Assembly: GCA_029263295.1 (NCBI GenBank)
Contig: JAJCXT010000011.1
Location: forward strand, 1-64,000
Direction of reading: 5' to 3'
Origin: Acidobacteriota bacterium
Lineage (GTDB): Bacteria; Acidobacteriota; UBA890; WLXD01
DNA length: 64,000 nucleotides
The notes beneath the pieces are model-generated. The model had not been told where the DNA came from, did not search any database, and was given only the letters and a program-made list of their open reading frames with translations. Both the position numbers and the translations under genes were made by a program. Shown one piece after another: positions 1 to 64,000 of this stretch; the stretch's first letter is position 1; every line of letters starts with the position of its first letter.

Positions 1-1242
1 CTTGCGCGTCGGGATGGTCGTGTTGCGTTCGATCAGGACCGTGGTGACGCCGCCGAGCGTCTCGATGCCCAGCGACAGGGGAGAGACGTCGAGCAGCAGG
101 AGGTCACTGACCTCGCCACCCAGCACGCCGCCCTGGATCGCCGCGCCGAGAGCCACGACCTCGTCCGGATTGACGCCCTTGTGAGGAGCCTTGCCGAAGA
201 TCTCGCGAACCTGGGCCTGCACCGCGGGCACACGCGTGGAACCACCCACCAGAACCACCTCGTCGATGTCGGCGGGGTTGAGACCGGCGTCGGCGAGAGC
301 CTGCTTGCACGGCTGGATCGCGCGCGCCAGATCGGCCTCCACGAGGCTCTCGAACTTGGCCCGTGACAGTTTCAGCGTGAGGTGCTTCGGACCGCTCTGG
401 TCGGCCGTGATGAAGGGCAGGTTGATTTCGGTTTCCGCCACACTCGACAGTTCGATCTTGGCCTTCTCCGCCCCTTCACGTAGCCGCTGCAGCGCCATGC
501 GATCGCCGGACAGGTCGACGCCCTGGTCCTTTTTGAACTCCTCGATGATCCAGTCCATGATCCGCTGGTCGAGGTTGTCGCCGCCGAGGTGCGAGTCGCC
601 GTTGGTTGCCTTTACTTCCACGACGCCATCGCCGACTTCGAGAATCGACACGTCGAAGGTACCGCCACCGAAGTCATAGACGGCGATCTTCTCGTCGTTC
701 TGCTTCTCGAGACCGTAGGCGAGGGCCGCCGCGGTGGGCTCGTTGATGATGCGCTCGACCTTGAGGCCAGCGATGCGGCCGGCGTCCTTGGTGGCCTGCC
801 GCTGCGAGTCGTTGAAGTAGGCCGGTACCGTGATGACCGCGGATTCGACCTTCTCTCCCAGGTAGTCTTCGGCCGCCTGCTTGAGCTTCTGCAGGATCAT
901 GGCGGAGATCTCGGGCGGGGAGTAGCGCTTGTCGCCGGCGACGATGCGCACGTCGTCACCGTCCTCTTCGACAGTGAACGGCACCATCTTGAGCTCGTCG
1001 GACACCTCGTCGCGCCGGCGACCCATGAAGCGCTTGATCGAGAAGATCGTGTTGTCGGGGTTGGTGACCGCCTGGCGCTTGGCAACCTGTCCGACCAGGC
1101 GCTCGCTGTCATCCTTGAAAGCAACAACCGATGGGGTCGTGCGGCCGCCCTCAGCGTTCGGGATCACGACGGGCTCGCCGCCTTCCATCACTGCCACTAC
1201 GGAATTGGTGGTACCCAGATCGATACCGATGATCTTGGCCAT
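1..1242 (-). CDS. dnaK: Molecular chaperone DnaK (Hsp70), 3' end outside the window
   Basis: Cytosolic ATP-dependent chaperone that binds exposed hydrophobic segments of client proteins together with DnaJ and GrpE. Read leftward from the ATG at 1240-1242, the protein begins [22 protein letters not shown]-like, the hallmark phosphate-1 loop of the Hsp70 actin-like ATPase. The visible 414 codons cover the whole nucleotide-binding domain and the start of the substrate-binding domain. The C-terminal third, including the lid, lies beyond base 1. A good sigma-70 type promoter lies about 130 bases upstream. No dnaJ or grpE is visible, although either could sit just outside. Identification is certain from the N-terminal motif and continuous homology. 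Confidence 0.97.
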
Positions 1243-1371
1243 GGTTCTCATTCTCCAGAGGTTGACCGCGCCGGGCTCTGTTGCCGCGTGTGCGGTGCCG
1301 TTGTCGCTGGCTTCAGGGTGGCGCGCCGCTGCTCGGGCCGCCGCCGCTAACTGATCGATTGAATGAGGAGA

Positions 1372-1400
1372 ATTATAAAATCTTAGTCGAGTGTTATCAA
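1372..1400 (-). promoter_or_regulatory. Probable sigma-70 promoter of dnaK
   Basis: On the minus strand TTGATA (1400-1395) is followed after exactly 17 bases by a perfect TATAAT (1377-1372). The stretch is AT-rich inside GC-rich DNA and lies about 130 bases before the dnaK start, leaving a leader of roughly 120 nt. No sigma-32 type -10 element (CCCCAT) is seen, so heat induction of dnaK, if any, would use another promoter or a repressor. The rest of 1243-1534 shows only the hairpin at 1443-1467. Confidence 0.7.
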
Positions 1401-1442
1401 GTCATTTTTCGAGCCTGTAGGATCCGTCTTGTAGTACGCTGG

Positions 1443-1467
1443 GCACGCCTGTGCTGCTCAGGCGTGT
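1443..1467 (-). terminator. Hairpin downstream of the DUF1844 gene
   Basis: CACGCCTG (1444-1451) and CAGGCGTG (1459-1466) form a perfect 8-bp stem with a 7-base loop, 70-90 bases past the end of the leftward DUF1844 gene and upstream of the dnaK promoter. There is no U-tract after it on the minus strand. It could stop or process the upstream transcript, but an intrinsic terminator is not proven. Confidence 0.4.
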
Positions 1468-1534
1468 GCAGGTCTACAGAGGCCCGGGCAGGGTGCGGCA
1501 CGAATCCCGAGGGGCCGGCTGCCGCGACGGGCCG

Positions 1535-2062
1535 CTAGAGCTTCGCTACCTTGCTCTTCTGCAGGTAGGCCATGCGGAGCTGGTACACCACGTCGTCCAG
1601 GCCTTTCCGGGCCTCGGGTGGCAGATTGGCGGCCGCCCGCTCCTGCAATATCCCGAGGACCTCGATCCGGACGTGGGCGAGGTCGAGATCTTCCATGACC
1701 TGGCCGCTCTGGGGCTCGGGCATGGCGCCCAATGCCATCAGCCCTCCGATGTACTGCTCCTCGACAAAGCGCATGAGCGCTTCTTCTCCGAAACTCAGAT
1801 CCTGCGCCGCATCGACGGGCGTGGTCGGCAGGCTCTCGGCGGGGGGCACTGAGGCAGGCTCTGCTTGTGAGGCAGGCTCTGCTTGTGCGGCAGGCTCTGC
1901 CGCCTCGTGGCTGGGGTCGCTACGGTCCGTTTGATCGGCCGCATCGTCCGGCGTCTCTTCCACGTCGACGCCTTCGCGGAAGTTGCCGTCGCTGTCGAAC
2001 AACCTGCGGTCGGTGACCTTCAGCTTCGACGGTGCATCATTGTCAGATTGGGAATCGTGCAT
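1535..2062 (-). CDS. DUF1844 family protein
   Basis: A 175-residue acidic soluble protein. The N-terminal part has the family's KVTDRRLFDSDGNFREG segment (about residues 14-30). A low-complexity A/E/P/S/Q linker follows, with near-identical repeats AEPASQAEPASVPPAES at about 60-77. The C-terminal half is the conserved helical core with GGLMALGAMPEP and an LGILQERAAANLPPEARKG-like helix pair. The DNA of the linker contains short tandem repeats (gaggcaggctctgcttgt, around 1850-1900). DUF1844 has no assigned biochemical function. It stands alone between dnaK and mazG. Family membership is clear, the role is unknown. Confidence 0.75.
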   Translation of the reverse strand: MHDSQSDNDAPSKLKVTDRRLFDSDGNFREGVDVEETPDDAADQTDRSDPSHEAAEPAAQAEPASQAEPASVPPAESLPTTPVDAAQDLSFGEEALMRFVEEQYIGGLMALGAMPEPQSGQVMEDLDLAHVRIEVLGILQERAAANLPPEARKGLDDVVYQLRMAYLQKSKVAKL

Positions 2063-2152
2063 AGGGGCAGTCTAACAACGGGAGTTGCGGGCGGGTAGCC
2101 GCTGTCTGACCTGCCATTGGAGTTGCTTCATCGACTGCTAGACTGCGGCGCC

Positions 2153-2986
2153 ATGGACACGTCGAGAGAACTACTGAGCCCGGAAGAGGCTGTCGAGCCG
2201 ACGGCTGAGGACCGCATTGCCGGTGAGCGGTTCGCGCACCTGATAGCCATCATGCGGCGCCTGCGGGGGCCAGACGGCTGTCCGTGGGATCGGGAGCAGG
2301 ACTTCCGCAGCCTGCGTCGATTCACGCTGGAGGAAGCCTACGAGGTAGTACAGGCGATCGACGACGGCGATCGTCGTGCGCTAGCCGGTGAACTCGGGGA
2401 TCTTCTCTTGCAGGTCGTGTTTCTGTCGCAAATGGGGGCTGAAGAGGGCAGTTTTCGTGTCGATGACACCATCGATGCCATCAGCACCAAACTGGTGCGC
2501 CGGCACCCGCACGTCTTCGGCGATCTCGACGTTGCAGATGCCGATGCGGTTCTGCGCAACTGGGAAGCGATCAAGCGTGAAGAGCGGGCAGGGGTAGGAG
2601 CAGCATCCTTGCTCGATGACGTGCCGCACAGTCTGCCGGCCCTGGAACGGGCGCAGAAGCTCGGCAAGCGAGCGGCGCAGCTGGACTTTGATTGGCCTGA
2701 CGCCGGCGCAGTTCTTGCCAAGGTGCACGAGGAGGTCGACGAGTTGGAGGCTGCTACGTCCGCGAGTGATCGCGTCGCGGCTGAGGAGGAACTCGGCGAT
2801 CTACTCCTCGCGCTCACCAGCCTGGCCCGGCATCTGGGAGTATCTGCCGAGGTGGCAGCGAACAGCGCATCGGCCAAGTTTGAGCGCCGTTTCAGGCAGG
2901 TGGAGTCCGCTGTCCACGAGGGGCGAGTGGGGCAGACAGCCGACGCTATGGAAGCGGAGTGGCGGCGGGTGAAGGCGCGCGAGTAG
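2153..2986 (+). CDS. mazG: Nucleoside triphosphate pyrophosphohydrolase MazG
   Basis: Hydrolyses (d)NTPs to the monophosphate and pyrophosphate, cleaning the nucleotide pool and lowering stress nucleotides. It carries two tandem MazG domains. The first starts LRGPDGCPWDREQDFRSLRRFTLEE, with metal-binding EEAYE and ELGDLLLQ. The second has EEVDELEAA and EELGDLLLALTSLARHLG. At 277 residues from the ATG at 2153 it has the usual length of full bacterial MazG. An in-frame TTG at 2117 would add 12 residues with no family support, so the ATG was chosen. It ends 26 bases before the convergent tatC. Confidence 0.93.
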   Translation: MDTSRELLSPEEAVEPTAEDRIAGERFAHLIAIMRRLRGPDGCPWDREQDFRSLRRFTLEEAYEVVQAIDDGDRRALAGELGDLLLQVVFLSQMGAEEGSFRVDDTIDAISTKLVRRHPHVFGDLDVADADAVLRNWEAIKREERAGVGAASLLDDVPHSLPALERAQKLGKRAAQLDFDWPDAGAVLAKVHEEVDELEAATSASDRVAAEEELGDLLLALTSLARHLGVSAEVAANSASAKFERRFRQVESAVHEGRVGQTADAMEAEWRRVKARE

Positions 2987-3012
2987 CGCCTTTCGGCTGC
3001 TCCCTCGGACTA

Positions 3013-3750
3013 CTAGCGGCCGACGATGGCCGCCAGGGCGATACCGATGAGATAGAGGCCGAGAAGCGGTATCGCCACGAGTAGCTGGCTCATGCCGTCG
3101 GGGGGCGTGATCCAGGCGGCGAGGATGAACGCGACCATCACGGCGTACGGGAACCACTTCCACAGCGATCGCGCGCTGACGAGGCCGACTCTCGCGGCTA
3201 CGAGCGAAACCAGTGGCAGTTGAGCTCCAAGTCCCATCGCCAGCAGCAGTCGGGTTGTGAAGCTCAGAAAATCACGGACCGTGATCGCCGTCTCGAACTG
3301 CACCGCGATGTCGAGCAGATAAGCGATCGCGAATGGCAGGAGGATGAAGTAGCAGAACGCCATGCCACCCAGGAACAGCGATGTGCCCGCGATCGCGAAA
3401 GCCGCGATGGCGATCGCGGAACGCGCCCGAATTCGGGGTGCGACCAGCAGGTAGAGCTGGGCGCTGAGAATCGGAGTGGCGATTACCAGGCCGCCCAGCA
3501 GCGATAGCGTGAAGTAGAGAATGAAAGCGTCCGACAGCCCGGTGAAGATCAGTCGCGGATCCTGCCCTCGCGCAGCGAGCTCGCGGGTCAACGGCAGCGC
3601 CAGAAAGGCATAGATCTCTCGCGCGTACGCCCAGGAGACGGCCGTTCCGGCGATGAGCGCCAGCAGTGTCCAGACGGTAAGCTTGCGGGCACGTTCGATT
3701 CCCGCAAGCAGTGTGCGGAGTGGGGAATCGTCGTTGAGAGCTTCTTCCAC
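3013..3750 (-). CDS. tatC: Sec-independent protein translocase TatC
   Basis: Six-helix inner-membrane receptor of the twin-arginine pathway, which exports folded, often cofactor-loaded proteins. The 245-residue product shows the TatC layout: a first transmembrane helix near residues 25-42, the periplasmic loop with LTRELAARG and LIFTGLSDAF, and hydrophobic helices to the C-terminus. The family segment AAWITPPDGMSQLLVAIPLLGLY marks helices 5-6. No tatA or tatB gene is next to it. A likely Tat substrate in this window is the molybdopterin-family protein at 44414-46738, which has an SRRYLIG signal. It is divergent from tdk. Confidence 0.93.
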   Translation of the reverse strand: MEEALNDDSPLRTLLAGIERARKLTVWTLLALIAGTAVSWAYAREIYAFLALPLTRELAARGQDPRLIFTGLSDAFILYFTLSLLGGLVIATPILSAQLYLLVAPRIRARSAIAIAAFAIAGTSLFLGGMAFCYFILLPFAIAYLLDIAVQFETAITVRDFLSFTTRLLLAMGLGAQLPLVSLVAARVGLVSARSLWKWFPYAVMVAFILAAWITPPDGMSQLLVAIPLLGLYLIGIALAAIVGR

Positions 3751-3849
3751 GGGCGCCTCGGAAGGGCGTTGCCAGCGTTGGTCTCGATGGGCGGAGCGCG
3801 AATGTTAGCAGGGGCGGGGACTTCTCTCTTGGCCGATAACTGAAATTCG

Positions 3850-4431
3850 ATGGCACAGCTCGAACCACGCAAGACGAATCACAGCCTCGGCACGATCGAG
3901 GTGATCTGCGGCAGTATGTTCTCGGGCAAGAGCGAGGAACTCATCCGGAGGTTGAGGCGCGCGCAGATCGCCCGCCAGAAGGTGCAGATCTTCAAGCCGG
4001 GGATCGATGATCGCTACGACGAAGATCACATCGTCTCGCACAACCAACAACGGTTGCCGAGTCGGCGCGTGCCGGACTCGACTGTGCTCCTGGCGCAGGT
4101 GGAGGCCGACACGCAGGTAGTCGGCATCGACGAGGCACAGTTCTTCGATGTTGGCCTCGTGACGGTGTCCCAGCGGCTGGCGGCTGATGGGCACAGAGTT
4201 ATCGTCGCCGGCCTCGACAAGGACTACAGGGGGGAACCGTTCGAGCCGATGCCAGCCATGCTCGCGGTGGCCGAGTACATCACCAAGACCCTGGCGATCT
4301 GTATGCAGTGTGGCGAACCCGCCAACTTTTCGCAGCGGCTCACGGAGAGCCGGGAGCGGGTCGTCGTTGGAGCCTCGGATGCCTACGAGGCGCGTTGCCG
4401 CCACTGCTTCGATCCCGGGAACGGCGACTAG
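3850..4431 (+). CDS. tdk: Thymidine kinase (type II)
   Basis: Phosphorylates thymidine with ATP for nucleotide salvage. The 193-residue protein has the P-loop [11 protein letters not shown] near residues 21-31, the Walker B-like GIDEAQFFD segment, the [11 protein letters not shown] lasso region, and the zinc site made of CMQC and CRHC pairs near the C-terminus. Length and motif order match bacterial type II thymidine kinases. It is transcribed alone, divergent from tatC and convergent with comEC, whose stop lies 26 bases further on. Confidence 0.96.
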
Positions 4432-4456
4432 GCCACTGCGGTAGCCCGCCGTCGGG

Positions 4457-6964
4457 TCACCTTGACCCGCGCACCCAGCGCTCTCCTCGGACGCGGATTC
4501 GGGTGCCGATGGTGATCGTGACAGCGCCATCGCGGTCGGTCCTGTAGACGCTGATGCCGCGGCGGTAGAGCTCGCTCACCACGCTGTCTCGGGGCAGGCC
4601 CCAGGGATTGGTGGCTCCGACCGATATCAGGGCGTGGCGGGGCTGAAGATGATCCAGTAGTGCAGCGCTCGTGCTCGTACTGCTGCCGTGATGACCGATC
4701 TTGAGCACGACGGGTCCTGTTCCGGGCTCCAGCCCGCCCGTTATCCAATCGCGTTCGGCGACCGAGTCGGCGTCTCCGGCGAGTACGATGCGCCGCCTCG
4801 CGCAGCGAACATCGAAGGCGAGCGACGCGCCGTTATTGATGTCTTCAGTACCGCGCAGCAAGGTGGAGGTCGTCGGCAGCATCGCATCCCACAGGCACCC
4901 GGCGGCCGGCAAACCTTCGCCGCGCGGCGACAGAGTCGTCGCGGCCGTTTCCTGGGCGGCCTCGAAAAGGGCTTCGATCAACACATTCGCCGGGGGGGAG
5001 CTGCCCACCCACACCGAGGCGGCTCCAATCTCACGCAGCACACCCGCTGCTCCGCCAGCGTGATCCGCATGGGCATGACTTATCGCGAGCGCTTCGAGGC
5101 GCCTGATGCCGCGTCGCCTCAACTGTGGCGCAATCAGGTGATAGCCGATGTCGTAGTCCAGCCCCGGGTAGCCGCCAGCGTCGTAGAGCACCGCGTCACG
5201 GGGCCCGTGCAGGAGGATCGCATCGCCCTGGCCGACGTCGAAACTCACCAGAGTGAAGGGCTCGACTTGAAGCGGGCGAGTAGCAAACCACACCGAGCTC
5301 AAGGCCAGGCAGACTCCCAGTCCGCGTGCCACTCGCCCTTCGCTCAGGGTGGCGGCTCCAAGGCCGATCCAGTAGCCGCACGCCGCTTGCCATGTGACTG
5401 CTGGCAGCGCGAGACTGGGAGATGATTGAGCACCGATCGAGCAAACGGCGCGGAAGAGCCCGAGGAGCTGATCGGTACCGGAGGCCATCGCGCTTGCGGC
5501 GTACCCGAGTCCGCGCGACAGGAGGTCGGCGGGCGCCATGCTCGCGGCGATCTCGAGGGCCGTGGCCGCGATCGCGCCGGGTAACGCCGCGGCGAGCAGC
5601 GGCACGGCCGGCAGGTTCCAGAGAACAGCGAGCGGCAACACCCGCCAGCGCTCGAGAGCGAGCAGAGGGGCGACAGCGACCTGGGCGACAACCGCAGCGG
5701 TGAGGATGCCGGCTATCGGCCCCCGGCGTTGGCCGCCGGTGGCGCCGACGAGCAGCCCTACGGTAGCAATCGTGCTGAGTTGCAGTCCGAGTTCCCGGAC
5801 GTCCAACGGCGCAAGAGTCACGAGCACCACCACCGCTCCGGCGAGGCTCTCGGCTGGGGACGTGCGGCTGCTGATCACGCGGGCGGACAGGAAGGCTCCG
5901 GCCATGATTGCCGCGCGCTGGACGGGTGCTCGCGGCTCGACCAGGAGCAGCACTGCGGCAACAACCAGGAGTCCGGCCGTGGCTGCCCAGACGGGAGAAA
6001 GCCCGACCGTGCGGCAGGCGACGTGGGCCGTGCCGATCAGAAGTCCAACGTGCAGTCCGGAGATAGCCAGCAGGTGCAACAGACCGCTGCGATCGAGAGC
6101 CTGCCAGAACGAATCGGACACGGCATCGCGCTCGCCCAGAAGCAGTGCGCGAACGAGGCCGCTTTCCCCGTGGTGCCGTTCGATGGCCTGGCGTAGGACG
6201 TCGCGAACTCTACCTGCAGCTGCGCCGAACGAAGCGGTGGGGGGCGAGCGCAATCGTATCTGAGCCCAGTCCTTCAGGTTCCCGCGCAGATCGATCCCTC
6301 GTGCGCGCAGGCGGTCGCGTTGCCGCGTGCCCGGGTTGGCCAGCGGGCGGTCTGTCTGGAGTCGCACGAACAGCTCCACCTCGGTGCCGCGGTACCAGCC
6401 AGGGCGCGGTGGAGGTAGCGGCACGCGGATCTCGACACGGCCGGGCAGCGCCCGCCAATGGTCGCCCACGAGCACTGTCTCGACATCGAAGAGCATCCGG
6501 CTGGCCTCTGCCGTGCCGGCGGGCTCGCGAGCCACGGTGCCACGCAGCCAGCGCGACCGCCGCATGCCGCCCGGTGCATCCTGGAGAGCCGAGAGAGGCG
6601 CGGGGCGACGCTCGAACACAGCGAACGTACATCCCAGTAGGAATCCCGCGATGCAAACGGCTCCTGCCGCGCGAAATCCGAGTGGCTCGCGAACGCGCAG
6701 GCCAGCGCTCCAGACGGCGGCAACGGCAGCGACCCGCAGAACCAGATCGGAGGCTGCCACCCGGTAGCCATCGACGGCGGGGCCGAAATCACCTGCCCAC
6801 GCGCCAGCGACGAGGGCGCCCGCTAGCAGTACTGGCGACCCGCAGACCGCCAGGGTCGAACCCCTAGACCGCCCAGGGGCTGAACGGTGGGAGTTGTACC
6901 GTTTGTCTGCCGTCGCCGAGGCTTGCCGCCAGGTCTTCCTGAATCTCAGTGGCACGGGCATCAA
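4457..6964 (-). CDS. comEC: ComEC/Rec2 DNA uptake channel protein
   Basis: Predicted inner-membrane channel that carries single-stranded transforming DNA into the cytosol. Order of domains: N-terminal hydrophobic segment and DUF4131-like soluble part (to about residue 220), Competence membrane domain with many helices (LLAISGLHVGLLIG is the family signature, LLLGERDAVS precedes it), then a metallo-beta-lactamase domain opening SFDVGQGDAILL with the metal motif SHAHADHAGG and the later KIGHHGSSTS. The longest frame begins at 6964 and overlaps the upstream gene by about 100 bases. The first 40 residues look non-homologous, so the true start is probably downstream. No other competence genes are present here. 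Confidence 0.9.
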   Translation of the reverse strand: MMPVPLRFRKTWRQASATADKRYNSHRSAPGRSRGSTLAVCGSPVLLAGALVAGAWAGDFGPAVDGYRVAASDLVLRVAAVAAVWSAGLRVREPLGFRAAGAVCIAGFLLGCTFAVFERRPAPLSALQDAPGGMRRSRWLRGTVAREPAGTAEASRMLFDVETVLVGDHWRALPGRVEIRVPLPPPRPGWYRGTEVELFVRLQTDRPLANPGTRQRDRLRARGIDLRGNLKDWAQIRLRSPPTASFGAAAGRVRDVLRQAIERHHGESGLVRALLLGERDAVSDSFWQALDRSGLLHLLAISGLHVGLLIGTAHVACRTVGLSPVWAATAGLLVVAAVLLLVEPRAPVQRAAIMAGAFLSARVISSRTSPAESLAGAVVVLVTLAPLDVRELGLQLSTIATVGLLVGATGGQRRGPIAGILTAAVVAQVAVAPLLALERWRVLPLAVLWNLPAVPLLAAALPGAIAATALEIAASMAPADLLSRGLGYAASAMASGTDQLLGLFRAVCSIGAQSSPSLALPAVTWQAACGYWIGLGAATLSEGRVARGLGVCLALSSVWFATRPLQVEPFTLVSFDVGQGDAILLHGPRDAVLYDAGGYPGLDYDIGYHLIAPQLRRRGIRRLEALAISHAHADHAGGAAGVLREIGAASVWVGSSPPANVLIEALFEAAQETAATTLSPRGEGLPAAGCLWDAMLPTTSTLLRGTEDINNGASLAFDVRCARRRIVLAGDADSVAERDWITGGLEPGTGPVVLKIGHHGSSTSTSAALLDHLQPRHALISVGATNPWGLPRDSVVSELYRRGISVYRTDRDGAVTITIGTRIRVRGERWVRGSR

Positions 6965-7415
6965 GCGCCGTCGGCGAGAGAGCTGCGGCTTCCCGCGCCA
7001 GCTGTTCGAGGGCTGCGGCAGCCCCTTCGAGTGCCTCCTCCCGGCCCGCGCCGGCGTGGCGCCGACAAGCGGCTGCGCACTCGATCAGGTGTGTCACAGT
7101 TGGATCGGTAGGGTTCGCCTCTCCGGCGGCTGCGGCGAGTTCCTGTGCCTGCTCCCAGGCGTCGTAGATGTGCTGTTCGCAGTACGACAGCGAGTTGATA
7201 CGACGGGTCTTGCCGGCGGTCGCAGCGAAGTGATCGAATGCCCGATTGATGCCGCGGAGGACTACTTCGAGCGGTATCTCCTTGTTCTGCCAGCCTTCGA
7301 CCCGTTGCCAGTCGCGCGGCGAGAGCATGAGCGGTCCGCCACGGCGGATTCCGAACTGGCGCTCGATCAGCGCGAAATACTCGTCCTGCCCGTACAGCGA
7401 GGTGTCGTCGTTCAT
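6864..7415 (-). CDS. Conserved hypothetical protein upstream of comEC
   Basis: A 183-residue soluble protein of unknown function. The N-terminal 70 residues have a recognisable pattern (FALIERQFGIRRGGPLMLSP, then DWQRVEGWQNKEIPLEVVLRGI) that I recall as a conserved motif in many uncharacterised bacterial proteins. The rest is helical and alanine/glutamate rich, with predicted coiled character. It has no signal peptide or membrane span. Its stop lies inside the longest comEC frame, so the two genes are translationally close and likely share a transcript. No function is proposed. Confidence 0.7.
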   Translation of the reverse strand: MNDDTSLYGQDEYFALIERQFGIRRGGPLMLSPRDWQRVEGWQNKEIPLEVVLRGINRAFDHFAATAGKTRRINSLSYCEQHIYDAWEQAQELAAAAGEANPTDPTVTHLIECAAACRRHAGAGREEALEGAAAALEQLAREAAALSPTALDARATEIQEDLAASLGDGRQTVQLPPFSPWAV

Positions 7416-7469
7416 GGATGTTCACACCCGTTCGAGACGGTCATTGCGGCGACGATGCCGGGGGTTTTC

Positions 7470-8030
7470 TCAGCCTGCCTGGAAACGCCAGCGCGGGCTT
7501 GCCACCGACGGCGGGCCGGCAGCCTCCGGCGCGCCGCTCTCGATCCACACCGCGCACTTGTCCGCGCACTCGTGCAGCCTGTGGAGACACACGCTGTACT
7601 CCTCGTACGTGCCGCCCATCGGATCTGCTACCTCGAAGATGCTGACTGTCGTGCCGCCCGGATCGGCGCTGCCCTCTGCCTGCTCGAGCGTTGGTGCGAA
7701 CGAGCCGAACAGTCGGACGCGATCGGCCACGTTGCCGAGCGCCGCGGCAATCTTGGCCTGCTGCACTGACATCGCGAAGATATGGTCAGCGGCATTGAGT
7801 TCCTGCACCGTCAGAGGAGTCGACGTCTGGGCGGTGATGTCGATGCTGTGTTCGCGCCTCATCGCCTCACAGCCCAGCGGCGAGGGCGAGTCACCACCGT
7901 ATGCGTTGGTTCCGGCGGAACGTACGTCCCATTCCGGCCCCAGACGGGCGCGCAATAGCCCTTCAGCCATCGGGCTGCGGCACAGGTTGCCGTAACAAAT
8001 CACCAAGATCCGACCGCCATTTGTTGTCAT
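7470..8030 (-). CDS. Low-molecular-weight protein tyrosine phosphatase family protein
   Basis: A cytosolic phosphatase of the LMW-PTP/arsenate reductase-like fold. Near the N-terminus is the P-loop ICYGNLCRSPMAEGLL, which keeps the nucleophilic Cys and the catalytic Arg of the C-X5-R motif. The general-acid region is degenerate in order but contains ADPMGG near residue 145, matching the DP pair of the family. The ATG at 8028-8030 was chosen because the upstream extension shows no homology and the start sits 13 residues before the active Cys. It is divergent from uvrA. It is a useful active comparator for the inactive domain in the PhoU fusion at 20942-22039. Confidence 0.88.
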   Translation of the reverse strand: MTTNGGRILVICYGNLCRSPMAEGLLRARLGPEWDVRSAGTNAYGGDSPSPLGCEAMRREHSIDITAQTSTPLTVQELNAADHIFAMSVQQAKIAAALGNVADRVRLFGSFAPTLEQAEGSADPGGTTVSIFEVADPMGGTYEEYSVCLHRLHECADKCAVWIESGAPEAAGPPSVASPRWRFQAG

Positions 8031-8143
8031 GGGCGCATGGTAGCACCGGGCGAATGGTCGGTCTTCCCACGGCCTGCTAGGATGATTCGCTTGCTTCCGC
8101 GGCCGAATTCTCGGCCACGCCGAACTCACCACAGGCCGGTCAC

Positions 8144-10978
8144 ATGATGCCTACGGACAAGAAAGTGCGACCCGTAGAAGCAGCCGTTGCCGCCGCGGCC
8201 GAGCCGATCGGCGTGCGTGGGGCGCGCGTGCACAACCTGCAGAACGTGGATGTCGATATCCCCGCGGGGCAACTAGTCGTAGTGACGGGCGTATCAGGCT
8301 CGGGAAAGTCCAGTCTGGCCTTCGACACGATCTACGCGGAAGGTCAGCGACGTTACGTGGAGTCGATGTCGGCTTATGCGCGGCAGTTCCTCGAGAGGAT
8401 GGACAAGCCTGAGGTTGACGAGGTGCGGGGTATCTGCCCGGCCATAGCGATTCAGCAGCGGGTACCTCCTCGTAACTCGCGCTCGACCGTGGGCACGGCC
8501 ACGGAAGTGCAGGACTACCTCAGGCTTCTGTTCGCGCGCGCCGGGACGACGATCTGCCCCGGCTGTGGCCAGTCCGTCCGGGCGGACACACCGGGCGATG
8601 TCGTGGACGGCCTGCTTGAAGACGGGGCAGATCGTCGTGCGCTGATCGCGTACCCCATGCCGTTGCAGGGGGATGCGGATGCTCGCGCGGAGGAGATCAA
8701 ACAGCTCCTCCAGCAGGGGTTTCGTCGATTGCTCGTAGAGGGCGTTATCGTCGATCTGGAGCCTCGCCGGTATAGAGAACAGGCGGCCGAGCTTGCTGGC
8801 GGTGGAGTTGACGTAGTCGTCGACCGCCTTCGTCTGCGGCCGGATCAACGGGAGAGGTTGCTCGACTCCGTCGAGATCGCGCTCGGCGAGGGCGGCGGTC
8901 GAATGCGCGCCTGGCTCGAGATAGATGATGAGCTGACCGCGCGAGCTTTCGACGACCGGTATCGCTGCGCGGATTGCGATCGCGACTTCGTGCGGCCTGA
9001 GCCGCGCATGTTCTCCTTCAACAACCCGTTTGGCGCGTGCCCCGAGTGCCGTGGATTCGGTAGCACGATCGAGATCGATCTCGACAAGGTGATCCCGGAC
9101 ACGCGCCTGACTCTGGACGAAGGCGCCATCGTTCCGTGGACCAAGGAGTCGCGTGGTCGGCAGCGCACGGCGCTGCGGAAGTTCGCCAAGGCCGAGCGGA
9201 TTCCGCTTGATGTGTCGTGGCGCGAGCTCGCCCCTGAGCAGCGGCAGGCCCTCCTCGACGGCGGCAAGGGTTATGCCGGCGTGCACGGGTTCTTCCGCCG
9301 CCTACAGAAGAAGCAGCACAAGCTTCACGTCAGGGTCCTGCTGGCTCGCTATCGCGGCTACGTCACGTGCTCGTCGTGCCAGGGTTCGCGACTGCGGGCC
9401 GATGCGTTTGCCGTCCAGGTGGCCGGTCTCACTTTGCCTGAGGTCGTCGCGATGAGCATTGGAGAGGCGGCCGAGTTCTTCGCGACGCTCGAGTTGCCCG
9501 TGCACGCGGCACTGGTGGTGGACAAGGTGCTGGAGGACATACGCACCCGACTGGAGTATCTGGTCGAGGTGGGTCTCGACTACCTCACGCTGGAGAGGCT
9601 GACGGGGACCTTGTCGGGCGGCGAGGCACAGCGGATCAGCCTGGCGACGTGTTTGGGCTCTACGCTGGTGGGTTCGCTGTATGTGCTCGACGAACCGAGC
9701 GTCGGGTTGCATCCGCGTGACAACGATCGGCTGATCGCGATTCTCGAGCGGCTGCGCGACCTCGGCAACACGGTACTGGTCGTGGAACATGACCGGCAGA
9801 TGATCGAGGCGGCGGATTGGCTAATCGACATGGGGCCTGGTGCCGGGGCGCTGGGTGGCAGGGTGGTGCACGCCGGGCCGCCGACCGAGTTGCCAAACTC
9901 GCCGGAGTCGGTGACGGCCGCGTATCTTGGCGGCCGACGCCGCGTGCCGCTTCCGGCGCTGCGCAGACCGCCACAAGGGCAGCTCGCCGTGCGCGGCGCT
10001 CGCCAGCACAATCTCAAGGGTATCGATGTCGAGATTCCGCTGGGCGTCCTGTGCTGCCTCACCGGGGTATCCGGCTCGGGCAAGAGCACGCTTGTGCACG
10101 ACGTCGTCCACGCGGCTGCCCAGCGTCACCTTGGCGAGTGGAAGGGGAACGTCGGCGATCACGACAGCATCGCGGGGCTCGACTCGTTGCGGCAGGTGAT
10201 CCTCATCGATCAAGCGCCGATCGGACGGAGCGCGCGCTCCAACCCTGTCACCTATGTGAAGGCGTTCGACTCGATTCGCAAGTGCTTCGCTGGAGTCCGC
10301 GAGGCGAAGGCTCGGGGCTACAAGCCTGGCCACTTTTCCTTCAATGTCGCTGGCGGTCGCTGCGATATGTGCGAGGGGACTGGGCAGACAGTGGTTGAGA
10401 TGCAGTTTCTGCCAGACGTCACGCTGCCTTGCGAGGAGTGCGGCGGAACTCGCTACCGGCGAGATCTGCTCGACATCCGGTATCGCGGCCGCAGCGTCGA
10501 TGACGTACTTGGCATGACCGTGGCGGAGGCCCGCCGTTTCTTCGCCGACGTGCCACACGCAGAGGGGCGGCTGAAAGTCCTCGAAGATGTAGGGCTTGGG
10601 TACCTCAGACTGGGGCAGCCGTCGAGCACTCTGTCGGGCGGGGAGGCGCAACGCGTGAAACTGGCCGCTCACCTGGTTCAGGGAGGCGGCAAGGGTACGC
10701 TCTATCTGTTCGACGAGCCGACCACGGGGCTACACTTCGACGATATCTCCAAGCTCTTGTTCGCGATCAACCGGTTGATCGATTCGGGTGCGTCCGCCAT
10801 CGTCATCGAGCATAACCTGGACCTGATCAAGGCGGCCGACTGGGTCATCGATCTCGGCCCGGAGGGCGGCGATCGTGGCGGGACGGTCGTGGCAACGGGA
10901 ACGCCGGAGGAGATCGCGGCGAACGCAGATTCGCACACGGGCGGCTACCTGAAAGAGGCGCTGGAGGCGGAAGAGTGA
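8144..10978 (+). CDS. uvrA: UvrABC excinuclease subunit A
   Basis: DNA damage-recognition ATPase of nucleotide excision repair, acting as a dimer with UvrB. The 944-residue protein has two ABC ATPase modules: Walker [15 protein letters not shown] (about residue 49) and [13 protein letters not shown] (about 645), with signatures [12 protein letters not shown] and [12 protein letters not shown]. Zinc sites appear as [18 protein letters not shown] and CDMCEGTGQ with CEECGGTRY. Length is normal. The stop overlaps the GTG start of the aldolase gene by four bases, so the two are probably translationally coupled. Confidence 0.98.
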
Positions 10979-12009
10979 TCGATCTACGCAGCGACACGGT
11001 TACCCAGCCGACAGCGGCGATGCGTCAGGCGATGGCCGACGCAGAGGTCGGTGATGACGTCTACCAGGAAGACCCGACGGTGCGGCGACTCGAGGAGCTC
11101 GCCGCCGATCTCCTGGGCAAACAGGCGGCACTGTTCTTTCCGACCGGCACGATGGCCAATCAGGCGGCGGTGCACCTGCATTGTCGCCCTGGTGACGAGG
11201 CCGTAGTCGAGCGGCTCGCGCACAGTCACGACTGGGAAAACGCGGGGGCCGCGGTTCTGTCTGGGGTTCAGTTGCGCGCGGTTGACGGCGAGGCCGGCAT
11301 CATCGACGCGGCGGCGCTGGCTGAGGTTCTGGCGCCGCGTACGGAGCTGCGTTCGCGCATCTCCCTGGTGATTCTCGAGAATACGCACAACATGGCGGGA
11401 GGCAAGGCCTGGCCGCTGGCGACGCTGTCCGAGACGGCTGCGGCGGCCCGCGCGGCGGGGGCGGCCGTACATCTCGACGGCGCCCGACTGCCCAACGCGG
11501 CGGTTGCAACGGGGACATCGATGGCGAAACTCTCCGCGCCCTTCGACTCCGTGATGATCTCGCTCTCGAAGGGGCTGTCGGCCCCTGCTGGGTCGGTTCT
11601 CGCCGGGTCCGGTGCGTTCGTTCGGGAGGCCCGCCGGGTGCGTGGCTTGTTTGGCGGTGGGATGCGGCAGGTGGGCGTGCTGGCCGCCGCGGGCATTGTG
11701 GCGTTGGAGAATCAGTTCGAGCGGCTTGCTGAGGATCATCGCCGCGCCAGCGACCTGGCCGAGGGCCTGACGGCCGGCGGCGGAGCGAGCCTGGCGTATG
11801 GCCATGTGGACTCGAACATCGTTGTGCTCGATGTGTCCGGAGGGGGCGTGGCCGCGCTCGCGGCGCGGGCCGCGGAACGCGGCGTACTGTGCGGGGCCAC
11901 CGCCACTGACTACATGAGGCTGGTGACACACAGGCACATCGACGATGCGGCGGTAACGACGGCGATCGATTGTCTGGGCGGGCTTCTGGCAGAGACCAGC
12001 TCCGACTAG
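10975..12009 (+). CDS. ltaE: Low-specificity L-threonine aldolase (PLP-dependent)
   Basis: Cleaves L-threonine or L-allo-threonine to glycine and acetaldehyde. The 344-residue protein starts with the family's [20 protein letters not shown] and has [12 protein letters not shown], the [11 protein letters not shown] segment, [10 protein letters not shown] for the PLP Asp, and the Schiff-base lysine in [12 protein letters not shown]. It begins with GTG overlapping the uvrA stop. Its TAG stop shares the bases CTAG with the stop codon of the convergent aroC. Related beta-eliminating lyases look alike, so substrate preference is inferred from family only. Confidence 0.9.
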
Positions 12010-13226
12010 TGTTCGGGGTAGCGCGCCATCTGCTCGAGGTAGCCCTCGTAGTTGCGCTTCGTCTCGCGCAGGCTATCGCCACCGAACTTCTCGAGACAAG
12101 CGTCCGCCAGGACCAGGGCGACCATCGCTTCGCCCACTACGGCAGCGGCCGGCACCGCACAGACATCGGACCGCTGAACCACGGCGTCGACAGCCTCGCC
12201 CGTTTCGATGTCAACCGAGGGTAGGGGCTGGCGTAGGGTTGCGAGCGGTTTCATGTGGACGGTCAGCCGCAGTTCGCTTCCGCAGGTCATGCCACCTTCG
12301 GTGCCGCCGGCATGGTTGCTGGGCCTGGCGAAACGGTCGTGTTCATCGCTCAGTATCGGATCGTGGGCCCGCGATCCCGGCTGCGTCGCACACCAGGCAG
12401 CGGGACCGATCTCTACGCCCTTCTGCGCCTGAATCGACAGCAGGGCGTGGCCCAGCCGCGCCTCCAGTCTGCGGTCCCACTGCACGTGGCTACCGAGCCC
12501 GGTCGGCACTTCGGCGGCGATCACCTCGAACGTGCCGCCGAGAGTCTCGAGTTCGTTGTGCGCCTCATCGATGGCGTCGATCATCGCTTTCGCAACAGCG
12601 GTATCGACACAGCGGACGGGCGACTCTTCCACGGCGACCGCGGCATCGAACGGAACTGCATCCGCGGACTCGGCGTATGCGGCCGGGCCGATCCGGGTGA
12701 CGTGGCTCGCCACCCTGATTCCGAGGCATTCCAGGAACTGCCTCGCTACGGCGCCGGCGGCCACACGCGAGGCGGTCTCGCGTGCCGACGCGCGCTCGAG
12801 GATGTCGCGCAGATCCGCACGGTCGTACTTGAGGCCGCCAGCAAGGTCGGCATGGCCGGGTCGGGGCCGTGTGATCCGGCGCGTTTCCACCGGGCCGGGC
12901 GTGTTGCCGCTTTCCGCCACGCCTCCACTCCCCGTGGGGGCCACGCTCATCACCTGCTGCCAGTTCACCCAGTCTCGATTCTCGATGAGCCAGGCCACCG
13001 GACTCCCCAGGGTCTCACCCAGACGGATGCCGCCGACGAAGCGCGCGGTGTCGGATTCGATCTTCATGCGCTTGCCGCGGCCGTGGCCCGCCATGCGCCG
13101 CCTCAGATCGGCATCGACGCGTGCGAAGTCGATGGGCACACCTGCCGGGAGCCCCTCCAGGATGCCAACCAGCATCGGGCCGTGAGACTCGCCCGCAGTG
13201 AGGAATCGCAGTGTCCGCAGGGACAT
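12006..13226 (-). CDS. aroC: Chorismate synthase
   Basis: Last step of the shikimate pathway: FMN-dependent trans-elimination of phosphate from EPSP to give chorismate. The 406-residue protein has the family signatures [19 protein letters not shown] at the N-terminus, [30 protein letters not shown] and [15 protein letters not shown] in the middle, and the late [10 protein letters not shown]. Length is at the long end for the family. The start codon lies 14 bases from the divergent nnr start at 13241, so both promoters must overlap the neighbouring coding DNA or be very compact. Confidence 0.97.
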
Positions 13227-13240
13227 ATACTTGCCTGGTC

Positions 13241-14791
13241 ATGATGAAGGTACTGGGAGCGGCGCAGATGCAAGCCTGCGACCGCGCGGCGATCGAAGAA
13301 TACCGCATCCCCGGCGCAGTGCTCATGGAGAATGCCGGGCTGCAAGTGCTCGATGTACTCCACGAGATCAACGGTGGCGCCGCGCCGCTGTCGACCGCCG
13401 TGGTTTGCGGTCGTGGCAACAACGGTGGTGACGGTTTTGTCGTCGCGCGTCACCTGCACAACCTCGGTCGCGAAGCGATCGTCTACCTTGTTGGCACTCC
13501 CGACTCGCTCAGCGGTGATGCGCGCCTGAACTATGACATTGCGGTGGCGTTCGGGGTGCCGGTCGTTCAGGTCGGAGCTGACGAGGCCGGCAGCATGGCC
13601 GCGACGCTGTCGCGATACGAGTATGTGGTCGACGCGATACTGGGCACAGGGATTCAAGGGGCCGTGCGTGGCACGGCGGCGACGGTGATCACGGCGATGA
13701 ACGAATCGACGACTCCGATCCTGGCGATTGATCTGCCGAGCGGATTACAGGCCGACAGCGGCACTCTGGAAGGAGAAGTGGTCCGCGCCGGGGCGACCGT
13801 GAGTCTCGCCGCGCTGAAGGCATGCCATGTGCTCGCGCCTGCGAGCGAGTGTTGCGGCGATATCAGCGTGGCGGAGATCTCGCTGCCGGCGGCGGTTCTT
13901 GATGCTGCGACCGCCGGATTACTGCTGACCGAGCGGGGGGATGTAGCCGCCGCGCTGCCATGGCGCGCGGCCGAGTCGCACAAGGGTAGTTTCGGCCGGG
14001 TGCTCGTCGTCGGGGGCGCTCCGGGAACGGCCGGAGCCGCCGCGCTCGCGGCTCGCGGCGCCCTGCGCTCGGGCGCGGGACTGGTCGACGTGGCCTGCCC
14101 GGAATCCGTCTACGAGATGGTTGGCGGAGCTGCCGTGGAGGCGCTGGTGCATCCGATGCGGGTCGCCGACGATGGGACGTTGGGTGTGGCGGCGAAGGAC
14201 CTCGAGGAACTGATCGAGAGGGCGACTGCCGTCGTGATCGGCCCCGGTTTGGGAGGTGGCAGTGTCGTCGCAACGCTGGTGCGCGACCTCGTGCGTGGCG
14301 CAGAGTTGCCCGTGGTCGTCGATGCGGATGGCCTGAACGCGCTAGATGACCTCGCCCTGGTCGCGAAATCCGCCGAGGTGCGGATACTGACGCCTCACCC
14401 GGGCGAGGCAGGTCGGCTGCTAGGTTGCGAAACCAGCGAAGTGCAGGCAAATCGGCCCGCCGCGGCGCGAGCGCTGGCCGACCGCAGCGGAGCGATCGTG
14501 GTACTGAAAGGACATCGATCTCTGGTCGCCGCGCCTGGAAGGGTCACGGTGGTCAATCCAACGGGGAATCCTGGTATGGCGACGGGTGGCACAGGTGACG
14601 TTCTGGCGGGCGCGATCGGGGCGCTCCTTGGCCAGGGCTTGGATCCGTTTCGGGCCGCCTGGGTAGGTGCCTGGCTGCACGGCGCTGCCGGCGACGCGGC
14701 GACCGCTGAGGTAGGGGAGATCTCGATGACTGCGGGTGATCTCGCTGCCGCACTCCCCGCCGCGTTCGCGGCGATCGAGGCGGAGGGATGA
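13241..14791 (+). CDS. nnr: Bifunctional NAD(P)H-hydrate epimerase / ADP-dependent dehydratase
   Basis: Repairs damaged NADHX and NADPHX. The N-terminal YjeF_N epimerase domain (residues 1-210) has CDRAAIEEYRIPGAVLMENAG and the GRGNNGGDGFVVARHL loop. The C-terminal ribokinase-like dehydratase domain (from about 240) has KGSFGRVLVVGGAPGTAGAA, GPGLGG, the LTPHPGEAGRLLG motif and NPTGNPGMATGGTGDVLAG. The ATG at 13241 (second ATG at 13244) starts the conserved MKVLGAAQMQACDR. A GTG at 13211 would overlap aroC and has no support. The stop overlaps tsaE (ATGA), so they form an operon. Confidence 0.95.
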   Translation: MMKVLGAAQMQACDRAAIEEYRIPGAVLMENAGLQVLDVLHEINGGAAPLSTAVVCGRGNNGGDGFVVARHLHNLGREAIVYLVGTPDSLSGDARLNYDIAVAFGVPVVQVGADEAGSMAATLSRYEYVVDAILGTGIQGAVRGTAATVITAMNESTTPILAIDLPSGLQADSGTLEGEVVRAGATVSLAALKACHVLAPASECCGDISVAEISLPAAVLDAATAGLLLTERGDVAAALPWRAAESHKGSFGRVLVVGGAPGTAGAAALAARGALRSGAGLVDVACPESVYEMVGGAAVEALVHPMRVADDGTLGVAAKDLEELIERATAVVIGPGLGGGSVVATLVRDLVRGAELPVVVDADGLNALDDLALVAKSAEVRILTPHPGEAGRLLGCETSEVQANRPAAARALADRSGAIVVLKGHRSLVAAPGRVTVVNPTGNPGMATGGTGDVLAGAIGALLGQGLDPFRAAWVGAWLHGAAGDAATAEVGEISMTAGDLAAALPAAFAAIEAEG

Positions 14792-15243
14792 GTCGGCGCG
14801 AGTACCTTTGCGAGACTGCCGAGGAAACCGAAGAGGTCGGGCGCTCGCTTGGCCAGGGATTACGCGGCGGTGAGGTCGTGCTCTTGTTCGGGCCGCTGGG
14901 AGCGGGCAAGACGCAGTTCGTCCGCGGCATGGCGGCGGGTCTCGGGCATGATCCGTCGGCCGTATCCAGCCCGTCCTACGCGTTGATCAACGAGTACCGG
15001 GGGGCGGTGACGCTGTATCACGTCGACCTATACCGCATCACGACGACGGACCTCCCCGATCTCGGGCTGGAGGATCTCTACGGCCGGCGCCATATCGTGG
15101 TGATCGAGTGGGCGGAGCGGCTCGAAGAGGCCGGCTGGGACCTGGGATCGTCGATTCTCGTGGAGATGGACTACCACCCGGACGCGCACGACACACGTCT
15201 GATCAGCGTGGACGACGTCCTGCCCACCGACGCCATGGCCTGA
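14788..15243 (+). CDS. tsaE: tRNA threonylcarbamoyladenosine biosynthesis protein TsaE
   Basis: Small ATPase that drives the TsaBD complex making t6A at position 37 of ANN-decoding tRNAs. The 151-residue protein has the P-loop FGPLGAGKTQFVRGMA near residue 35, the switch SSPSYALINEY, HVDLYRI and VVIEWAERL. Length and order are typical. It is coupled to nnr by a 4-base overlap, a common arrangement. The gene ends just before the repeat block at 15251-15385. Confidence 0.96.
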   Translation: MSRREYLCETAEETEEVGRSLGQGLRGGEVVLLFGPLGAGKTQFVRGMAAGLGHDPSAVSSPSYALINEYRGAVTLYHVDLYRITTTDLPDLGLEDLYGRRHIVVIEWAERLEEAGWDLGSSILVEMDYHPDAHDTRLISVDDVLPTDAMA

Positions 15244-15250
15244 GCGCTGC

Positions 15251-15385
15251 GCGCTCAGGCCTGGCCTGGCCCGTATCTCTGAGCCTCGCGCTGCTCGACT
15301 ATGCGCGCTCAGGCCGGCTTGGCCTGTATCTCCAAGGGGCGCGTCGCGCAGCTATGGGCACTCAAGGCCGGTCTGGCCGCATCTT
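15251..15385. repeat. Degenerate 53-54 bp tandem repeat, about 2.5 copies
   Basis: Three related cores occur at 15251-15278, 15305-15331 and 15358-15384, each of the form GCRCTCARGGCCGGYCTGGCC followed by RTATCT. They start 54 and 53 bases apart. The spacers are also related (GCGCTGCTCGACTATG and GCGTCGCGCAGCTATGG). Each core holds a small GGCC..GGCC inverted repeat that could fold. No reading frame explains the period. It lies between the stop codons of convergent tsaE and guaB. Confidence 0.6.
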
Positions 15386-15438
15386 GAAACGCGCCAACCG
15401 CCGCGCTGTGCGCGGCTCAGCAATGCAGGCGGCACCGG

Positions 15439-15471
15439 GCCCAATAATCGGGCCGCGCCCGGTTATTGGGC
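15439..15471. terminator. Bidirectional hairpin between tsaE and guaB
   Basis: GCCCAATAATCGGGC (15439-15453) and GCCCGGTTATTGGGC (15457-15471) form a 15-bp stem with one G-U type mismatch and a 3-base loop. The right arm covers the guaB stop codon (15463-15465). No long U-tract follows on either side. Its place between convergent genes supports a termination or 3'-end stabilising role. Confidence 0.6.
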
Positions 15472-16932
15472 TCGGTAGTTCGGGGCTTCCTTGGTGATCT
15501 GCACGTCGTGGACATGCGCTTCACGCAGGCCAGCGGCTGTGACCCTGATGAACCGTGCGCGTTCCTGCATCTCGGAGATGTTGCGGCAGCCGCAGTAGCC
15601 CATTCCGGCGCGTAGTCCACCCATCAACTGATGGATCGTGTTGGTGACTGCACCCTTGAACGGCACGCGGCCCTCGATACCTTCCGGGACCAGCTTGGCG
15701 TCCTGCACGTCGGGCTGGAAGTAGCGGTCACGCGAGCCAGCTCGCATCGCACCCACCGAGCCCATGCCACGGTACGACTTGAACGCCCGCCCCTGATAGA
15801 GCTCGATCTCGCCCGGGGCCTCTTCGGTTCCCGCCAGTACGGACCCGACCATGATGACGTCGGCTCCGGCTGCGACCGCCTTGGCGATGTCGCCTGAGTA
15901 CTTGATGCCGCCGTCCGCGATGATCGGCACGCCGCTGCCTTCGGCCGCACGCGCGCAGTCTTGAATCGCCGTGATTTGCGGGATGCCGGCTCCGGCCACG
16001 ATGCGAGTCGTGCAGATGGCCGACGGGCCCATGCCCACCTTCACCGCGTCGGCGCCGGCGGCGATCAGGTCGCGCGTGGCTTCCGCGGTGGCGACATTGC
16101 CGACGATGCAGGGGATGTGCTCGTAGCGCTGTTTCATCTGCTGCAAGGTGTCCATCACCTTGTCGGTGTGACCGTGAGCCGTATCGATCACGAACAGGTC
16201 GACGTCCGCCTTGACCAGTACTCCAGCGCGCTCCAGCGCGTCATCCCCGACGCCGAGTCCTGCGCCTACGAGCAGGCGCCCCGAAGAGTCCTTGGCGGCG
16301 TCCGGGTAGTCGATCTTCTTCTGGATGTCCTTCACCGTGATCAGGCCTTTCAGGGTGCCGTCTTCTTCAGTGACGAGGAGCTTCTCGATGCGGTGCTTGT
16401 GCAGCATGTCGACCGCTTCATCGAGCGTCGTGCCGGGCCGCACCGTAACCAGCCCCTTCTCGCGGGAGGTCATGAGTTCTTCGATGAGCCGATCGTGGTT
16501 CTTCTCGAAGCGGACATCGCGGTTGGTCAGGATGCCGACCAGGTGCCCGGTATCGTCGGTAACCGGCACGCCAGAGATGCGGTACTTGGCCATCAGGGCG
16601 AGGGCGTCGCTGATAGTGCGCTTGGGGCCGATCGTGATCGGATCGACGATCATGCCCGACTCCGATCGTTTGACCTTATCGATCTCGTCAGCCTGCGCCT
16701 CAGCCGTCAGGTTGCGGTGCACGACGCCGACGCCGCCGTGCTGCGCGAGCGCGATGGCCATGGCCGCTTCCGTCACGGTGTCCATGGCGGCCGACAGCAG
16801 CGGGACGGCCAGTCGGATGCCACGCGTCAGCTGCGTGCCGGTATCCGCGTCCGAGGGCATGAACCCCGAACGGGCAGGGATGAGCTGAACGTCGTCAAAC
16901 GTCAGGGCGAGAGGGATCTCCAGGTCGTTCAT
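15463..16932 (-). CDS. guaB: Inosine-5'-monophosphate dehydrogenase
   Basis: Oxidises IMP to XMP with NAD+, the committed step of GMP synthesis. The 489-residue protein begins [15 protein letters not shown], has two CBS domains (about residues 95-210), the catalytic loop [11 protein letters not shown] with the active Cys near residue 303, the [12 protein letters not shown] phosphate site and the mobile flap with GRVPFKGAV. Length is normal. No guaA follows. It is transcribed leftward and separated from secA by about 90 bases. Confidence 0.98.
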
Positions 16933-17025
16933 CCAGCACTCCGCAATGCCGTTCGTTCGGTTATACCAGGGGCGACTGCGTTTCGACGATGCTAGCTGCC
17001 CGTGGCGGAGTCGCCAAGCACACCG

Positions 17026-19578
17026 CTAGGCAAATCCGTGACACTTCTTGTACTTCTTGCCGCTCCCGCATGGGCAGGGGTCGTTGCGGCCAACACTCTT
17101 CTCTTTGGACACGACGGTCTTGACGGTCGGCGCGGTGCCGTCACGCGTGGCGGCTTTCGCGGTTGCCTCGGCCTGTGCGGCCGCGCGGCGTCGCTGCGCC
17201 AGCTGCGCCTCCTGCTGCTCGCGCGTCATCGGCTCCATGCGATACGCGTAGCGCACGGCCTCGGCCTGACTGCGATCGTTCATCTCCGTGAACATGTCGA
17301 ACGACTCGCGTTTGTACTCGACCAGAGGATTACGTTGCCCGTAGCCGCGCAGTCCGATGCCTTCTTTGAGTCGGTCGAGCGCATATAGGTGGTCTTTCCA
17401 CTTCGAGTCGAGAATCTGTAGGCAGATCCACTTCTCGAACTCGCCAGCCGAGTCGCCGAGCCGTTCACGCTTGGCGTCGTAGCGGCCGCGCGTGTCGTTG
17501 CGCAGCGCCTCGAGGATCTCGGCAGGGCCGTCCTTGTCGAAGTCGACCGAGAGGTCGGTATCGGTCAGGCCGAAGAAGTCGCCGAGGTGCGCCTTGAGCT
17601 GATCCAGCGGCCAATCGAGCGGGTCCTGATCGACGGGGCAGTGCTCCTCGACGAGCCACTCGAGGATCTCGCCGGCCGAATCACCCAGGTACTTATGTGG
17701 CGCGCCTGCTTCTGAGATGAAGTCGCGGCGCTTCTGGTAGATGTTCTGGCGCTGCTTCTCCATGACATCGTCGTACTCGAGCAGATGCTTGCGGATTTCG
17801 AAGTTCCGGCCTTCCACCTGCTTCTGCGCCCTTTCGATGGCGCGGGTGACGAGGCGATCTTCGATCGGCACCCCCTCTTCCATACCGAGGCGCTTCATCA
17901 AGCCCTGCAGGCGGTCCATGCCGAAGACCCGCAGCAGGTCGTCTTCGAGTGACAGGAAGAACTGCGACGAACCAGGGTCGCCCTGGCGGCCCGTACGACC
18001 GCGGAGCTGATTGTCGATACGACGCGCCTCGTGCCGTTCGGTGCCGAGCACGTGAAGGCCGCCGAGGTCCGTGACCCCGTCGCCGAGCACGATGTCGGTG
18101 CCACGACCGGCCATGTTGGTGGCAATCGTCACCGCTCCCATCTGGCCGGCGTCGGCCACGATCTCGGCCTCGCGCTCGTGATGTTTGGCGTTGAGCACGA
18201 CGTGCTTCAGGCGCCGTTTCTTGAGCTGGCGCGACAGGTGCTCGGAACTCTCGATGGACGCCGTGCCGACCAGCACCGGTCGGCCTATCTTGTGGAGTTC
18301 CTCGATCTCGTCGACGACGGCGTTCCACTTCTCTGGGAGCGTGCGGAAGATTACGTCGGGGCCCTCGTCACGCTTCAGGGGGCGGTTGGTCGGGATCTCC
18401 ATGACATCGAGGGCGTAAATCTTGGCGAACTCGGTGGCCTCGGTCACTGCTGTCCCGGTCATGCCCGCGAGCTTGTCGTACATTCGGAAGTAGTTCTGGA
18501 AGGTGACCGTTGCGAGGGTCTGGTTCTCGCGCTCGATCTTCACGCCTTCCTTGGCCTCTACGGCCTGATGCAGGCCGTCGCTCCATCGTCGACCGGCCAT
18601 CATACGACCGGTGAACTCGTCGACGATCACCACCTGGCCGTCCTTTACCAGGTAGTTCTTGTCGCGCTTGTACAGCACATGCGCTCGCAGGCCCTGCTGC
18701 ACGTGGTGCACGAGCGAGATGTTGGTGGCGTCGTAGAGATTGTCGATACCCAGCAGTTTCTCGACGTGATGGGTACCCTCCTCGGTAATCGCCACGCTGT
18801 GCTGTTTCTCGTCGAGTTCGTAGTCAACATCGAGGCGCAGTCGAGGAATGATCCGATCGATGCGGTAGTAGAGTTCGGTCTCGATCTCGGTCGGCCCGGA
18901 GATGATCAACGGGGTCCGCGCCTCATCGATCAGAATGGAGTCAACTTCATCGACGATGGCGTAGTGGAAGTCGCGCTGGACGCGATCCTCGAGGCGGAAC
19001 TTCATGTTGTCCCGCAGATAGTCGAAGCCGAATTCGTTGTTGGTGCCGTAGGTGATGTCGGCCTGATAAGCGGCCTGGCGGTCGGCATCTTCCATGTCGT
19101 TCTGGATCGCGCCGACGGTCAGCCCGAGGAATTCGTGAACCGGGCCCATCCAATCCTTGTCGCGCTGGGCGAGGTAGTCGTTCACGGTCACGATGTGGAC
19201 GCCCTTCCCTTCGAGCGCGTTGAGATACGCCGGCAAGGTGGAGACCAGGGTCTTGCCCTCACCGGTGGTCATCTCGGCGATCACGCCGTTGTGGAGTACG
19301 ACGCCACCGATCAGCTGAACGTCGTAGTGGCGCAACTCGGTGGTGCGCCGCGAGGCCTCGCGGACTGCGGCGAACGCCTCAACGAGGAGGTCGTCGAGCG
19401 TTTCCCCGGCGGCTACCCGTTCCTTGAACTCGCCGGTCTTGGCGCGCAGCCCCTCATCGGACAGAGCTTCGTACTCGGCCTCCAGGGCGTTGATGGGCTC
19501 GACGTAGGTTTCGGTCAGCCGCTTGAGCTCGCGCTCCTGATGGGTGCCGATGAACTTGGTGAGGATACGGTTCAGCAT
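17026..19578 (-). CDS. secA: Preprotein translocase ATPase SecA
   Basis: Motor ATPase pushing unfolded preproteins through SecYEG. The 850-residue protein has Walker A MTTGEGKTLVSTLPAYLNAL, the DEAD-like IVDEVDSILIDEARTPL, the preprotein cross-linking domain, motif VTIATNMAGRGTDI and RTGRQGDPGSSQF, helical scaffold segments, and a C-terminal SEC-C zinc motif CPCGSGKKYKKCHG for SecB and lipid contacts. It is a single gene with its own probable promoter at 19671-19699. Confidence 0.98.
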   Translation of the reverse strand: MLNRILTKFIGTHQERELKRLTETYVEPINALEAEYEALSDEGLRAKTGEFKERVAAGETLDDLLVEAFAAVREASRRTTELRHYDVQLIGGVVLHNGVIAEMTTGEGKTLVSTLPAYLNALEGKGVHIVTVNDYLAQRDKDWMGPVHEFLGLTVGAIQNDMEDADRQAAYQADITYGTNNEFGFDYLRDNMKFRLEDRVQRDFHYAIVDEVDSILIDEARTPLIISGPTEIETELYYRIDRIIPRLRLDVDYELDEKQHSVAITEEGTHHVEKLLGIDNLYDATNISLVHHVQQGLRAHVLYKRDKNYLVKDGQVVIVDEFTGRMMAGRRWSDGLHQAVEAKEGVKIERENQTLATVTFQNYFRMYDKLAGMTGTAVTEATEFAKIYALDVMEIPTNRPLKRDEGPDVIFRTLPEKWNAVVDEIEELHKIGRPVLVGTASIESSEHLSRQLKKRRLKHVVLNAKHHEREAEIVADAGQMGAVTIATNMAGRGTDIVLGDGVTDLGGLHVLGTERHEARRIDNQLRGRTGRQGDPGSSQFFLSLEDDLLRVFGMDRLQGLMKRLGMEEGVPIEDRLVTRAIERAQKQVEGRNFEIRKHLLEYDDVMEKQRQNIYQKRRDFISEAGAPHKYLGDSAGEILEWLVEEHCPVDQDPLDWPLDQLKAHLGDFFGLTDTDLSVDFDKDGPAEILEALRNDTRGRYDAKRERLGDSAGEFEKWICLQILDSKWKDHLYALDRLKEGIGLRGYGQRNPLVEYKRESFDMFTEMNDRSQAEAVRYAYRMEPMTREQQEAQLAQRRRAAAQAEATAKAATRDGTAPTVKTVVSKEKSVGRNDPCPCGSGKKYKKCHGFA

Positions 19579-19670
19579 CGCGACCAGGAGGAGGAGGGGA
19601 GAGAGGCGCCAAGGGCTCTAATCGGTGACCCCGAACGGGGACAGACTGAACGTGCCCGCGCAATGAAATC

Positions 19671-19699
19671 ATCGTAACAGCCGACCCATAGCCGGTAAA
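19671..19699 (-). promoter_or_regulatory. Possible secA promoter
   Basis: On the minus strand TTTACC (19699-19694) and TACGAT (19676-19671) are separated by 17 bases, a 4/6 and 4/6 match to sigma-70 elements, about 95 bases before the secA start. It is the best candidate in this gap but only moderate. The stretch 19700-19860 holds no convincing gene. Confidence 0.35.
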
Positions 19700-19863
19700 C
19701 TTGCCGTGGCCATGACCCGTCAGGTGAATGTGACGGACGACGCATCGCAGATGCCGGTGTCGGAGCTCCTGAACCGGCGCCGCCGGGCCCAGTCCGGGGC
19801 TCGGTCGCGCGGCCGGTTTAAGTGTCCTTTACGTAGACTTCACGGACGCTTAACTGGATAGTG

Positions 19864-19988
19864 ACACCGTCGGATGCCGACTGGTGTGACACTCCCTGGT
19901 GTGGGCCCGGAGAGCATCTTGAGCTTCTCCTGGGTGGCATGAAAACGCACAAGCCCCTGAGCCGAGAAGCTGCGATAGCAGCCGGGCT
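19864..19988 (+). promoter_or_regulatory. Highly structured 5' leader of the pst operon
   Basis: Three hairpins lie in succession before pstS. The first, 19864-19887, pairs ACACCGTCGG with CCGACTGGTGT around the loop ATG with one bulged T. The second, 19909-19930, pairs GGAGAGC with GCTTCTCC. In the third, GCTGC-GATA-GCAGC (19969-19982) is enclosed by AGCCC (19952-19956) and GGGCT (19984-19988). The pstS start follows 26 bases later. No known riboswitch class fits, and no clear Pho box is visible. A role in controlling the operon is inference from the density of structure. Confidence 0.4.
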
Positions 19989-20013
19989 GAGCGGGGCGCA
20001 GGAGTCGATTCCC

Positions 20014-20880
20014 GTGAAGAAGTTCGTACTGGTTCTCGCTATGTTGACTCTGGCCGCGTGTGCTGGCGAGGGGGCGACGCGTACCCTGCTCCAAAACAAG
20101 GGGTCAGACACGCTCGTGAACGTCGCTCAGGCGTGGGCGGAGGAGTACGCCCAGGTTGCCCCGGACGTTGTCGTTGCCGTCACCGGCGGCGGTTCGGGGA
20201 CAGGAATTTCCGCGCTGATCAACGGTAGCGTCGATATCGCCAATGCCAGTCGCAAGATGAAACCTGCGGAGATCGCGTTGGCCGGTGACAATGGCGTGAT
20301 GCCGAAGGAGTTCATCGTCGGCTACGACGCGCTCGCCGTCTTCATCCATCCGGACAATCCCGCCGACGCGTTCACCCTCGCTCAGCTCGCCGAGATCTAC
20401 GGCGAGGACGGGAGCGTGGACAGCTGGTCGCATCTTGGCATCACCATCCCGGGCTGCAGCAGCGACGAGATCGTTCGCGTCAGCCGCCAGAATAGCTCCG
20501 GCACGTACGTCTACTTCAAGGAGGCCATTCTCGGCGAGGGCGACTACAAACTGGGCTCGCGCGACATGGCGGGGTCCTCGGAGGTCGTGGAGTTGGTCGA
20601 GAACACGCCATGCGCGATCGGATACAGCGGACTGGCGTACGCCACCGATCACGTCAAGATGCCGTGCCTGATTGCCGCGGAAGGAAGCGACTGCGTCCTG
20701 CCGTCGGTGGCGACCGCTATCGATTTTAGCTACCCGGTGGCGCGGCCATTGTTCATGTACACCAACGGCGAGCCGCAGGGTGCAGCCAAGGCCTACATGG
20801 ACTGGATTCTGGACGCCGAAGGGCAGTGCATTCTCCAGGAGAAGGGATACGCGCCGGTCCGAGCGGTCACTTGCTCCTGA
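20014..20880 (+). CDS. pstS: Phosphate-binding lipoprotein PstS
   Basis: Periplasmic receptor of the high-affinity phosphate ABC transporter. The GTG at 20014 starts a lipoprotein signal KKFVLVLAMLTLAAC with the acylated Cys near residue 16, and GGAG lies about 10 bases upstream. The mature part has the ligand loop NKGSDTLVNVAQAWAEEY and GGGSGTGISALINGSVDIANASR, both characteristic of PstS phosphate binding, then SRQNSSGTYVYFKE for the C-terminal lobe. At about 288 residues it is slightly short for the family. An in-frame ATG at 19939 would lengthen it but would bury the signal peptide. First gene of the pst operon. Confidence 0.92.
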   Translation: MKKFVLVLAMLTLAACAGEGATRTLLQNKGSDTLVNVAQAWAEEYAQVAPDVVVAVTGGGSGTGISALINGSVDIANASRKMKPAEIALAGDNGVMPKEFIVGYDALAVFIHPDNPADAFTLAQLAEIYGEDGSVDSWSHLGITIPGCSSDEIVRVSRQNSSGTYVYFKEAILGEGDYKLGSRDMAGSSEVVELVENTPCAIGYSGLAYATDHVKMPCLIAAEGSDCVLPSVATAIDFSYPVARPLFMYTNGEPQGAAKAYMDWILDAEGQCILQEKGYAPVRAVTCS

Positions 20881-20941
20881 GTCGAGAATCGTCTCCCAGA
20901 GCCACGCGCACTGGCTCGTGGCGAGCGGTGGAGGGTGAGAG

Positions 20942-22039
20942 ATGACCCACTATGAAGAGCGCCTCGAGGAAGACCTCGCACTTCTGAACCAGGCGATCGG
21001 CGAAGTTGCGCAGGTAGTCGAGCAGGCGCTCAAGGACGCCGTCTACGCGCTACTGAGTGGCGATGACGAGTTGGCCTACGCCGTCGTAATAGGCGACCAG
21101 TCGGTCAACAGGTCGGTGTATGAGATTGATCGCCGATGCCATGCCTTCATTGCGCGACATCTGCCGAGTGCACGCCACCTGCGGCGGGTATCGTCGATGC
21201 TGCGGCTCGACCTCGAACTCGAGCGGGTCGGGGACTATGCGGTGTCGATCGCGCGGGTGGCGGTAGGGCTGTCCGAGCCCCCCCCCGAGAGCGTCGCCAG
21301 CGATATCGATTGCATGGGGGATCAGACGCGCGAGGTGCTGCGGAAGTCGATCACGGCGTTCCTCGCAAGCGACGCCGAGCTGGCCCGGATCGCGAAAGAA
21401 TCTGCCTACGCGATCGAGAAGGCCTATGACCGGATTCCCAGCGCCGTGATCGCCGAGGGCGAGGCCGGCACGCGTCCACTGCCCGATCTGTTCGCCCTGG
21501 TGACCGTCTACCAACGCCTGACCCGCGTCCTGGACCAGACCGAGAACATCTGTGAGGACACGCTGTTCGCGGCAACAGGTGAGACGAAACGGCCGGTGGT
21601 CTACAAGATCCTGTTCGTCGATCAGCGTAACGTCTGTGCCAGCCAGATCGCCGAGACCATTGCACGCAAGGCGTTCCCCAATAGCGGCGAGTACTCGAGC
21701 GCCGGGTGGGGCTGGGAGCCCGGTGACGAGGTTGCCGCTGCGCTGGTGGAGTTCATGGAACAGAAAGGGCTCTCGTTGGAGCTGTCCCTGGCGTCGAGTT
21801 TGCCTGCGGCCGCCTACGAGCTCAACGACTATCACGTCATCGTCAGCCTCTGGGACGATGTGCGGGACCACGTTCCCGTGGCAGCGGGGGGCACCGTCTT
21901 CCTGAAGTGGGACGTGGGTCCGTGCCCGATGGCCTTCGATGGCGACGATGTCGAAGCGCAGCTGGACGACCTGCACCGGCGACTTGCCGGCGACATCGAG
22001 GACCTCATGGTCAGGCTCCGCGGCGAGGACGCCGACTGA
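20942..22039 (+). CDS. PhoU fused to an inactive LMW-phosphatase-like domain
   Basis: Residues 1-210 form two PhoU three-helix repeats. The metal-binding ERVGDYAVSIARV motif is intact in the first, while the second has only the weaker DQTENICEDTLF. PhoU represses PstSCAB transport and PhoR signalling when phosphate is ample. Residues 218-365 have the LMW-PTP/arsenate reductase fold pattern, but the P-loop reads FVDQRNVCASQIAE. Compared with the usual FVCTGNICRSPMAE, the nucleophilic Cys is Asp227 (codon 21620-21622) and the catalytic Arg is Ala233 (21638-21640). The flanking Asn, Cys, Ser, Gln and Ala-Glu are kept. The protein therefore probably binds an oxyanion or a partner rather than hydrolysing a phosphoester. 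It sits between pstS and pstC. Confidence 0.85.
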   Translation: MTHYEERLEEDLALLNQAIGEVAQVVEQALKDAVYALLSGDDELAYAVVIGDQSVNRSVYEIDRRCHAFIARHLPSARHLRRVSSMLRLDLELERVGDYAVSIARVAVGLSEPPPESVASDIDCMGDQTREVLRKSITAFLASDAELARIAKESAYAIEKAYDRIPSAVIAEGEAGTRPLPDLFALVTVYQRLTRVLDQTENICEDTLFAATGETKRPVVYKILFVDQRNVCASQIAETIARKAFPNSGEYSSAGWGWEPGDEVAAALVEFMEQKGLSLELSLASSLPAAAYELNDYHVIVSLWDDVRDHVPVAAGGTVFLKWDVGPCPMAFDGDDVEAQLDDLHRRLAGDIEDLMVRLRGEDAD

Positions 22040-22091
22040 CATGGCGGGGCAAGCGGAACCGAGGATCGGCGCGAGCGCGGGAAGGCGTCGA

Positions 22092-22993
22092 ATGATGGAC
22101 GACGCCGACCGTCGTGGCCTGGACTGGTACGTCGACAAGGCGGTTCAACTGGTCGTCTTCGTGGGCGGCATCTCTGCGATTGTCTTCATCTTCGGCATCT
22201 TCATCTTCGTCACCCGCGAGGGGATGGGCTTCATCTTCGGGCGATTCGACCTGGTCGAGTTCTTCACCTCACCGCGCTGGATGCCGACCTCGTCGTCGAA
22301 CCCGACCTACGGTGCTGCGGCGCTGATTCTGGGAACCGCAAGCGTGACCGGCCTGGCCATGGTTGTGGCGGTGCCTTTCTCGCTGGGCGCAGCCGTATAC
22401 ATCGGTGAGTTCGCCACAGGCAGAACGCGCGAGACGCTGAAGGTGCTCGTGGAACTGCTGGCGGCGATCCCGTCTGTCGTCTGGGGCTTCATCGGTCTGA
22501 GCATCATGAACGCGTTGATCGTCCGGATCTTCGACGTGCCGGTCGGTCTCAACGTGCTGAACGCCGGCATCATCCTCGGGCTTATGGCGGCGCCGATCAT
22601 GACGACGATTGCCGAGGATGCGCTGCGGGCGGTCCCCGATACCTACCGCGAGGCTGCCGAGGCGATGGGCGCGACGCGATGGCAGGTGATCTGGAAGGTC
22701 GTTCTGCCGGCCTCCAAGAACGGGTTGCTGGCGGCGATCCTACTGGGCGTCGGGCGTGGTTTCGGGGAGACAATGGCGGTGCTGATGGCGACCGGCCATT
22801 CGATCAACATCCCGAACAGCGTCTTCGACTCGGTTCGCGCGTTGACGGCGACCATCGCGGCGGAGCTGGGCGAAACCGCTGTCGGGTCGGATCATTACCG
22901 TGCGCTGTTTACGCTGGGCATCTTCCTCTTTCTGATCACGTTCCTGATCAACCTGACCGCCGACCTCGTGATCCGCGGCAGAGGTGACCGGTG

Positions 22994-22994
<1 letters not shown>
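22092..22994 (+). CDS. pstC: Phosphate ABC transporter permease PstC
   Basis: One of two membrane subunits of the phosphate importer. It has an N-terminal transmembrane helix and a long periplasmic loop (FITSPRWMPTSSSNPTYGA-like region), followed by the BPD permease domain with GEFATGRTRETLKVLVELLAAIPSVVWGFIGL and the EAA loop YREAAEAMGATRWQVIWKVVLPASKNGL, which docks to the ATPase. The ATG pair at 22092/22095 has a GGGAAGG box six bases upstream and was preferred. An in-frame ATG at 22041, directly after the PhoU-fusion stop, would add 17 residues. The stop overlaps pstA. Confidence 0.93.
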
Positions 22995-23868
<874 letters not shown>

Positions 23869-23875
<7 letters not shown>

Positions 23876-24690
23876 CCGGATCGATCATCGCTGCACCGGA
23901 CCCCAAGGTTGACGCGGGCTCGGATTCGCCGGGCCCCAACGTCAAGATCGCCGTGCGTGACCTGAACATCACGTATGGCGGTAAGCCGGCGTTGAGCAAC
24001 GTCAGCCTGACCATTCACGAGCACGAGATCTTCGGCGTTATCGGCCCGGCGAACAGCGGCAAGACCTCGTTCCTCAGGACCTTGAATCGTATGGACGAGC
24101 TCACCGACTCGATGGAGGTCGAAGGCGAGATTCGATTCAACGGCCGCGATGTCAAGGACTGGCGCAACCCCTACGCGCTGCGGCGGCGAATCGGCGTCGT
24201 ATTCCCGCTACCGGTGGGGTTGCCGATGAGCATCTACGACAACGTCGCGCTCGCGCCCAGACTGTCGGGCATTCGCAAGAGAGCGCAACTCGACGAGATC
24301 GTCGAGCGGTGCCTGGTACGGGCGGCCCTCTGGGACGAGGTGCGTGATCGGCTAGGGTCGCTCGGCAGTCTGCTGTCGGGCGGCCAGCAGCAGCGGCTGA
24401 CGATCGCCCGGGCGCTCTCACAGGACCCCGAACTACTGCTCCTCGACGAGTTCTCGATCGCGGTAGACCCGGTGACGACGATGCGCATCGAGGATGTGCT
24501 GAAAGAACTGCGCCAGGAGGTCACGATCGTGCTGGTTACCAACTTGGTGCAGCAGGCGCGTCGCCTGGCCAGTCGGACCGCGTTCTTCCTGATGGGGGAG
24601 TGCGTCGAGGTCAACGATACCGAGGCGATGTTCACCGGCACGGTGAAGGACCAGCGGACGCGCGAATATGTGGAGGGGCGTTTTGGCTAG
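23869..24690 (+). CDS. pstB1: PstB-like ATPase 1 with damaged Q- and H-loops
   Basis: ABC ATPase of the phosphate importer, clearly of the PstB family (TLNRMDEL, SIYDNVAL). Walker A GPANSGKTS (residues 59-67), signature LSGGQQQRL (169-177) and Walker B LLLLDEF with catalytic Glu194 are present. The Q-loop Gln is Pro113 (codon 24205-24207; VVFPLPVG instead of VVFQ.P.P), and the H-loop His is Asn225 (codon 24541-24543; VTNLVQQA instead of VTHNMQQA). Its own ATP site should therefore be poor at hydrolysis, but it can offer a normal LSGGQ to a partner. The partner encoded next lacks exactly that. Confidence 0.88.
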
Positions 24691-25531
24691 AGACGTGGGG
24701 ATTCCTGCCGAGCCCGCGGCGAACGAGGTCAGTGGACCGGAGAAGCTGGCAGAAGGCGCGCCTGGTGAGGCGGCGATCGAGACCCGGCAACTCAACCTCT
24801 GGTACGGCGATTTCCAGGCGCTGTTCGATGTCGACCTGCACATCAAGCAGGGAATCATTACGAGCATGATCGGGCCCTCGGGCTGCGGCAAGACGACCAT
24901 GCTGCGCACGGTCAATCGCATTATCGAGCGGCTACCCTACGTCCGCACCACCGGCGCGGTCTCAGTTCTGGGCCAGGACATCTTCGCGCCTGAGGTGGAG
25001 GTCCTGCAGGTGCGCCGCCATGTCGGCATGGTGTTCCAGCGGCCCAACCCGCTGCCCCTGTCGATCCGCGACAATGTGCTGTTCGGCTACCGGCTCCACG
25101 AGCCGGTAGCCAAGAAGATGAAGCGTGCCGAACTCGACGAGGTCGTGGAGGGCGCACTGCGGACCGTACTGCTGTGGGACAGTGTCAAGGACGGACTCAA
25201 CAAGAAGGCAACAGCGCTTTCACTCGAGCAACAGCAGAAGCTCTGCATCGCCCGGTTGCTGCCGCTCAAGCCCACTGTGCTGCTGATGGACGAGCCGTGC
25301 TCGGCGCTTGATCCGGCGGGGACGGAAGCGGTCGAAGAACTGATCTGGGGTCTACGCGGCGAGTACACGTTTCTCATGGTGACCCACAACATGGCCCAGG
25401 CCCGCCGCGCCAGCGACGAGTGCGTCTTCATGCTGCTGGGCAAGGTCATCGAGCACGCACGCACCGACGAGATCTTCGTCACCCCGCAGCACGAGACGAC
25501 GGCGGACTACATCGAGGGTCGCTACGCCTAG
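24683..25531 (+). CDS. pstB2: PstB-like ATPase 2 with degenerate signature motif
   Basis: Second PstB-family ATPase, overlapping pstB1 by eight bases. The TTG at 24683 was chosen because GGAGG lies six bases upstream (24672-24676). An ATG at 24668 would add five residues. Walker A GPSGCGKTT (64-72), Q-loop VFQRPNPLP (Gln119), Walker B LLMDEPCSALDP (Glu204) and H-loop VTHNMAQA (His235) are all canonical. The ABC signature is LSLEQQQKL (25217-25243) instead of LSGGQQQRL, losing both glycines that contact the ATP gamma-phosphate. With pstB1 it would make one canonical and one degenerate ATP site in a heterodimer. Confidence 0.88.
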   Translation: MARDVGIPAEPAANEVSGPEKLAEGAPGEAAIETRQLNLWYGDFQALFDVDLHIKQGIITSMIGPSGCGKTTMLRTVNRIIERLPYVRTTGAVSVLGQDIFAPEVEVLQVRRHVGMVFQRPNPLPLSIRDNVLFGYRLHEPVAKKMKRAELDEVVEGALRTVLLWDSVKDGLNKKATALSLEQQQKLCIARLLPLKPTVLLMDEPCSALDPAGTEAVEELIWGLRGEYTFLMVTHNMAQARRASDECVFMLLGKVIEHARTDEIFVTPQHETTADYIEGRYA

Positions 25532-25553
25532 CGAAGCCTGCGGTAGGGACCAG

Positions 25554-26222
25554 CTATCGCGGCAGCTCGTACAGTGCTCGCAGCTTGGCAACATCTCCAG
25601 CCGAGACTCCGGCAATCTGGGCGATGTCTTCGCGCGTGCGGATTTGGTCGCGATAGCGCTGGAAGTAGCCGACGATGTCGCCGCCGTGTTGGAACGAGTA
25701 CATGATGTCTGCGTAGTCCGCCGTGTGAGCCAGTCCGAACGCGTGGCCGAGTTCGTGCAGGCAGGTCAGGTAGATGACGGCGTCGCGGAATAGGGGGTCT
25801 CGGCGTGCGCGGCGGTCGATCTCACGTCCCAATCCGCTCGTGTCGGGGACTACGAAGACAGCGGCGCCGCGTTTCTCGGCTAGCATGAAGGGCCTCATCT
25901 CGCCGTACAGGTTGTCCTGGCCCGACACCCAATACAGATGGATCAGCGCGCGCTCACGCTCGGCCGATGCCAACTCGAAACGACCCTCGGCGGCCGCCTC
26001 CCACGCGCCCAGCGCCCAAGCCGCGAGCTGCGAATCGCCGACCTGCGCCCCCGCGGCGGCGTCGTCACTGGCGGCAATGAAGAAGCCGATGGGCGTTCCG
26101 TTATCAAGTGCCTGATGCCAGTCGGGCTCTCCGGCGGCCTGTAAGGCTGCGGCGGGCTCACTTGCGCCCACCCAGGACGATGCCATTGATGCGAGCAGCA
26201 TCAACGCTGTCAATCTGAACAA
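25554..26222 (-). CDS. Secreted metzincin-type zinc metalloprotease
   Basis: A 222-residue protein with an N-terminal signal peptide ending near VGASEP. It has the metzincin zinc motif HELGHAFGLAHT, giving three histidines and the catalytic Glu, followed by the Met-turn ADIMYSF about ten residues later, as in matrixins. The segment before it, AAVFVVPDTSGLGREIDRR, resembles the upper subdomain strand of the fold. No prodomain or extra module is seen. The TTG start at 26222 overlaps a possible small upstream frame. It is convergent with the pst operon. Substrate is unknown. Confidence 0.8.
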   Translation of the reverse strand: MFRLTALMLLASMASSWVGASEPAAALQAAGEPDWHQALDNGTPIGFFIAASDDAAAGAQVGDSQLAAWALGAWEAAAEGRFELASAERERALIHLYWVSGQDNLYGEMRPFMLAEKRGAAVFVVPDTSGLGREIDRRARRDPLFRDAVIYLTCLHELGHAFGLAHTADYADIMYSFQHGGDIVGYFQRYRDQIRTREDIAQIAGVSAGDVAKLRALYELPR

Positions 26223-26332
26223 ATCCGCTCCTGCGTTGCCACCACCGCGAGCGCGGTGCCAGCCTTGATCAAAGCACGCATTTCCTCGGCGGACTCCCGT
26301 GCGAGCCAGGAGTCTGTCAGCCCGCCGACCAT
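26210..26332 (-). CDS. Possible 40-residue small protein upstream of the metalloprotease
   Basis: A frame from ATG 26332 (or GTG 26338, after an in-frame TGA) encodes a protein-like amphipathic sequence beginning MVGGLTDSWLARESAEEMRA and ending ICSD. It overlaps the metalloprotease start by 13 bases, so it could be a leader peptide or coupled small protein. No homologue is recognised and the codon pattern is the only evidence. The rest of 26333-26548 contains only an inverted repeat CACTCA-N5-TGAGTG (26457-26473). Confidence 0.25.
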   Translation of the reverse strand: MVGGLTDSWLARESAEEMRALIKAGTALAVVATQERICSD

Positions 26333-26548
26333 GGACACGAGCCCGCCTCGTGATCAGACATCGGTGGGGGCGTCGGACTGCCCGCCCACCCGCGACAGTC
26401 GCCGAGGTCTCGTTCGGAGCGCTCAGGCTCTCCCGTCGACCTGGTGATCGAGGCTACACTCACGTCCTGAGTGAGCGGGGAGCCGGCGGGCCAGCCAGCG
26501 GCGGCGATGGCGCGGGCGGTGCTCGAGCTCGTTCGAAGGGAGAGTCAG

Positions 26549-29500
26549 ATGCTTTGGTTTTTCGTCGCGCTGGCCGCGTTGGTGGCGGTGTTCGGACCCT
26601 GGTTGGCGATTCTCGTCGTCCACATGCGGCTAGAGAGTCGGATCGACGCGATCGCTCAGAAGTTGAGATTCGCCGATGCACAGGCTCAACCGGATGCTAG
26701 TAGGGACCAGATCGAAGCGCTGGGCCGCCGGATCGCGGCGCTGGAGAGCGAGGCCGAGCGCGCCATATCTCAGCGACGACCCGAACCCGCGGCCCCGCCG
26801 CAGGAGCCTCAGGTCGGCCGCACGGAGCCGTCGGTTGCCGCCGCGGCGCCACCTGAGGTCGCGACCGAAGTTCCGAGCATGCCGCCGGCGAGTCCGCAGC
26901 GCACGCAGGCGAAGTCCGACGCAGCCCCGCAAGAAGCGGCTGCCGCGCGCACCACGGCGGACATCGAGGCGCTGATCGGCGAGGACTGGCTCAACAAACT
27001 CGGTGTTCTGGTGTTGGTGATCGGCCTGGCGTTGACGCTCGGGTACTCGTTCACCTCCACGGGGCCGATGGGGCGCGTAGCCATCGGACTGGCCACGTCG
27101 GTGGGACTGCTCGTGGCCGGCCGCGTATTCGAGAGGAAGGAGGCTTATCGGCTCTACGGCAGCGGCCTGATTGGAGGTGGCTGGGCGGCGCTGTACTTCA
27201 CCACCTACGCCATGCATGGCCTGGAGGCGGCGAGGGTCATCGCGAGTCCGGTCGTGGGTTTTGCGCTATTGCTGGCGGTGGCGCTGGCGATGATTCTGAG
27301 CTCGCTCCGCTATCGATCCGAGGTCGTGACCGGCCTTGCTTTCATCGTCGGGTTTGCCACGCTGGCGGTAAGTCCTGACTCGTCGTTCGGAATCCTCGCG
27401 TCGGTGCCGCTGGCCGCAGGGTTGCTGGTTGTGGCACATCGCTTCGCGTGGGTGCGTCTCGCGTTCGTCGGCGTGCTGGTCGCTTACGGCGTCTACATGT
27501 TCGCGCCAGGCGAAGCGCCTGATACTGGCTCGCGGCTGGGCGACTTCTTCGCCGGGCAGACGGTGCTCGTTCTTTACTGGCTCCTGTTCGAGGCGTTCGA
27601 TTTGTTGCGCCCAGTTCATCGGGCTCCGGCGGCGGATACGTCCTCGTCGAGGTCCGGGAGGTTGACCCTGAGCGACGCGATCTTTCCCCTCAACGCGACC
27701 GCCTTCCTGGGTGTGTCCGTGTTGCAGTGGCTCTCCGTCGACGCACAGATGCTCGATCTGTTCTTGCCGTTGGCCGCCCTGGCGTTTCTGGGCAGTGCTT
27801 TGATGCGGGCCAGGCTCCGTCCGCTCGTGGGCGACGACAACCTCGATCCGGTGCCGAGCATGCTCGTCGGATACGGGGGCGCGGCGGTCCTTGCAGCGGC
27901 ACTCGGAGTCCTGTCGATCTTCAGCCGCTTTTCTGGACACTCCGTGAGCGTGGCCCTGTTGCTCGAGGCACAGATCGTGTTTCTGTGCGGACTCTACCTG
28001 CACAGGCGGTTCCTTCGCGGATTGGCTGTCGCGGTCTTCGCGGTGGCCTGGGCCAACGTGCTCGGAGGACTGTTCTCGGGATTCTCGGCGACCGCTTGGC
28101 TCGGAATGCAGGACGGGAGCCTCATGGCCGTCTCGTGCGCGGCGGTGCTGTATCTGAACCGCAGCTGGCTGCGAGCGCCGAGAAGCTCGCCAACGATGAT
28201 CGCGGAACGCGCGTACTCGTTCGCTGCGACGTTCCTATTGGTCCTGGTGGTCACGGTCGAGGCCCCTGAGCACTTCCTGGAGATGTGGTGGCTGGGACTA
28301 GCCATGGGGTTGCTCGACGTCGGTCTGCGCGCAGGACGGCGTGACCTGAGGCTTCAGGCCTACGGTGTTTCGGGGCTGGCGATCTGCGTGCTGATGATCT
28401 CGAGAGTGTTCGGTTCGATGGTTGCCGGCGTGATCGGGACGACTGACTTCGATACAGGGGCCGCGCGGTTCGCGGTGGGTGCCGGAGCCGTGGTCGTCGT
28501 CTTGATGGCCACAAGGCTGCACAGGGATCGTACGGGGCAGGTGGGCGCCAGGGAGCGCGTGGCGGCGCGGGCCGGTTTCGTGGTTGCGGGCACGCTACTG
28601 ACCATGAGTCTCCTGTGGTTAGTCCTGCCGGTGCCGGCGGTGGTCCTTGCCTGGGGCGGTCTGGCGCTGCTCCTGATCGAGACAGGCGCTGTCGTTGACG
28701 ATCCTCCATTGCGCCTGCTGGGCAGCGCCGTGAGCTTCGCCAGTCTCGGGCGGCTGTTCTGGACGAATCTCTGGCTCGATGGCACCACGGCGGGCATGCC
28801 GGACTCGCTGGTGACGGCACTGCCTGTAATCGCGCTGGCGTACTACCTGGCCGCTCGTATCGTGACGCTGCGGCGAGCCGAGTCGCCGGCCGCTTGGGAG
28901 AAGCAGGCCGCGCGCGCCTATCTCTGGGGCGCATTCCTCGCCCTGCTGGGGTTGGTGTGGCTCGAGGTTGCCACCCTCTGGGTCGGTCCCGTGTGGGCCG
29001 TCTATCTGGTGTCCCTGATGATGGCCGGTCGGCGCTGGTCCAGCGGCGACCTGCGAGCGCAAAGCTACGTGCTGGTGCTCCCAACGCTGGGCGTGTGCCA
29101 ACTTCTCAACGTAACGCCTGACCTCGGTGCCGGCGAGGTATTCGGGAGCGCGGGCCATTCCGTGATGATCCATGCAGCCGTGGTCGGAATCGTAGCGTTC
29201 AGTTTCTACCTTGCCCGGATCCTCGTGCGGTTCGAGGTGTGGAGCCAAGCGAACGCTGGGGAGGATCCTGACGCCCGAGCGACCAACCTGGTCGCCGTGC
29301 TGGCCACTCTGCTGGTCAGTCTGACCCTCGTGCACGAGGTCGACGGCAGCCTGTTGACGGTTGCCCTCGGCATCCAGGGCGCTCTCATGATGATCGTCGG
29401 CTTCACGCTCGCGGACCGCGTGTTCCGGCTGTCGGGTCTCGTGTTGCTCGGCGCGTGCGTGCTCAAGGCCTTCGCCTACGACCTGAGCGAACTGGATCCG

Positions 29501-29599
29501 CTCTTCCGCATCCTGTCGTTCGTGGTGCTCGGCTTCCTGTTGCTCGGCGTGTCGTTTATCTACACGCGCTATCGCGAGAAGCTGCAGCGGTTTCTGTGA
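26549..29599 (+). CDS. DUF2339 multi-spanning membrane protein
   Basis: About 1016 residues from the ATG at 26549, which follows AAGGGAGAG. A first membrane helix (MLWFFVALAALVAVFGPWLAI) is followed by a short coiled coil and a proline/alanine/glutamate-rich linker to about residue 140. Some two dozen hydrophobic helices then run to the C-terminus. The first of these, EDWLNKLGVLVLVIGLALTLGYSFTSTG, is the DUF2339 signature, with the conserved GSGLIGGGWAALYFTTYAMH after it. DUF2339 proteins have no established function. Conservation of small residues in the helices suggests a transporter or envelope scaffold, but this is inference. It stands immediately before the glycoside-hydrolase-like gene. 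Confidence 0.8.
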   Translation: MLWFFVALAALVAVFGPWLAILVVHMRLESRIDAIAQKLRFADAQAQPDASRDQIEALGRRIAALESEAERAISQRRPEPAAPPQEPQVGRTEPSVAAAAPPEVATEVPSMPPASPQRTQAKSDAAPQEAAAARTTADIEALIGEDWLNKLGVLVLVIGLALTLGYSFTSTGPMGRVAIGLATSVGLLVAGRVFERKEAYRLYGSGLIGGGWAALYFTTYAMHGLEAARVIASPVVGFALLLAVALAMILSSLRYRSEVVTGLAFIVGFATLAVSPDSSFGILASVPLAAGLLVVAHRFAWVRLAFVGVLVAYGVYMFAPGEAPDTGSRLGDFFAGQTVLVLYWLLFEAFDLLRPVHRAPAADTSSSRSGRLTLSDAIFPLNATAFLGVSVLQWLSVDAQMLDLFLPLAALAFLGSALMRARLRPLVGDDNLDPVPSMLVGYGGAAVLAAALGVLSIFSRFSGHSVSVALLLEAQIVFLCGLYLHRRFLRGLAVAVFAVAWANVLGGLFSGFSATAWLGMQDGSLMAVSCAAVLYLNRSWLRAPRSSPTMIAERAYSFAATFLLVLVVTVEAPEHFLEMWWLGLAMGLLDVGLRAGRRDLRLQAYGVSGLAICVLMISRVFGSMVAGVIGTTDFDTGAARFAVGAGAVVVVLMATRLHRDRTGQVGARERVAARAGFVVAGTLLTMSLLWLVLPVPAVVLAWGGLALLLIETGAVVDDPPLRLLGSAVSFASLGRLFWTNLWLDGTTAGMPDSLVTALPVIALAYYLAARIVTLRRAESPAAWEKQAARAYLWGAFLALLGLVWLEVATLWVGPVWAVYLVSLMMAGRRWSSGDLRAQSYVLVLPTLGVCQLLNVTPDLGAGEVFGSAGHSVMIHAAVVGIVAFSFYLARILVRFEVWSQANAGEDPDARATNLVAVLATLLVSLTLVHEVDGSLLTVALGIQGALMMIVGFTLADRVFRLSGLVLLGACVLKAFAYDLSELDPLFRILSFVVLGFLLLGVSFIYTRYREKLQRFL

Positions 29600-29680
29600 T
29601 CGCCACGGGAGGTGCCGGTTAGCGCGATACTGGCGCGGCGCACCCCTCGATCTCGTTGCCACCGAACCAAGGCCGGGCCG

Positions 29681-32600
29681 ATGAAGACTGATCCTCGAAG
29701 CTGGATGCTCAGCGCCGCGCTGACGCTGGTCCTGTGTCTGCCCGTTCTGCTCGCGCCGGGCGCGTTGGAGTCGCAGGTCGAGATGTCAGTGCTCCCATAC
29801 GGGGTTGGCGACTGGGATGCGGAGACTCTCGGCAACCATCGCATCGTGGTGCGTGTTGAGGACGTGGCAAGCGCCGTTGTCGTGGACGTCCCCTGGCGAC
29901 GGCGTGATGCGGAGCCCGGTGGGAAGGCGGTGATCGTCACCGACGCGGAAGACCAGTCGATCGACAATGTCGCGCGTATCTCGGTGGCTCGTGAACGAGG
30001 CGTGCTGGCGTTCGAGCCGACCGCGGGCCCCGGTACCTACCATGTGTACTTCTTGCCGTGGGTGACGGAGGGGCGCAGCAACTATCCGACGGTTAGCTAC
30101 CCTGCTCCCGAGGATCGCGCCGACGCCGGGTGGCGAGTCGCCAATGGTCTGGACGACGCCGGGCTGATTGCGGAGCGCTGGCGGGAGTTGCCGCGCGCGG
30201 GTGTCGAGGAGGTTCAGGCGATCGAGTCGTTCCATTCGTTCTTTCCGATGGAGGTCATCGCGACTGCCGCGGAGACGGAGGCGTTGCTGCGGGAGAATTC
30301 CGCCGCCGAGTATCTCGTGTTTCCTGAGGATCGCCGGTTCCCGATCAGGTTGCGCTCCGACCTGCCGTATCGATGGATCGAGGCCGGTGCCGAGGGCTCG
30401 GTTGAGGGTGAGGCTTTGCGCGGTGAGTGGTACGCGTTCCAACTCGGTGTCTGGGCGGCGCGCGGCGACATCGCGGATGTTGAGGTTCGTTTCACGGATC
30501 TGGCTGCGAACGGTGGGGAACGGATCGCCGCTGGCGACATGCGGTGCGTCACGCTCGGTGGCCTCGACTGGACCGGCAAGCCGTTTCGCAAGAAGGTCGC
30601 CATTGCGCAAGGAGAGATCCAGCCCTTGTGGTGCGGCATCCAGGTTGCCGAAGCGGCAGGGCCCGGCCGATATCGCGGCGAGGTCACGGTCACGCCGGCA
30701 GGCATGGCAGCGACGACGCTCCCCATCGACCTGACGGTTGCCGCGGCCGCGATCACTGCCGCTGGCGACGACGAACCCTGGCGGCACTCGCGACTGCGCT
30801 GGCTCGACTCGATGATTGCCCTCGATGACGAGGTCGTCGCTCCCTACGAGCCGGTGCGGGTGGATGGCGACACCGTCAGCATTCTCGGGCGGACGATCCG
30901 AGTTGGCGAGGACGGGCTGCCGGCAGCGATCGACAGCTACTTCCCCTACGAGATGACTTCCGTTGGCGAGACACCGCGCGCCGTGCTCGCGGCTCCGGTG
31001 GGGCTCGAAGTAGTCGATTCGCAAGGCGACGCGCTGAAGTTCGAGTCGTCGGGTCCGGCGCTTCGATCGCGCGCTGACGGCCTTGCGACCTGGACAACGA
31101 CGCGCATCGCCGGTGACGTGTCGATGCACGTGGCGGCCCGGGCCGAGTTCGACGGTATGGTGGCCTACGAGATCGCCATCGGTGCCAGTGCCGACACCGC
31201 GGTGTCCGACATCCGCCTGCACATTCCGATCAAGCGCGATGTCGCGCGCTACATGATGGGCATGGGGCGCCCGGGGGGTGAACGGCCAGCGAGCTTCGAC
31301 TGGACCTGGGACGTGGAGCGCAACCAGGACGGCGCCTGGATCGGCGACGTTAACGCTGGGCTGCAGTTCAGCATGGCCGACGAGCACTACCAGCGGCCCC
31401 TGAATACCAACTTCTATCAGCAGAAGCCGCTCGTCATGCCGGGCTCGTGGGACAACGGCGGCAAGGGTGGCTGCCGCATGCGCGAGACCGGTGACGCCTA
31501 CGAGGTGACCTGCTTCAGTGGCGAGCGTGTACTGCGGGCAGGGGAGGCGCTGCGCTTCGACTTCAAGCTGTTGATCACGCCGTTCCACCCCATCGACACG
31601 GACCGGCAATGGCGCACACGGTTCTTCCACCGCTTCCGCACGCTCGACGAGATTGCCGAGGCGGGCGCCAACACGATCAACGTGCACCACGCCACCGATA
31701 TCAATCCCTTCATCAACTACCCGTTCATGCGCCCCAACGAGATGAAGGCGTACATCGACGCCGCGCACGAGCGCGATATGAAGGTGAAGATCTACTACAC
31801 GGTGCGGGAGTTGACCAACATCGCTCCCGAGCTCTTCGCCCTTCTTAGTCTCGGTACTGAGGTATTCAACGAAGGGGCAGGAGGCGGATACTCCTGGCTG
31901 CAGGAACACGTCGATCGCGGCTACATCGGCGGGTGGTTCGTGCCCGACCTGGCGGATGCAGCGATTGTCACCAGTGGCACCTCGCGCTGGCACAACTACT
32001 ATCTGGAAGGGCTCGACTGGCTGTCGCGCAATGTCGGCATTGACGGCCTGTACATCGATGATGTGGCCTTCGATCGCACTGTCATGAAACGCGTGCGCAA
32101 GATCCTCGATCGCAACCGCCCGGGCGCGCTGATAGATCTGCATTCGGCAAATCAGTTCAACCCGCGCGACGGCTTTGCCAACAGCGCCAATCTGTACCTC
32201 GAGCACTTCCCCTACTTGGATCGCCTCTGGTTTGGGGAGTACTTCGACTACGATTCGGCTCCCGACTTCTGGATGACGGAGGTCGCCGGGATCCCGTTCG
32301 GCCTCATGGGCGAGATGCTGCAAGGGGGGGGCAACCCCTGGCGCGGCATGCTCTGGGGGATGACCAATCGGCTGCCGTGGTCGGAGGACGCCGACCCCCG
32401 TCCGATCTGGCAGGCATGGGATCGCTTCGACATGCAGGGCAGTCAGATGATCGGCTACTGGGTACCCGACGCGCCCGTGACGACGTCTGACCCCCGGGTT
32501 CTCGCTACCTCATACGTGCAGGAGGGCCGAACGCTCGTGGCCATCGCTAGTTGGGCCGAGTCCGAGATCGAGATCGAACTGGACATCGACTGGCAACGGC

Positions 32601-32737
32601 TGGGCCTGGATCCGGAGACCGTGCGGGTGCGCGCCGAGGCTATCGAGAACTTCCAGACAGCGCGTCAGGTCGACGTGGGCGACTCGATTCCTGTTGCACC
32701 GGGTCGGGGCTGGCTGCTGACGATCTCGCCGCGCTAG
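29681..32737 (+). CDS. Secreted glycoside-hydrolase-like protein (DUF6067-type)
   Basis: About 1018 residues from the ATG at 29681, opening with a signal peptide (LSAALTLVLCLPVLLAPGALES). The N-terminal half is beta-rich and resembles the jelly-roll modules before GH123-like catalytic domains (GEWYAFQLGVWAARGDIADVE). The C-terminal half reads as a TIM barrel: NTINVHHATDINPFINYPF, MKVKIYYTVRELTN, GIDGLYIDDVAFDR and LIDLHSANQFNPRDG. The Asp pair in YIDDVAF lies where barrel hydrolases place acid/base residues. A role in cutting an external or envelope glycan is inferred from fold only. Assignment to DUF6067 is from memory of the pattern. Confidence 0.6.
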   Translation: MKTDPRSWMLSAALTLVLCLPVLLAPGALESQVEMSVLPYGVGDWDAETLGNHRIVVRVEDVASAVVVDVPWRRRDAEPGGKAVIVTDAEDQSIDNVARISVARERGVLAFEPTAGPGTYHVYFLPWVTEGRSNYPTVSYPAPEDRADAGWRVANGLDDAGLIAERWRELPRAGVEEVQAIESFHSFFPMEVIATAAETEALLRENSAAEYLVFPEDRRFPIRLRSDLPYRWIEAGAEGSVEGEALRGEWYAFQLGVWAARGDIADVEVRFTDLAANGGERIAAGDMRCVTLGGLDWTGKPFRKKVAIAQGEIQPLWCGIQVAEAAGPGRYRGEVTVTPAGMAATTLPIDLTVAAAAITAAGDDEPWRHSRLRWLDSMIALDDEVVAPYEPVRVDGDTVSILGRTIRVGEDGLPAAIDSYFPYEMTSVGETPRAVLAAPVGLEVVDSQGDALKFESSGPALRSRADGLATWTTTRIAGDVSMHVAARAEFDGMVAYEIAIGASADTAVSDIRLHIPIKRDVARYMMGMGRPGGERPASFDWTWDVERNQDGAWIGDVNAGLQFSMADEHYQRPLNTNFYQQKPLVMPGSWDNGGKGGCRMRETGDAYEVTCFSGERVLRAGEALRFDFKLLITPFHPIDTDRQWRTRFFHRFRTLDEIAEAGANTINVHHATDINPFINYPFMRPNEMKAYIDAAHERDMKVKIYYTVRELTNIAPELFALLSLGTEVFNEGAGGGYSWLQEHVDRGYIGGWFVPDLADAAIVTSGTSRWHNYYLEGLDWLSRNVGIDGLYIDDVAFDRTVMKRVRKILDRNRPGALIDLHSANQFNPRDGFANSANLYLEHFPYLDRLWFGEYFDYDSAPDFWMTEVAGIPFGLMGEMLQGGGNPWRGMLWGMTNRLPWSEDADPRPIWQAWDRFDMQGSQMIGYWVPDAPVTTSDPRVLATSYVQEGRTLVAIASWAESEIEIELDIDWQRLGLDPETVRVRAEAIENFQTARQVDVGDSIPVAPGRGWLLTISPR

Positions 32738-32765
32738 GAGCCGAACGTCCCGCGGGCGTCCTTGT

Positions 32766-33611
32766 TCAGGAGAGAAACGTGCCTGTCGCTTCCCAGAGCG
32801 CCTCGGTGCGATCGATGTGATCCCTGGCAGCGTCATGCAGTTCGCTCGCGATGTGCGCGACGAGCAACTCGGCGATAGCCACGGCCGGGACAGAGCTATC
32901 GAAGGGACCAACGCCGGGAACCTCTAGCTTGCACCAGGTATCGGTCAGGGACGCGAGAGGGGAGAGGGGGCCATCGGTGATGGCCACGATCTCGACCCCT
33001 AGGTCCGCCAACGCGCGGGTGACGGTGATCGCATGACGGCGATAGCGCGCGAAGTCGAAGACGACGGCCACGTCACCATGGCATGCGCTGCTGAGATCGC
33101 GGGCGCTCGAGTGCTCCTGGATGAGGTGAACGCCAGGCCGGATCATGCTCAACCCGCTGTGCAGAGCATGCGCGCCGGCCTGGGAGGTCTCGCCGGACAA
33201 AATCCATACGTTCGCCGCGTTGACTATCGGACGGGCTAGCAGCGCCAGCCTCTTGCCATCGGTGGCGCGGAGGACGGCGCCGATCGCCGTCTCGAGGGCG
33301 ACCCGCGCTCGCGTGGAGAGTGCGTCGCTGTGCCGGATGCGCTCGCTGGGGCGCGAGATCTCGCGCGCCATGCCGGCGCGAACGTGGTTTTGAAGCTCGG
33401 TGTAGCCGCCGAAGCCGAGCTTGGTGGCGAAGCGCACGATCGACGCGCGGCTCGTGCCCACACGGTGGGCAAGATCGGTGACCGTGCCGAAGGCGAGCAG
33501 CGTCTTGTCTGCGAGCACTGCCTTGGCGATGCGTCGCTCGGTCGCGGTGAGGCGATTGCCAGCGCTCGCGATGAGCTCCGTGATCGAGGCTTGTGGTGCA
33601 GCGATGTTCAT
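32766..33611 (-). CDS. RpiR/MurR family transcriptional regulator
   Basis: DNA-binding regulator with an N-terminal HTH_6 domain (ATERRIAKAVLADKT, then GTSRASIVRFATKLGFGGYTELQ as recognition helix region) and a C-terminal SIS domain (ANVWILSGETSQAGAHAL, then VAVVFDFARYRRHAITVTRA), which usually binds a sugar phosphate. At 281 residues it has the family length. It is divergent from the aminomutase operon with 108 bases between starts, so it likely controls that operon. The sugar-phosphate ligand typical of the family would not match amino acid catabolism, so the effector is open. Confidence 0.88.
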   Translation of the reverse strand: MNIAAPQASITELIASAGNRLTATERRIAKAVLADKTLLAFGTVTDLAHRVGTSRASIVRFATKLGFGGYTELQNHVRAGMAREISRPSERIRHSDALSTRARVALETAIGAVLRATDGKRLALLARPIVNAANVWILSGETSQAGAHALHSGLSMIRPGVHLIQEHSSARDLSSACHGDVAVVFDFARYRRHAITVTRALADLGVEIVAITDGPLSPLASLTDTWCKLEVPGVGPFDSSVPAVAIAELLVAHIASELHDAARDHIDRTEALWEATGTFLS

Positions 33612-33719
33612 GGTGTTACATTTAGTGGCGAAATCTGTTCATTAGGTTACATCAGCGTCAACGCTGGCGCCTAGAGTGAACGAAACGCTGCAACGATCAG
33701 CAGAGAGGCGACTGCGCTC
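33612..33719. promoter_or_regulatory. Divergent control region of the RpiR gene and aminomutase operon
   Basis: Contains a perfect palindrome CAGCGT-CA-ACGCTG at 33653-33666, and a direct repeat of TTACATYAG-like sequence (TTACATTTAG at 33616 and TTACATCAG at 33646). Palindromes in such divergent regions are typical sites for the adjacent regulator. No strong -10/-35 pair was found. GAGAGG about ten bases before 33720 is the likely ribosome-binding site of the aminomutase. Confidence 0.45.
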
Positions 33720-35171
33720 ATGGGTAAAGCTGGCGATTACGTCCCCACGGCGAGGGAACAGGCATTTCTCGATACGGTCGAGAGTCCCCGCTACGAGCGC
33801 GAGAGCGTCAACGGCCTGAGCCCCTTTCTGGGCGAGCGTGTGCCTGACGAGATGCAGGACTTCTATTCGTCCGACGAACTGGATGTTCTTCGCGAACTGA
33901 AGGGCACCGATCGCGATGTTGAAGCGCGGATGCCGGTAAAGATGACCCGCCACTACTTCGAGTTGGCACAGCGTAGCCCCTATCTAAGGCGGCTGGTGAA
34001 GGCGAGCCCCGACGAGACCAAGAGCCTCGCGGGCTCGGAAGATCCCGGCTATCAGATGGACTTCAGCCCGGTGGAGGGCCTACTCCACAAGTACGAGATG
34101 GGTCTGCTCTACGTCACCTCGACCTGCTCGGCGCATTGTCGGTTCTGCTACCGCGAGGAGCTGATTAGCCGCAAGGAGGTTGAACGCCAGGACGGGACGG
34201 TCGCGAGCAAGGGGCTTGCCCAGATAGGGGAGGTGACCGACTACGTGCGCGCGCACAACAAGCTCGTCGAGGAGAACGGCGGTCGCCACCCGGAGACGGG
34301 TCGCGAACGGTTGCGCGAGGTCCTGCTGTCCGGCGGTGATCCGATGGTGCTCCCCAACGGCAAGATCGCAGCATGGTTGGCGGCCCTGGCTGAGGCGGGC
34401 GTCGAGGCGATCCGTCTGGGCACGAAGGAACTGGCGTTCTATCCGGACCGGTTCGACGACACGTTCTTCTCCATGCTCGATGGCTTCCACGCCACGTATC
34501 CCGAGGTCGGCCTCCGCGTGATGGTTCATTTCAACCATCCGGACGAGTTTCTCGTCAAGGATGATGCTGGGAACTACGAGGAGAACTCGAACGGATCGCT
34601 GAAGTGGAACGACTCGGCGAGGCGAGCCATGACGGGTCTCACCGCACGCGGATGGGTGACCGTCGAGAACCAGTCGCCGATCATCAAGGGCATCAATGAT
34701 GACGCCGACGCCCTGCGGATCATGCAGCGTGCAATGAAGCGTGTGGGTGCGGAGAACCATTACTTCTTCTGTGGCCGCGACATCGTCGCCCACGAGGCGT
34801 TTAACATCCCGATCGAAACGGCCTGGCAGACTTTGAACGAGTCGCAGAAGGGGCTATCCGGCGTCGAGACCCGTGCCCGGCTCTCGATCACTCACTACAA
34901 GGGCAAGACTGAGGTGTCCGCGGTAACCAATGGGCCGATCCCGGGCGTACCTGGAACGGAGAACGGCGTGGTGATCTTCAAGATCTTGCGCAATGCCTTG
35001 AGCGCGCCTGACCGCGGCAAGGTGTGCATTGTCGCCCGCAACCCGGAAGCGATCTGGTTCGATGGCTATGCGGACCGCGTCATTTATGACGAGGCGGGGC
35101 TGTTCGATTACGCGCGCGTCGAAGCGCTTGGCGCGGATGCGCGCATCGAGGTGGCGGCCGGTGACAGATAG
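33720..35171 (+). CDS. KamA-type radical SAM 2,3-aminomutase-like protein
   Basis: A 483-residue relative of lysine 2,3-aminomutase. The radical SAM cluster motif is CSAHCRFCYREE near residue 139, LLSGGDPMVLPNG follows as the SAM-binding GGD segment, and NQSPIIKGINDD matches the aminomutase NQS..L.GVND stretch. THYKGKTEVSA near residue 395 is where KamA enzymes carry the PLP lysine. The CRFCYREE sequence differs from the CRHCTRRR of classical lysine or glutamate aminomutases, so the substrate is probably different. Such enzymes move an alpha-amino group to the beta carbon. It starts an operon with a CoA-transferase and an aminotransferase. Confidence 0.8.
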   Translation: MGKAGDYVPTAREQAFLDTVESPRYERESVNGLSPFLGERVPDEMQDFYSSDELDVLRELKGTDRDVEARMPVKMTRHYFELAQRSPYLRRLVKASPDETKSLAGSEDPGYQMDFSPVEGLLHKYEMGLLYVTSTCSAHCRFCYREELISRKEVERQDGTVASKGLAQIGEVTDYVRAHNKLVEENGGRHPETGRERLREVLLSGGDPMVLPNGKIAAWLAALAEAGVEAIRLGTKELAFYPDRFDDTFFSMLDGFHATYPEVGLRVMVHFNHPDEFLVKDDAGNYEENSNGSLKWNDSARRAMTGLTARGWVTVENQSPIIKGINDDADALRIMQRAMKRVGAENHYFFCGRDIVAHEAFNIPIETAWQTLNESQKGLSGVETRARLSITHYKGKTEVSAVTNGPIPGVPGTENGVVIFKILRNALSAPDRGKVCIVARNPEAIWFDGYADRVIYDEAGLFDYARVEALGADARIEVAAGDR

Positions 35172-35228
35172 TCGATCCCGTTCGCGTCGCGCCCAGGCAC
35201 GTGCCGCGGGATTCGAGGTACACGTCCG

Positions 35229-35939
35229 ATGATCAACAAACAGGTCGCGAGCGTTGCGGAAGCGGTCGCGGATGTATTCGACGGCGCCACGGTGATGGTC
35301 GGAGGCTTCGGCGAGGCGGGGAGTCCGATCGAGTTGCTCCACGCGCTCATCGACCAGGGCGCGACCGATCTCACGGTGGTCAACAACAACACCGGAAGTG
35401 GCGAGGTCGGCCTGGCCGCATTGATCAAGGCAGGCCGTGTGGCGAAGATGATCTGTTCGTACCCGCGCACGACCAATTCGACGGTGTTTCCCGAGTTGTA
35501 TCGAAGCGGGCGTATCGAACTCGAGTTGGTGCCGCAGGGTACGCTCGCTGAGCGCATTCGCGCCGGAGGCGCCGGCATCCCGGCGTTCTACACGCAGACA
35601 GCCGTGGGCACCCCGCTTGAGGAAGGCCACGAGCGCCGGACGTTCGACGGGTGCGACTACCTGCTCGCCCACGGACTGACGGCCGATTTCGCGATCATCA
35701 AAGGGCGGACTGCGGACCAGCACGGTAACGTCGTGTACAACAAGACGGCGCGGAACTTCGCCCCGCTCATGGCCATGGCGGCGACCACGACCATAGTGCA
35801 GGCCTCCGCCGTTGTCTCGCTCGGCAAACTGGATCCCGAAGTGATCGTCACCCCCGGGATCTTCGTGGATCGCGTCATTGCGGTGGTCGACCCTGAACAC
35901 GAATCTGCTCTCGTCGCGGCAGGAGTCTCGTACCGATGA
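35229..35939 (+). CDS. 3-oxoacid CoA-transferase family, subunit A
   Basis: Alpha subunit of a family I CoA-transferase moving CoA between carboxylic acids (succinyl-CoA to a 3-oxoacid in best-known members). The 236-residue protein starts INKQVASVAEAVADVFDGATVMVGGFGEAGSP, the glycine-rich oxyanion/CoA-binding motif of the alpha chain, and has VVNNNTGSGEVGLAALI and GTLAERIRAGGAGIPAFYT. It overlaps subunit B by four bases. Names such as PcaI or ScoA fit equally, so the acyl substrate is not decided by sequence. In this operon a beta-keto acid is likely. Confidence 0.9.
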   Translation: MINKQVASVAEAVADVFDGATVMVGGFGEAGSPIELLHALIDQGATDLTVVNNNTGSGEVGLAALIKAGRVAKMICSYPRTTNSTVFPELYRSGRIELELVPQGTLAERIRAGGAGIPAFYTQTAVGTPLEEGHERRTFDGCDYLLAHGLTADFAIIKGRTADQHGNVVYNKTARNFAPLMAMAATTTIVQASAVVSLGKLDPEVIVTPGIFVDRVIAVVDPEHESALVAAGVSYR

Positions 35940-36625
35940 CTGACCAACCGCAGCAGATCGGATTGACGCGGGACGCGATGGCCCAGCGTGTGGCGCTCGA
36001 CATCCGCGACGGCGCGTACGTCAATCTCGGGATCGGGATCCCCGAACTCGTGGCGAAGTACGTGCCCGAGGGCCGCGAGGTCATTTATCACACCGAGAAC
36101 GGGCTGCTCGGAATGGGCCCCTCTCCCGAGCCGGGCCACGGCGACCCTGAGCTTATCAACGCCGGCAAACGTCAGGTGACGGCGAACCCTGGCGCGGCGT
36201 TCTTCCACCATGCCGACAGCTTTGCGATGATCCGCGGCGGCCACCTCGACCTGTGCGTGCTCGGTGCCTTGCAGGTAGCTGCCAACGGCGACCTGGCGAA
36301 CTGGTCGACAGGTGGCCCCGACGCCATCCCCGCGGTGGGCGGCGCGATGGACCTGGTGGCTGGCGTGAAGACGATCTATGTGATTACCCAGCACTGCACC
36401 AAGAAGGGTGATCCCAAGCTGGTCGGGGCCTGCGGCTATCCGCTGACAGGACTGGGTGTGGTGGACCGCGTCTACACCGATCTTGCGGTCATCGACATTA
36501 CCGACAGGGGATTTCAACTCGTGGAACTGAGTCCAGGCGTGAGTTTCGACTATGTCCAGGAACGTACGGGAGCGCCGCTGATTGCGGTCGGTGGAGCTCC
36601 GGTCATCGGGAGTACGGAACCGTGA
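35936..36625 (+). CDS. 3-oxoacid CoA-transferase family, subunit B
   Basis: Beta subunit with the catalytic glutamate that forms the glutamyl-CoA thioester. It is seen in the conserved HTENGLLGMGPSP segment (family (S/T)ENG). Other landmarks are DGAYVNLGIGIPELVAKYVP near the N-terminus and KGDPKLVGACGYPLTGLGVVDRVYTD. The 229-residue length is normal. Translational overlap with both neighbours (ATGA with subunit A, GTGA with the aminotransferase) indicates a single operon. Confidence 0.9.
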   Translation: MTDQPQQIGLTRDAMAQRVALDIRDGAYVNLGIGIPELVAKYVPEGREVIYHTENGLLGMGPSPEPGHGDPELINAGKRQVTANPGAAFFHHADSFAMIRGGHLDLCVLGALQVAANGDLANWSTGGPDAIPAVGGAMDLVAGVKTIYVITQHCTKKGDPKLVGACGYPLTGLGVVDRVYTDLAVIDITDRGFQLVELSPGVSFDYVQERTGAPLIAVGGAPVIGSTEP

Positions 36626-37950
36626 GTTCGACACAGGTCCTTTCTGCCAGTGCGTCGCTGTATGAACGTGCGCTCGAGCTTTTGCCGGGAGGAGTCAGCC
36701 GCAACACGGTCTTGCGCCAGCCGCACCCTGTGTACGCCGACCACGCCAGTGGCTGTCGGGTCACCGACATCGAAGGCGATGAGCGGATCGACTTCGCCAA
36801 CAACATGGCGTCGCTAATTCACGGGCATTCTCACCCTGCCATCGTCGCCGCCGTGACCAAGCAACTCAGCCGGGGCACCGCGCTCACGCTGGCCACCGAG
36901 GTCGAGGTCCGATATGCCGAGCATCTCCTCGGGCGGAATCCCGGCTTCGAGATGGTGCGTTTTATGAACTCGGGTACCGAGGCTGTCATGGCGGCCTTGA
37001 GGGCGTCCCGTGCCTACACCGGGCGAGCCAAGATAGCCAAGGTGGAAGGTGCGTATCACGGCCAGTACGACTACGCCGAGGTCAGCCAGACCGCGAACCC
37101 CCAGAACTGGGGAAGTGTCGACGCTCCCGCGAGCGTTCCCGTGGCGCATGGAACTCCGCCCGGCGCATTGGCGGACGTCGTCGTGATCCCGTTCAACGAT
37201 CCGGAACGGGCCCTGGCGATTCTCGACCGGCACCGCGGCGAGCTGGCGTGCGTGCTGTTGGACCTCATGCCGCACCGCGTGGGCCTCAACCCGGCCGACC
37301 CCGAATTCGTCGCGGCGCTGCGTGAATGGACCGAGGCAGACGGCGCGCTGCTTGTGCTCGATGAGGTGATCACGTTCCGCTCCGAACTCGGCGGCGCGCA
37401 GACTTGGTACGACGTGACACCCGATCTGACCGCGATGGGCAAGATCATCGGCGGCGGTTTCCCGGTGGGAGCCATAGCGGGCCGGGCCGCCGTGATGGAC
37501 GTGATGAACCCACTCGCCGAACGCGTGCTTTTCCCGCATTCGGGGACGTTCTCTGCCAATCCCATCACGATGACGGCGGGCCTTACCGCCATGGAGTTGT
37601 TCGACGAGGCGGCCGTTGCTCACGTGAACGCACTGGCGACCAGAGCGATTGCGGGTATCGAAGAGGCCATCGACGCCACGGGAATGAAGGCCTGCGTCAC
37701 CGGCGGGGGCTCGATTCTCCGCGTGCATCTCAAGGAGTCGCCGCCGTCGAACTACCGCGAAGCGTTCGTGACTCCCGAGGAGAACAGCCAGCTGGTGCGG
37801 TTGCTCGACCACCTGTTCGATGCAGGACTACTGATGATCAACACCTGCTCTGCGGCGATCTCGACACCGATGACCGAGGTCGAGATCGACGCGCTTGTTG
37901 CGGCGATGAAGAGCGGTTTCGAGAAACTGGCAGCGTCGTTTCCCGAATAG
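36622..37950 (+). CDS. Class III PLP aminotransferase
   Basis: A 442-residue fold-type I enzyme of the class III/glutamate-1-semialdehyde aminomutase group. It has LLPGGVSRNTVLRQPHPVY at the N-terminus, FMNSGTEAVMAALRASRAYTGR for PLP phosphate binding, VLDEVITFRS with the PLP-ring Asp, and the Schiff-base lysine in MGKIIGGGFPVGAIAG. The GTG start at 36622 overlaps the CoA-transferase stop. Class III enzymes often act on omega- or beta-amino groups, which fits a role after the aminomutase: beta-amino acid to beta-keto acid. A hemL-like role is unlikely in this context. Confidence 0.88.
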   Translation: MSSTQVLSASASLYERALELLPGGVSRNTVLRQPHPVYADHASGCRVTDIEGDERIDFANNMASLIHGHSHPAIVAAVTKQLSRGTALTLATEVEVRYAEHLLGRNPGFEMVRFMNSGTEAVMAALRASRAYTGRAKIAKVEGAYHGQYDYAEVSQTANPQNWGSVDAPASVPVAHGTPPGALADVVVIPFNDPERALAILDRHRGELACVLLDLMPHRVGLNPADPEFVAALREWTEADGALLVLDEVITFRSELGGAQTWYDVTPDLTAMGKIIGGGFPVGAIAGRAAVMDVMNPLAERVLFPHSGTFSANPITMTAGLTAMELFDEAAVAHVNALATRAIAGIEEAIDATGMKACVTGGGSILRVHLKESPPSNYREAFVTPEENSQLVRLLDHLFDAGLLMINTCSAAISTPMTEVEIDALVAAMKSGFEKLAASFPE

Positions 37951-37985
37951 GCGTAGGGGGCTAGGCTGCGGGTTGTCGCGGGCGA

Positions 37986-38435
37986 CTATGCCGCCGACAA
38001 GCGCGCGCCGCACTTGCCGCAGAACACGTGGTCCGGCCGGTGGGGCCGCCCGCACTCGGGACATTCGCTGCCACCATCTTCGGCGATCGTCGCGACTTCC
38101 TCGTTGCTGGCGGCTCTCCGCTTGGTGTGGACGCCGGCCTTCTTGGGCCCTTTGGCCGACTTCTTGGCGCGCCCCTTCTTCCGCGGCATGGACTCCGCCG
38201 CTCGCGCGACCAGATCTTCGCGCAGGCGCTGGTAATCATCCTTGGCGACTACGCCGAGCTCATGATCGAAGTCCAGGTCGCGAATGGCCAGGAGCGTATT
38301 CTCGTACTCGGAGCCTGGCTCGGGCCGTCTCTTCGCAGGCGAGGCCTGCTGTTGCTTACCGCGCAGCGGGGCTGTCACCACCGCGATCGCGATCACCGAT
38401 ATCACCACAGCGATCAGTACGAATGAACCCGACAT
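37986..38435 (-). CDS. CcmI-like membrane protein with C-terminal zinc ribbon
   Basis: A 149-residue protein with one N-terminal membrane helix (FVLIAVVISVIAIAVVTAP). The segment YENTLLAIRDLDFDHELGVVAKDDYQRLREDL is typical of proteins at the end of ccm clusters (CcmI-type). A lysine-rich linker and a C-terminal zinc ribbon follow, with CPEC and CGKC pairs. It lacks the TPR domain of enterobacterial CcmI. Position directly after ccmH supports a role in apocytochrome handling. A gap of 44 bases separates it from ccmH. Confidence 0.6.
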   Translation of the reverse strand: MSGSFVLIAVVISVIAIAVVTAPLRGKQQQASPAKRRPEPGSEYENTLLAIRDLDFDHELGVVAKDDYQRLREDLVARAAESMPRKKGRAKKSAKGPKKAGVHTKRRAASNEEVATIAEDGGSECPECGRPHRPDHVFCGKCGARLSAA

Positions 38436-38479
38436 GGTCCGTTGCCCGCCTCTTTACAGGGTGTTCGTTGCTCGCTTGC

Positions 38480-38962
38480 CTAACTCAGGTTTCTGAGCTC
38501 TTCCTCGATTCGTTGCCGTGCCTCCGCGGACACGGACCCCTCTTGATCTTGAGGGGCGACCACCGCTTCCGCGTCCGGCTCACGCCGCCACTTGCGTAAC
38601 ACTCCAGCGAGGGCCAGAACGCCGAAGCCTATGCCGACCACCGGTAGAAGCCAGAGTACGAGGGTGAACCCACTCGTTCTCGGCTTTGCCAGAACGCGCT
38701 CGCCATACTGTTCAACGAAGTAGTCGGCGATCTCACTCTCGCTCATGCCGGCGGCGATCTGCTCGCGGATCTGCTCACGCCACTCGCTGCACGCCAATGT
38801 TTCGCAGACATCGAGCGGCGTGTTCGGGCAGACCGGGCAGTACAGGTCGCTGGCAATCTCGTTCACCTGATCGTCACTCGGAGCGGATTCCTGACCCAGA
38901 AGCGTCTGGGGTAGAAGGACCAGGATCCCGGCGGCGAGGATCGACAGGGCTCCACGCTTCAT
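38480..38962 (-). CDS. ccmH: Cytochrome c maturation protein CcmH
   Basis: Membrane-anchored thiol-redox protein that keeps apocytochrome CXXCH cysteines reduced for haem ligation. The 160-residue protein has a signal/anchor helix, the conserved domain with LYCPVCPNTPLDVCETLACSEWREQIREQIAAG, and a C-terminal helix FTLVLWLLPVVGIGFGVLALAGVL. The CPVC pair matches the CcmH redox motif, while two further cysteines (DVC and LAC) are unusual. The ATG at 38962 overlaps the ccmF stop (TGATG); a longer upstream frame was rejected. Confidence 0.9.
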   Translation of the reverse strand: MKRGALSILAAGILVLLPQTLLGQESAPSDDQVNEIASDLYCPVCPNTPLDVCETLACSEWREQIREQIAAGMSESEIADYFVEQYGERVLAKPRTSGFTLVLWLLPVVGIGFGVLALAGVLRKWRREPDAEAVVAPQDQEGSVSAEARQRIEEELRNLS

Positions 38963-41040
38963 CACGCCGCCCCTCCGGCGTCCAGCTTCGGACCGGGGGT
39001 TACGGGGTTGAGCACGTAGGAGCGGTGGCTGCGGCCGGCCCGCTGAGGCCACATTGCGACCAGCGTCCCGGCGAGCAGCACGAACGAACCCAACCATGTC
39101 CAAGTGATCATCGGGTTGTAATAGACCTTGAACGTCGATCCGCCCATGCCGATATCCTCCCAACCGATGAGAATCACGTAGACGTCGCCGCCCAGAGTGG
39201 CGTAGGCATCGGGCGCGGTCACCCGCTGTCCGTGCTCAGAGAAGAAGTCCTGGCGAGGCTGTAGCGTCGCCAGCAGTTCGCCGTCGCGCAGCACGCTCGT
39301 GTCCGCCTCGGTGACCTGTCGACCATCCGCTCCTATGTACTGACGCAGCGTGTCGAAGCGCACCGCGTACCCCGCGATCTGCAAGGACTCGCCCTGCGCC
39401 AGGGTGCCCTGAGTCTGCTTCATGAAGAATGCCTCGCCGATGAATCCGAGGCCGATCATGATGACGGCGAGATGGACGAAATAGCCGCCGTAGCGTCGTC
39501 GGTTCAGGCTGACCAGCGTCGTGAAAGCGGCGACCGGATTCTCGCCCTGTGACATCCGCGCGCTGATGCCCTTCCAGAACTCCATTAGCACGGCCAGGGT
39601 GGCGAACACGACGAGCCAAAGGACCGGGTACGCGACCCAGGGGCTCTCGTACGTGTAGCCCCAGAACACAGCTACGACAGCCGATACAAGCACCGGGGCC
39701 ATCAGGCGGTTGCCCAAACGAGCGGCTACCTGCTTGCGCCAGGCGATCATCGGCGCCACGCCCATCAACAGCAACAGCACACCGAAGAGCGGTCCCGCCG
39801 TGGCTTTGAAGTACGGCGGCCCGACGGTGACTTTGTCGCCGGTCACCATCTCCGAAATCAGCGGAAATACGGTGCCGAGAAACACGACGAACGTGATCGC
39901 CAGGAAGACGACGTTCTGCAGCAGGAAGGCGGCCTCGCGCGACAGAAAGCTCTCCATCTCGTGGTCCGACTTCATCAGGTCCAACCGCTTGATCATCAGG
40001 GCCATGGTGCCCAGGAACGTGATGCCGATGAAGATGAAGAAGGCGGGGCCGAGGGCGGTCTTGCCGAACGCGTGGACCGAACTGATCACGCCGCTACGGG
40101 TGATGAAAGTCCCGAACAAGGCCAGCGAGTAGGTGAGAACGATGAGCAGCACGGACCACAGTTTCAGCATCCCGCGGCGCTCGGTGATCATCACCGAGTG
40201 CAGGAACGCCGTGCCGGTCAGCCACGGTAGCAGCATCGCGTTCTCCACCGGGTCCCAGCCCCAGAATCCGCCCCAGCCGAGGACATCGTAGGCCCAGCGG
40301 CCACCGAGCAGCAGCCCGACCGAGAGGAAGCCCCATGCCACCAGCGTCCATCGCCGGCTGGTGCGGATCCACTGATCGTCACGTGCGCGGCCGCTGATCA
40401 GGGCGGACATCGCGAAGGCGTAGGGAACGACGAAGCCCGTGAAGCCCAGGTAGGTTGTCGGCGGATGGAAGATCATGCCGAAATGGCGCAGCAGCGGATT
40501 CAGACCGTTGCCGTCGGGCACGCTGTAGAGCATCGCCCCGGCAGGCGGGAAGAACGCCACGGTCAGCTGGTCGGTGCCGGGCGGCAGCCAGAGTCGGGCG
40601 AACGGGTTGCTGATGAACACCGTGACGCCGATGAAGAAACCCGTGGTTAGGGTCGCTACGGTGATGAAGTAGGGCATCAGGTCCCGGTCCTGTTCCCACT
40701 TGCCGAGCATGACCGCCGCTACGAAACAACTCATCAGCCAGGCCCAGAACAGCAGCGATCCTGCTTGCCCGCCCCATAGCGCCGTGAGGCGGAGGTACGA
40801 CGGCATCGCCAGGTCGGTGTTCTCGGCGATGTAGGCGATCGAGAAGTCCGATTGCTGCAGCGAGTACACAAGAGTGCCCACGGCGACCGTCAGCAGCCCC
40901 GCGATCAGCAACACAGCGCTCCGAGCGCTCTGCACCCACGCCGGCCGCTCGTGATAGCCGCCCCAGGCGGAACTCGCCGTGGCGTAGACCGCCAGGACGA
41001 AGGCAGCGCTCAGAGCTACGAATCCAATCTCAGCGATCAT
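38962..41040 (-). CDS. ccmF: Cytochrome c haem lyase subunit CcmF
   Basis: Large membrane protein that transfers haem to apocytochromes in maturation system I. The 692-residue protein has the tryptophan-rich haem-handling WGGFWGWDPVENAMLLPWL motif, LWGGQAGSLLFWAWL near the N-terminus, conserved histidines in FHPPTTYLGFTGF and FLHSVMITERRGML, and about 14 helices. Upstream ccmABCDE genes are not in the window, so export of haem must be encoded elsewhere. It forms an operon with ccmG and ccmH, needed here because of the neighbouring cytochromes. Confidence 0.96.
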   Translation of the reverse strand: MIAEIGFVALSAAFVLAVYATASSAWGGYHERPAWVQSARSAVLLIAGLLTVAVGTLVYSLQQSDFSIAYIAENTDLAMPSYLRLTALWGGQAGSLLFWAWLMSCFVAAVMLGKWEQDRDLMPYFITVATLTTGFFIGVTVFISNPFARLWLPPGTDQLTVAFFPPAGAMLYSVPDGNGLNPLLRHFGMIFHPPTTYLGFTGFVVPYAFAMSALISGRARDDQWIRTSRRWTLVAWGFLSVGLLLGGRWAYDVLGWGGFWGWDPVENAMLLPWLTGTAFLHSVMITERRGMLKLWSVLLIVLTYSLALFGTFITRSGVISSVHAFGKTALGPAFFIFIGITFLGTMALMIKRLDLMKSDHEMESFLSREAAFLLQNVVFLAITFVVFLGTVFPLISEMVTGDKVTVGPPYFKATAGPLFGVLLLLMGVAPMIAWRKQVAARLGNRLMAPVLVSAVVAVFWGYTYESPWVAYPVLWLVVFATLAVLMEFWKGISARMSQGENPVAAFTTLVSLNRRRYGGYFVHLAVIMIGLGFIGEAFFMKQTQGTLAQGESLQIAGYAVRFDTLRQYIGADGRQVTEADTSVLRDGELLATLQPRQDFFSEHGQRVTAPDAYATLGGDVYVILIGWEDIGMGGSTFKVYYNPMITWTWLGSFVLLAGTLVAMWPQRAGRSHRSYVLNPVTPGPKLDAGGAA

Positions 41041-41587
41041 CGAGTAACTCCAGGATCTTGAACTCCAGCTCTCCTGGCGAGAGGGGGCCGATCTTTACCC
41101 CGCGGAGTTCACCGTTCTTGGCGACATAGAAGGTTTCGGGCACGCCGCGAATGCGGTAGTCGGCGGAGATGCGCGTGCCGAGATCAGGCCCCTGGAAATA
41201 GGTGAGGCCGTATTCTTCGATAAATTTCAGCGCGCCCTTCTCGGTGTCGGCGTAGTCGACGCCAATGAAGACCACGTCGTCACGGTACTTGCGCGACATC
41301 GCTTCGAGTTCGTCCGCCTCGGCGCGGCAGGGGATACACCACGACGCCCAGAAGTTGATGACCACCACCTTTCCACGAAGTTCCTCGAGCGCGAGTGTCT
41401 CGCCGTCGAAGCTGGTGAGGCTGAAGGTGGGAGCCATGCCGGCTTCAGGCTGCGGGGCGTTGGTGTTCTGGAGACCCCACCCGAGCAGGATCAGCAGTCC
41501 CACCATCAGGGCTACCGAGATGCCGGCCACGATATACCGGAGCCGCGGTCGATTCCCGTTTCCCGCCCGCTCGCTGGTCATGAGCAT
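41030..41587 (-). CDS. ccmG: Thiol:disulfide interchange protein CcmG/DsbE (TlpA-like)
   Basis: Periplasmic membrane-anchored thioredoxin that supplies electrons to CcmH or apocytochrome. It has an N-terminal anchor (YIVAGISVALMVGLLILLGWGL), then FSLTSFDGETLALEELRGKVVVINFWASWCIPCRAE with the active WCIPC pair, and the cis-Pro segment RIRGVPETFYV. About 185 residues, typical length. The ATG at 41587 (another at 41581) was preferred to the GTG at 41605. Its 3' end overlaps ccmF by 11 bases. Confidence 0.92.
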   Translation of the reverse strand: MLMTSERAGNGNRPRLRYIVAGISVALMVGLLILLGWGLQNTNAPQPEAGMAPTFSLTSFDGETLALEELRGKVVVINFWASWCIPCRAEADELEAMSRKYRDDVVFIGVDYADTEKGALKFIEEYGLTYFQGPDLGTRISADYRIRGVPETFYVAKNGELRGVKIGPLSPGELEFKILELLDDR

Positions 41588-41756
41588 AGGATAGCAAGAA
41601 AGCACATTCGCGTATCCGGTAGTTCACCGTCGGCGCCGGCTCCGAGCCGCGCAGGCTGTCCAGCGAATACGCTTTCAGCGCTTGACAGATTTTCGCTAGA
41701 GTGGGCGCTTGGCGTCTTCTGAGCGGATCGAAATTCCTGTCAAGACATTTTCTTAC

Positions 41757-41784
41757 TTGCGCTCCAAAAAGTTTGATATATAAA
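41757..41784 (+). promoter_or_regulatory. Probable promoter of the cytochrome cluster
   Basis: TTGCGC (41757-41762) and TATAAA (41779-41784), 16 bases apart, lie in a strongly AT-rich patch about 60 bases before the first cytochrome gene, whose ribosome-binding site AAGGAGG is at 41831-41837. The divergent ccmG starts at 41587, so 41588-41842 is a shared control region. Another TTGACA at 41681-41686 has no matching -10. No clear FNR or sigma-54 site was found. Confidence 0.5.
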
Positions 41785-41842
41785 GATAACACGGTCCTAA
41801 TACAGGCAATTAACGAAGGGCCGAGAGACCAAGGAGGCCTCA

Positions 41843-43024
41843 ATGCTCCAGCAACAGCATGTACGTCTGATCGCCACCGCGGGCATCGCGCTGGCGGTTT
41901 TCTGCGTCGTGTCGTTCATTGCGCCTCCCACGGCGGACGCAGTGCCGGCGTGGGCGCGAAAATACGGTATCCAGTGCGAAGCCTGCCACACGGCGTGGCC
42001 TAGCCTCAACGCCTACGGGCGTGACTTCAAGATCGCCGGGTACAAGATTCCCGACGAGCTGGAAATTCTGGACGAGTACGACGATGTCATCTCGGACTTC
42101 CTGGCGATGGACAAGTCGTTCCCGGTCAGCGCGATCTTCAAGGCGCGACCGTACGACAAGAAGAATGGTAAGCGGGCCCGGATTCGTGCGGGACACGAGT
42201 CCGAGGTCATCATCGGCGGTAGCGTTAACAAGAACTTCTCGGCGTGGGTCGAGTTCGAGGCCGAGGACGAGTTCACGAACTTCAACATCAGACTGGAGCA
42301 GCTGACTGTCGCGTGGAACCCCCAGAAGGAGGCCAACCTCGTGATGGGCTACGGGCCTGTGTTCTGGGCCGATCCGTACGACACGCTGGCCGATGGCGGC
42401 CGCCGTATGACGCGCAATCACAAGGGGCCGTTGAGCGCTAAGGGCGCGGCGGGCCAGCGCCTGCGCGGCAACAGCCAGTGGGTCGGCGCGTTCGGCAAGA
42501 TCTCCGACCGTGTCTTTTACACGGCGGGAGTGAGCGCCGGCAACAATGAACTCGAAGGCGACGACGCGGCCGACTTCTACGGTCGCGTGATGGTCGATGT
42601 AACGCCGGAGATCATGGTCGGCGGCTACATCCTTGACGGTACCAACGACACTGGTGGCGCCATCGAGTGGGACTTCCAGCGGGTTGGCTTCGACGCGCAG
42701 GTGGAGGTGGGTGACTTCAAGGCTTATGGCATGTACATGAGCATCACGGACACCCCCAGCAACGCACCGGTCGACGTCGCGGAGTTCACCCAGAATCTGG
42801 GCTACGTCGAGGCGATGTATGTGTTCCGCCCATCGGGTTTCCCGATGATCGTACCGGTCGCGCGCATCGATTTCCTTGATGACTACACTGACCTCACCGC
42901 GAACGTGAACTTCTACGTCATGCAGAACATCAGGGCCTACGTCGAGTACTGGTCCAACATCAGCGTGCCTAGCGGCAAGGACAAGAACAACCGCTGGGTC
43001 CTGCAGATGGAATTGGCGTTCTAG
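41843..43024 (+). CDS. Cyc2-like fused monohaem cytochrome-porin
   Basis: A 393-residue outer-membrane protein with a signal peptide ending in ADA (about residues 30-33). A short haem region follows, PAWARKYGIQCEACHTAWPSLNAYGR, with a single CEACH at 45-49, then a region with alternating hydrophobic and aromatic residues that ends in MELAF, as expected for a 16-strand-like beta-barrel. The layout (one N-terminal c-haem, then a porin) matches Cyc2-type proteins, which carry electrons across the outer membrane in Fe(II) oxidisers. The DNA-level context of EET genes supports this. Homology to authentic Cyc2 cannot be confirmed without a search; other haem-tagged porins of unknown role have similar openings. 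Confidence 0.7.
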   Translation: MLQQQHVRLIATAGIALAVFCVVSFIAPPTADAVPAWARKYGIQCEACHTAWPSLNAYGRDFKIAGYKIPDELEILDEYDDVISDFLAMDKSFPVSAIFKARPYDKKNGKRARIRAGHESEVIIGGSVNKNFSAWVEFEAEDEFTNFNIRLEQLTVAWNPQKEANLVMGYGPVFWADPYDTLADGGRRMTRNHKGPLSAKGAAGQRLRGNSQWVGAFGKISDRVFYTAGVSAGNNELEGDDAADFYGRVMVDVTPEIMVGGYILDGTNDTGGAIEWDFQRVGFDAQVEVGDFKAYGMYMSITDTPSNAPVDVAEFTQNLGYVEAMYVFRPSGFPMIVPVARIDFLDDYTDLTANVNFYVMQNIRAYVEYWSNISVPSGKDKNNRWVLQMELAF

Positions 43025-43040
43025 CGAGCCTGAACCTGAC

Positions 43041-43077
43041 GGCGGAGGCTCCGGGTTGGACTCCCGGAGCCACCGCC
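43041..43077 (+). terminator. Strong hairpin after the Cyc2-like gene
   Basis: GGCGGAGGCTCCGGG (43041-43055) and CCCGGAGCCACCGCC (43063-43077) pair over 15 positions with one mismatch and a 7-base loop, just past the stop at 43024. There is no U-tract. It may end or weaken the transcript so that the Cyc2-like gene is expressed above the downstream genes. Confidence 0.55.
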
Positions 43078-43125
43078 GCGTGAATCCGGGTACATGAATC
43101 GCACGCTTGACGATAGGAGATCGCC

Positions 43126-43830
43126 ATGACCAAACGATCTGGAAAGACGTGGGCCGTTGCGGGCCTGCTGGCTGTGTCTCTTGCGCTGACCATCCTGGCA
43201 GCGCAGACGACCTGGGCGAGCCCCTCTCCCGCGACAGCCGCGTACGGCTCGGTCGGGCAGGAGACTTTCGAGCAGGAGACTTTCGAGTACGTCGGCTCGC
43301 GCAAGTGCAAGAAGTGTCATCTCCCGCAGTTCAAGAGCTGGGAGGACACGCCGATGGCCAACACGATCGATGTGCTCAAGCCCGGCGAGCGTGTGGACGC
43401 CAAGCTCGACGCCGATCTCGACCCCGACGCCGACTACACCGACGATCCGACGTGTCTGGAATGTCACACGGTCGGTTACGGGGAGCCCAGCGGATTCGAG
43501 AGCCTCGATGCCACCCCCGACCTCGCCGGTACCGGCTGCGAGGCCTGTCACGGACCCGGCAGCGCCTACATTGCCGACAACGTCATGGGTAACAAGAACA
43601 AGAAGCACTCCTTCGAGGAGGTCGTTGCCAAGGGGGTCGTGTTCCCCGTGCCCGAGGACACTTGCCGCAAGTGTCACAACGACCGAAGTCCGTTCAATGC
43701 CGCTCTCGATCCCAAGTACGAGTTGGTCTACTCGAAGGAAAAACTGGACGAGCAGACCCACCGGCATTTGAAGCTGAAGTTCGACCACGGACCGATGCCG
43801 GCCGGCACGTTATTCCAGGACTCTCAGTAG
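43126..43830 (+). CDS. Tetrahaem cytochrome c, c554-like (copy 1)
   Basis: A 234-residue exported protein with a signal peptide (AVAGLLAVSLALTILAAQTTWA) and four haem sites: CKKCH, CLECH, CEACH and CRKCH. The pattern YVGSRKCKKCHLPQFKSWEDTPMA and CLECHTVGYGEPSGFES matches the cytochrome c554 domain family. A perfect 12-base direct repeat (gagactttcgag) encodes the doubled ETFE near residue 48. The C-terminus has an extra charged tail. A close relative is encoded at 53614-54156. It probably shuttles electrons in the periplasm; the partner is not known. Confidence 0.85.
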   Translation: MTKRSGKTWAVAGLLAVSLALTILAAQTTWASPSPATAAYGSVGQETFEQETFEYVGSRKCKKCHLPQFKSWEDTPMANTIDVLKPGERVDAKLDADLDPDADYTDDPTCLECHTVGYGEPSGFESLDATPDLAGTGCEACHGPGSAYIADNVMGNKNKKHSFEEVVAKGVVFPVPEDTCRKCHNDRSPFNAALDPKYELVYSKEKLDEQTHRHLKLKFDHGPMPAGTLFQDSQ

Positions 43831-43837
43831 GCGCGCG

Positions 43838-44368
43838 ATGAGCAGGCCTCCCGCCACGCCAACGCCGACGGCCCGAATCGCATTCGTGGTCGCCTTCATC
43901 GTGGTGTTCGTACTCGGCCTGTTCGTCTGGCCGCTGCTGAGCGGGCAAGAAATCGCCCAGCCGCTGGAGTTCAACCATCTCGCCCACGCGGAGTACGACA
44001 TCGAATGCGTCGATTGCCATACCTACGTGTTCACTGGGTTGGACCCGGGGTTGCCTGACAACGCGGTCTGCTTCGACTGCCATGAAGAGGTGATCGGCGA
44101 GAGTCCCGCTGAGCTGCTCCTGATCGAGTGGCTGCAGCGCGAGGAAGAGATTCCGTGGCGGCCGCTGTACCTGCAGCCGGCGCATGTTTTCTTCTCGCAC
44201 CGGCGCCACGCCACTGTTGGCGAACTCGAGTGCTCGGTTTGCCACGGTGATTTCGGCCAGATGGAGCAGCCGCCGACCAGCGCTCCGCGCAAGCTCACGA
44301 TGGACGAGTGTATTGACTGCCACGCTGAAACCGAGGTCGACGATGACTGCACGAGCTGCCATCGCTAA
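43838..44368 (+). CDS. Membrane-anchored pentahaem cytochrome c (Act/Qrc-like)
   Basis: A 176-residue protein with one N-terminal helix (IAFVVAFIVVFVLGLFVWPLL), not cleaved by a clear site, and five haem motifs (CVDCH, CFDCH, CSVCH, CIDCH, CTSCH) with spaced histidines such as FNHLAHAEYDIEC and FFSHRRHATVGELEC, the cytochrome c7/c3 style. It is followed at once by a molybdopterin-family subunit, a ferredoxin and NrfD, the gene order of alternative complex III (ActA) and the Qrc complex. It would connect the membrane complex to soluble cytochromes. Confidence 0.85.
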   Translation: MSRPPATPTPTARIAFVVAFIVVFVLGLFVWPLLSGQEIAQPLEFNHLAHAEYDIECVDCHTYVFTGLDPGLPDNAVCFDCHEEVIGESPAELLLIEWLQREEEIPWRPLYLQPAHVFFSHRRHATVGELECSVCHGDFGQMEQPPTSAPRKLTMDECIDCHAETEVDDDCTSCHR

Positions 44369-44413
44369 CCGGACTCACGCCGGGACGCAGGTCGGGCGTG
44401 GCGAGGCGTTCGC

Positions 44414-46738
44414 ATGACCCTATCGAGGCGCTACTTGATCGGGTCGGTCGCCGGGGCGGCCGCTGGCGCGGTGGCGTCGAAGTCGGCGCTGAAGGCTGTT
44501 AGCCAGCTCACCGCGCTGACTAGCATCCCCATTCGTCCGCCCAGGGGACCAGAGGCGTTCCAGACTGGCATCTGCACGGAGTGCGCGTCCGGGTGCGGTA
44601 CACGAGTGCGGACGATTGGTGATCGCGCGGTGTTCGTCGGAGGTAACCCCGAGCACCCACTGAATCGTGGAGGCCTGTGCCCAAGGGGGCTGGCCAGCTT
44701 GCATGCGCATTATCATCCTGACCGGCTCCGGACGGTCCTCGAGCGGGGAGACAATGCGGGCGAACTGACGCCGACGGACTGGGACTCGGCCCTGGGGAGA
44801 CTGTCGACCGAGTTGACCGCGCTGCGCGAATCGGGGCGCCCCGAGCGCCTCGGCGTCCTGCACGAGAAGCGTAACGACCCCTTCGATCGGCTGGTCGGTG
44901 ATTTCCTGCACGCGTTCGGCAGTCCGAATGACCTTGTCTTGAACCCGGTCCCTGTGGAGCTTCGCTCCGCCTGGAGTCGGTCCCATGGACCTGGCGGGGA
45001 CCTCGCATACGACATTGAACGGGCAGGACTGGTGCTCGGCTTCAGCGCTGACTTGCTCGAGGGATTCGGGTCCCCGGGCTACGCCCTGCATGCATTCGGA
45101 CGCCTGCGCGAGCGACCACAGACGAGTCGGGGGCGCTGGGTGCAGATCGAGCCGAGATTGTCTGTCACGGGGTCGCGTGCCGACGAGCGCATTGCTGTGC
45201 GTCCGGGGACGGAAGGTATCTTCGCGCTGGGCCTCGCGTACGTGTTGATCGCCGAACGTCTCTACGATGCCGACTTCGTCACGACACACGTGATCGGCTT
45301 CGAGGATTCCACCGACGACGAGGGGGCCACGCGTCAGGGATTCCGCGAGTGGGTGCTGGAGAACTTCTACGTCAGTCGGGTATCACAGCAAACCGGCGTG
45401 CCCGCGGAGACGATCATGGGTCTGGCGCGGCAATTGCCGCGCTACGCGCCAACGGTAGCGATCCCCGGCCGCGCTGCCGCGCTGAGCGCCAACGGAGAAT
45501 GGACTTGCTGGGCGATCCATACCCTCAACGCATTGCTCGGCTCAATTGGCGTCGAGGGTGGCGTACTCGAGCCGTTGCCGGCTCCCTATGGGAGCGGCGA
45601 CGCGGTCGAGCCCGATTCGATCGCGGCCGCGGGCTTGTCGCGGCCGCGGTTCGACCACGACTTGGCCACCGGCTTGGCCGCCGGGGTTGAGCCGGATCCG
45701 ATAGCAGGAATCTTGAACAGCGACGCTACTGCGCCACCATTTGACGTTCTTGTCGTGGTCGACTGCGATCCCGTCGCCCTCAGTCCGGCGCCCGACCAGA
45801 TGATCGCAGCCCTAGGGCGTATCCCCCTCGTGGTCGTTCTGACCGCGCATGCCAATGAGACCACGGCGTACGCGGATTTGGTCTTGCCGGCCCCCAGTTC
45901 GCTGGAGCGCTGGGACATGGTGGCCAATCCTCCGCTGACGCCATATACGGTCTGCGGCCTCCGGCGTCCCGTCCTCGATAAGCGGGACGACACCAGGCAC
46001 CCGGGAGATGTCCTCATCGGGTTGGCCGGCGGTCTCGGAGACCCGACAGCGGCAGTCGCGCAATGGGACGGCTACGAGGGGTGCTTACGCGCCAGCGTCG
46101 AGGGTCTGTTCGAAGCTCGGCGCGGTGACGTATTCGGGATTGAGCTCGACGCGAGCTACACACGGCTGATGCAGAGCGCCGGATTGTGGACGCCGAGCTA
46201 CCGCACGTCCGGCCAGTTGTGGACGCAGATGCAGGAGCGCGGTGGCTGGTGGGATCCGACGCCCCTCACCGGCGAGCAGCGGAGGATGCTGCAGACGCCG
46301 TCCGGGAAGTTCGACATCGTGCCCCGATACAAGCCCGCAGCGCTGGCGATCGCACTCGACGAGGAGTACCCGTTGCTGCTCTTCCCGTTCGAGGTGCTGG
46401 CGCTGGCGCACGGAAGGTTCAACGACACCCCCTTTATCAGATCGCTGTCAGGACCTCATTTCGACGGACCGATGCAGGCCTGGGTGGAACTGAACCCCGA
46501 GACGGCGGAGGAGTCAGGACTACACGACGGCGAACGGGTGGTCGTTGAATCCGAGTTCGGCGAGGTCGCGGCGAGGCTGCGTGTGTACGAGGGGCTCGAG
46601 CAGGGAATGGCAGCGATGCCGCTGGGAATGGGCCGCACGGCGGGGCGCTGGTCTGGTGGCTGGGGCGTCAACGCACTGGCGCTGGTCGGTACGCCACCCG
46701 GCCAGTATTCGACGCCCGTCCGAGTCCGGAGGGCATGA
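44414..46738 (+). CDS. Molybdopterin oxidoreductase-family catalytic-like subunit (QrcB/ActB1-like)
   Basis: A 774-residue protein with a twin-arginine signal (TLSRRYLIGSVAGAAAGAV), so exported folded by Tat. The N-terminal iron-sulfur motif is CTECASGCGTRVR with the fourth ligand in GLCPRGLAS. Mid-protein Molybdopterin domain segments include LVLGFSADLLEGFG and ADLVLPAPSSLERWD, and the C-terminal Molydop_binding domain includes WVELNPETAEESGLHDGERVVVE. At the usual place of the metal-ligating Ser/Cys/Sec (around residues 175-200) no cysteine is seen, so it may lack active molybdenum like QrcB and ActB. It overlaps the ferredoxin gene by four bases. Confidence 0.85.
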   Translation: MTLSRRYLIGSVAGAAAGAVASKSALKAVSQLTALTSIPIRPPRGPEAFQTGICTECASGCGTRVRTIGDRAVFVGGNPEHPLNRGGLCPRGLASLHAHYHPDRLRTVLERGDNAGELTPTDWDSALGRLSTELTALRESGRPERLGVLHEKRNDPFDRLVGDFLHAFGSPNDLVLNPVPVELRSAWSRSHGPGGDLAYDIERAGLVLGFSADLLEGFGSPGYALHAFGRLRERPQTSRGRWVQIEPRLSVTGSRADERIAVRPGTEGIFALGLAYVLIAERLYDADFVTTHVIGFEDSTDDEGATRQGFREWVLENFYVSRVSQQTGVPAETIMGLARQLPRYAPTVAIPGRAAALSANGEWTCWAIHTLNALLGSIGVEGGVLEPLPAPYGSGDAVEPDSIAAAGLSRPRFDHDLATGLAAGVEPDPIAGILNSDATAPPFDVLVVVDCDPVALSPAPDQMIAALGRIPLVVVLTAHANETTAYADLVLPAPSSLERWDMVANPPLTPYTVCGLRRPVLDKRDDTRHPGDVLIGLAGGLGDPTAAVAQWDGYEGCLRASVEGLFEARRGDVFGIELDASYTRLMQSAGLWTPSYRTSGQLWTQMQERGGWWDPTPLTGEQRRMLQTPSGKFDIVPRYKPAALAIALDEEYPLLLFPFEVLALAHGRFNDTPFIRSLSGPHFDGPMQAWVELNPETAEESGLHDGERVVVESEFGEVAARLRVYEGLEQGMAAMPLGMGRTAGRWSGGWGVNALALVGTPPGQYSTPVRVRRA

Positions 46739-47424
46739 GGATGGCCCGCTGGGGAATGGTAATTGACCTCGACACTTGCACGGGATGTCAGGCCTGCACG
46801 ATCGCGTGTTCGATCGAGAACAACGTCCCGCCTCCGGACCCCGACGGTTCCGACGACCACCGGCCGTTCACGTGGATGCGGCTGCTGCCCTGGATCGGCG
46901 AGGAGTCCCCCGAAGCCGCAGGGCGCATGTTCCCGCGTCCCTGCATGCACTGTGACGATCCCCCGTGCACCAAGGTCTGCCCGGTCGATGCCACCAATAT
47001 CGATCGTGAAGGCATCGTGCGGCAAATCTATCCCCGTTGCATCGGCTGTCGGTACTGCACGACGGCGTGTCCCTACACGGTCCGGTACTTCAACTGGAAA
47101 ACGCCTAGTTGGCCCGAGCCGCTCGAGGAGAGTCTCAACCCGGACGTCTCGATCCGCCCCGCGGGAGTTGTCGAGAAGTGCACCTTCTGCCATCACCGGC
47201 TGCAGCGCGCGCACGATACCGCGGCGGCGGAGGGCCGGGAGTTGCAGGAAGGCGAGTACATGCCCGCCTGCGTCGAGGTGTGCCCGTCGCAGTCGATGTT
47301 TTTCGGTGACCTCGACGACCCCGACAGCGCGGTGTCGCGCCGTTCGCGAACCACGCGAGCGTTCCGCCTGCTCGAAGAGCTCGGCACCAAGCCCAAAGTC
47401 ATCTACCTGCGCAAGGGGGAGTAG
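46735..47424 (+). CDS. Four-cluster ferredoxin-like subunit (PsrB/QrcC type)
   Basis: A 229-residue iron-sulfur protein with cysteine clusters CTGCQACTIAC, CMHCDDPPCTKVCP, CIGCRYCTTACP and CTFCHHR plus CVEVCP, arranged as for up to four [4Fe-4S] centres. It carries electrons between the molybdopterin-family subunit and NrfD or the pentahaem subunit. No signal peptide is present, so it would be co-exported with its Tat partner. It starts with ATG at 46735 (overlapping) or 46741, and is followed within three bases by NrfD. Confidence 0.93.
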   Translation: MRMARWGMVIDLDTCTGCQACTIACSIENNVPPPDPDGSDDHRPFTWMRLLPWIGEESPEAAGRMFPRPCMHCDDPPCTKVCPVDATNIDREGIVRQIYPRCIGCRYCTTACPYTVRYFNWKTPSWPEPLEESLNPDVSIRPAGVVEKCTFCHHRLQRAHDTAAAEGRELQEGEYMPACVEVCPSQSMFFGDLDDPDSAVSRRSRTTRAFRLLEELGTKPKVIYLRKGE

Positions 47425-47427
47425 CCG

Positions 47428-48771
47428 TTGGATCGCAATCTCAGCGCCTTTGCTCCGGATCAGGCTCTCGTGCGGCCGCTGGTCGAGACCAACCGCCGAT
47501 TCTGGATCCTCGTCGGTGTTCTGTGTTCCCTGATGGCCGTGGGCGCGGCGTGCTACCTGATGCAGCTGCGCGACGGCCTGCAGGTTACGGGCATGAACGT
47601 GCCCGTCTACTGGGGCGTGTACATCACGAACTTCGTCTTCTTCATTGGCATCAGTCATGCCGGCACGCTGATCTCGGCTATTTTGCGGATCTGCAAGGCC
47701 GAGTGGCGTCGTTCGATCACGCGAGCGGCGGAGGTGATCACCGTCATGGTGCTGTTCTTTGGCGCCGGCAGCATCATCCTGGACCTGGGCCGACCAGACC
47801 GCGCGCTCAACGTGATTCTGCATTCCAACTTCGAGTCACCACTGTTGTGGGACGTGACGAGCATCAGCGTCTACCTCACCGGATCCATCATCTACCTGTA
47901 CCTGCCGCTGATTCCGGACCTTGCCCTGCTGCGCGACGGACTCGGGAAGCGTCGATGGCTCTATCGCGCGCTGGCGCTGGGATGGACGGGGTCTGCACGG
48001 CAACACAGGCTGCTCGAGCGCGCCATCAGCATCATGGCGATCATCATTCTGCCGATCGCAGTTTCAGTCCACACCGTCGTCTCCTGGGTGTTCGCCATGA
48101 CGGTGCAACCGATGTGGCATAGCGCCATATTCGGGCCCTACTTTGTGGTGGGAGCGATCTTCTCAGGCATCGGCGCCCTCATCGTCTTCATGGCGATTAT
48201 TCGCTGGGCCTACGGCCTGGAGGGCTACTTCAAAGAGATCCAGTTCCGCAATCTCGGCCTGTTGTTGCTAACCATGTCGATGCTGTGGTTCTACTTCACT
48301 CTGAGCGAGTTCATCACTACTTACTACGGTGGCTCGCCGGATCACATGGTGATCTTCTGGGCCAAGCTCACCGGCCCGTACGCGCCGATGTTCTGGACGA
48401 TGGTGGTGGGATGCTTCGTGATCCCTATGACCTTGTTGTCGACTCGCCTGCTGCCCGTCGTCCCTAGCACTGTACTGGCGGGCATCACAGTCAACATCGG
48501 CATGTGGATCGAGCGCTACACGATCGTGGTCCCGAGCCTCGCCCGGCCTCGGTTGCCGCTGGAAACTGGCGTGTACTACCCATCGTTCGTGGAGATAGCG
48601 ATGACGGTCGCATTCTTCGCCGGGTTCTTCCTGTTGTACCTGCTCTTCACGAGGCTCTTTCCAATCGTCGCGATCTGGGAGATCCGCGAGGGACGCGAGG
48701 TTTCGGTCACGGAGGTCAGCGAGCGGGTGGCTTCCTATCTACCCGAGGTGGGGGAGGCGCAGGATGCTTAG
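47428..48771 (+). CDS. NrfD/PsrC-type quinone-interacting membrane subunit
   Basis: A 447-residue integral membrane protein of ten predicted helices. It begins with a TTG at 47428 shortly after the ferredoxin stop. The family segment NFVFFIGISHAGTLISAILR (around residue 70) holds the conserved His and Ser/Thr near the quinone site, and ITRAAEVITVMVLFFGAGSIILDLGRPDR follows. It should oxidise or reduce membrane quinol and may move protons. The 3' end overlaps the tetrahaem cytochrome gene by eight bases, linking this complex to the following bc-type complex. Confidence 0.93.
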   Translation: MDRNLSAFAPDQALVRPLVETNRRFWILVGVLCSLMAVGAACYLMQLRDGLQVTGMNVPVYWGVYITNFVFFIGISHAGTLISAILRICKAEWRRSITRAAEVITVMVLFFGAGSIILDLGRPDRALNVILHSNFESPLLWDVTSISVYLTGSIIYLYLPLIPDLALLRDGLGKRRWLYRALALGWTGSARQHRLLERAISIMAIIILPIAVSVHTVVSWVFAMTVQPMWHSAIFGPYFVVGAIFSGIGALIVFMAIIRWAYGLEGYFKEIQFRNLGLLLLTMSMLWFYFTLSEFITTYYGGSPDHMVIFWAKLTGPYAPMFWTMVVGCFVIPMTLLSTRLLPVVPSTVLAGITVNIGMWIERYTIVVPSLARPRLPLETGVYYPSFVEIAMTVAFFAGFFLLYLLFTRLFPIVAIWEIREGREVSVTEVSERVASYLPEVGEAQDA

Positions 48772-50014
48772 CGTTCGCCGCACCCGGCCTGGGCGGTGCT
48801 CACGACTCGTGCTCCAGGGACTCGGAGCGATGGCGTTGGCTGCTGCTCTCGTGCTATCGGGGCTGCAACCTGTGGCGGCAGCCGCGCCCGTGGGGCAGAG
48901 CGCGGAAGTTGTCTCGGTCTTGCCACGCGACCCCGGCAGGGGCGGGCGCCTGTTCATCTCCAAGGGATGCATCGCGTGCCACTCGATTCATGGGGAGGGC
49001 GGCAACCTCGGCCCGGATCTCGGACGCTCTACCGTTGGTTTGAATCTGCCGGAACTCGCGGCCGCGATGTGGAATCACACGCCATCTATGGGGCGTCAGC
49101 TCGGATTGCTAGGGGTGGAGCGACCGCAATTCGACCGTGGTGAAATGGCCGCACTCACAGCTTTCCTCTACTACCTCAATCTCGTCGACCACGGTGAAGG
49201 CGACGCTGCGCGAGGTAATGATGTCTTCCGTGTCAAAGGCTGCAGCCGATGCCATTCGAGCTCCGGAACTGGAGGCTCGATTGGCCCCGACCTTGACCGC
49301 ATGGAGGGTCATCGCTCGCCGGTCATCGTGGCACAGCGAATGTGGAACCACGGGCCGGTAATGATTGAGCTGTCGGCCGACATTGGAATGGCGGTCCCGG
49401 TGCTCACGCCAGGCGACGTGAAAGATCTCGTCGCGTACCTACGATCCACCAGCTTTGCTGGCTCTCGCGGAACGACCTTCCAGCGGCCCGGCGATGCGCA
49501 GGAAGGCGGAAGGGTATTCGTCGCCAAGGGCTGTTCATCTTGTCACGCTGTCGGCAGTCGCCGCGGGACCGCGCCGGACCTGAGCGAGGCCGACCTGGGC
49601 GTGGGTGTGCTCGACCTCGTATCGAGACTCTGGAACCACATGCCCGCGATGTACGCGCAGATGGAACATTCCGGAATGTCAGCACCGGAACTCACTGAGC
49701 TCGAGATGACCGATTTGCTTGCCTACCTATATTCGCTCGACTACAGCGGTGGTCAGCCGAGCGTCCGTCGCGGTGAGCAGCTGCTGGAGTCAAAAGGTTG
49801 TCGCGACTGTCACGCGATTAGCGGCGGCTCCGGGCAGTCGCCGGAACTCGGTGATTCGCGCGCTACGCGCTCGTTGGAAGAAGGTGTGCGCCTACTGTGG
49901 AATCATGCCCCGGCGATGCTCGCTAACATGCGCGAGGTGGGCGCTGCCTGGCCGCGGTTGGATGGCGACGAGATCCGGGACATCATGGGTTACCTGCGTA
50001 GCTTGCCGGAGTAG
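48764..50014 (+). CDS. Tetrahaem cytochrome made of four tandem class I cytochrome c domains
   Basis: A 416-residue exported protein with a signal peptide and four mono-haem domains in a row: CIACH (residue 69), CSRCH (160), CSSCH (257) and CRDCH (346), about 90-97 residues apart. Each domain ends with a repeated WNHxPxM motif (residues 103, 194, 290, 379), whose methionine is the likely sixth haem ligand, followed by the helix L..YL. So it arose by internal duplication. It occupies the place where a bc complex keeps cytochrome c1. Stop is about 110 bases before the Rieske gene. Confidence 0.88.
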   Translation: MLSVRRTRPGRCSRLVLQGLGAMALAAALVLSGLQPVAAAAPVGQSAEVVSVLPRDPGRGGRLFISKGCIACHSIHGEGGNLGPDLGRSTVGLNLPELAAAMWNHTPSMGRQLGLLGVERPQFDRGEMAALTAFLYYLNLVDHGEGDAARGNDVFRVKGCSRCHSSSGTGGSIGPDLDRMEGHRSPVIVAQRMWNHGPVMIELSADIGMAVPVLTPGDVKDLVAYLRSTSFAGSRGTTFQRPGDAQEGGRVFVAKGCSSCHAVGSRRGTAPDLSEADLGVGVLDLVSRLWNHMPAMYAQMEHSGMSAPELTELEMTDLLAYLYSLDYSGGQPSVRRGEQLLESKGCRDCHAISGGSGQSPELGDSRATRSLEEGVRLLWNHAPAMLANMREVGAAWPRLDGDEIRDIMGYLRSLPE

Positions 50015-50125
50015 ACTGCAATGATGCGCGCGAGTGCGTGTTTCTCGAACGTTTGAGGGAAGATAGACACTGGATCACGCAAGCGGGATAGCAAATAGCA
50101 GACTCGCGTGTCTTAATAGGTCATC

Positions 50126-50572
50126 ATGGTTCGTCGGCGCTTCATCAACTGGCTCCTGGGTACCTCGGGCGGCGCATTGTTCGCTGCCGTCTTCTATCCG
50201 GTACTGAGTTTCGTAGTGCCGCCTGACGTTCCCGAAGCGACCACTAACCAGGTGGAGGCCGGCCCTACGAACGATCCGGAGTTGCTTGATCGCGGTTTCA
50301 AGATCGTCCGTTTCGGCGCCGAGCCGGTGCTGCTGGTGCGAGTGGCTGATGGCGATTACCGGGCCTTCGCAGGCGTGTGCACGCACCTCGATTGTATCGT
50401 CGAGTATCAGAGTGAGAACAAGAGGATCTGGTGCAACTGCCACAACGGCGAGTACGACCTTCAGGGTCGGCAGGTAGCGGGCCCTCCGCCCCATCCGCTA
50501 GAGCAGTTCAAGGTCGACACGGTGAGCCGTGGCCGCGGGCAGGCGGCGATGATCGTGGTCTCGAGGGTGTAG
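50126..50572 (+). CDS. Rieske iron-sulfur protein
   Basis: A 148-residue membrane-anchored [2Fe-2S] protein. An N-terminal helix (FINWLLGTSGGALFAAVFYPVLSF) is preceded by VRRRF, a possible twin-arginine-like start. The cluster-binding motifs are CTHLDC and CNCHNGEYD, with the latter differing from the common CPCHGS. Two Cys and two His ligands are all present. The final segment is short. It ends one base before the cytochrome b start and belongs to that complex. Confidence 0.92.
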   Translation: MVRRRFINWLLGTSGGALFAAVFYPVLSFVVPPDVPEATTNQVEAGPTNDPELLDRGFKIVRFGAEPVLLVRVADGDYRAFAGVCTHLDCIVEYQSENKRIWCNCHNGEYDLQGRQVAGPPPHPLEQFKVDTVSRGRGQAAMIVVSRV

Positions 50573-51739
50573 ATGAGCAGCCCCGTCGACGCCGTCCGCG
50601 ATTGGTTGCAGGCGCGGCTCCCCTTGGCAGAGACGCAGGAGTTCGCGTCGCACAAGACCGTGCCGGTGCACCGCTTCATGGCCATCTACTACCTGGGTGG
50701 GATGACGTTGTTCTTCTTCATCGTCCAGGTGATCACCGGCATCCTGCTGATGCTCTACTACCGCCCGTCGGCCAATGAGGCGTTCGAGTCGGTCGAGTTC
50801 ATCATGACCACGGTGCCCTTCGGCTGGTTGATCCGTTCACTGCACTCTTGGTCGGCGAACCTCATGGTCTACTTCGCCTTCGTGCACCTGGTGACGGTCT
50901 ATTTCACCCGTTCCTATCGAAAACCGCGCGAGATCACCTGGATCACAGGCTGCGCGCTGCTCTTCGTGGCCATGGCATTCGGCTTCTCGGGCTATCTGCT
51001 GCCCTGGAACCAACTCGCCTTCTTCGCCACGCGCGTGGGGACAGATAGTGCCGGTGCAATCCCGATCGTTGGCGAGTGGACGTTGCGCTTCCTGCGCGGC
51101 GGCGATCGTGTCTCGGGTGGCACGCTGTCGCGCTTCTATGGCTGGCACGTGGCCATCCTGCCGCTCATTACCACGGCGCTGCTCGCCGGCCATCTGCTCC
51201 TGGTACAGCTGCAGGGGATGAGCACGCCCGAGTCGGAGCGCAAGACTGCGGCAGCGCGGCGGCCGATGCAGTTCTTCCCGAACTTCGCTCTGCGCGATCT
51301 GTTCGGCTGGGTCTTGGCGCTGGCGGTGCTTGCCGGCGCGGCGGCGCTGTTCCCGTGGGAACTCGGCGAGAAGGCGGATCCGTTTTCACCCGCCTTCGCC
51401 GACATCCGTCCCGAGTGGTACTTCATGTTCATGTTCGAGACCCTCAAGCTGGTCCCGGGCGGCGAGATCTTCGGCATTGAGTACGAGGCCATTCCTATCC
51501 TCGGCTTTTCGGTGCTCGGACTGTTGCTGGTTCTTGTGCCATTCCTCGATCCCGAGCCGACGACGCCGGGGAGAAGGCGCTTCTTCAACGGCCTCGGCAT
51601 CGTCGGGCTCGTCTACGCGGTTGGCATGACAGCCTACGGCTATCGTTCGATGACCTCGGTGTGGATCGTGCTCGGCACGGCATTGCTGATCGTCGCGCTC
51701 GGCCTCGCGACCCGTCGCATGCCGAGGAGCCGCCCGTGA
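50573..51739 (+). CDS. Cytochrome b of a bc-type complex (fused N- and C-halves)
   Basis: A 388-residue membrane protein for quinol oxidation with two b haems. Helix B has [20 protein letters not shown], with 13 residues between the two haem histidines. Helix D has [21 protein letters not shown] with 14 residues between them, the spacing seen in cytochrome b6. The C-terminal half has the Qo motif [10 protein letters not shown]. In b6f the two halves are separate proteins, so this is a b6-like N-half fused to the C-half. The stop overlaps the next cytochrome start (GTGA). Confidence 0.93.
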
Positions 51740-53523
51740 AGCGAACAACGATGTTTACCGGAGTTACTTTCGTGGGGATGGCGACTTTCGCGATGGCGCT
51801 GAGCGCCCAGCCGCAGGAGGCGACGGAGGCCGAAGCCCAGGGCGAGGTGGCGTCGCCGGATACGTCGTGCATCGCCTGCCACAGCGACGCCGATCTGTTC
51901 GACGAGGATTTCCTGCACATTGTCACCGACTTCGGCGAAGACATTCACGTGGCGGCTGGGATTTCCTGCCACGACTGCCATGGCGGCAACCCCGATCCGG
52001 CGCTGTTCGAGGACTACGTCGAGGCCAAGGACGAGGAGTTCGCGGACAATCCCTACCGCGGTATTCCCGACGCGATCGATCAGCCCGCGATGTGCGGGGG
52101 CTGCCACTCGGACGCGGCGTACATGCGCCGATTCGCTCCGGCCGAAAGAGTCGATCAAGAGGCCGAATACTGGACAAGCCGGCACGGCATTGCGCTTGCC
52201 GCCGGCGACGAGGACGTTGCGCGTTGCTCGAGTTGCCACGGCGTGCACGGGATTCGTTCCCCCGACGACCCGGACTCGCCGGTTTACCCGACGCAAGTGG
52301 CGGCAACCTGCCAGGAGTGCCACGGCGACGAACAGCGTATGGCCGGGTATCAGCTCGCGGACGGAAGGCCCTTGCCGACCGACCAGTATGAGCGTTGGCG
52401 GAGCAGCGTCCACGGGAGCGCCCTCAACGTGCGTCAGGACATCAGCGCGCCCACGTGCAACGACTGCCACGGTAACCACGGGGCTGCCCCGCCTGGCGGT
52501 GATTCGGTTAGTTATGTCTGCGGACAGTGTCACGGTCGCGAAGCGGAGTTGTTCCGAAACAGCCCGAAGTTCGAGGGTTTCGAGGAACACTCCGAGTTCC
52601 TCCTCGATGCCGGCGAGGAAGGCTGCGCAGCGTGCCATGATGATGAGGAGCCGCAGTCGCAGCTCACCGACACGCACGGGTTCTCGGAATGCGCCACGTG
52701 TCACGGCAACCACGATGTGATGCGACCGACGGTGGCCATGCTGTCTCCCTTGCCGGGGACGCCCTGTGCCCTGTGTCACGAGGGCGCCGGCGCGGTCGTT
52801 GGCGAGGTGCACGAAGTGGGTGAGCGCGAAGCTCATTACGAGGAGACCCGGGACGGATTGCTCGCTGGTGCGACCGATCTCGGCCTTCAGGGTGACGCAC
52901 GTTTCGACTGGTTCGTCGACCGCGCTATGGAGCTGGAGCACCACACGGTCCCAACCGCCGACGATGGAGTGGCGGCACGGCCGGAGTTCGCGCGGCTCTT
53001 CGAGAAGTTTCGCATCGGCAAGACGTCGTACACAGTGACGGATCCAGACACAGGCGAGACGCAGACCCACCAGATTATCCGCTGCAACAGCTGCCACGCA
53101 TCGGAGCGGATTCTCGGTGAAGGCTACGCGGTAGGGCGCGAAGTGGCGGGCGCCATGTTGGATCGCATGCGCGAGCTGACAACAGGGGTGGCACGCGCCG
53201 AACGATCGCTGCTGGCAGCGCGACGCGGTGGGGTCGAGACACGACTGGCACAGGAAGCCATCGATCAGGCAGTTGACGCGCGGATCTCGCTCGACGCGTT
53301 GGTCCATGGTTTCGAGGTCGATGGTGACTTCGCGACTCGTCATGCCGAAGGGATGGAACACGCGGGGGCGGCGCTGCTGGCGGGGCAGCAAGCGCTCGAA
53401 GAACTCGACTCACGCCACCGGGGACTGTACTGGGCGCTGCTGGTGATCGCCCTCTTCCTGCTCGCTCTGGGGCTCAAGATTCGGGATCTCTCAGCGCACG
53501 CGGAGCGAGGGCGAAATGGATAG
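51736..53523 (+). CDS. Undecahaem cytochrome c with C-terminal membrane anchor
   Basis: From the GTG at 51736 (overlapping the cytochrome b stop) a 595-residue protein with signal peptide and eleven CXXCH motifs: CIACH, CHDCH, CGGCH, CSSCH, CQECH, CNDCH, CGQCH, CAACH, CATCH, CALCH and CNSCH. The last is separated from the others by about 120 residues. After the haem region come helical segments ([24 protein letters not shown] and further coiled coil) and a final membrane helix ([20 protein letters not shown]). It is probably the electron exit of the Rieske/cytochrome b complex. Confidence 0.85.
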
Positions 53524-53613
53524 CGTTTGGCGGCATTTCGACTCGGGCGCGATATGGTAGCGTCAGCAGAGAAGAAACAGGACACGGATAACTGATTCAA
53601 GACGGGGGAGCAG

Positions 53614-54156
53614 ATGAGACGAGCCATGGTGGGCGCGGCTGTGATGATCCTGATGGCGAGTGTCGCCGTCGTGGTCGCCGGAACCAGTAGTGGCGCGGCG
53701 GCTGAATCGGCAGCGACATTGACGGCAGTGCACTCATTCCAGGACCTCACTTTCGCCGGTCACAAGGACGGCTGTCGCAAGTGCCACCTGAAAGAACACC
53801 GCTCCTGGTCGAGGACGCCGCATGCCAAGGCGCTCGACAAGCTCGAAGGCGATGACGCCAACAACCCCGAATGCCTCGAGTGCCACACGACCGGTTATGG
53901 AGAGCCCAGCGGGTTCACCTCTGCCGACGATACGCCGGAGCTCGCCGGCGTGACCTGCGAGGCCTGCCACGGTGCTGGTAGCGCGTACCGCGACAAGGAA
54001 ACGATGAAGGACCACGACGCGTCGGTTGCCGCCGGCTTGCAGATGCCGAACGAGACCACGTGTCTGGGGTGTCACAACGATCGCAGTCCGAATTTCGCGG
54101 GCGCGTTCGACTACGAAGCCATGAAGGAAGAGGGCGTCCACGACATAAAGCAGTAG
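53614..54156 (+). CDS. Tetrahaem cytochrome c, c554-like (copy 2)
   Basis: A 180-residue secreted protein with signal peptide and four haem sites (CRKCH, CLECH, CEACH, CLGCH). It is a clear paralogue of the protein at 43126-43830: CLECHTTGYGEPSGF, TCEACHGAGSAY and CHNDRSP are shared, while the doubled ETFE segment and the C-terminal tail of copy 1 are missing. A likely periplasmic electron shuttle. The gap 53524-53613 before it contains no obvious promoter beyond a purine-rich ribosome-binding region. Confidence 0.85.
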   Translation: MRRAMVGAAVMILMASVAVVVAGTSSGAAAESAATLTAVHSFQDLTFAGHKDGCRKCHLKEHRSWSRTPHAKALDKLEGDDANNPECLECHTTGYGEPSGFTSADDTPELAGVTCEACHGAGSAYRDKETMKDHDASVAAGLQMPNETTCLGCHNDRSPNFAGAFDYEAMKEEGVHDIKQ

Positions 54157-54217
54157 TCGCCACGGAGTAGTTGCCAGTCTCCCGGCAATGATCTGATCGT
54201 TCAGGAGTTCCTTCACG

Positions 54218-55732
54218 ATGGCTAGTCGTTTTCGTATTCGAGCGCTGCGGGTGCCGAGGAATGTCGCGGGAATCGCCGGCGCCGCCCTGTTCGTTGCGTC
54301 GGGCGTCAGCCTGGTGTTTCTGATCCTGATCGAGCTGATGCAGGAGCATGCCGACCCTTACGTCGGCCTGTTCACCTATTTGGTGTTGCCGATCCTGGGC
54401 GCCATGGGCGCGGCCCTGTTCGGCCTGGGACGCCTACTCCGTAATCGAGCGATGGCTCGCGGAGAGGAAGCTGCCAACATCACGTTCTTCGACTTCGGCC
54501 ATGTGGAGAGTCGCCAGTCGATTCTCATGATCACGGGGCTGATCGCGGGCGTTGGCGTGTTCTCAATGTCGGCCCTCGGCATCCAGTCGATCAAGTACAC
54601 CGAGTCGGAGTCTTTCTGTGGTGAGGTGTGCCACACCGTCATGTCACCGGAGTACACCGCTTACCAACATGCGCCCCACGCGAACGTCGCGTGCGTGGTC
54701 TGCCATGTCGGAGAGGGCGCGGGCTCGTACATTCGCGCCAAGGTGCAGGGCATGAAGCAGGTCTGGTCGGTGGCCACGAAGTCCTGGCCGACGCCCATCC
54801 CGACCCCGATTCACATGGGCTCGGCCGAAGAGATATGTCAGGCATGCCATTGGCCGGATCGTGATGTCGGCATCAAGCCGATACGTCGCCGCTACTACCT
54901 GACGGAGGGGTTCGACCAGCCCTGGGCCATAGAGATGGCCGTGAAAGTTGGTGGAGGAACGCTGGAGTCGGGCCACACCGAGGGTGCGCACTGGCACATG
55001 AACCTCGAGGGCAGCGTCGAGTATGTTGCCGCCGACCCGCAGCTGCAGGAGATCGCCTACGTCAAGTGGACGACGCCCGAAGGGGAGGAGATCGAGTATC
55101 TCAACCTCGACATGGACGACCCGGGGTCATTTGTTGACGGTGGGCAGATGCACGAAGTCGATTGCCTGACGTGCCACAATCGCCCGGCGCACCAGTTCAC
55201 GACTCCGGTTGAAGCCCTCAACCGGATGTTCGATAACGGCGGTCTCGATCCGGACGTCCCTGGAATTCGCTGGCTGGCGCTGGAGTGGCTCGCGGGCGAA
55301 TACGACACTACCGAGGCGGCGTTGGCGGCCATCGATGGTTCCTTGCGCGAGGGCGTGGCCGACGAGGATCCGGACTGGGTCGAGGCCAACGGGGCGAAGC
55401 TCGATGCCACGGTGCTGGCGCTGCAGAACGTATTCGCGCGTACCCAGTTCCCGGTAATGAAGGCGGATTGGCGCGCGTACCCGGACAACAACAAGCACTG
55501 GAGCAGCCCCGGCTGCTTCCGTTGCCACTCCGGTAACATGGCCAGTGACGACGGCCAGGAAATCTCTTGGTCATGTGATACGTGTCATACGATCAAGGGG
55601 CAGGGCCGCCAATACAATGGCAGCTGGGCCTATGATCCTGATGGCCTGGAGTTCGTGCATCCCTCTGACGAGGAAGTGATGGAGGGCCCGGTCCTCTGTC
55701 ACGAGTGTCATGACGGAACCTTGGGTTACTGA
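54218..55732 (+). CDS. NapC/NirT-like membrane heptahaem cytochrome
   Basis: A 504-residue protein with three membrane helices before the haem region (residues about 18-40, 48-70 and 103-122). The first haem site is the unusual CX3CH, ESFCGEVCHTVMSPEYTAYQHAPHANVACVVCH, followed by CVVCH, CQACH, CLTCH, CFRCH, CDTCH and CHECH, so seven haems. NapC-type proteins take electrons from quinol and pass them to periplasmic or outer-membrane partners. It directly precedes the MtrA-like and MtrB-like genes, as expected for a CymA-type feeder. Confidence 0.85.
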   Translation: MASRFRIRALRVPRNVAGIAGAALFVASGVSLVFLILIELMQEHADPYVGLFTYLVLPILGAMGAALFGLGRLLRNRAMARGEEAANITFFDFGHVESRQSILMITGLIAGVGVFSMSALGIQSIKYTESESFCGEVCHTVMSPEYTAYQHAPHANVACVVCHVGEGAGSYIRAKVQGMKQVWSVATKSWPTPIPTPIHMGSAEEICQACHWPDRDVGIKPIRRRYYLTEGFDQPWAIEMAVKVGGGTLESGHTEGAHWHMNLEGSVEYVAADPQLQEIAYVKWTTPEGEEIEYLNLDMDDPGSFVDGGQMHEVDCLTCHNRPAHQFTTPVEALNRMFDNGGLDPDVPGIRWLALEWLAGEYDTTEAALAAIDGSLREGVADEDPDWVEANGAKLDATVLALQNVFARTQFPVMKADWRAYPDNNKHWSSPGCFRCHSGNMASDDGQEISWSCDTCHTIKGQGRQYNGSWAYDPDGLEFVHPSDEEVMEGPVLCHECHDGTLGY

Positions 55733-55748
55733 TTAAGGAGAAATCGAG

Positions 55749-56492
55749 GTGGGCTTGTCGAACTTGAGTCTTCGCGCGTTGGGGCTCGCAGTATTGTCAG
55801 GGGGCGCGGCCATGTTGTTTCTCTCCATGGCGACCGCCGTCCCGGCCCAGGAACAGGAACCCATTGAGTACGTCGGCGACGATCTGTGCGCCGAATGTCA
55901 CGTCGAACAGGCCGGTAAGCTCCAGGGCACCGTGCACGCCGACATGCTCGAGTTTCTTGCCGATGAGCCGGCGGGGATCGGGAGTTGCGAAGCGTGTCAT
56001 GGCCCCGGCATGCTGCACGCGGAAATGGCCGGCAGCGAAGATCCGGGCTTCCGAGATGCGTTCGTGACCACGCCCGATCCCGACGGTTGCGTGGGCTGTC
56101 ACCTGGAGGTGCGGGGACAGTTCTCTCTGCCCGAGCGGCATGCCGTATTGCAGGGCTTCATGGAGTGTTCGGATTGCCATGACCCGCACGGGTCGTTCAA
56201 CGGGGGCCTGCGAGTAGAGGCTCAGAACGCCACGTGTACGCAGTGCCACACCGACAAGGAAGGCCCTTGGGTGTTCCCGCATGCATCGCGGGAGGTCGAA
56301 GGATGCACGGTTTGCCACCAGCCGCATGGCTCGGTGAACCCGCACATGCTGCCGTTCCGAGAAGTGGCGCTCACATGTCTGAGCTGTCACCCGGGACAGC
56401 CGCCATTTCATAACCAGCCTGAGTTCGCGGAGTGCCTTTCATGCCATGTGCAGATTCATGGCTCCAATCTGGACAAGCACTTCCTGCAGTGA
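55749..56492 (+). CDS. MtrA/DmsE-like octahaem cytochrome c
   Basis: A 247-residue secreted protein starting at GTG 55749 (AAGGAGAAA upstream). Eight haem motifs occur (CAECH, CEACH, CVGCH, CSDCH, CTQCH, CTVCH, CLSCH, CLSCH) in the alternating style CSDCHDPHGSFNGGL and CTVCHQPHGSVNPHM typical of the MtrA/PioA/DmsE family. That family usually has ten haems, so this member is shorter. The protein probably threads into the outer-membrane barrel encoded next, forming an electron conduit. No lipoprotein signal is seen. Confidence 0.88.
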   Translation: MGLSNLSLRALGLAVLSGGAAMLFLSMATAVPAQEQEPIEYVGDDLCAECHVEQAGKLQGTVHADMLEFLADEPAGIGSCEACHGPGMLHAEMAGSEDPGFRDAFVTTPDPDGCVGCHLEVRGQFSLPERHAVLQGFMECSDCHDPHGSFNGGLRVEAQNATCTQCHTDKEGPWVFPHASREVEGCTVCHQPHGSVNPHMLPFREVALTCLSCHPGQPPFHNQPEFAECLSCHVQIHGSNLDKHFLQ

Positions 56493-56503
56493 GGAGAGAG
56501 ACG

Positions 56504-58582
56504 ATGCTGACCAGGGCGACGGGCAGGCTGTTGGCGCTGATCGTGCCGGCTCTCGTGATCCTCGTAGTGCTCGCGGTGCCCGCGGGCGCGCGCGCCGAGG
56601 GAGTGCAGGAGAAGAACGAGGTAGCGGCAGTCGAGGAGAAGGAAGAAGGGAACAAGGCGACACCGGCTGACGAGGCGGATCTCGAAGAAACCAAGGCTGC
56701 GCAGATAGCGGCCGACGCTTTTGCCGCAGAGGAGCGAAGCACGTTCGGCGGCTTTCGTGCCTACGGTGATCTTCAGATTGCCTACCGATCGGTGGACCTC
56801 GACGGCTCGGATGGACGTTTCCGCAAGGACTACGGCCTCGATGATGGCGTCCGGGTACTGAATTCCAGGGTCACCTTCGTGCCCGCTGGAGCCGACCCGG
56901 CGAGCTGGTTCGATCGTATCGAGCTATTTGCCGACGGGCTGGGCGGCGACAAGTACGAAACCTGGGGGATCCGCGCCAACAAGACGAGGAGCTACCGGTT
57001 CAGTTTTCGCACTCGTGAGGTCGACTACTTCTGGAACGTCACCGGTGATCCACACTCCTGGGACCTGACGCGCAGAAACTCCGACGCTGATCTGACCGTC
57101 AATCTCACCGAGAAGCTCGAGCTTACCGGTACCTACCGCGGCTTTCGCCAGGCGGACGCGCGACAGACCACGCGCCTGATCTCGGGGGACGTGTTCCCAT
57201 TCGACGAACCGCTCGACCAGAGTGGCAGCACATGGGGCGGCGGGTTGCGATGGCGCAGCGGCACGACGCTACTGTTCGCCTCGCAGGATTTCCACAGCTT
57301 CACCGACAACGGCGGATTCGGTACCCGTGGGCTCAACACGGGTGTTGGAGCCAGCGAGGCTTTCCTTAGCTTCCTGGAACAGAGGGAAATCCGCGAGATG
57401 AAGGCGCCGACCACGCGCGGCGGCTTTCAGACGCAGATTGCCGGCCATGTCTGGCTGTCAGGCGACATTCTGTACAGCAAACAGGAACTAGATTTCACGT
57501 TCCGGAGTTCGGCCGAGAGCAATGACTTCCGCGACCGGCCAGTGCAGCTGGAGGCTGACGCCCTCGGCGAAGTGAATCGGGAGATTCTGCACGGCAATGT
57601 ACGGGCAGTGTGGAGGCCGGGCGATCGCCTGAGTCTGTCGGGCGAGTATCGGCGGCGCAGTTGGGATCAGTCCGGTACCCGTGATGGAACGTCGGCCGAG
57701 ACCTTCACGACCGACGACATCACTCGCACGCAGAGCGATATCACGGACTCGGCCTACGAGGTGACCATCGATCAGTTCGTGTTCGGGGCCGAGTGGGCAG
57801 TCATCGATTCGGGCGCGCTGTTCGGCGAGATTGGCACGGGCACGCGTAAGCAGACGTTTGGCACGGATGGGTTCACGGATATCGATTCTCAGACCGACGC
57901 CACGAGCTACAAGGTGGGGGGACGCTTCCGCAGCGGGCGAGTGTTCGACGCCGAGGCGAGTTACGAGCGCGGCGACATCGACAATCCCTTTACGCGCCTC
58001 GCTCCCGGCACGGCTGATTCGATCAACGTGAAGCTCCGCGCCCGCCCTGGAACCGGCTGGCAGATCAGCGGGACCTACAGGTTGTGGGATACCGAAAATG
58101 ACAGCGGCGATCCGAAGCTCGACAGCACCGACCCGGTCCAGCTCCGGACCGAGAACTGGGGATTGAACGTCGCCTACGGTGGGACCGGCGAGCGCGGCCG
58201 CTGGGCGTATGCCGGGTACACGCGCCTGAAGTACGACTCGAACGTTCCGATCCGCTTCGTGGGCGTGGACTTCGGCGACTACCAGGAAGGCATCGCTGAG
58301 TACGCGAGTACGGATGACATCTATAGCGTCGGCGGCGAGTACAGGTTGTCCGTCAGTTCTCCGCTCACGTTGTACGGGCGTCTGAGTTACGTGAACTCGG
58401 ATGGAACCGTTCCGCTGACCTACTACGACACTGAGATCGGGATCCGCTATCTCCTCGAGATGGGCGTGTTCCTGGATGCTCAGGGGCGTTTTGTGAAGTA
58501 TGCGGACGACACGGAGTTGCCATCCACCGTTGATGACTACACCGGGACGATTCTGACTTTGGGCCTCGGCTATCGATTCTGA
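56504..58582 (+). CDS. MtrB/PioB-like outer-membrane beta-barrel
   Basis: A 692-residue protein from the ATG at 56504, with GAGGAGAGAG before it. A signal peptide (LLALIVPALVILVVLAVPAGARA) and a highly charged, coiled-coil-like segment (about 25-75) are followed by long runs of alternating polar and hydrophobic residues ending in LGLGYRF, a C-terminal Phe as in outer-membrane barrels. Its partner, the MtrA-like cytochrome, is encoded 11 bases upstream. No cysteine is visible. It likely sheathes the octahaem protein as in the Mtr/Pio systems. No outer-surface MtrC-like cytochrome lies next to it. Confidence 0.82.
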   Translation: MLTRATGRLLALIVPALVILVVLAVPAGARAEGVQEKNEVAAVEEKEEGNKATPADEADLEETKAAQIAADAFAAEERSTFGGFRAYGDLQIAYRSVDLDGSDGRFRKDYGLDDGVRVLNSRVTFVPAGADPASWFDRIELFADGLGGDKYETWGIRANKTRSYRFSFRTREVDYFWNVTGDPHSWDLTRRNSDADLTVNLTEKLELTGTYRGFRQADARQTTRLISGDVFPFDEPLDQSGSTWGGGLRWRSGTTLLFASQDFHSFTDNGGFGTRGLNTGVGASEAFLSFLEQREIREMKAPTTRGGFQTQIAGHVWLSGDILYSKQELDFTFRSSAESNDFRDRPVQLEADALGEVNREILHGNVRAVWRPGDRLSLSGEYRRRSWDQSGTRDGTSAETFTTDDITRTQSDITDSAYEVTIDQFVFGAEWAVIDSGALFGEIGTGTRKQTFGTDGFTDIDSQTDATSYKVGGRFRSGRVFDAEASYERGDIDNPFTRLAPGTADSINVKLRARPGTGWQISGTYRLWDTENDSGDPKLDSTDPVQLRTENWGLNVAYGGTGERGRWAYAGYTRLKYDSNVPIRFVGVDFGDYQEGIAEYASTDDIYSVGGEYRLSVSSPLTLYGRLSYVNSDGTVPLTYYDTEIGIRYLLEMGVFLDAQGRFVKYADDTELPSTVDDYTGTILTLGLGYRF

Positions 58583-58596
58583 CTAGGGGATTTTTG

Positions 58597-60147
58597 ATGC
58601 GCATCGGTCCGAGATTCGTGATGACGTTGGTGGCGGTCGCCGGGATCGCTGCTGTGTTCACCGTGCTGCCCGACGCGCAGGCGAGTACGCCGCCGCGTCA
58701 GCAGAGCACCGGCGCCGAGCCGACGTATGTCGGCGTGACTACCTGCGCCAAGTGTCATCTCCACCTCGTTGGGGAGTATGCCCAGACTGCCCACACGAAG
58801 AAGACCCAGCCGGCGACGAGTCAGACGCTGGTCATGCCGGCGGACGATCGCGTGATCGACATCGAGGGCAAGGTCGTCTTCAAGCTCGCGATGAGGGGAG
58901 ACGAGGTCTGGTTGACGCTTTACAACCTGGACGGCACGAATCCGACCGAGTACCTCGTGGAGCGGGTGATGGGTGGGGCCGGATACGCCGGCAAACAGCG
59001 GCTCGTGATTCTGGTGAATCAAGACGGCCTTGCCGTTCCGGCGAGCGCAGCCGACGGCCAGAAGGTCACGCGCCTGATCTCCCCGGTGCAGTACAACCAC
59101 AAGGAAACCGTCCGCACGGGTGATGCGAAGTTCAACCCCTATCACCCGGAGCACTGGTACGCGCCGGACGGCACGCTGATCGGTTCGGGGCTAGCGCGGT
59201 TCGCGCCCGACAGAGTGGACTCGTCACAGTTCGTCAATTCCTGGGAGCGTCGCTGCATCGGTTGTCACGCCACCGGCCCCGAGGTGAAGTTCGACCGGCG
59301 CACAGGGATGTTTCTGAACGAGAGCAGCGAGTTCAACGTCTGGTGCGAGGCGTGCCACGGTCCCGGGAGTCTGCACGCGGTGACGCGGAATCCGGAACAC
59401 ATTCTGAACCCGGAACGGCTCAAGGAGAGCGACCCGCAGCGGGCGCTCGATACCTGTGCCCGTTGCCATATTCGTGGCAGCAATGTCGGCTCAGGCGCGT
59501 TCAGCACCGGCTACCCGTCGAAGGTCAAGAACAACAAGGTCACCTTCCCGGATGCTGGCGACCTACTCGCCGAATGGTACAAGCGAGGCGAGGGCACGTG
59601 GGGGAGTAGCAACGCGGAGTGGGGTCAGTACGCGACCACGACAGAATCTTCGAAGAAGCATCACCAGCAGGGTTTCGACTACATCCAGAGCCCGCACTGG
59701 AATACGCCCTGGATGGACGTGATGTGCTGGGATTGCCACACGCCTCATAGCCAGGGTGTGGAAGCACCGCAGTTGGTCGCCCGTGACTCCGACAATACTC
59801 TGTGCCTGCAATGCCACTCGGAGCGCTTCGACAGCGAAGACGCGATCGTGGAGCACACGTTGCATTCGTATCGGCCGGCCACGCGCGGAACGTCGCGTTG
59901 CACCGGGTGCCACATGCCCAAGACGGCCAAGTCGCACGCCTGGTACAACGATCACGCTGGCGACATCAGCTCGCACACGTTCGAGGTGGTGAGCCCTGAG
60001 CTCACCGGCGCGATGGCCGCGGCGGGCGGCGGTACCGACGAAGATGGCACCGCGATTCCCAATGGCTGCAACGCCTGCCATGGCGACGCCGACTTCGGTG
60101 TGGCGCGCTGGGAGCGCTGGAAAGCGGCCGGCGGCGGGCGCCACTAG
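58597..60147 (+). CDS. Octahaem cytochrome c (tandem copy 1)
   Basis: A 516-residue secreted protein (ATG 58597 after TTG) with eight haem motifs: CAKCH, CIGCH, CEACH, CARCH, CWDCH, CLQCH, CTGCH and CNACH. Haem 1 is followed by about 150 residues with a beta-rich LYNLDGTNPTEYLVERVMGG region, then the seven-haem part with CIRCH-like pattern CARCHIRGSNVGSGAFSTGYPSKV. The arrangement resembles the multihaem cytochrome family with c554-like and doubled-CXXCH domains. No crosslinking tyrosine motif of hydroxylamine oxidoreductase is evident. A closely related gene follows. Confidence 0.85.
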   Translation: MRIGPRFVMTLVAVAGIAAVFTVLPDAQASTPPRQQSTGAEPTYVGVTTCAKCHLHLVGEYAQTAHTKKTQPATSQTLVMPADDRVIDIEGKVVFKLAMRGDEVWLTLYNLDGTNPTEYLVERVMGGAGYAGKQRLVILVNQDGLAVPASAADGQKVTRLISPVQYNHKETVRTGDAKFNPYHPEHWYAPDGTLIGSGLARFAPDRVDSSQFVNSWERRCIGCHATGPEVKFDRRTGMFLNESSEFNVWCEACHGPGSLHAVTRNPEHILNPERLKESDPQRALDTCARCHIRGSNVGSGAFSTGYPSKVKNNKVTFPDAGDLLAEWYKRGEGTWGSSNAEWGQYATTTESSKKHHQQGFDYIQSPHWNTPWMDVMCWDCHTPHSQGVEAPQLVARDSDNTLCLQCHSERFDSEDAIVEHTLHSYRPATRGTSRCTGCHMPKTAKSHAWYNDHAGDISSHTFEVVSPELTGAMAAAGGGTDEDGTAIPNGCNACHGDADFGVARWERWKAAGGGRH

Positions 60148-60219
60148 CAGCCCTGCTACCAAAGGCTGCGAGGCGGCGAAGGAATCCGGGTTTTCTGCGA
60201 AGAAAAGAGGGATTCTGGC

Positions 60220-60250
60220 TTGCCTTACTCCGTTAATCGGAGTGTAATAT
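60220..60250 (+). promoter_or_regulatory. Palindrome and AT-rich -10-like element before the second octahaem gene
   Basis: ACTCCG-TTAAT-CGGAGT forms a perfect palindrome at 60227-60243. TAATAT (60245-60250) directly after it could be a -10 box, with TTGCCT (60220-60225) as a long-spaced (19 bases) -35. An operator between the elements would suit separate regulation of this gene copy. The -35 match and spacing are weak. The rest of 60148-60320 has no further feature. Confidence 0.35.
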
Positions 60251-60320
60251 CTTCAATTATGACACGCAGATGACATCTCATCGCGCGCCAGGATTCACCA
60301 CTAGTACCAGGGGGTATCCG

Positions 60321-61910
60321 ATGCGGACTGGTTTTAGAATCTTCCTCATTTCGGCGGCGATAGCGGCCATTGGGTGGGCTGCTGCCACACCGACGGTCGC
60401 GGCGGCGCAGGCCGAAGACGTGGGTCACAAGAAGGCCGACTACGTCGGCGCTGAGACCTGTCAGACCTGCCACCCGACGCTCTACGACAAGTACGCGAAG
60501 ACCGCGCACACCAAGAAGACGCAGGAGGCGTTGAAAGAGAACGTCGTCATGCCGGTCAAGAACAAGATGACCAACATCGACGACAAGGTGATGTTCAGTT
60601 TGAGGTACAAGGCCGACACGCGGCCTGACGCGCGCGGCGCCTCCAGGCGGCTGTGGATCACTCTGTACAACCTCGATGGAACCAACCCGACTGAGTACCC
60701 CGTCGCCCTGACATTGGGTGGCGGTTCCGAGTTCGCCGGCAAGCAGCGCTTGATCGGTGAGTTCGACGTGAACGGCGATGCCGTCTTGAACGCGCTGGGG
60801 CCAGACGGCCAGGTCACGCGCCTGATCTTCCCGGTGCAGTTCAACCATCACGATCCGCTCGGCGCCGCTGCCTGGGCCCCTTACCACCCGGAGCATTGGT
60901 ACAACGCGGACGGCACCCTGATCGGGTCGTCGGCGGCGCGCTACTCCATGAAGGTAGCCGAGAGCCAGTTCGCGAACTCCTGGGAACGTCGTTGCATCGG
61001 TTGCCACAGCACCGGTACGAAGATCACGTTCAGCAAGAAGACCGGGATGTTCATCAACGACGGTAGCGAGTTCAACGTTTGGTGCGAGGCCTGTCACGGC
61101 CCTGGCAGCAAGCACGTGGGCTCGGCCAACCCGAAGGACATCCAGAACCCGGCCGACTGGTCAGCCAAGCGGGCCCAGCAGGCGATGGACACCTGCGCTC
61201 GCTGCCACATTCGCGGCGGCAACGTGGGCTCCGGCGCTTTCAGCACCGGCTATCCAGCAAAGGTCAAACGCACACGAATGATCCCGTTCCCGTACGGCGG
61301 CCTGTTGGCCGACTGGTACACACCGGGTGAAGGAACCTGGGGCGCCACCGGCGCAGCCTGGGGCAAGGACGCTACTGAGCTCGAGTTCTCCAAGAAGCAC
61401 CATCAGCAGGGCTTCGGCTTCATCCAGAGCAATCACTGGACGAATCCGTTCCGCCAGGTGTTTTGCTGGGATTGTCACGATCCGCACTCGAAGGGAGCGG
61501 AAGGACCGCAGCTTCGTGTTAGCAACGATGACAACACGCTTTGCCTCAACTGCCATGCCGATCATGGTTTCGAGGACGAGGCGGCGATTACTGAGCACAC
61601 GCAGCACTCCTACAAGCCGGACACGATCGGCACTTCGCGATGCTCGAAGTGCCATATGCCCAAGACGGGCAAGTCAGCGACTTGGTACAACGACAACGCG
61701 GGTGATGTTCACTCCCACAACTTCGAGGCCGTACCGCCGACGCTGACCAACAAGATGGCCAAGAAGGGCAAGGGCACCGATGAGGATGGTACCGCCATTC
61801 CCAACGGCTGCAACGGTTGCCACGACGACGCCGACTACGGCAAGGGGATCTGGAAGCGCTGGAAGAAGGCCGGAGGTGGTCAGACCAAAGTCGCGTACAA
61901 GTTCGAGTAG
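60321..61910 (+). CDS. Octahaem cytochrome c (tandem copy 2)
   Basis: A 529-residue secreted protein, ATG at 60321 after CAGGGGG, with eight haems (CQTCH, CIGCH, CEACH, CARCH, CWDCH, CLNCH, CSKCH, CNGCH). It shares long stretches with the upstream copy (LYNLDGTNPTEYPV, FANSWERRCIGCHSTG, FNVWCEACHGPGS, CARCHIRGGNVGSGAFSTGYPAKV, KKHHQQGF). It is richer in lysine (KGTDEDGT region and the C-terminal KVAYKFE), so more basic overall. A tandem duplication with its own likely promoter suggests a separate redox partner or condition. It ends the cytochrome cluster. Confidence 0.85.
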   Translation: MRTGFRIFLISAAIAAIGWAAATPTVAAAQAEDVGHKKADYVGAETCQTCHPTLYDKYAKTAHTKKTQEALKENVVMPVKNKMTNIDDKVMFSLRYKADTRPDARGASRRLWITLYNLDGTNPTEYPVALTLGGGSEFAGKQRLIGEFDVNGDAVLNALGPDGQVTRLIFPVQFNHHDPLGAAAWAPYHPEHWYNADGTLIGSSAARYSMKVAESQFANSWERRCIGCHSTGTKITFSKKTGMFINDGSEFNVWCEACHGPGSKHVGSANPKDIQNPADWSAKRAQQAMDTCARCHIRGGNVGSGAFSTGYPAKVKRTRMIPFPYGGLLADWYTPGEGTWGATGAAWGKDATELEFSKKHHQQGFGFIQSNHWTNPFRQVFCWDCHDPHSKGAEGPQLRVSNDDNTLCLNCHADHGFEDEAAITEHTQHSYKPDTIGTSRCSKCHMPKTGKSATWYNDNAGDVHSHNFEAVPPTLTNKMAKKGKGTDEDGTAIPNGCNGCHDDADYGKGIWKRWKKAGGGQTKVAYKFE

Positions 61911-61934
61911 CAACTAGCGACTAGCTAGGCATCA

Positions 61935-61965
61935 AGGGCCCGGGCCGCATGGCGGTCCGGGCCCT
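61935..61965. terminator. Terminator between the cytochrome cluster and ppsR
   Basis: AGGGCCCGGGCCGC (61935-61948) and GCGGTCCGGGCCCT (61952-61965) pair over 14 positions with one G-U, loop ATG. This is the strongest hairpin in the window, placed between convergent genes. A short T-poor tail (CTCACTATG) follows. Confidence 0.7.
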
Positions 61966-62044
61966 CTCACTATGTGCGGCCCGTACCTGTCGATTCCCCG
62001 GGGCCGTGCGCGGCGAGGTCCCAGCCACAGCAGGCCCGCTACCG

Positions 62045-62860
62045 CTAGTACAGGCGGCGTTTGAGGCGAAGCTTGTGCAGCACCTTGGTGCAAATTTCCT
62101 CCACCGAGGTGTGCGTCGTGTTCAGGTGCGGGACCTTGAATCGCTGATACAGCACCTCAGCGTCACCGACCTCGCGGCGGCACTGGGCGAGCGACGCATA
62201 GCGACTCTCGGGCCGGCGCGCTTCGCGGATGTGGGCCAGGCGTTCCGGTTCGATCGTCAGTCCGAAGATCTTGCTCCGGTCGCCTCGAACCGCGGCTGGA
62301 AGGTTGCCGCTCTCGAGGTCGTCGACGGTCAGGGGGTAGTTGGCGGCCTTCACGCCAAACTGGAGCGCCATGTACAGGCAAGTAGGTGTCTTCCCCGAGC
62401 GCGATACCCCCACCAGGATCACGTCGGCCTCACCGTAGTCGAGGTCGGCGCCGTCGTCGTGGCGGAGCGCGAAGTTCGTGGCCTCCATGCGTAGATCGTA
62501 GGTGTCTACGTTCGTCATGCCGTGCGCCTGGCCTACGCGGCGCTTACGAACCAGTCCGAATTCCCGCTCGAGGGGAGCCACGAGCCTGCCGAACAGGTCG
62601 ACCACGCAGGCGTCGGTCTCTTCCAGGAGTTTGGCGTGCGTCGGCTCGATGATGGTGTGAAATACGAGCGGCCGGTCGCCATCATCAGCTTGGGCACGGC
62701 GGATGGCGTTGGCGACATCCTCAGCCCTCGACCGAGTGTCCACGAATGGCACGCGTACCTGATGCACCTCGCCCAGGTCGAACTGTGTGAGCAGGCTGTG
62801 CCCGAGCGTCTCGGCGGTGATCCCTGTCCCATCTGAGATAAAGAAAACTGTTCGTGCCAT
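62045..62860 (-). CDS. ppsR: Bifunctional regulatory kinase/phosphorylase of PEP synthase (DUF299)
   Basis: Switches phosphoenolpyruvate synthase off by ADP-dependent phosphorylation and on by phosphate-dependent dephosphorylation. The 271-residue protein starts MARTVFFISDGTGITAETLG and has the P-loop LVGVSRSGKTPTCLYMALQFG and the family DFTLRHDDG-like stretch (TNFALRHDDGAD). The ATG at 62860 was preferred to the GTG at 62869, which adds only three residues. It is divergent from ppsA, its target. Confidence 0.95.
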   Translation of the reverse strand: MARTVFFISDGTGITAETLGHSLLTQFDLGEVHQVRVPFVDTRSRAEDVANAIRRAQADDGDRPLVFHTIIEPTHAKLLEETDACVVDLFGRLVAPLEREFGLVRKRRVGQAHGMTNVDTYDLRMEATNFALRHDDGADLDYGEADVILVGVSRSGKTPTCLYMALQFGVKAANYPLTVDDLESGNLPAAVRGDRSKIFGLTIEPERLAHIREARRPESRYASLAQCRREVGDAEVLYQRFKVPHLNTTHTSVEEICTKVLHKLRLKRRLY

Positions 62861-63073
62861 GGGCGCCACCGTGCTCAGCGTAGGTAGGAGACATGTTGAG
62901 CTGAGCGTATCCGCTTCCCTGACAGGCCGTGGCCGTGGCCCACCGAGACCGTGTCGTGCCCTGCCTGGAACGGCGTCCGTTCGCCGGTGCTACAGTCGAC
63001 TCGTACTCGTCGCGGCGGGTCGCTGCCTCATCGTTCTCGACGCATTGCCGTCAAGCGCTGGAGCTACACCGAC

Positions 63074-64000
63074 ATGCAGTACGTACGACGCCTTGACACG
63101 CTGGGCATGGGTGATCTCGACCAGGTTGGAGGCAAGAACGCCTCGCTCGGCGAAATGCTCAGCCATCTCACCCGGGCCGGCGTCCGTGTGCCGGGCGGAT
63201 TCGCGACTACCGCCGGGGCTTTTCGCGAGTTCCTCGAGCGGGACGGCCTTGGCGACCGTATTCAGGAACGTATGGATGGCCTGGATGTCGACGATGTTGG
63301 CGCCCTGGCGGCCTGTGGGGCCGAGGTTCGCGAGTTGATCATGCGAACGGCATTGCCCGCAGCCCTCGATCGCGAGATCCGTGAAGCTTGGCAGGGCATG
63401 GCCCAGGATCAGGGCGACGGATTCTCGGTGGCGGTGCGCTCCTCGGCGACCGCCGAGGATCTTCCGGACGCCTCATTCGCGGGTCAGCAAGAAACCTATC
63501 TGAACGTACGTGGGATCGACGAGGTAATCGACAAGGTTCACGCGGTGTTCGCCTCGCTCTACACGGATCGGGCGATCGCTTACCGGGTCCACCAAGGTTT
63601 TGCTGACGAGAGCGTGTGTTTGTCCGCCGGGATCCAGCGCATGGTGCGCAGCGACGTGGGCGCGAGCGGCGTGATGTTTACGTTGGATACCGAGTCGGGG
63701 TTCGAGAACGCGGTGTTCATCACGGCGGCCTACGGGCTCGGCGAGACCGTAGTGCAGGGCGCGGTGAATCCCGACGAGTACTACGTCTACAAGCCGGCGC
63801 TGCGTGCGAACCGGCGCGCTATCTTGCGCAAGGAACTGGGCAGCAAAGCGCAGCGCATGGTCTACGGAACGGACGGCGGCGTGCACACCGAAGACCTGCC
63901 GGATGATCTGCGCCAGACGTTCGCCTTGTCCGATGCGGAGATCGAGTCGCTGGCGCGGCAGGCCCTGACCATCGAAGAGCACTATGACCGCCCGATGGAC
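63074..64000 (+). CDS. ppsA: Phosphoenolpyruvate synthase, 3' end outside the window
   Basis: Converts pyruvate, ATP and water to PEP, AMP and phosphate. The visible 309 residues are the N-terminal ATP-grasp domain: [16 protein letters not shown] at the start, [21 protein letters not shown] and the later [24 protein letters not shown] and [11 protein letters not shown]. The phosphohistidine and PEP-binding domains lie past base 64000. The start ATG is at 63074, leaving 213 bases to ppsR for a shared divergent control region in which no clear element was seen. Confidence 0.96.

Follow-up and report, generated by a model that had tools for sequence, protein, structure and literature searches.

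We examined a 64,000-nucleotide stretch of an Acidobacteriota genome (assembly GCA_029263295.1, contig JAJCXT010000011.1; hereafter the window) and found an electron-transfer island led by a porin that carries a single haem motif, which we call the haem-porin. With moderate confidence, we interpret this protein as a divergent Cyc2-like outer-membrane barrel whose own N-terminal domain, with one haem c, would plug the periplasmic mouth, making it a one-haem electron relay. At the level of sequence, the analysis establishes a signal peptide, a single CXXCH, a plug homologous to that of Cyc2-type proteins and a barrel homologous to those of related haem-porins; the coding gene is conserved, and it lies in an island where genes for quinone-linked complexes and cytochromes run in the same direction. 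The haem-porin probably lets electrons across the outer membrane, and there is a fair probability that it functions in the manner of Cyc2.

The haem-porin gene encodes a signal peptide, a haem plug and a predicted barrel

The haem-porin open reading frame starts with an ATG at 41843, closes with a stop codon ending at 43024 and encodes 393 amino acids on the plus strand (Table 1). The protein begins with MLQQQHVRLIATAGIALAVFCVVSFIAPPTADA and continues past the putative cleavage site with VPAWARKYGIQCEACHTAWPSLNAYGRDFKIAGYK. The protein has the motif AVPAWARKYGIQCEACHTAWPSLNAYGRDFKIAGYK and a single CXXCH (C45-H49), whose first residue is also the first cysteine of the protein, and the C-terminus is ...RWVLQMELAF, with Phe as the final residue. 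The original prediction of a signal peptide and of a CXXCH at residue 45 after PAWARKYG was accurate: inspection and the family alignment both point to a Sec-type signal with an AXA-like site, and the haem motif lies exactly at that position, with PSL following it. The same prediction had a beta-barrel running to a terminal Phe. The Phe is present, and the barrel is suggested by homology and by a crude alternation count. At one and the same threshold, this home-made count gave 15 strands for the haem-porin and its close relatives (the window clade), against 17 for the Cyc2 references; values ranged from 10 to 19 as the threshold was varied, and a barrel of 14-16 strands in the window clade would fit them. 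An AlphaFold2 model built from two sequences only had a pLDDT of 28. Across the family, we found no conserved His or Met other than in the CXXCH, that is, no conserved distal haem ligand.

Searches with the haem-porin gave no match among Pfam, NCBIfam and PDB sequences, and no homologues were found in viral contigs. Its nearest relative is an 89% identical copy in a MAG of the same genus (OFTM137, here G002; loci L021/L051). The two copies differ by 34, 22 and 135 substitutions at the three codon positions, with 121 synonymous against 44 non-synonymous codons, which indicates purifying selection and, therefore, a real gene.

Table 1. Features of the haem-porin gene and of its surroundings in the window
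Feature	Coordinates	Strand	Basis
CcmF/NrfE-like haem lyase and ResA/DsbE-like thioredoxin, divergent from the island	38962..41605	-	TIGR00353 9.1e-122; ResA 8.3e-25
Shine-Dalgarno AAGGAGG of the haem-porin	41831..41837	+	Read from sequence; ends 5 bases before ATG
Haem-porin gene, 393 aa, Cyc2-like, FARKY branch	41843..43024	+	ORF, homologues, profile comparison, tree, purifying selection
Putative Sec-type signal peptide, residues 1-33 (...TADA/VPAW), hydrophobic	41843..41941	+	Sequence pattern by inspection; AXA-like site kept across the family alignment
Haem plug motif, residues 33-67, AVPAWARKYGIQCEACHTAWPSLNAYGRDFKIAGY	41939..42043	+	Most conserved block of the family; common to Cyc2-type proteins
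CEACH, single haem c attachment site, residues 45-49	41975..41989	+	Sequence; invariant across all aligned homologues
Predicted outer-membrane beta-barrel, about residues 90-393, terminal Phe	42110..43021	+	Homology with the barrels of FARKY haem-porins (100%, E 8.6e-42); crude alternation count ~15 strands
Tetrahaem cytochrome c554-like, first gene downstream of the haem-porin, candidate periplasmic partner	43126..43830	+	PF13435 2.2e-22; 4 CXXCH
QrcA-like multihaem cytochrome c, 5 CXXCH	43838..44368	+	NF041781 1.5e-36, below cut-off
QrcB-like molybdopterin-oxidoreductase-fold subunit	44414..46738	+	NF041783 8.2e-76, below cut-off
QrcC-like iron-sulfur subunit	46735..47424	+	NF041782 4.4e-90, below cut-off
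NrfD/QrcD-like quinone-interacting membrane subunit	47428..48771	+	PF03916 1.3e-35
Four-domain cytochrome c, 4 CXXCH	48764..50014	+	PF00034 2.7e-30
Rieske iron-sulfur protein	50126..50572	+	PF00355 9.3e-14
Cytochrome b, 388 aa, a fusion of b and petD-like parts	50573..51739	+	PF00033 8.1e-51; PF00032 2.9e-7
Cytochrome with 11 CXXCH; its real start probably lies after 51661	51661..53523	+	CXXCH count
Second tetrahaem c554-like cytochrome	53614..54156	+	PF13435 1.5e-18
NapC/NirT-type membrane cytochrome, 6 CXXCH and 1 longer CX3-4CH motif	54218..55732	+	PF03264 3.5e-9
DmsE/MtrA-like 8-haem cytochrome, porin-cytochrome conduit type	55749..56492	+	TIGR03508 7.9e-44, 150 bits vs cut-off 192
Putative beta-barrel, 716 aa, adjoining the MtrA-like cytochrome	56432..58582	+	Weak NF041027 (GSU2204 family) 2e-6; adjacency
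Octahaem cytochrome, possible outer-face partner	58594..60147	+	8 CXXCH
Octahaem cytochrome, plan resembling that of the 58594..60147 protein	60270..61910	+	8 CXXCH

The haem-porin leads an accessory electron-transfer island

The island spans 41843-61910, has all its genes on the plus strand and encodes at least eight multihaem or multi-domain c-type cytochromes. From the c554-like gene to that of the four-haem cytochrome, spacings do not exceed 46 bp, so that one operon is likely. The cytochrome maturation genes beside the island may possibly be dedicated to its products. The NapC/NirT-type cytochrome is, we presume, ImcH-like in outline. The haem-porin had been predicted to lead an island that also has an Mtr-like system; the island was recovered, and its Mtr part proved to be a DmsE/MtrA-like eight-haem cytochrome scoring below the family cut-off, next to a putative barrel, and not a strict MtrAB.

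In G002, the nearest relative, the genes from the haem-porin to the NapC-like one stand in the same order, at 74-95% identity. The haem-porin is absent from another genome of the genus (G001, 95% complete), whose best match to the last octahaem protein of the island is weak. The island is therefore regarded as accessory.

Several observations concern the island's other genes. When window positions 55749-60147 are compared with positions 3925-7264 of locus L153, from a same-genus relative, the flanks are kept (NapC-like, 85%; last octahaem, 80%); between them, identity falls to 29% in the MtrA-like gene, and neither the barrel gene nor the first octahaem gene was detected. The conduit cassette between the NapC-like and last octahaem genes seems to have been exchanged in this relative. 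Sets of Rieske, cytochrome b and 11-haem genes like those of the window are found at L127/L154 (G010) and L155 (G376), with cytochrome b matching at 71% and 59%, in genomes that also carry haem-porins, not adjoining these sets. Several NrfD homologues have a single in-frame TGA, four of them in family f17 (G036, G048, G071 and G023) and one in G288.

The haem plug recurs across Acidobacteriota

Matches to the haem-porin query at E ≤ 1e-6 were found in 102 of 396 Acidobacteriota genomes, mostly over the N-terminal plug, and the plug pattern [FWY]A[RK]xx...CxxCHxxxPxLNxxGxxFxxxGY was found again in related proteins. The haem motif is therefore not a chance match. The residues P-x-[FW]-A-R...G..CxxCH...P.L...GR.FK..GY are common to Cyc2 types and the haem-porin. 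The window clade, with mostly full-length matches of at least 31% identity, is present in eight of the 396 genomes (G000, G002, G238, G310, G018, G010, G034 and G372), and G012 and G284 match it more weakly. A shorter haem-porin subtype of ~390 aa forms one clade (L061, L063, L071, L082, L084, L086, L088, L090, L099 and L102); its loci mostly have a 4-5 haem cytochrome of ~460 aa close by, without Rieske or cytochrome b genes nearby.

A plug in common with Cyc2 and a barrel of a separate branch

Cyc2 has been defined by a signal peptide, a single CXXCH near the N-terminus with AXPXFAR[Q/K][T/Y] upstream and PXL four residues after it, a length of at least 365 aa and a 16-strand porin domain (PMC8406198). 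Placement in the Cyc2 tree or detection by the FeGenie Cyc2 HMMs, a haem in the outer membrane and Fe(II) oxidation are further marks of Cyc2. The haem-porin has the signal peptide, the single N-terminal CXXCH, the PXL (CEACHTAWPSL) and, at 393 aa, the length. At the upstream motif it reads AVPAWARKY, with a Trp (F37W) that also occurs in its 89% identical relative, and one of the eight window-clade members (L055) follows the motif strictly. Because F37W breaks the published motif, we do not file the haem-porin as Cyc2.

We compared the family with Cyc2-type references from plasmids of Caballeronia, Methylocystis, Ideonella, Acidithiobacillus ferrooxidans, Paraburkholderia and Polymorphobacter, a set assigned by motif and context, not by the published HMMs, and not including Cluster 1 and Cluster 3 sequences. 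These references have FARQTG-type or similar plugs, and most adjoin a c-type cytochrome gene. With hhalign, the close family matched them at 98.5% (E 2e-15, 346 columns), a match resting mainly on the ~40-residue haem plug, while a reversed-sequence control gave 0.3%. A barrel-only profile matched FARKY porins (450-550 aa) at 100% (E 8.6e-42) and the Cyc2 references weakly, at 35% (E 4e-4); it gave 0.2% against the unrelated 716-aa barrel of the island (the ORF at 56432) and about 0 against reversed sequences. From these comparisons, the haem-porin has its plug in common with Cyc2, and its barrel is that of the separate FARKY branch.

In a tree of 69 proteins, the window clade lies on one side of a branch with 100% support. 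It falls outside the Cyc2 clade, which unites six plasmid Cyc2-type and four Acidobacteriota proteins (support 100%, branch length 1.79), and the order among the large groups is weakly supported (56%). The original prediction of a Cyc2-like protein thus stands as regards architecture and haem plug. An identity with Cyc2 does not follow, given F37W, the weak barrel match and the separate clade.

Cyc2 proteins from three clusters have been characterised and all three oxidise Fe(II), with a potential of +208 mV for Cyc2PV-1 (PMC8406198). In a model of iron-oxidising bacteria, Cyc2 is linked to Cyc1 and ACIII, and ACIII and Qrc form one clade (PMC4643136). The haem-porin resembles the Cyc2 of Acidithiobacillus ferrooxidans and Mariprofundus ferrooxydans PV-1 (PMC8406198) in its signal, its single CXXCH, its homologous plug with P-x-[F/W]-A-R and PxL, its predicted C-terminal barrel and its length of ~400 aa, and its gene occurs beside those of quinone-linked complexes, much as Cyc2 is linked to ACIII in the model (PMC4643136). 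Unlike Cyc2, it has Trp at position 37, K-Y instead of Q-T, a barrel of the other branch and a clade of its own, and in place of a Cyc1-type partner gene it is followed by genes for a tetrahaem c554-like cytochrome and for the Qrc-like subunits.

Haem-porins of different types occupy the same operon slot

Of the 8-20 kb neighbourhoods of 55 haem-porins, we surveyed most against the island proteins and a reference operon. Rieske and cytochrome b genes lie near 18 of the 42 non-K400 loci, usually ~4 kb downstream on the same strand, and near none of the 13 loci of the shorter K400 subtype (Fisher p 0.005, the subtype having been picked after seeing the data). The full operon order is haem-porin, cupredoxin with a CarboxypepD-like tail, NAD(P)H-type oxidoreductase, Rieske, cytochrome b, petD-like and octahaem tandem cytochrome c. 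This operon is conserved in other Acidobacteriota (L074, L103, L109, L091, L093 and L096), where the partners are 62-83% identical and the porins ~25%. Two such operons (L103 and L109) hold a Cyc2-clade porin and others a FARKY porin; L074 (FARKY) and L103 (Cyc2 clade), for instance, share partners that are 69-83% identical and porins that are 25% identical. In trees built for the octahaem cytochrome and for cytochrome b, the porin types are interleaved, with L103 grouping with L074, and L109 beside L093/L096. The simplest reading of these operon trees is that porins were replaced in place, and FARKY and Cyc2-clade porins would therefore be equivalent in function. This exchange is the strongest evidence on function, and it is indirect. 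For the wider family, a Cyc2-like mode of action is well supported, because the architecture and plug are those of Cyc2 and sister haem-porins sit in the same operon slot.

The haem-porin is like the FARKY-type haem-porins of Acidobacteriota (L074, L091, L058 and others) in barrel homology (100%), plug and single haem. It differs from them in that the window clade is a separate branch with 100% support, without the cupredoxin/NAD(P)H-oxidoreductase operon. Qrc-like modules join haem-porins in L054, L091, and L097 with L124. Among 40 Qrc-like loci examined in other genomes, one has a haem-porin within ~10 kb; we therefore consider the pairing occasional and reject the idea that the Qrc module is always accompanied by a haem-porin. 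Within the window clade, L054 (G018) has a cytochrome c-cupredoxin-CarboxypepD-like fusion (10847-11815) directly after the haem-porin, together with a Qrc-like module, and its genome has RuBisCO. Two other members, L056 and L057, have no cytochrome neighbours save one weak match.

Two other known systems were compared. Like MtrAB, PioAB and MtoAB, the haem-porin would be an outer-membrane electron conduit, and the same island holds the DmsE/MtrA-like gene and putative barrel 13 kb downstream. It differs in that its one haem is fused to the porin, where those systems use a separate multihaem protein, and in that its barrel is of ~300 residues, not of about 26 strands, and has no profile similarity to the 716-aa barrel of the island. 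We therefore rejected an MtrAB-type complex as its identity. ExtI, a porin of the Geobacter ext cluster, likewise has genes for Rieske, cytochrome b and multihaem cytochromes alongside its own (PMC5877670). ExtI has no haem motif, whereas the haem-porin has one and no NCBIfam match, and this identity was also rejected.

Proposed electron path and alternatives

In our preferred explanation, the haem would be covalently attached in or under the barrel and would exchange single electrons with a soluble donor entering the pore, with Fe(II) as the best guess. Electrons would then pass to a periplasmic cytochrome, for which the first candidate is the tetrahaem c554-like protein encoded directly downstream, and onward through the Qrc-like and Rieske/cytochrome b complexes to the haem-copper oxidase of the genome, in which COX1 is present. 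Electron entry, not exit, is an assumption here, and Fe(II) would be the likely donor. Entry is favoured by Fe(II) oxidation by Cyc2, the Cyc2-ACIII model, COX1, the RuBisCO of G018 and a link to a tunnel habitat. OFTM137 carries the name series of MAGs from Oslofjord tunnel biofilms, and from its name we infer that it belongs to that series. Fe and Mn oxidation has been reported for these biofilms, the source of the other OFTM-prefix MAGs; the tunnel study of Fe/Mn-oxidising biofilms found Cyc2 in 51 of 401 MAGs and named no Acidobacteriota among those. We count against the preferred explanation the low pLDDT and the lack of a conserved His or Met besides the CXXCH, the fact that the porin-swap evidence comes from sister branches while the window clade has different neighbours, the occasional nature of the Qrc link and the neighbourhoods of L056 and L057.

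Two further points weigh on the direction of flow: no match to RuBisCO was found in the window genome (78% complete), and the NapC-like and porin-cytochrome genes of the island are typical of electron export. The same haem-porin could belong to a reductive extracellular electron transfer island, in which electrons from quinol would pass the Rieske/cytochrome b complex, the NapC-like protein and cytochromes of the periplasm on their way out to a soluble extracellular acceptor. We judge this rather unlikely. In its favour are a NapC/NirT-type quinol-oxidising cytochrome alongside a DmsE/MtrA-like conduit and octahaem cytochromes, and haem-porin matches in about a quarter of Acidobacteriota genomes, far above known iron oxidisers. 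However, Fe(II) is oxidised by each of the three characterised Cyc2s (PMC8406198), the porin of the sister operon is accompanied by a cupredoxin, in the manner of rusticyanin in iron oxidisers, and the habitat inferred for OFTM137 is an Fe/Mn-oxidising one.

The remaining alternatives concern the identity of the protein. We consider it improbable that it is a true Cyc2 iron oxidase which has merely diverged at the motif, as a member of the little-characterised Cluster 3 might have. The architecture, a length above 365 aa, the PXL motif and the profile match (E 2e-15) agree with a true Cyc2, and the published consensus allows K/Y, as FARKY proteins have; but the motif is broken by F37W and strictly kept in L055 alone of the eight clade members, the barrel is weakly related to Cyc2-type barrels, and the protein falls outside a Cyc2-type clade drawn from plasmid references and Acidobacteriota sequences. 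It is very improbable that the protein is a solute porin with a haem for sensing, gating or structure and no electron conduit. Although the family has no conserved distal ligand that we could find, and L056 and L057 are without evident redox partners, the CXXCH and plug are invariant, operons of the sister branches link haem-porins to quinone-linked complexes (18/42 non-K400 against 0/13 K400 loci), and FARKY haem-porins swap with Cyc2-clade porins.

Discussion

We tentatively propose that haem-porins may constitute an exchangeable electron-port module, with at least two deeply separated types, Cyc2 and FARKY, swapping in the same Acidobacteriota operons and the window clade forming a third type, wired to a Qrc-like and Rieske/cytochrome b pair and to a parallel multihaem conduit. 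L074 and L103, with the same operon and different porins, offer a directly testable pair for the contribution of the porin. Cyc2 serves as a marker gene for iron oxidation, and the published motif and HMMs decide which organisms count. Since a branch that fails the motif has sisters replacing Cyc2-clade porins in the same operons, this marker probably undercounts organisms that can exchange electrons through a one-haem pore. If our proposal is true, a previously unrecognised quinone-linked pathway of extracellular oxidation would be widespread in Acidobacteriota.
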